Below are positions 1-64,000 of a stretch of DNA of 64,000 bases, one piece after another. How positions within the stretch are numbered: the first letter of the stretch is position 1; each line of letters begins with the position of its first letter. The position numbers and the translations under genes are program-made. This stretch comes from Acanthochlamys bracteata (Eukaryota; Streptophyta; Magnoliopsida; Pandanales; Velloziaceae). The DNA lies in the NCBI GenBank assembly GCA_019914995.1, contig CM034145.1:4347262-4411261 (forward strand), read 5' to 3'. The notes under the pieces are model-generated. The model did no database searches, was not told the origin of the DNA, and saw nothing but the letters and a program-made list of their open reading frames with translations.

Positions 1-109
1 GGACTACTAACATAATGAAGTGAATATCAAATTGTCAATGACACCCACATCAAAAAGCAGTCTGTTTTGTAAACCTAATGAAATATTAGCTTAATTTTGC
101 AAGTTCTTT

Positions 110-760
110 TAGGAAAAATGGGCGGGTTTTCCTGTTGTGTTAATAGATTTAAAACTCGATCCGAACCAATCGGATCGGACCAGAAACCGTCAATTTAGTA
201 TTGATATTGGGCCAAATTAATATAAAATCGGATTGCACAAGCAACCCGGTAAGATCCGGATCGATCCGGCCAAGTTCCGGGTCAACTTAGTGATCCGATT
301 GAACGAGTCGACCCGATTTTAATATTTAAAAAATATATATATTGTTTATTTAAAATAGAAAAATATTTTTATTAATATTCTAAAATATGTACTTTATTGA
401 ATACTATTTCGTTACTAATTTATTTTCTTATTTTTTATATTTTATTAGAAAGTAATAAATAAATAAAATATATAGTGTAGATAATTTATTCTTTATAATG
501 CATAAACTATAAAAATTTTAGTATACGTTAAGTTTTTTTATATTGTCTTAAGTACCATAGTAATTTTAAAAATATATTCAATATTTCTCGTATATAATTA
601 TTTTTTTAATTTTTTAATAGTTACTATAAAAAATACTATATAATATATATAATTATTTTTTTATATTAATATTTATTTAATAAATTTAATTTGACTTAAT
701 GAATCGATCTGATGATTTGTTCGATTACTGAGCTTTGTTTGTGACAGAAGGTACAAAATT
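110..760. mobile_element. Degenerate hAT-like repeat
   Basis: The left part (110-310) has a terminus-like TAGGAAAAATGGGCGGG and repeated GATCCG/CCGGATC-type words, which also fill the better-defined hAT relatives at 2040, 7955 and 8867. The middle is featureless AT-rich DNA. The right end is not defined and no target duplication was found. The hAT assignment is inference from shared sequence style. Confidence 0.25.
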
Positions 761-950
761 TAATTGCGTTAACATTAAAGAATGACTGGCAGGTTCAGAA
801 TGGTCTCTCCAAAAAGTGGAAAATCCAAAAGCTCTGTAAACTGCCGGCCCAATCTCATTTTATTTCATTAAAATTCTGTAAATTTGATTCATTCCAATAA
901 AAAAAGGTATCATAAAATTAATCGATGATGTAGTTTGAATATAAAATTCG

Positions 951-1547
951 TAAGGTACGAGAAAGCGTTGACCTGAAATATAATTTGTCTATACAATCGA
1001 CTTGAACTAATTGAAATTTTTTTAAAAATACTTATACACTTCTTAAGCTACTCCTCTATCACATTATACGCTTACCTCATCACATCATGTTCACCTGTTC
1101 AAGTTGAGCTCAAGTTCAATCCGTCGTTGCTCTACCGGTTCAAAACCCTAAATTCGTCGTTGCTACATTGGCTAGACTTCTCCGACTGCTGAACGCATTT
1201 ATCGTTGTGCTACTTGCTACTCAAGTTCAATCACAGCTCCGAATCCTAAAATCTGGTTGCTAGTCGAGTTCAATCTCCTACAGCACTGTTCCGTTGCTCC
1301 TCCGGCTCTACTACTCAGCTGCTTTGTTATTCTGCTGCTCGGCGGTACCACTAATCTGCTATGTTCGGTTACTCTATTACTATTATTGATGTGCTCTGCT
1401 CGCTGCTACCACTGCTCTATCTCTCTCATGCTGCTACGTATAATTCGGCCTGCCAACGAATGTTTACTATTAGTATTATTATTGTTAGGATGTTATTGGT
1501 TTTCAATTGGTATTATTATTAGTGGCTTTATTTCCGAACTCTCTATT
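951..1547. other. No gene seen
   Basis: This is somewhat more GC-rich than its surroundings, with a CTGCT-rich stretch near 1260-1440. A 97-codon frame lies at 1257-1550, but it is low-complexity Leu/Cys-rich and resembles no family I know. Confidence 0.3.
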
Positions 1548-1740
1548 TGATTTTTTATTTTATATTTTTTAATATATATTTTATAAATATTTAGAAATTT
1601 TATTTAAAAACTTAAAAAATTAAAAAAAATTATACGTAATAAAATTTTTTATTATATATTTTTATTATTTTTAAAAAATAAAAAAATAAAATTTTTTTAT
1701 TTTAAAAAATTTTATTTTATAAATATTCTCAAACGTTTCA
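1548..1740 (+). mobile_element. AT-rich MITE copy (family A)
   Basis: Forward copy of the dispersed family described at 34929-35187. It has the shared core TTTTTTAATATATATTTTAT and the shared right end with TCTCAAACG near 1730. No clear left terminus was seen. Confidence 0.6.
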
Positions 1741-2031
1741 TTAAGAAGTATTGACTTGCTGGTATAATAATTATAATTTTGTATTTTCAAATTTTAAAAA
1801 TTTTTTAAATACTATAAAAAACTTATTAAGAAACACAAAAATTAAAATAAAATTTGAAAAGTAATAAGTATTACCAAATATACAATAAAAAACAATTGAA
1901 CTTACAGGATTTATAAACATTTGTTAATGAGTATAACTAATCAAAACATATGTAATAATATAATATCTACATAGTTAACGTTAAACATTTCAATTTTAAA
2001 TTTCCTTCCACAGTTTTTAAACATGGTTAAT

Positions 2032-2810
2032 GTTATCATCATAGTTGTCAGATCAGGTCGATTCGAAAACCGTCAATCCGAACGGTAAATCGATACAAAT
2101 TTGTAAAAATATCGTTTATGCAATCGACCCATTGCGATCCGATTTGATCTATTTGATCCGCTTCAATCCGTCCATTCGGATCAAAACGGATTAAAAAAAT
2201 TTTAAAAAATTAATTAAAATTTTTTATATTTATGATATATTTAATATAAAAATAATTATTAATAGTTCTATGTTGAAAAATAATATATAGTTTAGATTTT
2301 ACATTTAGATGTGATAATGTAAAAATATAATTGGTAATATCTTATTTGTAAATATTAATTATTAGTAATTTTTAAATCTTTATATTATAAACTATTTGGA
2401 CTAAAAAATGTATACCTAAAAAAGTTAGTTATATTTTTTTTATGATTTTATCTTTTTCTAATCTTCTAATTTATTTAAATATTTTTCATTATAAATTTTA
2501 ATTATTATTATTATTATTGGTGGTCGTAATATTTTAATTTTTGTTGTGATTATTATTACTATTTTTGTTGATAGTAATGCCATAACAAAAATATTTTAAT
2601 TTTTTACTATAATTACTGTTGCTATTATTATTAATAGTATCATTAACTGTAAATTTTTTACTGTAATCATTATTATTATTAATTAAAAATATTTTAATAT
2701 TATTAACTCGACAGTTCGTCCAGTTGACTTGATGGTTCGATCCGAGAATCGTAATCCGAACAATTTTTTGATTCGATGTCCCATTCATTACTTACAACTA
2801 TGGTTATCAT
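2032..2810. mobile_element. Non-autonomous hAT element with perfect 8-bp target duplication
   Basis: The element runs 2040-2802. It is flanked by identical 8-bp direct repeats GTTATCAT at 2032-2039 and 2803-2810, the duplication length typical of hAT elements. Its ends are inverted, CATAGTTGT at the left and ACAACTATG at the right. Just inside both ends lie GC-richer CGATCC/GATTCG-type stretches; the centre is AT-rich and has no transposase. The frame at 2534-2788 (- strand) is low-complexity Asn-rich and not a gene. The intact duplication suggests a fairly recent insertion. Confidence 0.75.
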
Positions 2811-3179
2811 CAAAGAACGCTATCGGTAGGAATAAAATTTCAAAATTAGGCGCAAGTTTGGCCTGTCACTCTCACTTAGGTGATAATTTTTTTATACTTT
2901 AAATTTTTTCTTAAAAACTATATAAATTATCATAAATAATTTATTAAAAGATATAAAAACTATATTTTAAAACAATAAATAATTGAAAAATAATGCTAGG
3001 TGCATATTTTTTTATATCATAAAATTTCATTTGTTTCAAACTCATTTTTAATATAACTTTTCTAAATTTTAAAATAATTTTTTCAACTAAAGTATTTTTT
3101 GTAATTTACTTTTGGAAAACTCAAATTTAATCTAAACTAAACACACCCGGAATGTTTCTGAGACAAACTAGTGGCAAAG

Positions 3180-3406
3180 CTTTTTTCAAAAGTTAATTGT
3201 CATTTTTTTATTTTTTATTTTTTCAATATAATTTTTATAAATTTATAGAAAATTTATTTAAAAAATTCTAAAAATAAATAAAAATATTACATTTTATTTA
3301 GTTTTTTATTTTTAAATTAAATAAAATAAAACTTATTTTTTTAAAATAAATAAAAATAATTTTTATTTTAACAAAATTTTATTTTATAAATATTTCTAAA
3401 CGCTCC
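3180..3406 (+). mobile_element. AT-rich MITE copy (family A)
   Basis: Forward copy ending in ATTTCTAAACGCTCC at about 3392-3406. The left end is weakly defined. Confidence 0.5.
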
Positions 3407-3493
3407 TATATAAAGATATCTTTTGGGTGCTGTTTTGATTTAACGTATCTTTCTAGTGTTTGATGACGGTATACACTAGTGTTTTGATTTAAG

Positions 3494-3724
3494 GTTTGGT
3501 TTAGCTTTTTAAAACTATTTTTTAATTTTATATTATTTTAAATTTTTTAATATATATTTTATAAGTATATAAAAATTTATTTAAAAATTTAAAAAATATT
3601 AAAAAATTTTACGAAATAAGATATTTTTATTATTTTCTAAAAATAAAAAAATAAAACTTATTTTTCAAAAAAAAAATAGTTTTTATTTTAAAATAATTTT
3701 ATTTTATAAGTACTTCAGACTCCC
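3494..3724 (+). mobile_element. AT-rich MITE copy (family A)
   Basis: Forward copy beginning GTTTGGTTTAGCTTTT at 3494 and ending near AAGTACTTCAGACTCCCC. It lies less than 100 bp after the previous copy, in the same orientation. Confidence 0.65.
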
Positions 3725-4448
3725 CCTGACATGTTTCTAACAATTTTTTGGTGATGCTGAGAAATGAGAATGGTTATCCAATGAGATTGTTGTCGGTGTA
3801 TGGATTTTTGAAGAGGCTTAAAATATGGGGAACAAAGAAATTTTTTTTTTTCCCACGTAGATAAAGTAAGAGATAAGATAGTTGACCTGTTTTTGTTCAA
3901 AAAATAATCCGGCGCATAAACTACAAGGAAATAGATGTTCGAGACAAAAGACATATTTATCGGTCATATAAATATAATTTTATAAATTAAATTTATTTTA
4001 ATATTTTAAATTAAGATAATATAAAATTAATTCAAATTTTTATCAAAAATTTCAATTTCAAAATTTAATTTTTTACCATTTGAAATTGCTAAAGAAAAAG
4101 AAAATGATGAATTTTTTTAATAATTTCCTTTAAAATCAAATAAATTTTAATTAAAAACTAAACAATTTTTATTTTATAATATATTATTTATTAGTATCTC
4201 TAATTAAAAAAGTTAAATATTATAAAATTGAATTTTATAAAATGAAAAAGTTAAACAAAAAAGTATCAATAAATAATGGCAAAAAGATATTTTGTCTGAT
4301 TACTTTTTAGAAGCTTGGCGTTCGGGATATGATATGCATAGATTTTGTTCCAAATTCTAAGAAAGATACTCTGAATTGCTCGAAAATGATACTATACTTA
4401 ATAATAGTGCTATTAGTTTTGCTTTGTCCACATACTTATGCGCAGAAC

Positions 4449-4904
4449 TAGAGGTAAAAAATTGAGCGGTCTCGACCGGCCCGATCTATTCGGGCCCAAT
4501 GAATTGATTAGATTAGTTTGATGAGACCTGTTTTTATTATTCAGTCCGGATTGTTTTGATACAATTATATTTTTTTAATTGATTTGATTTTATTAATTTT
4601 TTATTAAATAATTATAAATAATATTTTTTATTATTAAAAGTAATTTTTGTTTGAAGTTGATGTGATTAATTGTTAATTTGATTATATTAATAAATTAACG
4701 TTGATCGGTCAACGTTAATCATCGACGCTTAAAGTGATCAGACGAACGCGCTGCTTGACGGACAAATATATCGGTCCAATACTATTTATTGAATCAGAAC
4801 CAGTCCGGTATTACTTATTGTTTACGGAACGTGCTGATCAAATTTCGAACCATTTAATCGAAGTGCAGGTCAGTCTATTTGTTCGATCCGTATTTGCACC
4901 CCTA
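4449..4904. mobile_element. Non-autonomous hAT-like element
   Basis: The left end TAGAGGTAAAAAATTG and the right end TTTGCACCCCTA are imperfect inverted repeats. They closely match the termini of the transposase-bearing element at 8867-11747. The subterminal GACCGG/CGGTCC-type sequence is also shared. The flanking 8-mers match poorly, so the insertion is old or the ends are off by a few bases. The 62-codon frame at 4734-4922 overlaps the right end and is not considered a gene. Confidence 0.55.
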
Positions 4905-5100
4905 CATATAACTAAGATCTAACACATGATTAAAAAGTTGTAACCTTTAATAAAGTGCATGGAAAAGCTTATAAATTTGAATGAGAAAATTTTTAAGCAT
5001 TAAGAAACTTTTTTAAATCTCGTTTAAGTTTTAGTAAAAACATCAACCAGAAATCACCCTCAAGCATTGCATCGTATTTAACAACACATGCTGTGTGCAG

Positions 5101-5305
5101 TACTTATGAAATAAAATTTTTTTAAAATAAAAAATATTTTTATTTTTTTATTTTTAAAAAAATAATAAAAATAAATAATAAAAAGATTTTATTTTATAAA
5201 TTTTTTTTATACTATCTAATTTTTTTAAATATTTATAAAATATATATAAAAAATATAAAATAAAAATAAATTAAAAAATTATTTATGATAAGTAGTGCCA
5301 AACAG
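5101..5305 (-). mobile_element. AT-rich MITE copy (family A), reverse
   Basis: Reverse copy. It begins TACTTATGAAATAAAATT, the complement of the family right end, and finishes with AAGTAGTGCCAAACAG. Confidence 0.6.
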
Positions 5306-5780
5306 TCACTAGCAAGTTAGTTGAGCCTAAAACCTTTGTAAAACATAATTGATAAATAGCAAACTGCAATTTCTATTAGGTCAGTACAATTCCTGTAGAG
5401 TTAACAGTTGTCCTTAGTCTAGTTTGGGTCACTTGGGTATTACTTAAAATAATAAAAAACTTCTAACAAATTATTTTAAAATTATATTTATTTTATATTA
5501 AAAATAATGTATGTTATATAATTTACCAGTATTTTTTAATTCAAAAAAAATTAAATTATAAAAGCTTAAAAATAATAAAAATTAGTGATGAAAAAAAATC
5601 TTGCTCTATTCTAACTTTTATTTTATTTTATAATAAATCTTCAGATATTCTATATATTTTTTTAATTTTAATATAAAAATTACATTTATTAAAATAATAA
5701 TATTCATTATTACTTATATATTTATTTTTAAAAATAATTAAAATACTTTTGTTTAAACGCACGTTCAAACATTATTAGAG

Positions 5781-5990
5781 GCTGTTTGATTTAGCTTACC
5801 GTAATTTTTAAAATTTTATTCTATATGTTTTAATATATATTAATAATTATTTAAAAAATTTATTAAAAATTAAAAAAAAGGTTTTAAATAGTAAAATTTT
5901 TTATTTATATTTTTATTTTTATGAAAGTAAAAAAATAGAAATATATTTTATTTTAAAAAAAATTTATTTCAAAAACAATCAAAAACTCTC
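5781..5990 (+). mobile_element. AT-rich MITE copy (family A)
   Basis: Forward copy starting GCTGTTTGATTTAGCTTA and ending CAATCAAAAACTCTC. Confidence 0.6.
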
Positions 5991-6268
5991 TTAACAGGAA
6001 ACGTAAGTACCCAACAACGCAAAACGATATTTAAACGTAATTGTTTAATTTATGTAAAAACTTTACAAAACAGATCTTAAAAGTAAATAAAAAAATTAGG
6101 CAACTAAGATTAGAGCTTGCGAGTTTATATAACCATACAAGAAAAGACTATCATACCTTAATGCATAATCATCTAACATTTTTTGTTAAATTCATGATGT
6201 GAAAACAGCTCTGAAAGTTTACGTTACATTCAGAATACACAAAAATTTAAAACTACATTACATATACA

Positions 6269-6498
6269 GGAACTATTTGATTTAGCTTATCAAAAAAGAA
6301 TTTTTTAATTATATTTTTTAAAATATATTTTATAAATATTTAAAAATTTTATTTAAAAATTTATTTAAAAAATTCTATATAGTAAATTTTTTTTTATTTT
6401 TATATTTTTAAAATAAAATTAAAATTCATTTCTAAAAAAATAAAAATATATATTATTTTAAAAAATTTCTATTTTATAAATACTTTCGTACGCTCCCC
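6269..6498 (+). mobile_element. AT-rich MITE copy (family A)
   Basis: Forward copy with left end ACTATTTGATTTAGCTTA and right end AATACTTTCGTACGCTCC. Confidence 0.6.
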
Positions 6499-6559
6499 GG
6501 CGAGCTGCTCCAACATTCCTGTAAAGCCCATTTTAGATGGTACATGCACAACAACAAGT

Positions 6560-7370
6560 CAGAAGATGAATCAACAATCCCTTTTCCAAATGTTTGGATT
6601 TATAGTTAAAAATATAAGAGTAAAAAAATAAATAAAAATAAAAATAAACAAATAAATAGAAAATAATAATTATTTAATTTTATAATACTTGAATATATAA
6701 TATAAATAATAAATTAATTATATTTGAATAAATAAATTAATAATAAAGTAGTTATTTATAAAAAAATTAGATACTTTGTTATTTATATTAATTTTACTTT
6801 AATATAATTTAAACCAAATTTATTAATATAAATTTAGATTAATTTTCTATATTAACTTAACTTTAAATTAATATTAGATATAATTTAATAAAATTAAATC
6901 AGTTCTTAAATATAAAAATATTTAATCATATAACTTAATTATGTATTCTATCAATTAAAATTAAATTAAATACAAAATATAATTATTAAAATAAAACATA
7001 ACACATATTAATTTTTAAATTAAGTGAAATATTAAATTAAATTAGAATTAAATAAATATAAGTAAGATATAAACATTATTTTAATCATATAATATTACAT
7101 TAAAAATAAATTTAAATACAAAAAATTAAAAATAATATTTTTCATTAAAAAATTAAAACAAATTTTATTCACTAAATTAATATATATTCATACTTAACTA
7201 CCGTATATATGAATAGAAATGAGAATTTTTTTAAGTCTCTTGCATTAATGAAGTAGAATCAAATATAATTCAGATAGAAAAAGAGATCACCTTTTTCTCA
7301 TTCCCTACCTCTGTACATCATCTAAGCAATGCAATTCACAATACCACTAGTGCAAGGTTCGGACCGAGCC
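6560..7370. other. Very AT-rich spacer, no gene seen
   Basis: Almost pure A/T between 6600 and 7230 with no open frame of note, no TIRs and no tandem period visible by eye. Confidence 0.5.
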
Positions 7371-7580
7371 GTTTGAGAAAGTTTTTTTTTAAAACTTATT
7401 TTCATTTTTTAATATATTTTTATAATATTTTAAAAAATTATTTTAAATTTAAAAAATATAAAATTTTATATAATAAATATTTTTATATTTTGAAATAAAA
7501 ATAAAACTTATTTTTATAACATATAAATATTTTTTAATTTAAAAAAAAATTATTTTAAAAATACTTTGAAACGTTTTTAG
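7371..7580 (+). mobile_element. AT-rich MITE copy (family A)
   Basis: Forward copy. The left end contains GTTTGAGAAAG and the right end ATACTTTGAAACG. It abuts the PPR fragment region. Confidence 0.5.
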
Positions 7581-7705
7581 ATTGGACCTTCCGCCGCCCT
7601 TCAACCCTTCAACACGTGTAGCCGAGTCACCCACGTGATGGCTAGACCCTGCTAACAATTTCAACAAGGACGAATATGTCAATCTCTGTACCTGTTCTGC
7701 CAGTT

Positions 7706-7861
7706 CTACAAATTTGATGTACATAATTTTCCACACCTACCAAACCTAGCTATCATCACATTCCTAGACTCAGTATTACGTTCAGGCATCCTTTCCAAAA
7801 GTTCCTCGGCAGAATCAGTGTCGCCGCACTTCATGTACCCATTGATCATATAGCGTTCCAA
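7706..7861 (-). pseudogene. PPR protein gene fragment
   Basis: Read on the minus strand from 7861, the frame contains MINGYMKCGD, then SAEELLERMPERN, then NVMIARFGRCG, and stops at 7706-7708. This is the signature of plant PLS/E-type pentatricopeptide repeats, which bind organelle RNA: a helix ending in (Y/M)xKCGD, then A-x-x-L-x-x-M-P-x-R, then x-N-x-MI. Only about one and a half repeats remain. There is no start codon context, no upstream repeats and no intact downstream E domain. A tryptophan usual in the SWNVMI motif is arginine here. It is a broken host-gene fragment, perhaps moved by a transposon. Confidence 0.65.
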
Positions 7862-7946
7862 GCAACGTGATACGACAGCAGCTCAAAATAGTGGCAGCAA
7901 TTCACGTTCAAAGAGGGACCAAAAAAGAAAGCTGCTTACAAATCTG

Positions 7947-8489
7947 ATCTAGGCTAGATGTGACAGTATAAATTCGTGAATCAGTTTCGGATAAATTTAT
8001 ATAATAATTGGATCAAAAAAATTCAACCCTAATTTGACCATTTATTTATATAGATCAAAATTGTCAATTCTAATTCAATTTATTTATAACCGGATCAAAT
8101 TCGGATTGACCCATTTAATAATAAATTATTAAATAAAAATTATAAATATTAATTTTTAATAATAATATATCAAAATTATTAATTATGATGTATTTAAAAA
8201 GAAAAAATATTAATCTTGACAAATTTATAAATTAAATAAAAATTAATTAAAATTAAGATAAATTAAAAATATATATATACAAATTAAATTCAAATTTTTT
8301 TTCTAATTTTTAAGTAATATATACTATATAAATAGTTAAACGGGTCATTTTCGGGTCGACCCGATTCGAACCCGTTTAAAATTTTGGATCGATCCGAAAT
8401 TGACTCAAATCCGTTTAAAGCTTGATCCGAACCCGACCTTTTCGGGTCGATTTCGAGTCGGGTTGATTTTTGCCACCCCTAATCTAGGC
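7947..8489. mobile_element. Non-autonomous hAT element with perfect 8-bp target duplication
   Basis: The element occupies 7955-8481. It lies between identical 8-bp repeats ATCTAGGC at 7947-7954 and 8482-8489. The left end is TAGATGTGACAG; the right end is GCCACCCCTA, whose complement TAGGGGTGGC is a common hAT-type terminus. The right 150 bp is rich in CGGGTC/GACCCG words. There is no coding capacity. Confidence 0.75.
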
Positions 8490-8858
8490 TGCCAAATCTA
8501 TGAGTTCATTCAAAAAAAGAATTGCTCGTCAATAAGGCACCTTAGAATTATAGTTTGTCGTGATTTTATAGTCTGGCATGACTCTATTAAGAATCCTAGT
8601 AGAAATAGGTGTTACTAGTTATTTACAATTATTCTCATAAGAAGATATTATCATAGTTTAGCCTATAAATAAGTGTATCTAAATTAGAAGAAGGCAGGAT
8701 ACATAATATAAATTCGGATTGTTTTCTTATTTCCATCTCAGTTTTATCATGCTCTGTACGTCTCAGCTTTGTTCTATCTTTTTTTTTTGCTTGTTCACTT
8801 GCAACACATATCACAACAACAATCACTCTGTCCAGTATTTTATATAACCATATAAGAA

Positions 8859-11755
8859 GAGACTATTAGAGATGAAAAAATTGGTCGGGTCAAACGGGCC
8901 GGCTCAGTTTTAGGCCAGCCCGGTCTGGTGAACTGTGGTAGGATGGAGCCGGCGCGGTCCGATTCGATGGGCAGGACGGGCTAACTTTGCTGGCCCGCTC
9001 GTTCGGTACTGTGTAGTTGATCGGTCAATATTGATCAATGATCATATAAAAAAAAATTAAATTCTGTCATACTGACGTCAGTATTACGTCATGTTGCGTC
9101 AGCATGACCGTTGGAGTGGCGTTGCTTGCAACGTTAAATTTTTTTTTTTTTTAATTTCAACTTTTCACCTATAAATTACATCATATTTTCATTCATTTTT
9201 CACACAACTTTCTCAATTCTCATTTTTATTCTACTCAATCTTACACAAAATTATAAAAATAATTTTTTCTTATTATTAAAATTTACATTTCAATAATTCT
9301 CAAAACTTTTAGTTGTTATTTCAAATGGATCCAAATTTTCACGCCATTAATTTTGATATGGATGACTATGGCATGGACGATCAAAATTTGAAAGAAATAG
9401 ATGCTGCCCGTATGGAGAAAGCAGATGATGTTTCTCTAATACAAAGAAAAAGTTTTCATCAAGGATGTAACGAAAATTCTCCAATTTTAAGTGTTGGAAG
9501 TAGTTCGGCTTCAGGATCGACATCAACAATAACAAAACATTCAAAAGTCACAACCTCTGAAGCCTGGAACTATTTCACTGCCGAATATACAGTGCTAAAT
9601 GATGGTACTAAATCAAAAATGGTGAAATATAAGTTTTACAAAAAACTTTTAACTGCAAATCCTAATGCAGGAACCCGATATTTAATAGCATATGGTAAAA
9701 AATATGCTTCCAAAAAAGAAATCAGAAGGTAATCTTCACAAACTCAACTTCAATTCAACACGGATGGTTCGGTAAGTAATTGGTCTTATGATTCTAATAT
9801 AGTCAGAGAATCTCTTACCCGTATAATTTGTGCTATGGATTTATTTATCAATTTTGTTGAGTCATCTTTTTATGAAGAACATATTAAAAGAGCATATTGT
9901 CCGCAATTTCAAAAAGTTAGTAGAACAACTATTAGAAGTGATATTATTACTTATTACAATAAATGCGCACTATATTAAAATCTGAATTAATTTCATGAAA
10001 TTTTTCTATTGCATTAACATCTGATATTTGGAGTGGTAGAGCTAAACAAGATTATTTAAGTGTTGTTGCACATTATTTAGATTCACAATTGATTATGCAA
10101 AAAAGAATTATTGGTTTTAAACTTATTGATTTCATATATGATGTTAAAAATATTTCTGATCGCATTATAAGTGTAGTTAAAGAATGGGGCATAAGCAACC
10201 GTATTGTTTTCATCACCCTAAATAATGCTTTAGCAAATACCAAAGCAATTAGATTTCTTGAGATGGAGCTAAACTCATACATGGGAGAAATTTTACTACA
10301 TCAATATTGTGCTTGCTATATTATCAACTTGATTGTACAATCAGGTATGCAGCTGGTAAGTACACAGATTCATGATATTCAGGTTGCTGTTTTTTAGATT
10401 ACTAGTTCAAATCAACGTTTAGCTGAATTTAAGAAATATTACATAGCAGAACATCTAAGGCCCCGAAAGTTCAACCTTGATATGCTAGTAAGATGGAATT
10501 CTATTTATTTAATGTTGGAAAGTACTTTAGATTATAAAAAATGTGTTTATGATTTTTTATAATACAAGAAATGGTAACAATATATTTACTAAAATTCATT
10601 GGATTATTGCTGAAAAACTTGTAGAATTTTTAGAAACTTTTTATGATGCTACTGTTTTATTATCTGGTGTTTACTATCATACTTCTCCATTAGTTTTACA
10701 TTCAATTCTTAATATAGCTATCATACTATATTCATATGTAACTGATAAATTATTTGGTCCTATAGTTATAATAATGAATAGAAAATTAAAAAATATTAAT
10801 ATGATATTCCTCTTTTATATTGTTTTGTATTTATGTTAGATCCTAGATTTAAATTTGTGTATTTTACTAATACTCTTACATATATTGGTATGTATTTAGA
10901 TATTTTCGATATTTAATTGTAAATAACTAACGCTCGTAACAAGCTGTACGAAGTTTATGATATTTATGAAGTTAGATTTGGTAATTTACGAAATCAACAA
11001 CAGTAAGCGGCATCGGCACAAACTCATCAAAGTAAGAAGAAAAAAACGATCAATTGGTTTTTGATCTCCATCAAGTCTGGCTCAACTTCAACACCATCTT
11101 AAACTTCAAGCAGCATGCAATCTTCTTCTGACTTGAACAAATATTTTGAAAGAGATACTGCATTGTAGAAGGCGATGAAAATCCAAAAAATTTTAATATT
11201 TTGAATTGGCGGAAGACACATTCAACAAGATATCCAGTACTCTCTCAACTAGCACGTGATATTTTAACTATTCCTATTTCAATGATATTTTTAGAATCGG
11301 CATTTAGTACAGCCGAAAGGATAATTGAAGAACGCAGAACACAACCTACTAGTGAGATGTTGAAGTGCTAACTTGTTTGAAAGACTGGAAACTTGTGGTC
11401 AAAAAAATGCAACATACAACTCACAATGAAGACCTGATTGAACAATTTTCTGAATTATTTTTAAATAAAAATATTCCAAATACAAGTTCAAATGTATAAT
11501 TATATACATCTTACAAATTGTAATAATATTTTTAGTTATTTTTTAAATTTTTTATATTTAGTAATAATTTTTAAAGTTATTTTCATTTTTATATTTAATA
11601 ATATTTTTAAATATTATTTAAAATTTATTATTTAAAAAATAAATAAATAATATGCCGGCAGGCCAGGCCGGGTCTAAAAATTTACACCCGGGGCTGGCCC
11701 GGCTTTCTTATTTGGCCCGATTCGGCCCGCCTATTTTTGCACCTATAGAGATTAT
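8859..11755 (+). mobile_element. hAT element with decayed transposase
   Basis: The element spans 8867-11747 (about 2.9 kb). Its flanks GAGACTAT (8859-8866) and GAGATTAT (11748-11755) form an 8-bp duplication with one difference. The ends TAGAGATGAAAAA and TTTTTGCACCTATA are imperfect inverted repeats, with GGCC/CCGG-rich subterminal DNA on both sides. Inside lies one broken transposase gene. A related sequence at 6124-6178 appears to be the same locus type without the insertion. It is dead as an autonomous element, but its ends match the short hAT relatives nearby, so it belongs to the family that could have mobilised them. Confidence 0.8.
9325..11500 (+). pseudogene. hAT (RICESLEEPER/DAYSLEEPER-like) transposase, broken
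   Basis: The first frame opens at ATG 9325 and runs to a stop at 9730-9732. It includes a Ser/Thr-rich N-terminus, then a BED-finger-like segment (SEAWNYFTAEYT, KFYKKLL, AGTRYL) in which the expected zinc-binding Cys/His positions are mostly Tyr or Phe, so the finger is probably dead. Downstream to about 11160 the hAT core is recognisable only in pieces, for example LDMLVRWNSIYLML near 10480, with many stops and frame changes. The C-terminal dimerisation region is clear at about 11185-11375: NWRKTHSTRYPVLSQLARD, then ESAFSTAERIIEERRT. Family knowledge: this transposase cuts and pastes elements with 8-bp duplications. Confidence 0.85.
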
Positions 11756-11778
11756 CATATTCTATTACTTAATACATA

Positions 11779-11933
11779 GGGCGTGTTTACATATCCCTCT
11801 AAATTTATTTTTAAACTTATTTATAATATAAAATAATTATAAAATATTATTTTTTATTATATATTTTTAATTTTTAATTTTATTTTTAAACTCATTTTCA
11901 AAAAAGTGAGTTTATCTTATAGTAAACACGCCC
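11779..11933. mobile_element. Short MITE with perfect 12-bp terminal inverted repeats
   Basis: The element is 155 bp, beginning GGGCGTGTTTAC and ending GTAAACACGCCC, which are perfect complements. ATA lies directly on each side and may be a 3-bp target duplication. The related empty site near 6165 lacks it. The interior is AT-rich. A PIF/Harbinger-like origin fits GG-initial ends and a 3-bp duplication, but the target is not the usual TWA. Confidence 0.75.
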
Positions 11934-12368
11934 ATAATATCATCTAACAGTAATGTCTCTTCTGAAAAGCAAGGCATGCACAAAATAACCACTCTAGAGC
12001 GTTTCTTTCTCCATTTATATTTTTGCAACATAACACAAAGTGAGAAAAAGGAGACACCTCATGAAGCACAAAGGGGCTATGCCATGTTAATTGACTCTGG
12101 CAGAAAATTTCAAAAAGAACTTAGTAACAGCAACCTCAGTAGTTTGTAAACTATGAAATTTGTAATCATACGAGGATCTTCACCAGTTTCAAGTTAAGAA
12201 AGTGCGGACAGGTGGATACACTTATTGATTCTATCGAAAGAAGTTTCAGTACCCAATGCAGAAGCTATAGCTAAATTAGGATAAATAGTAATGACACTAC
12301 CTTCTTGTAAAGCTAAACAATGTGTCAAGTAGATAAATGGTTCACGCAACTATGTACACAAATGCAAG

Positions 12369-14908
12369 TGTCAAGACCCAAGCTCAGATCTTTACCGACA
12401 TTGAACTAAATCGAATTCAGATAAGGCCCAAATTCGGTCAATAGAATCACTCCACTCGCACAGTTTACTACGCGAGCCAGGAAGCGGAATTTTTCGAGCC
12501 ATTCCTGACCCAAAATTTAATAAAACTAACTTGCCAATATTCAAAAATTTTTCGATATGATCTTCCTTAAAAACTTAGTAGGAAAAGTCTGTGTAAGTAA
12601 TAATAATTATACGTATCACAAAAAAAAATCCAAAACAAGAAAAGCGACCAGTATAAAAATCGTTTTACATATAAAATACCACTAGTGGCTACCGATAGTC
12701 GTAACACCTATTATGATCCAAAATAAATACCATCGCAATACTATATACAATAAAGTATAAAAAAAATCAATCTTTTTCGAGGATTACAGAACTAATTATA
12801 TGCTAAAAGATTTATAAAATACTCTCCGTATACTCTTGGTTCAGCAATACCAAATCTAATTAGCGCCCGTTAGCCTCTGACCTATTTTGGGGGAGGCCAA
12901 AGAAGAGAAAAGAGTGTGAGCCCAGTCTCAGTGACGTAAAATAGCATAATGCCCAATTTAGATAGCTAATGCATTAATTAGGTATTATAAAGTTATCTGT
13001 ATGTAGCAGATGCAACGATAGATTATATCAGATTCTACTAAGTCCTGAATCGTCCCATACCGACTCAGTTCTTATCAGAGATACGATAATATGAAATAAT
13101 ATTATATAGCACTCTCAAGGCTATAATATATATATATATATATATACATATACATAGTGCACACATGCGAACAAGTATATGTAACGATGTATGCAAATAC
13201 ATCGATGGTAACAGTCATACAAGATAGGCGATCGAGTGAGATCACATCTCTAACTCACATCACGCTACCAGCTATATCAGACAAGTATACATACGTATAC
13301 TTTTATATATCAAAGCCACGAGCAAGTTCGATGCCCAGTATGTTTTGAGATCCACCGGCAAGCAATATCATCACAGCCTGGTGTCTAGTATGTACTGGGA
13401 CACACCGGCAATCCATATCTCATAATTCGATGCCCAGTATGTTTTGGGACCCATCGACTATTCATATATCTCGGTGGCTAGTATCTCCTGTGATCCACCG
13501 TATCAATATCTCATTCAAACATACATAATATAATATGTCATGACAATACCTGTCAGGTTCTGCATTGTGCCATACCAATGTAGTCCCTAACAAGTAGATA
13601 CAACACAATACGTTTTCACTCAATAAATATGCTATGCCCAATACCTTTAATGCTGTCGTGATTATACTTATGCGTATATGAAAGGAAAATATTGACATGT
13701 ATATTGCATATTTGAAATGTAAGCATTGACAAGTATTTTAAAATATTCTCCTAATTATGCCACATAGTCTAAAATATGCGAACATGCTAATAATAAATAT
13801 AAACATGATGTCAAATAAACATATGCATGTACATGCATATGTAGCATGAAGGATAAATCATAATATGTAACAAAAATGATAAAGTATGCCAGAATTTTCA
13901 AAGTAAATGCTACCTGTGCCGAAAGTCTAACATTAATCTATAAGGAAAAGGTAGCAGAGAAATCCTCACATGTAGTCCAAACAAGTATTTATATCAACCG
14001 TCAACTCTAAGCCGCACCGTCCGAATTCAAGTCACTCGTACCACCTAACATGCATACGGACATATTCAATAATAAGCACGCTAACGAAAGCTAAATCAAA
14101 TACTTACAATAAATACCTAACTAAATTTGAGTCTAAGGTTCAATAGCATATGATGAACCATTCTAGAATTTTATCTATTTAACTCATTCAATTTTCTATC
14201 CACTACACAATAAATATTAAACTAATGAATCCAAAAAGCTTACAGACGAGGTGAGACGGTCGAATGCTAAAACGATTTGAATCAGAAACAACTCACGTAT
14301 TTTCAATCCAACGATTTTCTAAGACGAAACGAATTAATAATTCATCTAACAACAATTTCAAATATGCGATGTAAGTATTTTTGACTCACCTAATCAAGTT
14401 TACCGGATTCTGGCGATAAATAGTGTTGGCCAGAAAATGAATCGTCAGAGAAGAAAAATTAAGCCGCTGCGAGGACAATAGCAACACTAAGCTCAAAGGA
14501 AAACACTGTTGAGTCAAATGCACGCCGGCGACTGAAAATTGGAAAAAATTTAATTCTTCCGTCCGGCGAAGCAATTCCACCCTCAAGCCAAAAATTTAAT
14601 CCAATTGGTAAAGGGAAACGGTTTGCCAAGCTAAGGAGATGAATTTTGACTGCTTACCGTAGTCAGATGGCTGGCGAAGAGGTCCGGCGAAAACCCTAAT
14701 TCCTAACCGAACGGTGAAGCTTGATGGAGGTGGAATGGCGATGACAGATGAAGAGAAAGATGAGGCTGAATGAGAAGAAGTGATGCTTGCCACTGGAGAG
14801 AACTGATCGCACATCGAGGAGGGCAGCAAAGAGCTGCTGTTGGAGGAGATAAGGAGGCTGTTGGCAAAAAAGAGGAGAAGAGAGAAGAAAATTAAAGAAA
14901 AAATAACA
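12369..14908 (-). mobile_element. LTR-like segment, probable solo LTR (Ty3/gypsy-like), fossil
   Basis: A continuous 2.5-kb block of distinct composition bounded by TGTCAAGACCC at the left and AAATAACA at the right (TGT...ACA ends). Read on the minus strand it starts in a pyrimidine-rich leader and ends in a GGGTCTTGACA-type terminus, as many plant gypsy LTRs do. A subrepeat zone at about 13329-13508 carries roughly four diverged ~60-bp units with the word CCAGTATGT or a variant of it and CCACCGGC. No second LTR, internal genes or matching 5-bp target duplication were found. Its age cannot be estimated without a partner LTR. Several short open frames inside it (13157, 13462, 14386, 14596) are not host genes. 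Confidence 0.4.
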
Positions 14909-15679
14909 TTGCATATTAAAGCCTCCATTTCCAACTATAGCTATCATTAGCCCACAGAACTATGGATATTACAGCAAGCCACCAAAATTACTATCTCAAT
15001 ACAGAAAGTTTATTTCATGTCAACTTAAGCAAGCAAATAAATTTGGAGAGGCATAAAACAGCATGTACCAAATGCAACAGCATAAAGTTCTGTTGAATTC
15101 TACCTGCATGAAATTCCAATGTTCTCTTCCTACAGACTCATTATTAGAGACAACAAAAAATGCTAAAATAGTAGTGACCAACAACTATGCAAAACAAGGA
15201 AGAAAGATAAGGGCACATTCTAGCAGTAAAATTTCACTACCAGATAAGAATATTTTGCATTGGATTTACAATCGGCTTAAGTCAGCAAGCCTTGTAACCA
15301 ACATACTTTGCTTGTTGATAGCTTGCTGGAAAGTAAAATCTTATTTACAACAGTAGTTCATTGAACATAACACAGGACGTAGAGTAGTGGCTCTAAGAAG
15401 AGACAACATATGTTTTATCAACAAAAACCTACCACCATCTGAAGCTCCACTTAGCAAGAGTTTCTTATTGGCATCTACGGGTGGATCTTATGATCACAAA
15501 CTCTTAAAAAACATGCACAGTATATATAGCTAAGAAGAAGGCACAATTTTCTTCCCCCTACAATGGGTTTACTTTTCTTCTATGAAAAAATGAAAAACAC
15601 AATAACGAACCAAATCATATAACACTTCAATATTTACTTTTACAGTTTTCTATAGGTTTTAGCATGCAGGTGCTTTCAT
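14909..15679. other. No gene seen
   Basis: Mixed-composition spacer. A minus-strand stretch near 15430-15490 reads like a short exon (LLLSGASDGG followed by a GT) but has no supporting neighbours. The 97-codon frame at 15063-15356 (+) matches nothing I recognise. Confidence 0.3.
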
Positions 15680-15864
15680 GTCTTAGCGACCATCATAGCT
15701 TGACAGTCGCAGTTGAGGTCACATTTGCGACCGTTGTTATTTTCTGGTCGCTGTTAGCTAAATAACAACGACCGTTCTTCTTCGGTCGCTGTTTCTACGT
15801 AACCGCGACTATGTTTATTCAGTCGCAGATACTCTGATCACTGTTGATCAATTTTCTTTTAGTG
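15680..15864. mobile_element. CACTA-type transposon terminal region
   Basis: The right end reads TTTTCTTTTAGTG, the complement of CACTAAAAGAAAA, the usual plant CACTA (En/Spm) terminus. Inward of it lie about eight direct and inverted copies of GCGACC/GGTCGC or close variants, matching the subterminal repeat arrays that bind the CACTA transposase. No left CACTA end or transposase was found, so this is probably a truncated or solo end. Confidence 0.65.
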
Positions 15865-16391
15865 GCACTAATACGACCAATCAGTGTGAGACAAACAGCT
15901 AGAGTATTTCTAGACTTACCACAAACTCTCCCAAATGTGGCTCTTGAAAGCAGTTCTAAAATTTCTACTTTAGAAACAAACACCTATTAAATTTTGGTCC
16001 TCAAACACTTCAGAACCAAGAAAACTATCTATTTCTCATTTTCTCAGTTTTTATGTCTACGCTAAGCGTACCCTAGTCATGTCAGTTTCTACCACACACA
16101 CAAGTACAAACATATATTCTTCAAACTTTTGAACCCAAAAAAAAGAAAAAAGAAATCCACAAATTTCAATCCAAAATTTGGAACTAGGTAAAAGTAGACA
16201 TCACCTGCACGATCTTTATAAAAGTAGAGTTCTGAGCAAGAAAGTTGGAAATTAAAGCCCTGGAGAAGACAGAACTGCAGTAATACAGTTCTTATACGAG
16301 AACAACAGTGACCTATTTTAAATTCATGTAAAGACTGATAGCCATCTGATATTTTTGCTAAAATTAAATATAGTTTAGCCGTGATACATAT

Positions 16392-16600
16392 GAGTATTTG
16401 GTATAGCTTTTCAAAAATTTAATTTTTAATTTTTTAGTTTATATTTTTTAATATATTTTTTTAAATATTTTAAAAATTTATTTAAAATTTAAAAAATATA
16501 TAAAAAATTTGTGTAATAAATTTTTTTTATTATATGTTTTAGGTAAAAAAATAAAATATTTTTTTAAAAAAATTCTATTTCAAAAATATTTACATACGCA
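16392..16600 (+). mobile_element. AT-rich MITE copy (family A)
   Basis: Forward copy from GAGTATTTGGTATAGCTTTT to CAAAAATATTTACATACGC. Confidence 0.55.
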
Positions 16601-17111
16601 GATAAGTCAGGTTTGGTTAAGAAAAGTTAATCCACTGATCAGAATTGATATCATAAATTTCAAAGTTTATTATTTGAAGACCAAGATGTTCTAAAATTAA
16701 TAAGCAAATATAAAAAATATTAAGATAGATATGTAGATATATATAATAGACAAAAATACAGAATGAAAAAATATTCACCAATAAACAGCTATAGCGTCGG
16801 TGGAAGATAATTAAGAAAAGAGACATAAATAGTTAAGATATGCCTTATGTAGATATAACAATATTGTGATATATAAAAGCAATGTGATTTTGGTTAAATA
16901 CATTAGAGATTAAGAGTAGATCAAAATTAATATAATTTCGGGAAGAATTAAATCTTTTGCAATTTGATATATAATCGATTGGAATGTAAAAACTAGATTC
17001 ATGTAATTGATCCCATTCAAGTACAATAAATACTTAAGTTGTTGTATTTCATAAAAAAAATTCTTCCTAATATAATTCAATTAGGAATAAAATTTTTTTC
17101 AATCAAGTACC

Positions 17112-17336
17112 GTAGCATTTGGGAGAGCTTATAGAAAAAACACTTATTAATTTTTTTATAAATTTTTTATAATATTATACAAAATTTATTTAAAAATTTA
17201 AATATAAAAAATTTTACGTTATAAAATTTTATTATTATTTATTATTATTTTTTTAAAATAAAAATAAAACTTATTTTAAATAGAACAAAATATTATTTAT
17301 TTTAAAATTTTTTTAATAAACAGTCCAAAACACCTC
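17112..17336 (+). mobile_element. AT-rich MITE copy (family A)
   Basis: Forward copy from GTAGCATTTGGGAGAGCTTA to AACAGTCCAAAACACCTC. Confidence 0.5.
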
Positions 17337-17379
17337 TACTTCACTCGGATATTACGTCTATTTCTAACAATAATAGTAT

Positions 17380-17578
17380 GAGTGTTTGAAAGTGATCTTG
17401 AAATAAATTTTTTTTGAAATGAAAAATATTTTTATTTTTTTAAAAAAAGAATTTTATTTTTTTATCTCAAAAAAATAATAAAATATATAATAAAAAAATC
17501 TACATATTTATAAATATATATTAAAAAATATAAAATAAAAATTGAAAAATCGCTGATAAGTTAAGCTAAACGCACCAC
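17380..17578 (-). mobile_element. AT-rich MITE copy (family A), reverse
   Basis: Reverse copy from GAGTGTTTGAAAGTG to AAGCTAAACGCACCACTT. It lies about 45 bp from the forward copy before it, making a tail-to-tail pair about 320 bp upstream of the DnaJ start codon. Confidence 0.6.
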
Positions 17579-17900
17579 TTTGATTATGAAATTTTAATAA
17601 CTCGAACATTTTTAAAATGAGTCCTCCCAAGTTCCAACTACGGTTTTAAATTACTATCGTACACCAAACTAGCACTAAAATATGTTAGGTGGCCAATATT
17701 ACAATTTTTAGTAGGTGTCCATTATTACGAATATAATAATACGTGAGCTATTATGCAAAAACAATAACCGGACGCGGCCATATATCCACCACTGATCACC
17801 GACCACTATTCTTAATTGTTTCAACCGGAGGACCTTTCAATTTTCAGACGAACATTTCATCGAACACGTTTTCAGCAAAGCACAACTACAGGTTCCATCA

Positions 17901-20900
17901 ATGGCGTTAGCTCTATGTCCCTCTCCAATCTCCATCTCGTTCTCTCCTACTAGCTCTGCTGCTTCGCCGGTGTTCCGCCGTAGTCTGTCTTTCCGAACTA
18001 TTAATGCCGTCTCTTGGAGTTCAATCGGGCAGCCGAGGAGAAAAGGGCGGAGAAAAAATAGGAAATGGTCGATGGTTGTATACGCAGCGGCCGACTATTA
18101 CTCTACGCTTGGCGTGTCCAGGTCTGCTACCAGCAAAGAGATCAAGGCTGCGTACCGGAAACTTGCCCGCCAGGTATATTACTCTTTAATTTATTGGAGT
18201 TTATATGTTGGTGCTTTAGTTAGAGATCAGTAGCTTGACAAGACAAATTAGATAATGCGTGTGCAAATTTTGTCTTTAATGGGAAGTTAAAGTGCGAGTA
18301 CTGAATAGATTGTAAATTGGACTCGCTCAATTAAGTTAGGTTCTTAGATGCCATTTGTTGACGGTGTAGTGCCAGTACTGGTCGTGTTCATGGTTGCTTG
18401 CATGATATGCTTCACTCAGTGAAACCATTATCAGAATTGTTGAAAACTATAAATTTTAGAGTAGACTGGTGTCAGCATAGGAAGTATTCATTGTGTAAAT
18501 GTTACAACCTAGTTTCTTGCCACATGCAGACAAGAGAAATAAAGAGAAATTTAGTGACAAAAAGTAAAAAGTCAAAGAACAAAGACATGATATCACAGAA
18601 AATGAGAAAATAGCTGTCTATATTGTAGTTTCAGCTTGAAACTGGGTGCTATTCAGTAGTTCTGGTACTTTTCCATTCTTGTTGCAAGTATGTCTTGATG
18701 ATATTTCAATTCAATCGTTCTGGTACTTTTCCATTTCTGTTACAAATATGTCTGAACATATGAAAACTTTTTGTGTGTACATATCACAGGATTATTATTC
18801 ATAGGCATTGATATGATAATTATTTCACCAAAGCCATAATTTTATCCATTGTTACTAGACTTTATTCATTGTTACTAGACCCAATTTATGAGTTATTCGT
18901 AATAATGTCATGCATTGATATGACAAATATTTCCAGAAAGCCATTATTTGGTTCCTCATAACTAAAACCTAATTGAAGAGCTAAAGTGTAATCTTCAAAT
19001 AGCATATGTTATAAAAAGATTTATTTGGATAACTGTTTGTGTTCCACACTTATAGTATGGAGATTAAGAATTGAGGGATATCACTCTCTCTAATATGCCG
19101 CTAGGAACCAATAAATTGAAAATATATATATGCACAAAGATTGAAGAATATCATTTGTAAGCACAAGGTAAAAAATCTACAATATTCAAGACAAAATACA
19201 ATAGTGCTCAATCTTGAAGAGCCTAAACTAGCAAGGACACAGACCCTTCATCAAATGCATAGAGACATGAGAGGAGATGGAACTCTTTCACACTCTGCTA
19301 TGGTGGGTTTACATGGTTAGCTCTTCAATTGATTGGCCAAGCATTTAAGAGGTGGTGGCTTGGGTATCTGCTCCACAAGGGAGGTTGTGGATTACATTTC
19401 TAGTCCCACTTTACTCCAAAAGAAGCTCTAACGTGGGCTTAGATAAGGATGCTTCCTGCCAAATCAGAACTCAAGTTGTAAAACAACTCTAGAAGAAATC
19501 TATTGAACTTAGCTGGCTAAAATCAATCAATCAAAAGCTGAAAGGGGAGCTTCATATTTTATCCTTAGTGTTTGAGGTTAGTGCTATCTACCTAAAGGAT
19601 CAATTCTATATAGTCAATTTGCTTAGATTTTATACCATATCTCAAACAATATCCTTTTGAGAATCAATTCTAAATAAGACAAGTATAAATTTTAACCATA
19701 ATTTTTCGCTCTGAGAGAAATCCAAATGCTTTGTATTGTTATGCTGATTATGTTTTTCTTTTCCAGTATCACCCTGATGTCAATAAGCAGCCAGGAGCTA
19801 CTGACAAGTTCAAGGAGATTAGTACTGCCTATGAGGTACGTCGATCTTTTCTTTCTCTTTTTTTTTTCTCGGATTGTTAATATAATATTTAAGTTTGGTG
19901 GCTTCCTAGATTAAGGCAACTCCTTCAAATTGCAATTATAAGTGGCGAAGAAACTTTTGTGTCTTTCATATTAAAGTTCTCCGTCCCTTAACGTTATACG
20001 CGCGCGCGCGCACACACACACACAATACACACATGCGTGCGCACATACGAAACCATTTTGGTTAAGATAAAAAAGCCCTGCCTGGTTTAGGTGATTGTTT
20101 CTTACCTTTTTTTTTAAAATAAAATTTCTACTTTGTTATTGTGTTGCTAGGTGCTATCAGATGAACAAAAGAGAGCTTTATATGATCAATATGGGGAAGC
20201 TGGAGTTAAGAGTGCAGTAGGTGGCTCAGCTGGAGCTTATACGGTCAGATTCTTTATGCTGTATCTCCATTAGTTTTACACGAATGGCGAACTTTAATGG
20301 CTTGTTATGCATATAACAGACATATTCATAGAAACAGAAAACAGACATATTGATCATCAGTAATCTTTCCTGATGATCAAAATCAGAAAGAGTACCTGAC
20401 TCAATCAACAATTTCTGGTGGATATCATATTCTTATTTTATGGTTTTCCTTATCCAGACTAATCCCTTCGATCTATTTGAGACTTTCTTTGGTGCTAGTA
20501 TGGGGGGATTCTCAGGCATGGAGCAGACTGCCTTTAGATCACGTAGGCGTGCTGCTGCTGCCAAAGGCGAAGATATCAGGTAAATATTTTCTGAATCATA
20601 TTACTATGATATGTTATTTTTATTATTCACAATGAGCAAGTTGCCTGGATGTATAGTTCTTTGACAAATTAAGACCTATTGGTTTAAGTTTGTATGTACT
20701 TCCCTTTAATGGCTAAAGAGTCAACTGTATTTTCTTGATTTCATTGTCAGTTGATCAGACTTGTTTAAAATTTCCATGCAATTCATATGTTTTCGACATA
20801 TATAGGTAGCATGTGGGTGAACTTTATCTAACTCCTGATGCCTCTCTCGCATCTTTGTAGTTGGCCCTATTTTCTTGATTGTTCTTGGTCTGACTGCATA

Positions 20901-23496
20901 AGAATCTTCTCTAGAAGGAACAAGGGAGTCATGGACTAGAACGACACTTATGGAAGATACTTAATTCAACTAAATTTCTTATCTGCCACTTAAGTAGATT
21001 GGGACATCTCTTGAATATGTAACAATAATGATCATCCCATTTATTTTCAAAGTAACTCAATATTATCTGAACCATTAGCCCTCCATATGTATGCTGGTAG
21101 GATCGGTTAGGGATTCAAAATTTTCTTGTCTGTGAAACCTAGTTAAATCCCGTAATATTTGTAATATTATCTTGGAAGTATCTTCGAGTCATATGCAATT
21201 GATATTGAGGTTAGTAATGTGCAAATAAAGTCTGCTATATTACGTAGTTTCTAGGTGATCATGTTACTACCGATCTATGTGCATTAAGTGCTTAAACAGT
21301 ATTCAAGTTTTAAGTGCTTAAACCATAACAACAGGCACTTTCATAAGCACCCGTATTTCTTTCACTCCATTTTTTTTTTCCTCCCATCAGATATGACATG
21401 ATTTTGGAGTTTTCAGAGGCTGTATTTGGTACAGAAAAAGAAATTGATGTATCCCACCTAGAAACATGTGAAGTTTGTTCAGGCACTGGTTCAAAGATAG
21501 GCTCCAAGATGAGAATATGTTCAACTTGTGGTGGAAGAGGTCAAGTGATGCGAACTGAGCAAACACCTTTTGGTCTATTCTCCCAGGTTTGAGAAGTCTT
21601 GTGCTTGACATTGATATTTTGCTCGTCTGTATTGAAGTTCAACTGCATTTTGAGATTGGATGTATTGTAGTGCCATTGGAACATGGATTTGAATCATCAT
21701 AGGTTCAGATATGTATCATCTCGCCATAAGATGTAGGACCTTAACTGATGGGTTTTGACATAAGTGTATACATGGAATTTATGCTACTTTTAGTATAAGT
21801 AACTACTTAAGAAATTTTTAGCATAGTTAAGTGCTCCTTGTTGCAACCAGCGGCAACAAATATGAATTGTAAAATGTGACGATCTACTTGACCAATTTGT
21901 GACTTGATAGTTTAATAACTTACTCTGGCCAGACTGGAATCTCTTTACTGTTACTAGATGTATATCTAATAAGTTATTTCTTGAGCATACAACTCAAAAT
22001 TTCTGTATTGACTATTGTGTTTTTTGAAGATTTTAGGCTTTCGTGAAGTTCTAGTAGCAGTTACAATTTATTGGTTAACTGTATAACACAGCAATCTCTC
22101 ATCTTGAAGCAGCAGTAAGTCAGTAACTAAGTTAAAAATGTTGTGCTGGGCTGTTAGTGGTGTTGAATTCATCATCTAATTTATCTCATTTTCTTGGCAA
22201 AGCTTCCTTTGACCCAAACAACAACAATGGTGTTAATGAGTTAGGAAAGACATGATTTATCAGGATGTATATGCTTATGGAGACTTTGGTGAAGCTTTTT
22301 TTTTTTCTTATAAAATATATTTTTTAATTTTTCAATTTTTATTTAATTCATGGTACATGGGAACTAAGTTTTAAAAACTGACTGAAGCGCTTGGTTTGGC
22401 CAGACCAATTTTGATTTTGTTCGGGGCAACCCTGTACCATTAGAGAAAAGTTATCTTCAGTATATATGTCTAAATACTGAGGACACTATAGTAAATTTAT
22501 TCTTCAATGTCTTTCATGGAAGTTTAATAATGCCTCTCAAACTCAAGCTGCCTTGATACATTTTCTCTCTCTAGAACTAGTTGTATTGCTTGTCAGTTAC
22601 AGTAAGCTTAAGAACCTGGTTTGAGGATCATCCTTGTCTTTACCTCCTTCTATGAAAATTTATATAATTGATTATGAGCATTCACTAATTCTAATTTAAT
22701 TAGTGATAGAGAATTTATGTTAGTCAGTTCGGAATTACATGCATGCGACTTTTATGCTGTGATTGTCTAACCATGTGCATAGACTGATTTAACTGTAGTC
22801 AACATGGAGATGTCTAAATATTTCTCTGTTACTTTAGTGAGTAGTGACTGTTATTGTGTAAGATTGCAGTAACAAGCAATTTATGAACGAACTCTTCTTG
22901 ATAAACGGCAATTGACAGTCCTGCGCATCTTTGTTTTTTCTTTCTTGGCTATGTCAAAAGGGGATTAAGCCATAGATTCTGAGATGCTTGACCTTATTTG
23001 TTATGGGGATTTGAGATTTTACGCCTTGTGTTTCTCCCCCATTTCCAAGTGTTATCAGGAGCTAATTAGGTATGGATGTTAGGAGGTAACATTTCAATTG
23101 TTTCTTTGAGATGAAACACTCTTATTAGAGTTTTGGATTACTATGTCAACTTTCTAATTTTTGTCCTTTAAAGAGACCTTACTCATATCTTGTTCTTTGA
23201 ATCTTTTTAATACCTTAAAAACCTAACGTGGTATTTTTTTGGTAGTACTATTTTAGCTAAAGACTGCTGTCATCTCATTAGGTTTCCATTTGTCCTACTT
23301 GTGGAGGAGAAGGGGAAATCATCTCTGAGTATTGTCGCAAATGTGCGGGAGAGGGCCGCGTAAGGTTTAAGAAAGACATAAAGGTTAGAATTCCCCCAGG
23401 AGTGAGCAAAGGAAGCACTCTTCGTGTTCGTGGTGAAGGTGATGCTGGACCCAGAGGGTATGTTGCATATGTTATGCCTTGTCAATTACTAGATAC

Positions 23497-23546
<50 letters not shown>

Positions 23547-26500
23547 ATGTTCTCTTCTGATAGAGCTGTGAAAGATAAGGTTATCTTCCTTTTTGTATTT
23601 AAATGTGTTTTTAGTAGTATAATTGGTAACAGCATGATGCTTCTACTCAAACAATGAGAATATATTTCTTAAGTGTCATGCTTTATTAAAGTACACTGTA
23701 GAATCTTATGAATTAGTTCTGATTTATACCTAGAATAAATATAAACTAATTTCTCTTCTATTTTAGATTCTGATATCTGAATCAAGGCCAAGCCAAGATT
23801 TACATCTTAGGACCTGTTACGTGTACAAAAAAATTAAATGAAACTAGGATCTGACATGGGCTGAAGATAGACCTGGTTCATATGATTAAAGAAGCTGCAG
23901 TTTCAAAGTAAACACTACCACATTTGGATCAGCAGCATCAGCTTACATATAGCTATATTTTTCATGCTTTAAGCAAACTGAGCTAGCTGGATCTGGCAGT
24001 TAGCCCCTGCACCTAAATCATGTTGCACTTAATTGTGAGTCTGAGTTTGTTCTAGACCATGTACACAAAATTAAATCCCAATGCTGACTTGTTCATAGAG
24101 AGCAGAATGAGTTGAGCATGTTTAGTGTTTATTTCTATGATGGTGACTTTTAGCCGAAGTAATTTCCTACAGTGATCATTAAGGCACTAAGATGGCCTTA
24201 ATGATCAAGCTTGATTTTGTCGAAAGCATTAAGATGGCCACCTTTTGCTAAAAGTTCCTATCTAATCTTGAGCTCAGGGTGTTGGGAGATTCACCATCAA
24301 GTTGGGCTGCATTTGTATTATCTGGAGTAATTTCTGACTTGTGTGTGTCTAATTGGAGATATGTGGAGCAGATGAATCTGAGGATGTGTTCTTTTATTCT
24401 TTTTGTATCTACTGTAATTTTTGTTACATATCTTATTTATATGTATAAAAATTTCCCCATTTAACCAGGGGGCCTCCTGGCGATCTTTATGTATGTCTTG
24501 ATGTCCAAGAAATACCTGAAATTCAAAGGGATGGAATTAACCTATCTTCTAAAGTTCCAATTAGCTACATTGACGCAATTTTGGGAACTACTGTTAAGGT
24601 GAACTCTGAACTAGCCTTTTTCTTCAATTGTGTTACTTGATATGTTCAGAGATTTCTTCAAATTATATTTTTAAGTTTCATGCACTGTTGACTGTAATGC
24701 TATGGTTACAATGAGAATTCCGTCTCTATTAAAGCATCCTCATAATAGTTTATTTATGTTTTACCAACTTGCAAAATCAAAAGTTTGGTGATTACCAGAC
24801 AGCCTGATATCTTTCAGAATGCTATTTTTTATAAGTTGCTTATCATAAAGAATATACTTTATGTGCTTGTTGAGAAATCCTTGTGTACTATACTTCTTTA
24901 GTGCTTTGACATTTCCTTAGGATTTCATGAGTTCCAAATCTAATCCAAAGGAAGGTTCTTATTAATGAAAGATGATTAGATAATTGCTTTTTCCTTGTTG
25001 TCTTATGTATTTCCTGTTCATTGATGGATTGCAATTATTCATTGGAACATGGGAAGTAACTGTCCTTGTATGCTGAAAGATTGTGAAGTTTTTGTTTGTT
25101 CCAGTCTACAACTCCCACATCTTTTCTGTAAACTCTAATCTTCTGTAATTTTTATCTGTAAGTTTATTGACAATCTTTGTTACAAAAGCTTGCATCAAAC
25201 AGGTGAAGACAGTCGATGGGATCTGTGAGCTTCAAATTCCAGCAGGCACTCAACCAGGTGATGTTGTGGTTCTTGCGAAAAGAGGCGTCCCTAAACTAAA
25301 CAAGCCTTCAATTCGTGGTGATCACTTATTCACTATTAAGGTTACAATACCAAATCGCATCAGGTATAGCATCATTCCTCTTTGTGTGCCTTAACTCTTC
25401 TTTAGGGTCAGTACTGTAGTTCTTTGACGTTTTTATCTTCGTTGAAAATTGGATTTTAGGTGCAAGTATTGTTTATCTTTTAAATTCTTTTTATTATTAT
25501 TATTGAGTATGTTAACCTTTTCTGTTGCTTACGCGAACTTGAATAACTTTTTCTGTTGCACATATTGGTTTCTAACTTGACCAATAGTCTGCAATCACAC
25601 AACGATGCATATCTTAAGTTTTGAATGAGGTGTACCCTTTACCATTGAAAGGGCCAGAGGTTACTGGCTGTTGCTTGGTTTCTTTTGTTCTTTGTTTGAC
25701 ATTTACCTCCTTATCATTCACTTTTACCTTGTCACATAAAAAATCAAATCATAATATGATATTTACAAGATTGGCAAATGATATGAGATATTTTCATGAT
25801 CTGTAGCTTCCGAAGCATGAGTTCGTCAAGTAAGAACAAGATGTTTCCTTGTCCCTATAATTGCAAGGAATTTAATCATGTAAAGGGATATGTTCTAAAA
25901 TACAAATGGAGAAGTGTAAACAGGTGGATTACTTGGAGTTTTCTTACAACTCAGACATTGCAATTAATATTTTATACCTTATTAGCTAAACTCTTCGCAA
26001 GTTAGTCTCTGAAAAAATGAGTCATGAATCTCTTTGTATGTCTACAAAATGCTGTTTTGTTACCAGTAAACCTAGCAATTGCTTTACCAGTAGACAGCAA
26101 AGCAAGTGTACTTGGATTTAATATGTAGCATAGAAGTTTTCGTTGTTGCTCTCATATGATTTGGCAATCAGCGGAAGCGGCATCCCTGCAGTATTTAATG
26201 AGGCCATCGGATTCAAGCTGTCTCTAGTTTAAAGTTGAATAAGGTTAGGGAAAAATTGTACTTGAAATTCTAAGGAATGCTTGGCAAAGATTTTTGTGAA
26301 CATTTTATGCTTACGCTAATTAAACTAACTCTGTTAATAAACTGTGTAGGCTAATTTTATGGTGAGATAATGCCGTAAACTTTGCAATATCTGCTAATGT
26401 AATGTTTTGTGTATATTCTGGCTATAATCGAGTCTTACCAGAAAATGTGTTGCTTGATTTTCTTTTCATTTTTCAACTTCAACTGTGATTTTACTATACT

Positions 26501-27294
26501 TGTCGCAACTACAGTTCACTATTTTTACCAAATTTTGCTCTTGGACTTTTTCTCAGCGGTAGAGAGCGTGAATTACTTGAAGAACTTGCATCCTTGAGTG
26601 ATCCATCAACGAGCCGACTGCGAGCACGTCTTGATACCAAACAAGAAAGTAAGGGTAAGAGAAATAGAAGGGTAACACTTTATGTGCAGAAGTTATTAGT
26701 GACAGCAGACTTCAAACTGATAGATATAAGAAAGCATACATGATACCTGAGTTGCAATGCTCTTGATGCATATTATTATTTACAAGGTTCACATGTTAAT
26801 TCATAGAGTTTCTAATAGACTCTCTAGCTACATAGTTTATAAGTAAAAAATTTATTTTCTTTTAATAGAATTAGAAACAGGTGGTATTTGGTAAGTTATG
26901 ACTGGTCTACTTTCATTTGGCAGTTAAAAGTACTGAAAGTCAGAATAATGTGCAATATGAAGGTCAAGAGCAATCTGACAGGCAGGATGACTTGTGGCAG
27001 AAGTTAAAAAATTTTGCTGGGTAATTTACTTCGTCAATGAACCTTCTGTATTACCTACACAACTTCTCTTGTATTCTTTTCCTAATATGCATAGTATGGT
27101 CATACTGCTGCTTCACATGCAATACTTGCAAGTTGTGTGCCATGTACATTGGTATTTCGGAGAAATCTATGCAATATGTCAATGTCTAAAATTTCGGATC
27201 TTGGTTGCTTAGACAATTGTTATTTAATAGTATGGTGGGTAATTTCAGGGGTGTTGCCAATGGAGCTCTCAAATGGCTGAAAGACAACCTCTAG
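17901..27294 (+). CDS. DJA5/DJA6: Chloroplast type-A DnaJ (Hsp40) co-chaperone, DJA5/DJA6 type
   Basis: Eleven coding exons join in frame to 486 aa: 17901-18173, 19767-19835, 20151-20243, 20458-20579, 21391-21586, 23282-23457, 24469-24598, 25203-25363, 26557-26654, 26924-27020, 27249-27294. All introns are GT-AG. Residues 1 to about 62 are Ser/Arg-rich with few acidic residues, as in a chloroplast transit peptide. The J domain starts at about residue 64, with the Hsp70-stimulating HPD at 93-95. A Gly/Phe-rich linker follows. Four CxxCxGxG zinc-finger repeats lie at residues 212-276 ([32 protein letters not shown]). The C-terminal substrate-binding region follows and the protein ends WLKDNL. 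By homology it recruits plastid Hsp70; the Arabidopsis DJA5/DJA6 pair supports plastid iron-sulphur cluster assembly. The start is the first ATG of the transit peptide frame. Exon edges were placed by eye and all phases agree. Confidence 0.95.
19341..19420 (+). mobile_element. Possible tRNA-derived SINE remnant in DnaJ intron 1
   Basis: The segment GGTGGTGGCTTGGGTATC followed by CTCCACAAGGGAGGTTGTGG and TTTCTAGTCCC resembles the pol III promoter head of plant SINEs (box A-like, then a worn box B-like part). No target duplication or tail could be fixed. Confidence 0.35.
19999..20024. repeat. (CG)n(CA)n microsatellite in DnaJ intron 2
   Basis: About six CG units run directly into seven CA units. 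A few more imperfect CA/TG units follow to about 20045. Confidence 0.9.
23498..23543. repeat. (TTA)15 microsatellite in DnaJ intron 6
   Basis: An uninterrupted run of about fifteen TTA units, 41 bp after the exon 6 donor site. Likely polymorphic. Confidence 0.95.
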
Positions 27295-27989
27295 GTGGAT
27301 AACATCTTTGGTGGTGGTATACTATGATGTATTCTTTTCATCTCAGTTAAATCAATTGGGAAAAGCATTTTTTTTGTATGTCTTGCACCTTTTGGCAATA
27401 TATCATAATAGAGGAATAGGGGAGTCAGATCAGTTTTTTGACCATCTTCAATTTTTTAAATCCTCCAGAACCAAGTTTTATGTGAAGAGATCATTGCTTG
27501 ATATGTAAAATTTGGACTTCTGGAAATGTTTTCCCTTGCAAATTTACTTAAGTTCCTCCCTCTTTATGCCCTTGCAAATCTATGTAAAGCACCTCCAAAG
27601 AAGGTAGTCATAATTTGACAGCAACAATGAGATATAATGTTGTAATTTTCATTTCTGTCAAAAGCAAATTTGTTATTCACGAATTTTGTTATATAGGAAT
27701 CTTCGATCGTCGCCACAAAAATTTTCTATTGAATTTAAACCACTTTTGTTATTCATGTTTATATTCACTACTACTAACCAGCTCTGCTATCAATATTTCA
27801 TCATAATTGTCAGTATCCATCTATACCTTTTATTTGATGAGGTTGTTCTTTTTGGATAAGAGGTACCAATTATTCTGGCTTGGGTATTCCCACACTTGAA
27901 CAATGTACAAACAGTGCAACGCTGTAGTGAACATTTTGCAGAAGTAGAAGATTTGCAGATAACAGATCCAGATCAAGCCGTGTAGCTCT

Positions 27990-28123
27990 AGGGTATGTTT
28001 TTTTTTATACGTGGAAATAAATTTTTTCCAAAAAACTATCACTTTTGTATATTTTATTTTTATAATTTATTTATAAAAAAAAGATTTTCTCAAAAAGTAA
28101 TTTTTTATGAAAAAACACACCCT
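27990..28123. mobile_element. Short MITE (family B) between convergent genes
   Basis: 134 bp. It starts AGGGTATGTTTTTTTTTAT and ends ATGAAAAAACACACCCT, near-perfect inverted repeats, with AAAGTGA-like words inside. It sits between the 3' ends of the DnaJ and calmodulin-like genes. Related copies are at 46930, 60565 and 60984. Confidence 0.65.
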
Positions 28124-28526
28124 TAATCATGTTGCATTTTCTGAGAAAGAATGAATCACATAGAAGAGGAAGAAAGAAGTCGACTTCAATCTTTCAACAA
28201 GCACAATGCTTTTTGAAGAACCGGCAAAATAACAACTTGCTAATAATGAACGTGAAGTGATTCTCTCCACCTGCACAACTTGCTAATAATGAACGTAGTC
28301 GAGATATTTTTCGAATTCACAACTTGATCTTTTTTTTATTTATAGCTTTGCAGTTATTGCGCTCTCCTACTGGCCGGTCTTGCAAACAACTGTTATTAAT
28401 GAATCAAGAGCCCCGCATCAGCGGCGAACTTGCAGGAGATTATATTTATACTTTTATAAGATTATGTAACACTGAAGTTAACTGCTGCTAGCTAGACTAA
28501 GATTGACTACATGTAACTAAACAAAG

Positions 28527-28528
<2 letters not shown>

Positions 28529-28558
<30 letters not shown>
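28529..28558. repeat. (AT)15 microsatellite
   Basis: An uninterrupted AT dinucleotide run, about 230 bp downstream of the calmodulin-like gene stop. An A-rich run of about 24 bases follows at about 28617-28640. Confidence 0.9.
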
Positions 28559-28562
<4 letters not shown>

Positions 28563-28788
28563 CAGATATAAGTTTACATTAGTACGTATACACAACAGAG
28601 CACAAACCCAGAAAAGAAAACAAAAAAAAAAAAAAAAAAATTAAAGTAAAGAAAAGAACCAGAGTTAGCTAGCTTAGAGTTGTAGCCATTGTCTACAGAA
28701 AAAACTTCGAAGTAAAACAACATACATAATAGTTTCATTTGGTCAAATTTTCTTCATTTGATAGCTTCTTGCAAAATATCGAATAAAT

Positions 28789-29445
28789 CTAGAAGAGCTT
28801 GGCCTTCATCATCTGCTTGAACTCATCAAAGTTCACCGTTCCGTCGCCGTCCAAATCGACCTTGTTTATCATCTCCCTGCAGTCTTCCTCTTTCAACCCT
28901 TGCTTCAATCCTAACATCCGTAGCACTGAACTCAGTTCTTCGAAACTTATGACTCCATCTTTGTTCCCATCAAAAACATCAAACACTTCTTGAAGATCCA
29001 TCTCATCTTCTATTTCTTGATCTCCTTCACTTCCTCCTTCAGTTGTTGTTGTATCTCCATGGCTCACCACCGAATCGTAAAGATCGCGAAACTCTTCGAC
29101 ATCTATAAGACCGTCGCGGTTCTTATCGACCTTCTCTATCAAGGCAACAACTTCTTTGTCAGAACAAGAGAGACCTAACCTTTTCAAAGACTCGTCGAGC
29201 TCTTCTGTAGTGATGAATCCATCTCCATCTTTGTCAAATGTTGCAAATACTTGCACAAGCTGGTCTGCCTTGTTATCAAATACTACTCTACGGTCACCAT
29301 CGTCGTCTGTCTTCTTTGAAGCTGAAGCAGCAATAGCGTTTTGCTTTGCTGGAAGGAATGAAAGAAGCCAAGCCATGAACTTTGGAGAATACGAGTTGAG
29401 AAGACCGCAAAGAAAGATAACGGCAAACAAGATAGAGGCAATCAT
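28789..29445 (-). CDS. CML: Membrane-anchored calmodulin-like Ca2+ sensor (four EF-hands)
   Basis: A single exon of 218 aa. Residues 1-32 are strongly hydrophobic (ILFAVIFLCGLL, then MAWLLSFLP), like the N-terminal signal anchor known for the CML3/CML5/CML7 group, where it directs the protein to endomembranes. A short Ala/Ser/Lys linker follows. Four canonical EF-hand loops lie at residues 71-82 (DKDGDGFITTEE), 107-118 (DKNRDGLIDVEE), 159-170 (DGNKDGVISFEE) and 197-208 (DLDGDGTVNFDE). Each keeps Asp at position 1, Gly at 6 and Glu at 12, so all four should bind Ca2+. An acidic spacer (about 130-148) separates the two EF pairs. The length fits CML5-like proteins. Family role: a Ca2+ signal relay that binds targets when loaded. 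The exact CML number cannot be given. It converges with the DnaJ gene 1.5 kb away. No intron was seen. Confidence 0.93.
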   Translation of the reverse strand: MIASILFAVIFLCGLLNSYSPKFMAWLLSFLPAKQNAIAASASKKTDDDGDRRVVFDNKADQLVQVFATFDKDGDGFITTEELDESLKRLGLSCSDKEVVALIEKVDKNRDGLIDVEEFRDLYDSVVSHGDTTTTEGGSEGDQEIEDEMDLQEVFDVFDGNKDGVISFEELSSVLRMLGLKQGLKEEDCREMINKVDLDGDGTVNFDEFKQMMKAKLF

Positions 29446-30051
29446 GGTTGTTGTTTGTTTGTTTCTTTCTCTCTAAGATCTCTGAGATGACTGAAGAGTT
29501 GAAGAAGAGAGGGAATGGTGGCGTTGGAAGGAAGCGAGCGACGTGAGGAGAAGGGAAAGAGAATAGTTTTTTAAAGTTTTTGCGCGTCGCAAGTTCTAAA
29601 TTTGTTTCTGTTGTTGTTATCCCCACAAAAACGCGTTGAGATTGATAGATGCTTATTTATTAAGAGAGAGTGAAATCGATCATTCAACGTACATTCATCA
29701 TCACTTGCTTATAATATTCTCAACCAATAAACAAAAAGAAAAGAAAGAACGGGTGTGTGCTTCATGCTTGAAAAAAAAAGACTTTTGCTTTTTTCTTTTG
29801 AGAATTGGTAGAATTTAGATATCAGCTCTTGATTTTCTGACTTTTTACGAAAGCTATAAGAAAAATTGGAAACTATGAGATTTTAACCTTTTTTTTTGTT
29901 TTTAAGCTAGTTTTTGGGTTGACTTTTATCCATAGGTGAAGTTCTTTCACCAGTGTTTACCAAACATTGTCTATAGTTTGCTCTATCATATTCGCAAACT
30001 TGGAGGGAGTAATTTTCAAGAAACCAATGTAATCAATATATAGTAATTTTC

Positions 30052-30252
30052 AAGTATTTGGGAGTATAAAATAAAAATTTTTTTAAATAAAAATATTCTT
30101 AAATTTTTTTTCAAAAAATAAATTTTTAATATTAAAAATATAAAAATAAAATTTTATAACATAAATATTTTAAACTTTTCAAATTTTAGAAACAAATTCT
30201 ATAAAATATTATAAAAAATTTATAAAAAATATAAAAAAATTTTAAATAAAAA
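30052..30252 (-). mobile_element. AT-rich MITE copy (family A), reverse, worn
   Basis: Starts TTTGGGAGTATAAAATAAAA. The order of A- and T-rich blocks is the reverse of the consensus. The right end is unclear. It lies about 600 bp upstream of the calmodulin-like gene. Confidence 0.4.
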
Positions 30253-31700
30253 GTTATTAAATCCCCACCGGTGCCGTAGTCTCCACCAACAAGAAACAGA
30301 CAGTATATATATGAAGAAATAAGGAAAATAATTGAACAAAAAAGACTCCTGAAAGTTAAATCAGTCGACATAAAACAGTTTGTCAGGGACCTGTTGTTCA
30401 TAAACCACCCAGCACGTTAGTCATTCGATTCAAAAACATAAACACTTTTGTCGAACTGGCTGGAACCTGGAACAATAACAGATAAAAAAGAAATAGAGGT
30501 GGACTTTTTTGTTGAAGCTTTTCTGACTTTTCCGTTTTTTTGTTTCAGGTTTTTGAAGCAATTCTGATAAACAACGACCCAAATATTTGTTCTAGAAGTT
30601 TGGAAAATTTGGCTGTTAGTTATGTTTTTTGGAAATGGTCTACGTCAGACACTGACCAAGATCTAAATCAGAACAGTTTCAGTTGAAGTATGGGATAACT
30701 ACAAAAATTTCAATCTCGGGATAATTGGTTACCATGGCAAAACTTCGCGCTAAGACTTCCCTGACTTTGCTGTTTTCAGAACCTTAAACAACTCTGTAGA
30801 TAACCTGATTCTTCAAGCAATTTCTGATATACCACAAATCCTATTTTGCCATCTAAGATAGTGAGCAGTTCCATTATCATTTCAACTTCCAAGTTTCATC
30901 ATGAAACACTCCTTACTGATGCAATCTCTTAGAAGCCGTCCTGCAGAGTTTGCGCAGATGCTCGTGTACTAGCAGTTTTCTTGGTATGAATTCTAGTCTG
31001 TTATCTTGAAACCTTATATCCACAACATAAAAGCTTTGCCACAAAAACTGCTCCTTGAAAACCTTACACCCAGCCCATCTATTGATTTCCTGACTACTTC
31101 CTTGTCTGAAATCTCAACTACAAGATAAAATGTTTGGCACAAAAAAATTGAGCATTATTTGTGTTTCGCATCAAAAGAGAAAAGAAGAGTCAGGATCTAA
31201 TGTATGCCTACTAGAACATATGCTGACTCATGCTGAAGGAGATCTATTTCTGTATCCTTGTGAGATAAGGGTAAGGGCGGCATTTTGACGACCTACATCA
31301 AAAATTTGCATTCCACTTCAGCTCAAGAGGAGATTTGTTTCAGAAGAAAGGCCAGCCAATACCACAAAAGACCAAATAAATTTTAGAATCATGGACCAAA
31401 CAAATTTAGAACCATGCTTTGTAAGAAGCATAACTCTGAAATTCTGAAAAGGAAAGGAGCTTTCCCATTAGAGTTGGAATCTAGGTCTTTTGCTATGCGT
31501 CCTATGGTAAGCTATTCTTAGTAGTGTGTTCCAGTCTACAATGATTCATTAGAGTTGAAGATAACAACATGAGATTATACAATCAACATTTCTGCATATT
31601 TGAGGAGTACAGAGAACTCACTGAATTATGAGAACTTCTAAGAAGAGGCGAGGAAGCAATAAGGTACAGGGGAAAAATCCATCTAGAGAGCAAGTCCTTC
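30253..31700. other. No gene seen
   Basis: Non-repetitive DNA between two minus-strand genes. It probably holds the 3' UTR of the 150-aa protein gene at its right edge and distal promoter of the calmodulin-like gene at its left. No convincing frame was found on either strand. Confidence 0.4.
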
Positions 31701-31717
31701 AGACTTGGACTTGTGGC

Positions 31718-33206
31718 CTAAACAACTTCATTGTTTTTGGTTTCTGCCATACTTTCCTTGATTAAAATGAGTACAGCAACTAAAACCGGTAATGAGATCA
31801 TAAGTAGAGCTTGTATAATATTCGGCCTTGTTATGTCAGGATAAAGTATGCTACCATATTTTATAGCAGAAGCACCACCAAAAGATCCAGCTGTCAATTT
31901 CCACAAGTAAGTAACATCTTCCTGTTTAAATGATATTGAATCATTAGACAGGGGAGACAACATCAATAATGTTCGGTTCCAAGAAGTTAAGACTTGGTCA
32001 AAACCTACAACTGTACATCCAGGTAAATGAGAATCTCAAAAGTGCCAATGTACCATAGATTTACAAGAATCAAAGTTAATTCAAAGCCTATACATGAAAT
32101 CTCGATAAATATCTAACATACTATTTAAGACAATGGCAAATGTAAAAAGGGATATCAATTATCAAAGGCGCATGAGGTAAGCCATTATGTGTTAGGACTT
32201 AGAGCTCATTGCATATGCTGTGAATATTCACATGAATCACATCAGGACAAAGGATTTATCGTATTCCGTCAAGAGGAAGGAATACTTACTAAAAACCTGA
32301 GAGTACACTTATATGCATGAATGTAGACTCACCCAAATGATCCGTTGGTGAAGTTGTACACAACTATCTTGCATTTTAGCTTGCAATCTTTGAAGCTAAA
32401 GCTAAATAACTGTTATATATTTTGTTAATAAAGCTATATAAGGAAACAATCTTTATGTTAGGCATATGGAGTCTATCTCTAGAATCAAAAGCACTACCAG
32501 AAATTTCTTACTTCAAATGGACCGAAGTTCATAATTCAAAAGCCTTATGTAAGTAATAGTGTAATAAGGTTGACAAGTCATTTCAATGCTAATACATTCA
32601 CTACTAAACCACTATCAACACCAAAATTCATCCCCTCATAAGTAAAAAATATCTAATAACATGTATTGACAATTCAACCAATTGAAATAAGATTGGCAAC
32701 TTGCAACCCGATGAAAAAAAAAAGAAAATTAGAAACATATAACACCATTAATTATAAAGATATTTCACAAATAACTTTAACTGCTACAAACAATGGTACC
32801 AATTATACATTATAAAAAGCTCAAATTCTTGACCACAACCAATTCTAATACCACCCGGAAGTGACGTTATCTTCAAAAACACAATCTAAAACTCAATCGG
32901 GCAACGTCGCCATACAACAAACTGAATCAACTAAAAACAAATTTCGAGAGAAATTACCTCAGAGAACAAAACATAATCGACCGAATCCAAATCCACTTCG
33001 GTAGTATCTTGTTCGGAGCGCCGTGAAGCTTGCGCCGCAGTGCTCCGAGAACAGAACCTGCGACGGTTACCGAACGCAATAACTTGCGACGGAGAATCGA
33101 CTGACAGGTGGTGGAAACAACGAGCTGTATAGCGACCGAGACCTGCGGGTTTTGCGATAGTTAGCACGCCGTTCCTCGCCGCCGCTAACATTATCCTGTA
33201 ACTCAT
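31718..33206 (-). CDS. Small membrane protein with mitochondrial-like presequence, not recognised
   Basis: Two exons on the minus strand: 33206-32958 (83 codons, ending ...YVLFSE before a GTAATT donor) and 31921-31718 (67 codons plus stop, after a TTTAAACAG acceptor). They join in phase 0 to 150 aa. Residues 1 to about 60 are rich in Arg, Ala and Ser with only one acidic residue (RNGVLTIAKPAGLGRYTARC, then GNRRRFCSRS), like a mitochondrial presequence. A short acidic stretch (EQDTTEVDLDSVD) precedes the second part, which has a Gly-rich hydrophobic segment (TAGSFGGASAIKYGSILYP) and one strong membrane span (QALLMISLPVLVAVLILI) with a short charged tail. I cannot name the family. Mitochondrial targeting is inference; plastid targeting is possible. 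Met6 is an alternative start. Confidence 0.75.
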
Positions 33207-33529
33207 CGCTAATAAGACCTACAGTTGCTAGGCACTTCGGATGAAGGGTTAATAAAGAACTAGAAGTAGAAAGAAAAGAAAGATAGTAAAAGAAGATGGA
33301 AAAAAAAGAAGAAAATTGTAATAGTATTTGGATAAATTAGTAAACGAAAAGAAGTATAGAAATAAATTGTATTTAGATTAGAAAAGGAATAAAAGAGAAA
33401 CTACCAATAAAAGACAAAAATGCCTTCGTCATATAGTTTTGTTTGTAAATAATTGAAAAAAAAAGATTAAAATGCATAATTTTGTTTGTTTTTGAGTTCA
33501 AAATTTTCAATCTTTTATTGTTGTATGTC

Positions 33530-33860
33530 AAACTACAGCATACGAAACATCGGACGGCTGGATGGTTGCCGGCGAGGAGCTCTAGTGATGATCTGCAGCG
33601 AGATCAGCTGATCTGCTTCAGCTTTGTTGTAAAATCGGAGAATGAAGAGAAATCGAGGTCTCACCAGAGACAGATCATCGACAAATGAGAATCGGAGCGA
33701 GCGCGGAGAACATACAGCGATGATCATGTGTTTGTCTAGCGTAGTGGAGACAGATCGTCGATGAATGGGAGCGGGAGCGAGCGCAGAGAGCGAGAGAGCG
33801 AGCGCGGAGAGAAAATGCAGGGGCAGGAATGAGAAAAACCCTAGCGCGAGCGGTTTCGTT
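33530..33860. repeat. GC-rich island with ~80-bp direct repeats
   Basis: An unusually GC-rich block in AT-rich DNA. Two diverged units start at 33667 and 33747 with GAGACAGATC, followed by TCGA(C/T)(A/G)AATG and GAGCGAGCGC; a third run of GAGCGAGCGC follows at about 33800. Frames on both strands (33482-33688 +, 33533-33868 -) are byproducts of the composition. It could be the interior of a non-autonomous transposon, since both flanks have TTTGGAT/ATCCAAAC-type sequence (about 33330 and 33972), or an unannotated 5' region. Confidence 0.5.
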
Positions 33861-34179
33861 TTCCCCATTCCACTCTTATTTGGGGTGTAACGATTCTACT
33901 CATGCACAGTAAATATTTCCCCCCTTATTTCCCCCATTCTATCTCTTCTTTCAACAGTATATTGCAATCCAAACACAAAACGGAGGATCCTTCCCCTCCA
34001 TTCTCTTTATGAACACCTGAACTAAATACAATGTTAATAGTTACCTTGAGATGTTTTGCATTATCAGACTCACAATATACATTTTAGCATTAATAGGCTC
34101 ATCAATTCATCTCTCTTATGTTAATACAAATGGAGATTTATCAGAAAATAAAATTAAAGAGGATTCCCTTAAGAGTAGA

Positions 34180-34330
34180 GTCCATAGTTGGCATAACCAA
34201 ACCGATTCGAAAACTTGTCCTGATTGGTGAGTCACGGGTTTGACCTATTGGGTTGACAAATTTGACCCGACGAGTTGATCCGTCGACCGATCGTGCCACA
34301 TTATTGGGTTCGATTTTCGTTGTTTCGTTC
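34180..34330. mobile_element. hAT-like fragment related to 2040-2802
   Basis: CATAGTTGGCATAACC followed by CGATTCGAAAAC closely matches the left end of the element at 2040. GACCGATCG/GACCCGACG words follow. The right terminus is missing, so it is probably truncated. Confidence 0.4.
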
Positions 34331-34925
34331 CTCCACACCTAAAGCTCCCAATCTCATGCTCAATCTTCCCCATTTCCACATCTAGGTTTTTTTATTTCTT
34401 CTTTCTTACCTCCACAGCAAATAGCTAAGGTAAAAGAAGAGAGCAAGACCGGAGTGGTTGCAAAGGAGAGTGAAAAGAAGCAGCAGGAGAAGAGGAGAGC
34501 AGTAATCGGAAGTAGTGACGAAAGCCTTCGATGATGAGGGCACCAAAGATTGGGGACGGAGGGATGGGAAACTTAACAACATCCAATGAAGACCGGTTGA
34601 GTTCACGGATTTACCATATCGCAGTAGATTCAAAAGCAGTACACGACGGCAGTAGAAGAGACCGATTTGAGGTCAATGAACATATAATCAGTTGAAGGGA
34701 AGTAACAGGATGAGTATTCTGGTAGAATAATGCTGAGAAGTTTTGAAGCGTTCCTTCTAACTCTCATGGTGAAACAAACAAAAACTTAAATACAATCAAC
34801 GGTAGAAATTGGATTTATTTCTGGTTTGAAATCAATGGAGATCAATCCAGGAGTTTTTCTTTTTTCTTCACTGTTGTTATTAGGAGCGAGATAAAAGGGA
34901 AGGAAGATTGACATCTCCGACACCT

Positions 34926-35190
34926 TAGGGTGCGTTTGGCATACCGTTTGAAAAGCTGCTTTTCAACTTTTCCCCATTTCACATTTTTCAATATATATTT
35001 TATAGGTATTTAGAAAATTTATTTAAAAATTTAGATAGTGTAGAAAAATTTACGTAATGAGATTTTTTTATTACATATTTTTATTTTTTTTGGAAGTATA
35101 AAAAATAGAGCTTGTTTTTCAAAAAGAATAAAAATACTTTCCATTTATAAAAAGCTCCATTTTATAAGCAATTTCAAACGCACCTTAAAA
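34926..35190 (+). mobile_element. Best-preserved AT-rich MITE (family A), Tourist/Harbinger-like
   Basis: The element runs about 34929-35187. It starts GGGTGCGTTTGGCATACC and ends TTTCAAACGCACC, giving inverted ends of about 10 bp (GGTGCGTTTG/CAAACGCACC). TTA on both sides fits the 3-bp TWA duplication of PIF/Harbinger elements. Shared features of the roughly 19 copies in this window are a left end with GTTTGG or GTTTGATTTAGCTT, then TTTTTTAATATATATTTTAT, AATTTATTTAAAAATTTA, a TACGTAATGAGA-like centre, and a right end TTTTATTTTATAAGTACTTT with CAAACGC. No coding capacity. Confidence 0.7.
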
Positions 35191-35195
35191 GCATT

Positions 35196-35310
35196 GGTGG
35201 TGATAAAGAGTGAAATGCTGTTGCAGAGAATGAAATATTACTGTGGCGGTGGTGATGAAGAGTGAAATGTTGTTGCAGAGAATGAAGTGATGATGGAGAG
35301 TGAAATGCCG
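35196..35310. repeat. Tandem repeat, ~52-bp unit
   Basis: GGTGGTGAT begins at 35196 and again at 35248. Each is followed by AAGAGTGAAATG and GTTGCAGAGAATGAA. A partial third unit (GAGAGTGAAATG) ends near 35310. It starts just after the best-preserved MITE. Confidence 0.75.
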
Positions 35311-35456
35311 AACTATTCTTGCTGCTGCTGGTTCCGCCGTTGTCACAGTGAGTGCTCCGATAATACGGCGCAAAGCGAAAGCCAGAGATCTAAAGAGGCA
35401 ACGCAATTAACTTCAGAAAAATTTATAAATATATAGAAAACTTGATCACATATGAT

Positions 35457-35693
35457 GTATTTGGAAAAGCATTTTTTAAACGCTAATTTTTTATTTTTTA
35501 TTTTTTAATTTATTTTTTTAAGTATATAAAAAATTTATATAAAAATTTAAAATATAAAAAAATTTATATAATAAAATATTTTAATTATTTATTTTAATTA
35601 TTTTTTAATAAAAAATAGAATATATTTTTAAAATAAAAATATTTTTTATTTTAGAAAAATTTTATTTTATATGCACTTTCAAATATCAATGCT
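35457..35693 (+). mobile_element. AT-rich MITE copy (family A)
   Basis: Forward copy from GTATTTGGAAAAGCATTTTT to TATATGCACTTTCAAATATC. Confidence 0.55.
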
Positions 35694-36178
35694 TAGCTAC
35701 TAGAAGAAGCATATTCCTATAAAGACAAGCTATTAAAAGTTTTTTATTTGTTATACTACGATGGCTTCATAAAACTGTAGTAGTCACTTAACACGTCCCT
35801 AAACCCTAAATTCTAAAACTTTTTTTCTTATTTGTTAGTTACCATAAGCTAATGCATGGTCATATTTTAATACCGTGGAATTACAATTTTGTTTTTAATT
35901 TTAAGTTTGCATTAATTTACATATTTAATTATTATTCTAAATTTTATTTTTATTGTAATAGCAAAATTTTTATTAAAATTTTATTTACCACTTCAAATGT
36001 TATTCCTATTAAAATTTTATTTTTATCGATTTTTATTTCTATAAAATTTAATTACGGTAAAATTTCACTTTTTCTATTAAAATAACCCATGGCCTTATAC
36101 TGCAAAAGTAAAAACTGAGTGTATTCATTTCTTTTTTAACTGGAAAAATCAAATCCTCCTCTTGACTGTTAGCAAGAC

Positions 36179-36235
36179 GCAGAGAGAGAGAGAGAGACTG
36201 AGAGAGAGAGAGAGAGAGAGAGACTGAGAGAGAGA
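36179..36235. repeat. (GA)n tract in the 5' leader of SPCS3
   Basis: Three GA runs broken by single CTGA interruptions, ending 35 bp before the signal peptidase start codon and followed by GATC repeats. GA/CT tracts are common in plant 5' UTRs and core promoters. Confidence 0.9.
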
Positions 36236-36270
36236 TCGATCGATCGATTGGACGGAGAGGAAGAGACAGG

Positions 36271-39200
36271 ATGCATTCTTTCGGTTACCGAGCGAATGCT
36301 GTGTTCACGTTCGCGCTCACGATCCTCGCCGTGATGTGCGGCTTGGCTTCTCTCTCTGATAACTTCAACTCCCCTTCTCCTTCCGCCGATGTCAAGGTAC
36401 CAGCTCTCTCGAATCTCTTTCGAATTTTTGTAATATTTTTCTTGTTTACTTGATTTGTTTTTATGCGTTTTAAAAATTCTTTTCTGAACAAAAAGAACGC
36501 TTCTTGATTGACAGGGTGGATTTTTTTTTCTGTAATTCATTCAGTTGGAAATCTTGGGATTTTCATTTTCAAGAATTCGTTTGAAGTAATACTTTTCTAT
36601 TTGAGTCCTTTAAATGAGATGGGTTCTTTGGACTCTTAGGATTGTCGAGTTGCCGAGAAGTATTTATTGAAAATAGAAAACTGTTCAAGGAAGCAAATTC
36701 CAACTATACTAGTGTGTAATTGTGTCTAGATGTGTAGATCCAAATTCTTGATAAATTTGTGGATTTCTAGAAATTTATTTATGGTCTACTTGTTTATCAT
36801 TTAATGTTAGATAATTAATGATTTAGGATGTACATTTGATGAAATTCAAGTATGTAAGCAATACATATCCACTCAAAATTGTCTCTTGAATCTTGATGGT
36901 TCCTCTTCTTAAATATTAATTTGGAGTGTGCAAAGTGGTTGTCCAAAGTGTTCCCATGATGCATAAATAGTATCGGATTTAGTTTCTCTTTGTGATGAGG
37001 AAGCCCAATAGAGTTGGTTTGGATGCAACATAACAAGCTGGTATTGGTTTCAATCCAATTTGGTCTGGTTCATATCCGTAATTTGGGCCTAAGGCTAAGA
37101 CATATAATGTAACTATAGTCATCTCTTATTGATGTGATTGAGAGAAGATTAAAGAGAAGGAAGAGCGAGTAAGGTTACTGTCAGTGTTTTAGGGCTTACT
37201 CTTGTGAGTACTAGTGTCCGTAGTTATAAGGTGAAGAGAACATCTCACTGATTTTCTTCAACTTTCTCTTGTTTTATATCCTTTCCCTGTTATTGTGAGC
37301 TTATAATTGTCCGTTGGGATTGGAGGAAGGAGTATTTGTTTGGGGATGTGACCCGTGGTCTTTTCTCTTTCAGGTTTTTTGTGTTGGAAATTCTTGTGTT
37401 TTTCAATTGAACTCTCTGTAATTTTGTTATATTACTAGTTGCTATGATAGATTGAATAGTTTATGTCACCTTACAATTAACATTGATTATTACTTAGATG
37501 TTTGTCGTACTTCCTATAGTGTTGCCTTGGATAGTGAGTGTTCTTCTTAGTGTTCCACGTTTTTGGAAAGTCATCTCCTAAACGCAGGCGAAATACTCCT
37601 AGCTCTAGATCCAAATAGAAAAATTATAAGGAGCCTTCACAAGAACAATGGAGAGTAAGACAAGAAAAAGATTATCAAGATTTTTGCTACACTTTAAGAA
37701 GTACGGTCTCAAGCACTCCCTAAAATATACCATAATACTCTTACAAAAAGTTTAAACTCTCTTCTGTTTGTACTGTTCTCCTCCAGTTTAACACGAGATA
37801 GCAACCATATATTTAGAAATGTCGTAGGTGCATAATGTATTAGACACAGACCACACCAAGTTGGATTGGGACAATACCAACTTGTTGTGAACATCCAGAC
37901 CATTTTTGTTGGGCTTTCCTTGTTACAAGGAGCGATCAAACCTAGCATGTTGTAAATATACTTTCAATTTTTTGTTCAAAAGAACTTCAAAATGTTTGAA
38001 CACATCCATCGATCATAACATGATTAGGTTCTAGACTTGTTCATTGCTAGTCATAGTACCAGAGGGGAGAAAGGTAAAGTTATTTGATTCTAGTTAATTG
38101 AGACGTTCTTTACCAAGGAGGATACTAACAACATTTTCAAGCTGCTTTATGATTGCATGATTTCTTGCTTAAGTGCCACTTCTTTGATTACACCTTCTTT
38201 TGTGCTTTCTAATTTGTCACCAGAAATTGTGTAGAAGGAAATGATTAAGACTTGGCGATGCCCCTTCTTTGATTCCCCCTTTCCAACTTATTTCCTGCGT
38301 CTCTCTCTCAATTTCGTGCAAAGTGTCCTACTTTCTCCAGTATCGAGTGTGTGGGCTGTGCAGCTGACTCTATGAATTGAGAATTGTATATGTAAATATG
38401 TAATTGGGTTTAAAATGTGAATGAACATTGATCTTATGGCTCAGTTGCTAGTGTTTGAATAATAAATGTAAGAAGAGCTTAGCTAGTACAATGATGTTGG
38501 TTACATAGGAACTTAACTTGATTTAAATCTTTCTGTACATCTATACATGTTTTGATAAGCATGTGGACTTTGTTTTAGAGGTCTGTAATGTCTGATAAAG
38601 TTTTTGAAAACTTAAAACCAAGCTTTAAGTTTTTTTTTAGGATAAAAAAGCTTTAAGTGACATATATAAGTTGGCAGAAGAAAATATCATGATGAATGTG
38701 TAGTGAGAGTTGGAGCTGTGGAAATGTCAAATTGAAATCAAAGGTTGAGAGACACGGAGTACTCATTTGGTTGCCACTCGTCTCATAAATGGTAAAACAA
38801 TATTGATTAAGATGTACAGGTAGTCACTTGTGCTTTTAATCTATATCTAAAGCTGGAGGCTGAAAACCTAATGATGCTTTATGGAGTTAAGGGAGTTGTC
38901 TTGAAAACCTTCTCATCATCTAGTTGTAGTCTTGTCGACTGATGCCGTCATATGAACCTTTCTCTTTCCTGTAACAATGTGCATTAGACGTTATTATGTT
39001 TGTACTCTGTATGCATATTTCTGTACTGCAATTGCATATTTGGTTGCTTCGATTCTTTATTTCTGCATGCTGTCAAAATGTTTCTTTGGGCTGTTTTAGT
39101 TTATTTTGAAGTTTTTTGCATCTCCTCATTTATGCGAAGGATTAAATTATGTGTTTTTCTAAACTTTCTTTTGGTTGTTATAGGTGCTAAACATAAATTG

Positions 39201-42200
39201 GTTCAGGAAGCAACCAAATGGAGATGACCAGGTAGCTATTTTAGCTTCATGATTTTGAGCATTTTCTACTGAACTGAGAAAATACTCAGATGACTGCTCA
39301 AGCATTTTTTTCATGTAACCGAACAATTGACAGAACATTGTGTTGTGTACCTTTATAGGATTTAGGAACATTGATTGGGGTCGGGAAAACCACAGTCTAG
39401 GGTATTTTATTTCTGGATTGAATATTTTAAGGAGAATATATAGTATTGTTGCATGAAAATGTTTGATGGATGCAAAGTTCTGCATTTTGGAATAAACATA
39501 TTTTCTGCATGGCTTTTAGGGTAAGAATTTTATCTGAGAATGGACTGTGGTCTCTTAAGACAGACTAACATCATCAGTTAGGCTAGTAGGATTTGTAGAA
39601 GAAATTAAGTAGAAAGTTCAAAAAGAAAAACAAAGAAGAAGAAGAAGAAGAAGAAAATCTCTTACCATGTCTGGCAAATCTGTCCAAGTAATTTTACTAA
39701 CTTCTATGTTCTTTGCTTTTTTTTTTCATTTATATTTTATAATGGGTATACTTGTAATGCAGTTTTCTGGAAATTGAATGAAGTCTTTCATCTTTATGAA
39801 GCACTTCAAAGTTCTATTGCTCTTAGATTTCAGATGATGAAGCTTAATATGTATGTCAGTGTTTCCATTGACCACGGCGAACAATTTATGCATGCTTACT
39901 ATGTGTCATAGCAATCGTCTAAGTCATGCGGATTTTAAGATTCAAAGATGTGGTTGAATAGTAACTATGGTGTTTCTTGATAATGGTGTGGAAGCTTTAC
40001 AGATTGGAATGACTAGGGTGCCAACTTAATAAAATTAAGTTTTAAGTGCTAGGATGAACAAGATCAAGTTGGATATATGTACATTTAAGTGAAGCAATGT
40101 TGCCAAGGCCCTCACTCGAGCATGTGGTGATTGCTGCGCAAGCATCTCTATGAGTGCTTAAACCCTCGAGCAGGCCCCTTGGGTTGTTTGACCCTTTTTC
40201 TTGGATTAGGCGGGCAATTACTAGTCTACTCTTAGTTCTAAGCAATTAGCATGCCCTTATTTTCTATTATACTTTTTTTTGGTTTTTTGATAATGTTATT
40301 TCAGCATCCTGCCTCATTTCTTCTTTCGCATCTATCGACTCTTGTATTCGGAGCTTCTATTATTTTGACTTTTTTATTTCTCGTATGACTACTTTATTTC
40401 TTTCTTTATTTCTTTTTAGATGTACTTTTTCTTAAACAAATTCAGCCATTTCTTGTATCTTTCTTTTTCTGCTTGCTGGCTAAACCGGTTATCTGTCACT
40501 TGTATTATTATTATTATTTAATTTCTACATGTAGCCAGTGCGTGCTATTGTTTTTATCAACTACAATATTATTCTATATTATTGATAAAAAGTTTTCTAC
40601 AAAAGTTCATAAGAAAAGATAGGAGTTTTCACTTTGTACTGGTCATAAGAATGCTTGAGTATTCTTTTTCCTTTTAAAGGACAACTTGAAAAAAGTCTAG
40701 ATGAAAAGGGACTAAAACAGGAATTAGAAGATTTCCTTGTATCATTAGTTGATTTGACAATCGTCCTTACCTTCTGTTTTACTTTAGGAAAATATGAAAG
40801 CCAAGCGGTACTCTTCTCTCGGGCTTCTTATGTAGGCAACAGTTGGTGTTACTGTGTGGTCTTTCATGTTTTTCATTATGCTAATGTAGACCTAGCACAA
40901 TTGCACTATTGGAAGAAGGTTTTGTTCCCATGTACTTAGTGCCTCGTCTCCTTCTTGGTACATCACAGGTCAGTTTGACGTTGGATATTTCTGCCGATCT
41001 TCAATCAATGTTCACTTGGAATACAAAGCAGGTTTGCTAGTTGGCATACATATTTATTTTCATATCTATGCTTGTTCCTGTATGTAGCAAATTGTTAGTT
41101 TCTAAACATACTCTTCATTTTCTTCTTTCAAAGTATCATTTGTTGGAGTCCTGTTAGATAAATGATTCATCATTAAAGCATGCTAGCAAGATAAAAGACG
41201 ATGTGCTGTTTCCAAGTTGAAGGTGAGAAAATGGGAGCAGTCATACATTATCACCACATGAATTCCACCTTAATATCTTAGTCATCTTGTCTTATAATAT
41301 AAGTTCAGGAAGATACATTTAACTTATAAGAGTGGTTAGCATATTGTTCTTGTTTTTTGTCAATATTTTGTCCGTTCACTTCTTTATCAGAATATGAGCA
41401 TCTTTTTTCTTAATGTATTTGGATGGTTATAGTTGTTAAAGGCATTTCTAAGCAACTTCATGTTGCTTACACAAGTTCAACATTCATTTTGGCACCTCAC
41501 TGTGTCAAACTTATATGAAAGTATTGATATCTTGTCTTATTCTTTTGCTATGTAAGAAGCATCAGAACATCTTGAGGATAGTGCAAAACTAAATTGTTCT
41601 TCTCTTTTGTTTTGTTTTCTTGAGGGAAGATAGGGGTTTTGGCTAGGGTGTTCACTGTTGGTCGAGCCCGAGTCTTGTTCAGACCAGAGACATCCTAGCA
41701 TGTCCCAGTTGGAGCCAGTCCTAATTTATTCTTTTGACAAAGTTATTTTATTAGAATCTTTGGTTTTTAATACGCTTTCATTCATTTGATTTCTTACTCC
41801 ATTCCTGTGTTTTAACAGTGTTCTATCTCTGCAGGTTTTTGTCTTTGTAGCTGCTGAATATGAGACCCCTCAAAATTCATTGAATCAAGTAAGTTTCTGA
41901 CCTTCCAAGTACATTTCTGCATTGAATGGAAATCTACATTCCTGTGTTTTTAATACGCTTTGGTTTCACTCTTATGTTAGAAAGAAAAGTAATGTGCTCT
42001 TCTTAAAACAAAAAGCTTGCACCATGAAGTGTTCGGAGTTCTTTTTCATTGGCAACATACATAGGAGAAGATGATGTTGAATTAAAAGGGGCATTGGACT
42101 ACCATTTTAGTTCAAGTGTTGGTTTTCTTTGTTGGACTGTTTGGTTTTCATTGTTGGACTGGTTATGGGCCACTGGAGTCAATAAGCGTGAAAGCGCAAA

Positions 42201-44571
42201 GCATATTCTAGACAAACCACTAGTTGTTTTAGAATAACGGGTCGGTCTAGGGTTATTGGATTTCCTCAAGAATCTTTACTAGAAGGATTTCATGTTTGTT
42301 TAGAAAGTTCTGCTAAGTATAACTTGGAGGCATTTGTGAACATTGCAGTTTGATACACTTTTTTTCAGAAAAATAAATACTCGCTTTAAAGTTTTTAAAA
42401 TACAGGAGTTTCATTTTAGGATTTGAGAGTTGAATATGGGAAGCATATCTGGATGGACACTGCAGCTTTAGGAGTGCTACGTTTACCAAATTCACTTAGT
42501 ACATCAGCATCTTTTAGCTATTTTTCTTTTATTTTTTAGTCTAAGAAAATGAATCAGCAATAAAGAATTCCAGATAAAAATCTTTTGAGAAAATTGGCAT
42601 TGGTGATTGATTGCCAGTTTAATGACAACTGTTTAGCTATTTTGAGAGTTGAATATGGGAAGCATATCTAGATGGACACTGCAGCTTTAGGAGTGCTACG
42701 TTTACCAAATTCACTTAGTACATCAGCATCTTTTAGCTATTTTTCTTTTATTTTTTAGTCTGAGAAAATGAATCAGCAATAAAGAATTCCAGATAAAAAT
42801 CTTTTGAGAAAATTGGCATTGGTGATTGATTGCCAGTTTAATGACAACTGTTTACTAAGTTGTTGACTTTTGACCATGTTGCCTAAACTATATGCAAGAT
42901 AAATGATGTGAAATACCTCACACACACAGTAATGGTTACTTTGAATTATTACTAAATAGATTAATTTCTGAGACACAAAGGGCTTCTGTCTCTCAATCCT
43001 GGAATAGCTACCAGCCTTTAGTGACCTACTTACAGTATAATTGGTAATGTAGTAGTGAATTACCTGCATAGACACAATTTGTTTTTTCACAGACTGCGTT
43101 TTCATGAATTTGCATCCTGAAAGGCTGATGCCCTTAGGTTGTGCTTTTAGTATCTTGTTGGAATCATTAACTCAAAACTTCGATTCTATGTGTTCTCTGA
43201 CTTATGCTGTGATACCAAGAAGCCTATAAGCAGCCAGAAGTTAAGGTTCACCTGAAAATGTATTCAATGGATGGAGCTATGAGGCATTAAATGACACAAC
43301 TTACAAATGGAAATGCGTTTTGGAGTGAGGGTCACTTACTTTCTGATGTCTATTTGACATGCAGTTGCTGAGACAGCTGATATTAATTCTATGATATGTA
43401 ACCAAAATGTGTCCTCACAACCTGTTGATGAATAATTGTATGTACAATTTGTATGTACAATTTCATTCTGATGATACCAGTTCTTTGGCAAAACTAATAG
43501 ACCTATTTGTTTCTGGATTCTGTTACTAGGACACTTGAAGCAACAAATTTTCTATGCATGATGGATCTGTACTTCTTTAATCCTTAATAAACCGTCTTTT
43601 TAGAATTTTATGATGCGGTAGGCTTCGTTAATAAGAATCTAATTCCTGGGAAGTAATCCTATTTGCAGGTTTCTCTTTGGGATGGTATTATTCCATCAAA
43701 AGAGCATGCCAAGTTTCGAATACATACCACAAATAAATACCATTTTGTTGATCAGGCAAGTTAATTGTGTCTTACAAGTAACTAAAGGTGGATGCATTCT
43801 TTTTATTTATATTGTTGTTGGTCTTGTGATCTTAATAGGCCCCAGCTCTTTTGAAGACTTGCTCTTGGACTTTATGTTAATCTTGGTTTTATGAGTTGTA
43901 TTTTGGTCTATATTGCCTCATTAGTGTTTGAATGTTTGCAATAGGCTTTATTACTGATCTCAGTGTTTCTTGAGGAACAGTAATTCAAGGAAGGCTGTGC
44001 CACATACATGGATGTCCTCAGTATGGCAAGAATTTCATCATATTAGGAGGGCAATACCTGCATATCAATGTTCTATCTGACATCGAATAGTGTGGTCACC
44101 ATGTTTATCCTTGGTAACAGAACTTTACATAAATTAGTAAGTCGATTTTTCATGGCCAGGCTTCTAGATAGTTCAGAAGTTCGATCTCCTAGTCATGAGA
44201 TGGCCATTACAGCCCCAAAATGATCACACTGAGTATAATTTACGACCACCTGCTTACTTTCTGTGTATAGCATTTTGTGGATAATAGTAGTGTACTTGAA
44301 AAGGAACTTTGAATTTCCATTTTGCTAAATATCCTTGATCTTGATTGTCTCATCCAAACCTTGTGAGAGCCAATATTCTGTTTTTCTTTAAAGTCTCCAA
44401 TTGATGCGGTGAACTTATTATTTGCAAACTTTATCATTTTTGTAGGGAAGCAATCTAAGGGGCAAACCTTTCAACTTGACCCTACACTGGCATGTCATGC
44501 CAAAGACTGGCAAGATGTTTTCAGACAAAATAGTTATGACAGGATATGGTCTGCCAGAGGATTACAAATAG
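36271..44571 (+). CDS. SPCS3: Signal peptidase complex subunit 3 (SPC22/23 type)
   Basis: Six exons join to 167 aa, the usual plant length: 36271-36396, 39184-39231, 40969-41031, 41835-41888, 43669-43755, 44446-44571. All junctions are phase 0. The N-terminus [20 protein letters not shown] gives one membrane span (about residues 10-29) with the rest in the ER lumen, including [46 protein letters not shown] and the C-terminal [10 protein letters not shown]. The sequon NLT at residues 136-138 matches the glycosylation site known in the animal subunit. Role: non-catalytic but essential partner in the ER complex that removes signal peptides. Introns 1-4 are GT-AG. Intron 5 starts GC (CAG then GCAAGT) and ends TGTAG, and no GT alternative keeps the conserved HFVDQ-GSNLRG reading. 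Intron 1 is 2.8 kb. Confidence 0.96.
42422..42854. repeat. Tandem duplication, 219-bp period, in SPCS3 intron 4
   Basis: TTTGAGAGTTGAATATGGG occurs at 42422 and 42641, and the following ~210 bp is almost identical in both copies (for example TCTGGATGG against TCTAGATGG, and TCTAAGAAAA against TCTGAGAAAA). Such high identity suggests a recent local duplication. It does not touch the splice sites. Confidence 0.95.
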
Positions 44572-45192
44572 AAGAGCAACCTTTATCATGGCCTTTTAGA
44601 GGTGTGCGCTAAGGTGATTTTTGCCAATGTACTGCCCAAAGAATTACTATCTTGATGATTAATACAATGGATTTGGTACTATTGTCATTTTTCCACAGAA
44701 CAACGAGCTGATGTTCTTGTGGTTGCCATAAGTTGCGGCGACTTCGTTTATCTGCTGTTAAATAAAACTTGATTAGGCACCATAGCAAGTTGGAATCAGA
44801 GTTTAGCATTGATTTGTGATGCATTCGAGTTACTGATTTAGTTGAATCAACCGCAGTATATAATTAATAACACCTTAGTTCATCTGGATTACCAAAGATA
44901 ATTGGTCCCCTATTGTCTGGGAAAAGACAGAGAATGTTGGAAAGAGTAAACATAGTCAAAAGAATTTGTAATAGGTAACTCGAGTCTGTCCTGTCAATTT
45001 GATTTGGGTCTTACTCCCAATTGTACCATTCTTACTAAGGTTGAACTTGATTCCCTGGACCTAATTTAGTCCCTAAACACTTGAAGTAAGAGTATTTACT
45101 GAAGTTGCGTGCCTCTTGTAAGAAGTTGAAGTTCTAGGATCTAAATTACTTGTGCAGTATTATTGTTCTGCTATTTCAGAAGATCTGAATAT

Positions 45193-45260
45193 TACAAAAT
45201 TAACAAACTAAGCCTTTGTCCCACTTGAGTAGGGTAAGCTACATGAATCCCTTTTTTTCA
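45193..45260 (-). mobile_element. 3' end of an RTE-LINE/Au-SINE-like element
   Basis: On the minus strand it reads GGGATTCATGTAGCTTACCC, then AAGTGGGACAAAGGCTTAG, then TTGTTA-like sequence. This is very close to the tail shared by plant RTE LINEs and Au SINEs (ATGTAGCCGACCCC, GTGGGA, AAGGCTTTGTTGTT). No upstream body was recognised. Confidence 0.55.
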
Positions 45261-46370
45261 TTCCATTCGATTATAGCCCACGTTCTGAAGATCTAATACT
45301 AATTGCTTAAAAGTCTTCAGAGCTTGAAGAAAGGGGAAAAGGAAGAAAACTGATCCTGAAGGCAGCCCTAGTAAATAAGCAAAATCTGTATGAGCCTACT
45401 CTTAAAAGTTGGCATGAGCTTTTCTTGCTGTTTGTTTGTTGTGGTTTTGTGGATTTATTAATCCTTGGTTTTCCGAATTGATTAGAGACTCAGAGCACTA
45501 ACCTCTTGTGCTTATGAGTCATCAACAGCTCATTGTACAGTTTTTAAAAATTATTTTATGTTATCATCACCTTTTGACCATGTTGAGTGCAAGCACATTA
45601 CTAAATATTATTTGGTTTTTTGAGAAATTTTGTTTCTTGTTACTTCATGAGCAATAGATGTGAATTATATTTGAATTCCTAGTAAACTATGAATGCTCTT
45701 GAATGATGTGAATTTTGGTGACTGCATTGAAAGAATGGTCTTATATAGGGTACAGTTGTATTTAATAATTGATGTTGCAGAAATCCGTTGAAGAGCATGA
45801 CGAACTGTTCTTACTGCTGATGAGTTGATTCCGCAATGTTACTGTATGTTATTGAATGCAATGTTTTCCTTGGATAGTAGCTGCCTAACTACACAGGGCC
45901 TCTTTTGTTTCATGGGAGATGGAGCCATGTAGCTTATCCTTTCATGTGTTCAGTTTTCCATTTTAGAAAACATTGCACTGCTTGTTTTGTGTTATACATT
46001 CAATCTACCACTGCAGGCCAACAGTAGTATTACTATTGGTTTCAACATACCTGTGACTGATCTTGGTTGGTTATTGTTCATCGCATCTAGAATAAGGAAA
46101 GTATGAACAAGATTAACGTATCACAAATTCTTCTTCAAAGACCTGTACAGAATTCTGCAAGTCATCTGGGGCAACCATGTTAGGGAGTCCCTACATTAAG
46201 TAATTCGTTGTGTTCTGTTCTGTTCTGTCCCATTTGTATTCTATGAACACTCTGCATCATATTTGTGTTGCTTCTGTTGATTTACTTTATAATGTACTGT
46301 GGACGTTAATTAAGTAGGATGCATGGTATTTGCATCGGCATATCATTCATGGTATGGCATGCATAAAGGA

Positions 46371-46618
46371 GCATTTGGCGAAGGGTTCCTCAAAAACAGT
46401 TTTTTTAATATTTTATTTCAAAATTTTTAATATATTTTTTATAATTATTTAGAAAATTTATTTAAAAATTTAAAAAGTATAAAAAAAATTTCGAAGTAGA
46501 ATTTTTTATTTTTTATTTTTATTTTTTTGAGGTAAAAAAATATAGAATTTTTTTAAAAATAATAAAAATATTTTTCGTTTTAAAAAAATTTTATTTTAAA
46601 AGTACTCTCAAACAAACG
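46371..46618 (+). mobile_element. AT-rich MITE copy (family A)
   Basis: Forward copy from GCATTTGGCGAAGGGTTCC to AAAGTACTCTCAAACAAACG. Confidence 0.6.
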
Positions 46619-46929
46619 TATTCGTAAGTTTGCTCGTGGCATGAGCACTAATAATGTCGTGGCCATACTACTCGTCTTCCTTTACTTCTTTGCACCATAA
46701 CATTTCAGATAGATGCAGCTATCCAACAAGAAACCCTTATGAAATTTCAAACTTTTAGAAAACTAGATCTAACATCTTTAGTAATTCAAGTCCCCACCAT
46801 TTTATTATCATGTATCTGCATTGTTTTGCCAAACTCTGACAAACAAAATAGTTTAGCTTATTGAACTCCTCATGACTGTGGTCTGCTTCTGATGATGTTG
46901 CTGAGGATCCCTTTGTAGGTCAAAAATAT

Positions 46930-47104
46930 TGAGTGTGCGTTTTTTTACGCACAAAAATCACTTCATTTTTATTAAGAAATTATTTTTAATTCGATTTTTA
47001 TTTAAAAAAAACACAAAAAGTCATTTCAATTTATTTTATAATAATACTATTTTTAATAATTTATTTTTAAAATATTCACTTTTAAAGCCAAAAGAAGCAC
47101 CCTT
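46930..47104. mobile_element. Short MITE copy (family B)
   Basis: Left end GAGTGTGCGTTTTTTTACG. The right end CCAAAAGAAGCACCCTTA is its approximate complement. A second left-end-like sequence (AAGGGTGCCTTTTTTTGGC) at about 47141 starts another, truncated copy. Confidence 0.55.
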
Positions 47105-47199
47105 AGTCTTCCAGACTTTTTTAGCTGAAGTTGAACTATTAAGGGTGCCTTTTTTTGGCGACAAGTGACTTATGAGAAGTAACTTATTATAAAATGAGT

Positions 47200-48490
47200 T
47201 ATTATAAATAGTCTTAGTGTGAGTTAGTTTAGTTTTTACATTTTTTGTAGTTGGAATTAAACTGAAAGTAATTTTTTGTGTTTCTTTGTATAGTTGGAAG
47301 TGATCTTTTAGTAAAAAATTGAGTTATGAGGTAAATTCTTTGGTTGAATTTCTTGAACCGAAATAGAAGTCGGTGACTCTTTATTGTCTAATAATAACAA
47401 CAATTGAAGTGAGAGAGTAAGGCTGCCATGTCTCTCGTTGCTCTTGTTTTGCTCAGAGTTTTGTGAACGTCATTGAAATCATATGGTCCAAAAACTGGTA
47501 CGTATTGCAGAAAAGAAGTCGAGCGAGATAGATGCGTGGGATGTCAGGGTAACCCATTGTTTGCATTCATTGAAGAAACAGAAATGTTCTGCAAAAAGTT
47601 CACAAATTTAATGGCTCTTGTTTTTCTCATCAATGGCCATGGAAAATTTCAACCCTTGAAAAAAATAACTCATTACACACGAAAACAAAAAATGCCCAAT
47701 CTTTAATGCAAATTTGAGAACATTCTTCTTTATTTATTTTATTTAGAAAGGTGAAAAAAAAGTAAAATTTAAATTGCAAGAGAGAGTGAAAAATTTCTTC
47801 ACAAGTAGCTTATGCAAAAAACTTGGAAAAGAGAAAATATTAGTAAACTATCGAGGTCGCACTGTGTATCACTTATCAAGAAACAAGCATTTCAGAAAAG
47901 AAACTCAAAAGCAGTTCATACACATAGCTTGCACTCATGTCAAGAGCATGAGAGTTTTCAAAAAAAAATTTGTTAAAAACTATAAAACTTTCAGGATGAA
48001 AAAAGGCAGTGGTATAAATAAGTATCTCTATTATCAGAAAGGATTTTGCAAAAAACTTGAAGTTCTTATGAATGTCCTCACCTCTATACACTGCAAGGAA
48101 AAAAAATTAGCAATATTAAGCTAGTTGGGAATCTAAACTTTAGATGTGTTCTAATCACATGAAATTGAATTTTGCAGAAGTATATTTTGTGAAAGTAAAA
48201 TTCGATGAAAAATGAAATAAAGTTTGATAGAAATAAAATAAAAATAATAATTAAAACTTGTAACGTAAAGCAATAATTTGGTAAAGTAGAATTTAATGTG
48301 AAAATGAAAGTAAAATTTCGGAGTGGTATTGAAAAATATGAATTATCAAAATTTAAAATCTGAAAAAAAGAAGTAGAGTTCGATAGCAATTGAAAAATGT
48401 CCTTTGCAAATTTGAGAAACTGAAAACGCATGAGAAATTTATGCCAAGTACCGAGCTAGCTACATTGAAGAAACGAGAATGGAAATGGCC
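47200..48490. other. No gene seen
   Basis: AT-rich. It contains a 116-codon frame at 47774-48124 (+) and a 77-codon frame at 47473-47706 (+), both Lys-rich and matching no family I know. The right end borders the first MIR396 hairpin. Confidence 0.4.
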
Positions 48491-48502
48491 ATAGAGAGAA
48501 TT

Positions 48503-48670
48503 AAGCCCTTTAAATTAGTCATGTCTTCCCACAGCTTTCTTGACCTTCTTCTTCGATCGTCTGCAATGAAGAACTCTCTCTTTCTTAATTACAGTAAAGC
48601 GCAGAAGAGAAGTGCATGAGCAAATCAGTAGAAGTTCAAGAAAGCTGTGGAAGGAAATGGCAAAGGGCAT
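48503..48670 (-). ncRNA. MIR396: MIR396 precursor 1 (miR396b type)
   Basis: On the minus strand the 5' arm at 48652-48632 matches 21-nt miR396b throughout (UUCCACAGCUUUCUUG, ending AACUU). The 3' arm at about 48545-48525 reads GGTCAAGAAAGCTGTGGGAA and pairs with it. The extra G that bulges opposite the 5' third of the miRNA is typical of the family. The lower stem closes with GCCCTTT against AAAGGGC (48504-48510 and 48662-48668). The plus-strand reading would give TTCCCACAGC, then TTGACC, which is not a known miR396, so the minus strand is chosen; a minus-strand TATA box supports this. Known role: guides cleavage of GROWTH-REGULATING FACTOR mRNAs, limiting cell proliferation in leaves and flowers. 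Confidence 0.93.
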
Positions 48671-48737
48671 TCACCATCAATGAAAATCACTCTCTTCCGC
48701 TTTCGCTTTTGCTTTTGCTGCTTCTGCTGGTAGATCC

Positions 48738-48749
48738 CTTATATATATA
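48738..48749 (-). promoter_or_regulatory. TATA box of MIR396 precursor 1
   Basis: TATATATATAAG on the minus strand, about 85 bp upstream of the mature sequence. Transcription would start near 48708-48715, leaving a short leader before the hairpin. Confidence 0.6.
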
Positions 48750-48829
48750 CCAAAGCAGTTGGTGACTTTTCCGTGTGACCGTACTGTTGTGCACTGCATC
48801 AATGTGTGCATAGCCATATGTGGTTTTTA

Positions 48830-50880
48830 GGATACGTGTGATTATTGAAAAGAAGTTTTTTAAAAAGAAAATATATTTTAAGAATTTTTATAAAATAAAT
48901 TTTATTTATTTTATTTCAAAAAAATAAAATACGGCGCGTTTCTAACGTTCCAAATTTTATTTTTATTAAATTTAACTTTAATATAAAATAAATAAAAATT
49001 TTAAAATATACTTTTTAATTATTTTTAAAAGAATTTATTTCAATATAAATACACTCATATTGTTTTAAAACTTGAAAACTCGAGTATATTCGAATTTCAT
49101 TCTGTAGCACACTTGTTAGGAAATATTATTATTTTTATTTTATTTTTTTATTAAAAATGTTTTTTTACAGTATTATGGAAATTTTTCTAGAAAAATTTGA
49201 ACAATATAATATAAATTATATATCATAAATTTTTAATATATATATATATATATATTTATTAAAATAAGCTTCTTTTTCAAAAATTTGGTAACGACACGAG
49301 CTCGTCAGTACGCATAACAATTTTCTATTGCGTACACTTACTAGATTATTGAACGTAAATCTGTGCACGAACCCATGCAAACAGGCTTAAAAGCAGTGTT
49401 GATCATTATTCCAATGATTCATTCATTCGTTCATAAAGATAACTTTTGGCAGTAAAATAAGTTTATTTTTTATTAAAAAAAGTTATATATATGAATTATG
49501 ATATATAATATTTTTCAAATTTAAAGACAAAAATTATAAAATATAAAAATTTTATAAAAAATAATATTATAAATACCGTCAAATATTTCTACTTCAGTAA
49601 ATTAACAGAATCCAAAAGCTACATGCAAATCCTTCTTTCTTCCTGAGTTGCACTTGCTCAAAAAATACACATACATAACTTGTGAGGAACTTCACAAACA
49701 AAACATTTTTTTCCTGACAACACATTGTTGTTTTCTTCTTTATTTTTCTTGGACAAAAAAATATATTACTTTACTTGGAAAACTATATATCAACACCCAT
49801 GTCAAGCTTTGGTTTTTTTTTTTTTTTTGTACATTGTCATAAAGTTTTTGAAGTTTCACCGTTTAATTACCTAACTACTATGTAGCAAGATTTGTATGTT
49901 CCAAACTTTCAATCGATGAAGAATTCTTCTAGAATTCTAGTTTCAATACTACTGGGTTTGGGTGATTTAATTCTCCGTAAATAATCCCGCAAGTGAAAGT
50001 TTTTTTGCTAAAAATTTATTTTCAGATAATTTTTATAAATTTATTAATTTTAGAAACTTATGTCTCAATAACTTACGGAAAAATAAAACACGACCTAAAA
50101 TTCTTCGTCTATAATATATTTAGTGACATAAGGAAAAAAGACACTACAGTGCATATAAACTCACTAGTGTATAGTTTTCACATTTAATATTTTTCTTAGG
50201 ATTCTAAATAATGATGTTAAAAATGGCATATATCCTTAAATTTATAATGCCTAATATTCACAAAAATTGATTTATAATATAAGGGGTTGCATGGGCGTTC
50301 AATAATAATTATTGAACAGATTAAAAAAAAACTTCTTACTTTAGATTAGAATAATATTGTACGAGTTTGAAAACACTACTAAATCGAATACTTGTAAGTT
50401 CATCCAAACATGTATAAGATATCGGAGCTTGTTCTTCTAATTAAGTTAAATTAATTAGTTTTAAAAATGGTGTTAGATAAATCTACATAATCAACTCAAG
50501 ATGATAGGTGAATTGAGTTGATGTTAAAAAAATTTTATTATATAATTTTCTACAAATAGTAGCTATGTAGTCGCTTATGTCTATGTGAAATGTCAGCTTC
50601 TGAGTGGAATTTAAAATATACAAAAAAATAAATAACTTTCATAAACACAAGCATACAAAAATTTACATGAATGGACAAACTTCTTTGACTATATTCATGA
50701 TCACTCTTCGTTAAAAGTGAAAAGTCTACTGATTCTTAAAAGGCTACAATCACCATAACAAAGTGTTTAACCCAACACACTTACCTTACAGGTTTTTTTC
50801 ACAAGATGAACTTGTTACAACCTCCTAGACACCTGTCTCCGGCTGGATAATAATAGCTAATTTAACTCTACCATAACTTA
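48830..50880. other. AT-rich spacer, no gene seen
   Basis: Probably includes the promoter of the first MIR396 at its left edge. It contains an AT dinucleotide run near 49235-49253 and a T-run near 49814. The 64-codon frames at 49648 and 49993 (+) are of low complexity. Confidence 0.4.
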
Positions 50881-50892
50881 GTCAAGTCCTAT

Positions 50893-51047
50893 CACCAAGT
50901 ACAATATGCACTTAGACAAGATTTAGTGTGGAGGTCACGATCTCATAATTTATCACAGAATCTATCTCACACCAAGTGCAATATGCACTTAGACAAGACT
51001 TAGTGTAAATGTCACGACCTCATTGTTTATCACAGAATCTATCTCAG
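50893..51047. repeat. Tandem repeat, two 77-bp units
   Basis: CACCAAGT(A/G)CAATATGCAC starts at 50893 and 50970. Both units continue with TTAGACAAGA(T/C)TTAGTGT, then GTCACGA(T/C)CTCAT and ATCACAGAATCTATCTCA. The units differ at about ten positions. Confidence 0.9.
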
Positions 51048-51099
51048 AATAATAATTAATCTCAATGTAAGTAAAATGAGGAGATCAAAAGAAATTGCT

Positions 51100-53450
51100 A
51101 AGTATTGTGTCAATTTGGAGATTTCACCAGCTTAGTATAAAGAAGTAGTATTGGCTTTTAAAGTCTTCTTTGTATTTCTATTTTTCACTTGTCTTTTCTC
51201 TCTTAACTTGAAGGTTAGCCTTCTCTTTTACGTATATTGCTCTTTTTTAACGGCTCTGAAATATTGAACTTCAAATAGTTTGAATTTCTTTCTTTGGTAT
51301 TTTCAAACAGTGTCATGTTTATTTTCCGGTGTCATCTATGCCCGGTTGATAGATCTTTAACTGCTTTTGTAAAACTTTTGCTAGGTCTTTAGTTAGCCCA
51401 TTAACATTTAATTCTCCTTTAACTTAGCTGTGATTTTATCTTCTAATTATATTAAATGCAGTAGCTTTGGACTTTAAATTTCTTATTTTTTGTGTTTTTT
51501 TGGCATGCTGGTGAAATTCTTTATTCTTGATGTGGCCCCTAGCTAAAAAATGACTCAAATTGGATGGCTGGAATTAAACAACATCGAATTTAAATTCACT
51601 GATTGGCAGGGTTTTACTAGGTGTTCCTTGGCTCGATGTTAGCTTTTGGTTGATTTGTTCTTCAATTCCTGAATTGTGTAATCATTCTCTTCCTTCAACC
51701 CATGTTGCACAAATGAACTTGATCATCATCTTGATGCTTTGACATGATGAATTTGTGACATGCAATGGATGATGGCTTGAATCTTCTTCCTGAAAATCAT
51801 TATTAATTTTGTATGTCTTCTCTTTTTTCATCTGCATATATTGACTCTTCCAAATTGTTTCTTGGTATATGGCTTAGCTGGTGTTGTAGAAGATACTAGA
51901 TTAGTCATATGTTAATACATTGTAATGCAATCAGTAAATATTTCTTGAAGGAATACGAAATCTAAATATTGATTGCATTTTTGTGTTGCTAGTGAGTATA
52001 GTCTTCATAGCTCTTTTGTCGTGTACGTATGATCTCTTTATTGTGAATTTGATTAACTCTTATTGTTGATATGTGTCATTGTGTCTTCAAATTTTTGTTT
52101 CAAACATATGACAAATTCTTGATCAAATTCTTCCAATTGTTTTGAAAATTGAATTTTCTTCCAATTGTTCCATGATTTTTCTAAATTGATTCCAGCAATT
52201 TTTAAATTTCTGCAGCTTACTATTTTATGAGTTTCTTCCAATAATTTTACGATTTTTCTAAACTTATGTAGATCGTAAGTTAACGAACTATTAGATTGAT
52301 ATTGTTTTGTGCACATTGCTCTAACTTTGAAGAGAAGTTGGGTTACAAATAGAATCTGCATCATCTTTAAATCGTCTCTGAAAAATGAAAAACGATCACG
52401 ATCTCTTAGATTTTAATTAGCAGATATATAGCAGTAAAATAGACGACTATCAAGTTCTATATTCTTCTCAGTTTGCAACCTCACCGTTTTATGTTGACAC
52501 TTTCTCTATTATTGTTCTTGCGCTCGATGAAGAGTTATCCTATTGTAGTTGATGATTAGTCTGACATGTATGATGATTAGACTCACTTAGCCAATTAGAT
52601 TACTATAAAATTTACTTAATTTAGTTATACGTTAATTGTTGATAGTTAAAGTTTATATGCTTACGTTTTAATGCTATATGATAAGAATTCATTCACTTGC
52701 AATATCTCTAAAGTTTTTTGTTTTAATAAATTTACTTAAGCTCATATTTATAGATATTTACTAGCATATAACCAAGTTACAAAATCAAATACCAAAGCTA
52801 CTTTTTACCTTTTTTTGTCTAAGCAGTGACTTTTGTCGAAAGAATGTTTTGTAAAGTGCTATTAGATTAATAAATTCCACTTATTAACTTGTCAAGATGC
52901 ATAGCTTCAATTATAAAACATAATAATCAAATTTAATTTCTCGCACAAAATATTGAACCGAGAAATTGAAATCGTAAGTGGATAACCCTAAACCCATACA
53001 AATAAATAATCGATATAATATTAGATAAGTATTGGATAGAAATAAAGATGGAGTTAATATTTCATGAATCATGAATATCATGATACTCCATGGTCCCCTA
53101 AACTGCTTCTACTTATTTGTGCAACTTACACTAGCCTAGCCATTGTCCTTCCTACCATTCCCAACTCTTCATGTATGATCTATGAAATGTGTAGTACAAT
53201 TTGCTTTAGCTTTAGATTCATCTCCTTTTATGGAATAATCACTACTTTCATGCAAAAGTACTTCTTAAGCACTGAAAAAGCTTACATTTTAAAGAAGGTT
53301 GATGAAGACTTCACTTATGATCCAAGTGGTCCTACATATTCTTTTTATTTCTTTTTATTTATTTTCTTTGGTTCTTCTTGCATTTTTTAGAAAAACCTGA
53401 TATTCCATTAAGAAAAAATATGAAAAGTTAATTTTGAACAATTAGAATTT
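51100..53450. other. No gene recognised
   Basis: T-rich plus strand. Frames at 52053-52364 (-, 103 codons, Lys/Glu/Gln-rich with a coiled-coil look) and 53064-53390 (+, 108 codons, hydrophobic) resemble nothing I know. The segment may be an old mobile element, but no termini were found. Confidence 0.35.
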
Positions 53451-53480
53451 AGGGTTTAGAATTTAGAGAACAATCTACTA

Positions 53481-53727
53481 ACTGTTTGGGCTTATCAGAA
53501 AAGTAGCTTTTAATTTTTCATCTCATATTTTTTAATACATATTTTATACGTATCTAAAAATTTATTTAAAATTTTAAAAAATGTAGAAGAATTCTACGTA
53601 GTGAGATCTTTTTATTGCATATTTCTATTAATTTTTTAAAATAAAAAATAAAGCTTGTTTCTTAAAAAGAATAAAAATACTTTTAATTTTAGAAAAACTT
53701 TATTTCATAAATACTCCTAAACACCTC
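53481..53727 (+). mobile_element. AT-rich MITE copy (family A)
   Basis: Forward copy from ACTGTTTGGGCTTATC to AATACTCCTAAACACCTCC. The centre TCTACGTAGTGAGATC is well kept. Confidence 0.65.
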
Positions 53728-54468
53728 CTCATTCTTTTACATGACATAAAAGAGATTATCGATTAGAGGCTCCCTTAGATATGTAACATTTTGGGTGTAT
53801 TTTTTTTATCCTTACGGCTCATTTTTTTACTAAAATATTAAGGATTGAATTAGTTAAAAAATAAATTAGAGATAAATTTAATAAATTCGAAATAAACTTA
53901 AATATAAAAAATAAATTTGAACATAAATTAACATAAGAAAGTAAGTAGGTGTAATTGAAACAAGCTCTGAATTAATGTGCTTTAAAACTAAAATGGTTCA
54001 CTAGATTCCAACTCTTGGACTTGTTTGTGTATGGATTCCAACAGTTTCGCAAAATTTTATGACTATTTTATTTATTAGTTGAATGTTCTAGTCTGTGAAC
54101 TTATAATTTACTATTTGTGAACATATTGCTACAAGTTTGTGAATGCATATTTTGTTTGATTTGCGTAAGCAAAGTTCATTAGTTTCTCTGCGCGCGTTCT
54201 ACCCACATGTAGATGCATAGTTTAGAAATTTGTGAACACATAATTTACAGTTTGTCAACACAATATTTTTACTGATTTATGAGTACCTGCAAGCTATCTT
54301 CGCTTAAAACTCACTTTTAAATTAAAATAAATATAAAAGTTAAATAAAACATAAATTTTAATTTCAAAAATCAAATTTTAAAATTTAGAATTTAATTTTT
54401 ATACTCATTTTTAATAATAAGTAAATACAAATACTAAAATTAATTTCGAATTTTAGTTTTTAAGATGC

Positions 54469-54722
54469 GTTTGAAAGTGTTTTTAAAATGAAGTTTTTCT
54501 GAAATAAAAAATATTTTTTTTATTTTTAAAAACGAGCTCTATTTTTTTTATCTAAAAAAATAATAAAAATAATCGTTAAAAAGATCTCACTATGTAAAAT
54601 TTTTTCTATACTTTTTAAAATTTTAAATAAATTATCTAAATATTTATAAATTATATATTAAAAAATATGAATCAGAAAAATTAAAAAATTATTTTTGAGA
54701 AATGCTAAGCCAAACAAATAGC
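54469..54722 (-). mobile_element. AT-rich MITE copy (family A), reverse
   Basis: Reverse copy from AGATGCGTTTGAAAGTG to GCTAAGCCAAACAAATAGC. Both ends are preserved. Confidence 0.65.
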
Positions 54723-55438
54723 TCATTTTCACAAATTCTAGTAAAAATTTAATTCGGAACAAAAAAAAAAAACAAACGCAATATATATGAACATATAGTC
54801 TATTGATCTGCGAAGATGAAGTTTGTGAAGACATTAGTTTTAATTTGTGAAAATACGCTAGTGAAGGGTTATTCAGATAAGTTATAACACGGAAGGATCG
54901 ACTTTAAAAGAATTGAGTTTAAAACTTCAAACTCAAAATCTTGAGATTGTAAAATAGTTACGACTTATAAAACCATATATAGGATTGACTACAATTTCTC
55001 CAAAGCAAACTGTAGCTATATTCTCTCTGTCTCATTCCAGTAAGATTTATATTTAATTATCAACAGAGAAATTAAACGGTCCCATGAATATATATGTTCA
55101 TCTCTAAGTTTACTTATTCTAGTAAATGCAATAAGAGTCATATTTACAACTTCACTACCGGTTCTTTTCCCTTTTTTTTTTTTCTTACTTGACAATGAGA
55201 TATATGGTGTCTTTTTTATGTAATTATATCAAAATAAGTTTCATAAAAGTGAGTTTAATAAAAATAAAGTTTGATAAAAATAAAATCGTTAGAAGTACAT
55301 TTGAAATGTTAACTTGAAATATATAAATAAAATTTAGAGCTAAATTTTAGTAAAAGTGAATTCGGTGTGAAGTAAAAATAAAATTTAGATTGATAGTCGA
55401 AATATAAAGCGATCGAATTCAAAAGTAAAAAAGAAGAG

Positions 55439-55655
55439 TTTTTTTATGTTTAGAAATATTTATTGAATTTCTTTTCTGAAAAGCAAGATATATTTAAAAT
55501 TTTAAAAAATAAGTTTTATTTTACTTAAAAAGTATTAAAATAAATAATAATATGATCTCACGATGTAAAGTTTTTTACTTTCTAAATTTAAAAAAAATTA
55601 AAAAATATTTTAAAAATATAAATAAAAAAAAAAATACTGATAAGCACTTTAAAAC
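55439..55655 (-). mobile_element. AT-rich MITE copy (family A), reverse, worn
   Basis: It keeps the ATGATCTCACGATGTAAAG centre and GATAAGCACTTTAAAAC at the right. The left end is unclear. Confidence 0.4.
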
Positions 55656-55659
55656 ATGA

Positions 55660-57240
55660 ACATGGCATAGCGGGGTTAATATTGGAAATGCCGGAGGTAG
55701 TAGGCAACAAGAGTTACGGTGAGGCTCTTAAACGTACAGCAGGGGACCCAATAGAACGTGAACTTTTCAGCATGCATAATATTCAAGTAGTGAGTTTAAG
55801 TAATTAACTAGCGACCGTGCACCTTCTTTCATTTTTAGCAGAACTTTTCCAGTTAAAGCGAATGGAATGCAATCAGTATAATGTAGTACGACGAGATGTT
55901 TCATTCTTTTGTTCACCTCCAGCTTTCTAGCTAGAGCTACATATGAACGTTATAAGTACCGCAACTCATCTTCACCTGCTCGCAATTTAATCGCCCGAAA
56001 GTGACATATCTTGCAGCAGCCCCATGCGAGATAAAGAAATTCACTTTCTAAAAGCAATTAACAGATGAGACTTTTATCGGAGAGAAGTTAGGCAGCCACA
56101 ACGTAAATATTGAAATCATCATTGATATCAATCATCGATCGGCACTGTGATCCAGCAGCCAACATGTGAATGGGGCATGGGGTGCGGAACTTTTCGACCA
56201 TTTTTTCATGGTGGTACCGTTCACTTGTTCTGAAGCTAGCTAGCCAGAGAACCTGATCATTTAAGAAACTTCACCTGCTTTTCCTCCTACCTTCATGTTT
56301 GATGAAAGATTTTCTAACTTTATATATGTAAATATTGTCCTTTGCACGACTGTAAATCGATCGTAACACTGATCAGTAGTAGCAGTAGTTTCTTGATATA
56401 ACTTCAGTAATTATGTTTACAGTGATACGTGCATGATATCAACTACATGCGACCTTCCACTTATCGGGCAAACGAAACACTTTGGTAGAAAAAGTTGAAG
56501 GAAGTAATGAAGAGCGAGCACGATTGCCTGCCTGCTCCGGTGGCGGTGAAATCGTACTACTTCTAGCTAGCAGCAGCTGGTGGATCGATCGACTTAATTA
56601 ATTGTCCAGTTCTTCATTGGTGGTCCTTAACACCAGGCTGGCTTTTCTATAACCATGCACAAATCTAGATATCTATGTATTCATATCGAGTAGATTTCAT
56701 CATGCATTTAAAATATTATTCGATCTGTTATGTTCTCCTAATTATGGTTCTGTAAAATTTTCTGTTAACTGCTGCACACGTAACAAGGAAAAAAGTTAAT
56801 ACTCAATAGCTATATGCATACGAAATCTGGGACCGTCATATAAATTGATTCCTGATCGATGGAAAACCACATATCGATCTATAGATCTATCCATCGGTCC
56901 CAGGAATATTAATCATTGGTTTCTCATCATCTTCTTCGTTGTTGCTGCATAGCGCATGATTCCATTGTTATTACTTCGCGAAATCATTCATGCACAACTA
57001 GCTGGCTACTTGTTCGATCACCGACAGTATATATATAATTAAGATGAAACTCTAATAAACTGTTACTGCGTATGTAAATAGAATCATGATGTTTGTGATC
57101 TCTCCTGTGAAGAGAAAAAAATGTCTGCTACAATATTGTTTTACCCTCGATCTCTACTGAAGTTCGGACGACAAGCTCTTTAAAGAATATTGTCAGAAAG
57201 AAAGGCCAAGGAAGAAAGCAAGCAGCCATCCAACCTCCAC
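55660..57240. other. No protein gene; probable regulatory DNA of MIR396 precursor 2
   Basis: Less AT-rich than its flanks and non-repetitive, with several GATCGATCG and CTAGCTAGC palindromic words (for example 56238, 56563, 56584). No frame longer than 60 codons. The promoter role is inferred from position. Confidence 0.35.
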
Positions 57241-57252
57241 CAGATCAAGTGC

Positions 57253-57260
57253 TATAAAAT
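57253..57260 (+). promoter_or_regulatory. TATA box of MIR396 precursor 2
   Basis: TATAAAAT, about 175 bp upstream of the mature sequence. Initiation would be expected near 57285-57292. Confidence 0.55.
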
Positions 57261-57410
57261 CTCGAGAAGACAAGCTAGCTAACTAAGAATTTCCATATAC
57301 AATCATCGTTGTAATATATATGAATTTCTTAATTTCTAGGTACTTCTCTGCTGATCCGGTTCTTGCTGTTTGATAATCTTGTTTGGCATCGGGAGAGATG
57401 GATAATTTTG

Positions 57411-57530
57411 CAATGCTCTTCATCCCTTTCCACGGCTTTCTTGAACTTCCGTGGCCGATGATATGCGTTTATGTTTATTTGTTGGTAAGGAAGTTCAGGA
57501 AAGCTGTGGGAATGTATGGAGAGGTTGGAC
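57411..57530 (+). ncRNA. MIR396: MIR396 precursor 2 (CGG seed variant)
   Basis: The mature sequence at 57428-57448 reads UUCCACGGCUUUCUUGAAC then UU, that is miR396b with G instead of A at position 7. The same variant is, from memory, annotated in poplar. The 3' arm at about 57491-57512 reads AAGTTCAGGAAAGCTGTGGGAA and pairs along the arm with the usual bulge. The lower stem continues with CTCTTCAT against ATGGAGAGG. The loop is only about 40 nt, shorter than in precursor 1. On the minus strand the arm would read TTCCCACAGC then TTTCCTGAAC, not a known miR396, so the plus strand is chosen. Its target is expected to be GRF mRNAs, with a G:U pair or mismatch at the changed position. The minus-strand frame over the hairpin (57329-57532) is a shadow. 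Confidence 0.9.
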
Positions 57531-57559
57531 ATGATCAGCTGATTTAGGTAACATTAATC

Positions 57560-58150
57560 TTCGTTCTCAAGTTATTCTCAACATTACTCTCTTTCTTTTG
57601 TGCGTGTTCTTCTGATTTTACGCTTAGGTATTTTTTTATTTTGGTACCTTCAGTTAATCAAAGCTAGGATGTATATTACTTACTATATATACATAGAGAG
57701 AAATTATTACATGAAGTAACTTTCGAAGTAAATTAGTACACGATCAGCTTAGATAATACTTGCAAATATCCTATAATTTCACTTGTTTAATCACTTCATT
57801 TGCTTGCCATGCATGTTTTGAAAGCATAGTAATATATAGGAATGTTTGTTACGTTTATCGAAATCAATTTTTAAGTAGGTGTCTCTTTAGGCCATATTTT
57901 GTATAAGAATAATTTCATATATTCAATTCATCATATTAGATAGAATTGTTGTGTTCCTAGTAATCATTTAAACCTTATCCGGATTAATTTTTTAATACGT
58001 ATTTGGCAGAAAAACACTTAACTTTTATAAAAATCTTAAATTCTTAAGTGTTTCCCAAATATCATACCATTTATTTATAATTACATCAACCTTATAGAAT
58101 GCTTCAGTGCGAAAAATAACATTTCTCTTTAGAATCAGTGCAATTCTACT
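57560..58150. other. No gene seen
   Basis: Downstream flank of MIR396 precursor 2. It probably holds the end of its primary transcript. Confidence 0.35.
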
Positions 58151-58152
58151 TT

Positions 58153-58402
58153 GGATGTGTTTGATTCAGCTTATAAATAATTTTTTAATTTTATATTTTA
58201 TATTTTTTAATATATATTTTATAAGTATTTAGAAAATTTATTTAAATATTTAGAAAGTATAAAAAAATTTTAACGTAGTGAGATATTTTTATTGTATATT
58301 TTATTATTTTTTTAGATATAAAAAAAATAAAACTTATTTCTAAAAAAATAAAAATATTTTTTATTTTATAAAAATTTTATTTTAAAATTATTTCCAAACG
58401 TC
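58153..58402 (+). mobile_element. AT-rich MITE copy (family A)
   Basis: Forward copy from GGATGTGTTTGATTCAGCTT to AATTATTTCCAAACGTC, close to the family core throughout. Confidence 0.7.
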
Positions 58403-58620
58403 TTTTTTATCTACTGCAGAAACTAGGAAGGCCGAAAAGACAGTTCCTAATAATTTGGGCCTAATTGAAGATAAAAACACGTTTTGTTAGAAATTACAAC
58501 AATCTAGCCCATTAAGAAAGGTCTAGTACCCATGTGGCCTAACGAACAACCTACAAAAGAACTTCAGATTAATTCAACAAAAAGATTACTTGACTAAGGT
58601 TTTCACAACTTAACTGCAGT

Positions 58621-58822
58621 ATTGTTTGGCACTCCATTTAATTTGATTTACTATTTTATTTACATATTTTATTTTTTAATAAATTTTTACAGTATTTAAT
58701 TTTTTAAATAATTTATATAGTACAAATAATTTGTATCTCATAAAATATTTATTTTTAACAAAAAATTTTAAAAATAATTAAAAAAAAATTTTCAAAATTT
58801 TAAGTACTTCCAAACAATCCCA
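58621..58822 (+). mobile_element. AT-rich MITE copy (family A variant)
   Basis: Begins ATTGTTTGGCACTCC and ends AAGTACTTCCAAACAATCC. The 9-bp ends ATTGTTTGG/CCAAACAAT are perfect complements. Confidence 0.65.
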
Positions 58823-59912
58823 ACAGCTTAAATGATAAAAATTAGGATCCAATTGCTTTGGAAAAAAAAATCACGTATAACCAAAGCCTAAACAACATTG
58901 GGTCCCTAACGTTGAATTAATTTTCTTTCTTGCTTTTTTATCTTTCCAACGAATGTCAAGTTGCCAACCAAATTCTAGTGAAAGTGGGGCAGGAAGGTTT
59001 CTAGAGGGAGATCATGATGATCTTCATAATCACCTAAAACTATTTTGCTTATAATCACTTTTCAAAAAAAGCTGTTTTTCTGATTTTTCGTTGTGCTATC
59101 ATGTTGATCAAATTTTTTTTTAAATTTTAAATTAAGCTTCAGTCACTTTTCCGCTAGCAAAGATTTAACGGCAAAAACATATATACGTACATTATGCTTA
59201 AGCTACTAATTGGTTAGACACAAATAAATTAGAAAAAATCCTAAATTCTTTTTCTAAATAATATTAAAAAAGTTTTTCTTTTTTAAAAACTCTTAACGTT
59301 TAAACAACTTCAAATAGATCCTAAATTTGGACTTTGAGAAGCTGAAAAGCTGCGTTGTGTGATCAATCAATTTTATTTGTGTTGGGTAGGCGAGTGACAA
59401 GATCAAATTCAAAAACAATTCAATCACTATCATGAATCATCCAATTGCTAATGAAATTGTAAAGATAAATTTCCAATCTGTTTAAAGCCCTAATTGGTGT
59501 TGGCCAGCTCTAATGTTACATGTTTTGTCCTCAAATCTACTTCAACCAAAGCATGACAACTAATAAAGTTAATCTTTTGTCTATAAAGATCATGAACATA
59601 ATGCTAATGTTTAATTTTTCAAAATAGTAAAATGTGTTTTGTGTCTGTTGTTGTTTTATGTTAGGAACAACTACATAATGAAATGTTCCTTTAAAGTTCT
59701 ACTAACTACAACTTTTTCATCATTCATCGTTTAACACTTTCTAATTTTATTTCTTTTAGCTTTAGGATTAGTTATGATAATTCCAACCTAAGGTTTAAGA
59801 AGGTCTTTAAAAGCCAACACATACATAGAATTAGATTCTCTCTAACTTTGATGTTGTTTGCTGTTTCACTTTGCTAGCGAGGTTTAACAATTCGATCAAT
59901 CACTAATAAAAG

Positions 59913-60118
59913 AAGTGTTTGAAATTGTTTATAAAATAAAATTTTTTTAAAATAAAAAATATTTTTGTTTTTTTTTTAAATAAAATAAAAAATTTTTATT
60001 TTCAAAAAATAATAATAATATATAATAAAAATATTTTGTTATATAAAATTCTTTTATATTTTTTAAAATTTTAATAATTTTTAATGTATTTATAAAATAT
60101 ATATTAAAAAAGTACCTA
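59913..60118 (-). mobile_element. AT-rich MITE copy (family A), reverse
   Basis: Reverse copy from AAGTGTTTGAAATTG to AAAGTACCTAACACG. Confidence 0.55.
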
Positions 60119-60564
60119 ACACGATGCAAAACGGGGCTGGATGTGAACTAAAGAACACATTCATGTTAAGAAATTGTAAATATAAAACTAGTTTTTCATG
60201 TTAAGAACTTTTATTTACTTCAGAATTATAGCAAAGTTAGTAATAAATTCACCCTTCCTAGAATTCAGCTTCCTTTTTAGGTTTGTTAAGATTGTGTTCT
60301 TTTTATAAGTAATTTTTTGAAAAATAAATTACTAGAAAAATGAATTTTTAGAAATATATTCTAAAAAATAAGTTAACTATAAACAAGTGATGGTTTGGGT
60401 AAGAAAAGTTAATTTCAGATTGAAAAAAAAACACTCTCATATGTCAATATGAAAGAATAACTTAAATGTTACTACTTGTTGTTTCTTGAGCTTCTATAAT
60501 GTTGAATGAACAGAGCATTCATTATTACAAGTTACAACTCATTCAAGTATGCATGCATGGTTAA

Positions 60565-60782
60565 CGGTGTATATTTTTTAATTAAAAGTGAGTTATTCAA
60601 AATTAAATTAATAAACATAAATTGTTATAAATAATAGTGTTTGAAATAGATTTAATTTTTAATTATTTATAGAATGAAATAAAATGAAAGTGATTATTAT
60701 GTTTTTTAACTAATTAGAAGTGGTTTTTAAAATGAGTTTTTGATAAAAAAAAAATGAATTATAAGAATTAAAAGAACACACT
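60565..60782. mobile_element. Short MITE copy (family B)
   Basis: Left end ACGGTGTATATTTTTTAATT and right end AATTAAAAGAACACACT, imperfect inverted repeats. A shorter candidate with GTGTTCTTTTTATAAG/GAAAAAAAAACACTCTC ends lies just before it (about 60295-60437). Confidence 0.5.
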
Positions 60783-60983
60783 ATAACTCTTTCATGCTTT
60801 TACAAACTTTGATGAACCAATCAAAACACCAGAAGTTGAGAAATGAAACATCAAAAGAATTAACAGTTGTTCATGTTACTGATCATGTGAAATAGAGCAT
60901 GGTGAAGAAGGAAATGTAGCATGAATATATTTTCCATTTTCATTCATGAAGAACTACTCCTGTTTTTTAACTTTATTCCTATC

Positions 60984-61184
60984 AAGGGTACCTTTTTTTG
61001 GCTTTAAAAGTAAATTTTTTAAAAATAAATTTTTTAAAGTGAGTTATTATAAATAATATTATTAAAAGTGATATTTTTTATTGAAAATAAGTTAAAAATA
61101 ATTTTTGTATTTTTTTAATAAAAATAAGTTAGAAATAAATTTTTAATAAAAGAGAAATCATTTCTATACGTAAAAGAACACATC
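60984..61184. mobile_element. Short MITE copy (family B)
   Basis: Left end AAGGGTACCTTTTTTTGGC and right end GTAAAAGAACACATCT. The interior carries AAAGTGAGTTATTATAAATA, also present in the truncated copy at 47141. Confidence 0.55.
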
Positions 61185-61455
61185 TCAAATTTTTTAACAT
61201 ACACCAGTGAGAGGAACTCCAAACTATGAAATCTTTAATATAAGCATACAATATGGGATATTTGAAAATAGAAATTTTTGAACAAAAAATAAAATATTGA
61301 AGATTGAGACGGTAAATTTAGGACGTATTTATTTCACAATAAATAAATTAAAAATTTTTTTATCACAAATTTATATATAATAAATTATATTTAATTTTTA
61401 AATTTATTATTAAAATCTTATTTTTAAAAATTAATTTTTAATATCCTACGTAACG

Positions 61456-61679
61456 CAATCGGTTCTTCCGATAGTTGATTTCTTCTAACGCAGTCGTTTT
61501 TCTGAATCCTTTACGTTGGTACAAATTGCGTCTAGAAAATCTCAAAGAAAAGCCAGAATATTGAAAACTTTTGCACATATTTACTTGATCATAAGTGATT
61601 CTAATATTATTTTTTTACTGTTTTATAAAATTACTTGTTAAAACTTATTTTTTTACGCAGTCAGTTCTTCTGATTGTTG
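61456..61679. repeat. Two diverged 22-bp direct repeats, each able to fold
   Basis: CAATCGGTTCTTCCGATAG (starting 61456, followed by TTG) and CAGTCAGTTCTTCTGATTG (starting 61658, followed by TTG) are related. Each has a 4-bp stem around a TTCTT loop: TCGG/CCGA in the first, TCAG/CTGA in the second. Confidence 0.5.
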
Positions 61680-61739
61680 ACTTGTTGGAACAAAGTAAGA
61701 TAACGACAAAAAAAAAAGCACAGAACTGAATAGAGATAA

Positions 61740-63690
61740 GACTCGTTAATACTGTTGTTGTGCCCGTGCACACACGGGCGAGTGCTTCGTGGCATGTACC
61801 ATGCACGTGCGCACGCACGGACTTTCTTCTCCTATCTGTTTGCAAAACACAAACAGCTATACTGGAATAAGAAAATACACAATCATTTCTATCAACTAAC
61901 AAATTAAAACCAGGAACAGGTTGTAGATGATGAGAAGAAAAACGCATCTAACACAGCACACGCTCGTAAAAATTTTAATAAACACAAAAACAACCCACAG
62001 CTAGCTAGCTAATATTAATAAATCTCCTAATTAATCTATGTTTTTAAAGTTTATAATATATTTGCTGCTCACATGCGTGCATGTGTCAGAGAAAGAACGA
62101 CATAGTTCTACTTAAACCATTACAGATTAACGACTAATGCCAGAGAGATTATGATGTATATCTTATTTTGTATTCATTCATTCATATTATTTAAGAGTTG
62201 ATTAACTTCTATTGGTTTGAGTGATGAATTGAAACGCGTACGCGAGAGTGGGAGTGGGGACAATAAAGGACAGAGCGTTGCTGTTCCCTTCGCCACGAGC
62301 ACCGTCATCGGTGAATCCGGCGACAATCACAACCATTCATTCGTTCATCGATGATCGATAGAGTTTGTTTGTTTGGTTCTTTTTTTTTTGATAATCAGTA
62401 CTAGCGAAGTTTCCTAGACATATATATACAAAAATAAAAATAAAGAAGAAGAGAAGAAGAAGAAGAAGAAGATCTAGTTGTTCTGAGTCGTCTGACAGCG
62501 TTGTTGTTCAGTTGTCCAGGAAATGGTGCTAGCTAGCTGTAGCTGGTGTTATATTCTATAGAAGGAGGTAGAAGTAGAAGAAGAAGAAGAAGGATGGAAA
62601 AGGTTTTGAAGGAAGGTGCAAGCAGCAGAGCAGACATCTCCGCATTTGGTGATCCAATACTTGTTAACACACTAATCCATGGAAAAAATATTGGAATTCA
62701 TGTAGCAGTGCTCATCAACACAGTCCACCCAGAAAAAATTTTGTTTGTTGAAACTAGAAACTATAGTTTTTATTGAAAAAGTGAAAGGCTTTTTATATGA
62801 ATAGAATCAATAAGCGATAATTGAAGTTCAATTATTTTAATTTAATTGTTGAAATCGGTAATTACGGTAACATAAATTACCGTTCACATGTGGAGTTGGA
62901 ATTGATTAGTACTACCTATATATCTTCTTCTAATATGCATGGGACTCCCTCACCCACCACTACCACACTAACAAAACCAAACAAACCAACAAAACAAAAA
63001 TTTTCTATTCATGCACGATTCAATAGGATTAAATTAATCCAAATCCAAAAAAAAAAAGAAGAATATCTTTATCATATTCATTCATTAGTTGGCTTAATTG
63101 AAGACCTCCCCCAAAAGTCTTCATCATCCTTTGAGACAAACCCTTCCCCCTAGCGACAACCCAAAAGTTGTATTCCACATTTCTTTATTAATTAAAGTGG
63201 TGGCAATATTTTGCAAATTCAGGCCGGCAATGTTATCTTTTCAGTTCACTTTGGTCATTATAACCGTGTTTGGTTATTTTAAATCATAATAGTGCAATGC
63301 AAAATATACAAATTTATGAGGTCTTATTTTGCAACATACATATACAAATAACCTTATGGTTACACAACATACAAAAGAAGTTTAAAATCTCGATAAGACA
63401 ATTATCAGAACCTTTAATTGCGATAAGTATTATATGAGGTCTGAATTTGAAGAATTCTAAAACCAAAGACTATTATCAGCACCAACAGTTGCTATAAGTA
63501 CTATATATGGACTGACTTTGCAAAATACTACAAAAAGAAAATTTGTAGACTTTTTTTTTTGTTTTTGAATGGGCCCTATTTAGGGGTTTAATACTTAATA
63601 GAGAGAGGCCTATATTCTTCTCGGGATTGGATCCATTATTGTTTCAACCAACCCCCACGAGCCCCTCCCCCTTCTCTTCTTCTTCCCCTT
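61740..63690. other. No protein gene; probable upstream DNA of MIR396 precursor 3
   Basis: It contains a GCCCGTGCACACACGGGC inverted repeat at about 61762, GAA runs at about 62441-62471 and 62566-62592, and a more GC-rich stretch at 62225-62340. Frames at 61645-61947 (-), 62546-62776 (+) and 62821-63153 (+) show no family signature. A non-coding transcript start near 62350-62550 is possible but unproven. Confidence 0.35.
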
Positions 63691-63696
63691 CGTCTC

Positions 63697-63704
63697 TATA
63701 TATA
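63697..63704 (+). promoter_or_regulatory. TATA box of MIR396 precursor 3
   Basis: TATATATA just after a CT-rich stretch (CCCTCCCCC, then TTCTCTTC repeats) of the plant Y-patch kind. Initiation would fall near 63728-63736, about 190 nt before the mature sequence. Confidence 0.7.
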
Positions 63705-63910
63705 CATCACCCGTTCTTCTCTATTCTTCTCACTCAACCCTAGCTGTCTAGCTCAAAGCTCATCTACTCCTTTTCTTTTTCTTGTAAATACTAGCTAGTT
63801 TAACAACAACAAAGCCTTCATCTCTTTCTTGTAACAACAGAGCTCTATGATCTCTTTGATGTAGATTGAGGTGTTGAAAGTTTTATTATGGTGCGGCATG
63901 GCATGGCATG

Positions 63911-64000
63911 GCCCTCCTAGTAGTCTTCCACAGCTTTCTTGAACTGCTTTATAAGACTGTTAGCTGCAGTTTTCTTGATCTATAGAAAGAAGTCCTGATC
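63911..64000 (+). ncRNA. MIR396: MIR396 precursor 3 (miR396a type), 5' part only
   Basis: The sequence at 63926-63946 is identical to miR396a (UUCCACAGCUUUCUUGAAC, ending UG). The preceding CCTCCTAGTAGTC resembles the base of known MIR396a stems. The following 54 nt are loop and upper stem; the pairing 3' arm (expected to read like GTTCAAxAAAGCTGTGGGAAG) lies beyond position 64000. The identity rests on the perfect 21-nt match, the TATA-containing promoter and the neighbouring family members; the fold itself cannot be confirmed here. Confidence 0.88.

Follow-up and report, generated by a model that had tools for sequence, protein, structure and literature searches.

The window, by which we mean the whole 64,000-nucleotide stretch of DNA analysed here, holds three MIR396 genes. 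A scan of the window for the miR396 20-mer core matched at 48633-48652 (-), at 57428-57447 (+, with one mismatch) and at 63926-63945 (+), and additionally picked up two star arms. The core had no match in 100 shuffled sequences, and the reversed-pattern controls of the mature scan gave none in either the window or the genome, which rules out a chance origin of the matches. The original prediction had placed three mature sequences at 48632-48652 (-), 57428-57448 (+) and 63926-63946 (+), within about 15 kb; the coordinates, strands and ends proved to be correct, and the distance from the first to the last mature sequence is 15.3 kb. Two of the mature 21-mers are exact known miR396 sequences, with CUU and CUG ends (hereafter the b-type and the a-type), and the third carries the 7A>G change (7G). 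The neighbouring genes lie 6.5 and 8.8 kb apart, and both strands are used.

When the window is scanned with Rfam at default settings, nothing is listed, because all three hairpins score below 80 bits, the curated cut-off of RF00648 (MIR396). Scored against this model directly, the b-type hairpin reaches 69.0 bits (E 4.7e-13), the 7G hairpin 65.4 bits (E 5.1e-12) and the a-type hairpin, once completed, 78.1 bits (E 1.5e-15).

Structure and surroundings of the three hairpins

In all three hairpins the mature miRNA occupies the 5' arm; their duplexes, formed with star sequences that are predictions from folding, leave 0-1 unpaired bases per strand. The b-type hairpin (48511-48667, -; end CUU) has its mature sequence at 48632-48652 and its predicted star at 48525-48545; it folds over 48517-48662 (-) at -53.2 kcal/mol with a z of -5.1, and each strand of the predicted duplex has one unpaired base. 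The 7G hairpin (57413-57527, +; end CUU), with its mature sequence at 57428-57448 and its predicted star at 57493-57513, folds over 57413-57525 (+) at -60.0 kcal/mol with a z of -9.0, and no base of its predicted duplex is unpaired. The a-type hairpin (63911-64000, +; end CUG; mature sequence 63926-63946) is cut by the end of the window. The original prediction had asked that each precursor be folded, the third of them with added downstream sequence, and this addition was indeed needed: the piece cut at base 64000 does not fold (z +0.34, with 120 of 200 shuffles equally good), and the 3' arm was found beyond that position, the predicted star lying at C20:4411274-4411294 (window 64013-64033) and the mature-to-star span at C20:4411187-4411294, on the sequence that contains the window. 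With this arm taken from the genome, the a-type hairpin folds at -54.0 kcal/mol with a z of -5.8. In the control, 200 shuffles were folded per hairpin, and for each of the three (the third in its genome-completed form) none folded as well as the native sequence.

Each gene has TATA-like boxes upstream, which are motifs only and for which the distances of 97, 175 and 229 bases are those of the nearest candidates taken. For the b-type gene, a TATA-like run at 48739-48749 (-) starts 97 nt upstream of the mature sequence, with a second match at -240. The 7G gene has TATAAAA at 57253-57259 (+), 175 nt upstream, with additional TATA-like matches at -113 and near -396, and for the a-type gene the motif TATATATA lies at 63697-63704 (+), 229 nt ahead of the mature sequence. 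The idea that proteins are encoded between the hairpins was rejected, since none of five ORFs submitted to Pfam from the interval 52053 to 63153 gave a match above a family's cut-off; the best match was to an unrelated family (E 0.018, below its cut-off).

A second trio on a collinear segment

A second trio lies on another sequence of the assembly, C19, with the a-type at 2154235 (-), the 7G at 2162427 (-) and the b-type at 2181573 (+). It is a mirror image of the trio on C20, and the order and relative orientation of the genes match. For the a-type and 7G genes, C19 and C20 carry the same mature arms but different loops; the C19 b-type copy has an altered mature sequence (C13>U). Upstream, the C19 counterpart of the 7G gene has TATAAA at a roughly matching position, and that of the a-type gene also has the TATATATA motif, with a conserved stretch directly upstream. 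No TATA-like motif was found within 400 nt upstream of the C19 b-type copy.

The similarity extends well beyond the hairpins. A blastn comparison of the C20 and C19 regions gave 37 segments, of which 30 are inverted and 23, counted by hand, form one ordered chain at 63-83% identity; the reversed-sequence control gave three hits of at most 65 bits. The other 14 segments fall off the chain, seven of them in the other orientation, including one of 189 bits. Genes for raffinose synthase, SPCS3, an EF-hand protein and a GRF are neighbours in common order on C20 and C19. The first exon of the SPCS3-like gene (signal peptidase subunit, SPC22; 36271-36453, +, end approximate; PF04573, E 3.8e-7) has a 74% identical copy at C19:2195052-2195255, and the top other genome match of the EF-hand (calmodulin-like) gene, a collinear neighbour at 28789-29472 (-) identified by Pfam and genome match, is C19:2209901-2210566 (79% identical). 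For the raffinose-synthase pair, two open frames of one gene gave NG86 Ks values of 0.73 (366 codons) and 0.47 (127 codons).

Because the trio recurs in order on the collinear C19 block, the linked set predates the block duplication, and the earlier proposal of an old local duplication that kept the a-type, b-type and 7G genes together is thereby supported. In-register similarity among the three types is limited to the hairpins, so the local duplication is deduced from linkage and family identity rather than from the flanks.

Predicted pairing with GRF sites

A genome scan for GRF-type target sites gave 21 matches at up to three mismatches, compared with two for the reversed pattern, and all 14 of those with 0-1 mismatch lie at or beside matches to the WRC domain. 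On the canonical GRF site the predicted pairing energy is -28.5 kcal/mol for the a- and b-type forms and -30.0 kcal/mol for the 7G form, for which the bulge in the target is predicted to move from C to U with the gain of one G-C pair. Where the bulge of a GRF site has A or G, slightly weaker pairing is predicted for the 7G form (-27.8 vs -28.5).

MIR396-like hairpins elsewhere in the genome

Searching the genome (195.5 Mb) with RF00648 revealed nine MIR396-like hairpins (18 rows, representing both strands of nine places), six of which belong to the two trios. The cut-off was reached in one of the 18 rows, that of the C19 a-type hairpin. Two more copies of the 7G form are present, on C3 and C5, and three further matches to the miR396 pattern were seen in the genome scan, on C8, C12 and C13. 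In a tree of the precursors, a20 pairs with a19, b20 with b19, G20 with G19 and C3 with C5; C1 falls next to C3/C5 (support 0.88), while the a/b grouping is weak (0.40). These data are of value for annotation, with three genes here and nine hairpins genome-wide, most of which are missed at the default Rfam cut-off.

The C1 hairpin (C1:4528862-4528991, -) contains a 22-nt miR396-like sequence, UUCCACAUGCUUUCUUGAACUG, in which an extra U is predicted to close the GRF bulge; its predicted duplex is 22/20 nt. Against GRF sites with A at the bulge, or with G via one G-U pair, 19 consecutive bases are predicted to pair. PMC3252272 describes a bulge-closing miR396 that has gained a G between positions 7 and 8 and is confined to monocots; the C1 form likewise has an extra base there that would close the bulge, but it is a U instead of a G. 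The inserted-G form itself had nine exact matches in the genome, all of them reverse complements of GRF sites. Since that source gives the bulge-closing form as monocot-only, the C1 hairpin, if expressed, would matter more than the trio.

Discussion

Our analysis makes it highly likely that the window contains three ordinary, separately transcribed MIR396 genes, which arose by old local duplication and were later copied jointly with their segment. The b-type, 7G and a-type genes would thus already have been linked before a large-segment, probably whole-genome, duplication gave rise to the second trio on C19, and they would have persisted on both daughter segments; when MIR396 trees are read, genomic position should therefore count alongside the mature sequence. 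RNA polymerase II would transcribe each gene from a separate promoter, with predicted starts near 48715 (-), 57285 (+) and 63730 (+), some tens of bases beyond the TATA-like boxes. A Dicer-like enzyme would then cut each precursor to release the 21-nt miR396, which is expected to repress the GRF growth regulators via the conserved site in their WRC-domain region. The 7G form would bind the usual GRF site through the shifted bulge and the extra G-C pair.

A further reading, which takes the plant as lying outside the monocots, is that the miR396 set is graded by strength, comprising the common 7A form, a 7G form with slightly tighter binding to the canonical GRF site, a weaker C13>U form and the bulge-closing 22-nt form of C1, and that the trio was kept as a unit with the grades acting together. 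We regard this as unlikely.

It is quite unlikely that the genes form a co-regulated domain, driven by a shared enhancer or chromatin, or in part by one transcript of the 7G and a-type genes, with selection keeping the trio on both segments. The retained order and relative orientation on C19 and C20 would fit such a domain, as would the conservation with C19 (68.7% identical, 273 bits) of the stretch 59335-59896, which lies between the 7G and a-type genes and has no ORF of at least 80 aa; however, plain collinearity likewise yields a retained order. A polycistronic cluster would have all its hairpins on one strand and in one transcript, whereas the b-type gene lies on the opposite strand, pointing away from the 7G and a-type genes, so a single transcript of all three is ruled out. 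The TATA-like boxes of each window gene, together with the conserved upstream sequence of the 7G and a-type genes, also argue against a shared domain. The suggestion of shared regional control in the original prediction is thus unsupported, and the anatomy of the window points to separate transcription units.

We consider it very unlikely that any locus of the trio in the window has decayed and no longer yields a functional miR396. The C19 b-type partner, with its altered mature sequence and lack of a TATA-like motif, would be consistent with decay, as would the scores of the three window hairpins below the Rfam cut-off, but these hairpins fold at z values of -5.1 to -9.0 with clean duplexes, and the identity of the a-type and 7G mature arms between C19 and C20 despite differing loops is expected under selection. 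Two similar arrangements within one assembly might also suggest a misplaced haplotype or a duplicated contig, but the identities along the chain and the Ks values lie far beyond haplotype divergence, and such an artefact has next to no probability.

The preferred reading, that of three ordinary genes, can be set against known MIR396 systems. In Arabidopsis, miR396a and miR396b are located on different chromosomes, whereas the three genes here share a stretch of 15.3 kb and recur as a trio on another segment. With the miR396a and miR396b of Arabidopsis and other eudicots (RF00648) the window trio shares the CUG and CUU mature ends, the 5'-arm location of the mature miRNA and the GRF site bulge near positions 7 and 8. 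The original prediction had also spoken of a third seed variant; the A>G change at miRNA position 7 is real, but it is not new. According to the literature, miR396 7A>G is a natural variant that has been characterised and assayed before (PMC3252272), it occurs in Selaginella, pine and poplar, and the 21-mer of the 7G form, UUCCACGGCUUUCUUGAACUU, is printed as Vv-miR396e of grapevine (PMC3145640). The change at position 7 is common to these variants and the window 7G gene; unlike those loci, the copies on C20 and C19 are flanked by a-type and b-type genes on two segments.

Linkage of MIR396 genes has also been seen before. Date palm miR396e/f form a tandem pair 135 bp apart (PMC3738527), three MIR396 genes are located on sorghum chromosome 4, and clusters of miRNA genes are described in maize (13, of paralogs) and pear (14, within 10 kb), all of which count against claiming novelty. 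We found no linked three-gene MIR396 cluster in the portions of the literature searched. The date palm pair is, like the trio, a local MIR396 duplication, but its copies are 135 bp apart, whereas the window neighbours are separated by 6.5 and 8.8 kb, lie on both strands and have their own TATA-like boxes. The trio adds a fresh case to a known kind of system; it is helpful for annotation and unsurprising.

Three MIR396 hairpins in the window and their relatives across the genome

A scan of the 64 kb with a 20-mer miR396 core, allowing up to three mismatches, identified five places, three of them mature arms and the other two star arms, with none found in 100 shuffles. This confirmed the positions of the three mature sequences in the original prediction: a b-type with a CUU end at 48632-48652 (-), a variant with an A>G change at miRNA position 7 (7G) at 57428-57448 (+), and an a-type with a CUG end at 63926-63946 (+). 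The precursors of the b-type (48517-48662 (-); -53.2 kcal/mol, z -5.1) and of 7G (57413-57525 (+); -60.0 kcal/mol, z -9.0) folded into stable hairpins. The a-type hairpin is truncated at the window end and had no fold alone (z +0.34); with the following bases of its own genome it closed (-54.0 kcal/mol, z -5.8), the 3′ arm being present beyond the window with a predicted star at C20:4411274-4411294, 13-33 bases past its end. The predicted duplexes had 0-1 unpaired bases per strand. The Rfam MIR396 model scored the b-type, 7G and completed a-type hairpins at 69.0, 65.4 and 78.1 bits, respectively, with strong E-values; a default scan of the window lists nothing because all three fall under the curated 80-bit cut-off.

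The same model, applied to the 195.5 Mb assembly, gave 18 rows (one above the cut-off) that represent both strands of nine places. At eight of these the mature sequence was within two mismatches of miR396: three in the window, three on contig C19, and one each on C3 and C5. The C3 and C5 genes are both of the 7G form, and the DNA around them is 63-69% identical in the three longest matches. The ninth place, on C1, has an inserted base. Near-matches with two mismatches were also seen outside the nine hairpins, at C13:4242465-4242485 (-), C8:6525618-6525638 (-) and C12:1285313-1285333 (-).

A second trio in a duplicated block

The C19 genes (a-type at 2154235 (-), 7G at 2162427 (-) and b-type at 2181573-2181593 (+)) mirror the b (-), 7G (+), a (+) arrangement of C20, the contig on which the window occupies 4347262-4411261. 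When 83.5 kb of C20 was compared with 70 kb of C19 by blastn, 37 segments were obtained (30 inverted, 7 not), 23 of which, counted from the blastn table, form an ordered chain at 63-83% identity. One end of this chain lies next to SPCS3 and the other at a raffinose-synthase gene, with the b, 7G and a genes between them in that order. The strongest of the 14 off-chain segments reached 189 bits, and the reversed-sequence control gave three matches, each of at most 65 bits. The raffinose-synthase gene, which has a domain match, is 81.6% identical between the blocks over 2.8 kb; the NG86 Ks of two open frames of the pair was 0.73 and 0.47, these being stop-to-stop frames that may include a few non-coding codons. 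The best other genome matches of the SPCS3 first exon (C19:2195052) and of an EF-hand gene at 28789-29472 (C19:2209901, 79% identical) agree with the inverted order. On the same side of both blocks lies a GRF gene, a likely target about 0.4 Mb from the trio (the GRF gene at C20:4029151 is approximately 0.38 Mb and that at C19:2616434 approximately 0.45 Mb from the 7G gene of its block). An old duplication of the whole genome, or of a very large segment, would account for the comparison, and we infer polyploidy, helped by GRF pairs at corresponding places on C1 and C2.

Since the same trio is found in both blocks, it predates the block duplication. In-register similarity between the three types is limited to the hairpins, indicating that the local duplications are older still; elsewhere the loci share weak, out-of-register matches that resemble repeats or AT-rich sequence. 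The old local duplication originally proposed is supported by the C19 trio, and the cluster is ordinary in kind. The C19 b-type gene may be weakening: its mature arm carries C13>U (weaker predicted GRF pairing, -25.9) and no TATA-like motif was found in the 400 bases upstream, although a hairpin fold is retained (-44.1, z -5.2).

Promoters

Scanning 400 bases upstream for TATAWA identified motifs at -97 and -240 for the window b gene, at -175, -113 and near -396 for 7G, and at -229 for a, as well as at -212 and -114 for C19 a and -210 for C19 7G. Upstream DNA is conserved between C20 and C19 for the 7G and a genes, and little for b. The simplest reading is an independent promoter for each of the three genes. 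Shared regional control, as first suggested, may act on the trio through chromatin or an enhancer, but nothing found requires it, and the separate TATA-like motifs, together with a b gene transcribed away from 7G and a, leave it unsupported. Five ORFs between the MIR396 genes had no Pfam match above the cut-off. Elsewhere in the window, a run of ORFs at 9313-10839 (+) resembles, on visual inspection, fragments of a transposase-like gene, an identity that is a guess; four of its ORFs had no Pfam match.

Pairing with GRF sites

The GRF site was found 14 times in the genome with at most one mismatch, always at or beside a WRC-domain match; 7 more matches had two or three mismatches, and the reversed-pattern control gave 2. 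On the canonical site, the predicted pairing of the common (7A) forms was -28.5 kcal/mol with a bulged C, and that of 7G was -30.0 kcal/mol with the bulge shifted to the adjacent U. Where A or G occupies the bulge position, the predicted pairing of 7G was slightly weaker (-27.8 versus -28.5). The C20:4029151 GRF gene carries a T>C change in its site (predicted pairing -24.0 versus -28.5), while C19:2616434 keeps the canonical site.

The very stable C1 hairpin (C1:4528862-4528991 (-); fold -69.5, z -10.0) is predicted to yield a 22-nt miR396 in which an additional U separates positions 7 and 8. Its predicted star is 20 nt long, making the duplex asymmetric (22/20). With the A-type GRF sites of C1 and C2 the predicted pairing of this form has no bulge (-33.4), and the same holds for the G-type site of C18 (-33.0); on the canonical site a mismatch would replace the bulge (-29.0). 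A surrounding 601-base piece matched only itself in the genome. Among 15 insertion-type matches in the genome, 14 were GRF sites read backwards and one was this hairpin; no hairpin carried an inserted G, and this absence speaks against a grass genome. The 21-letter core, spelled with U or T, was not found in the literature searched; the insertion form is described as monocot-only in PMC3252272.

The same paper (Debernardi et al. 2012) reports 7G from Selaginella, pine and poplar; the change turns an A-U pair into G-C with a gain of more than 2 kcal/mol, compared with 1.5 kcal/mol computed here, and in Arabidopsis 7G is reported to have caused slightly stronger defects than the common form. The position-7 change noted in the original prediction is therefore present, but as a variant already known from that source; it is still predicted to pair with GRF sites, and the 7G gene belongs to a described kind of miR396 and is not retargeted.
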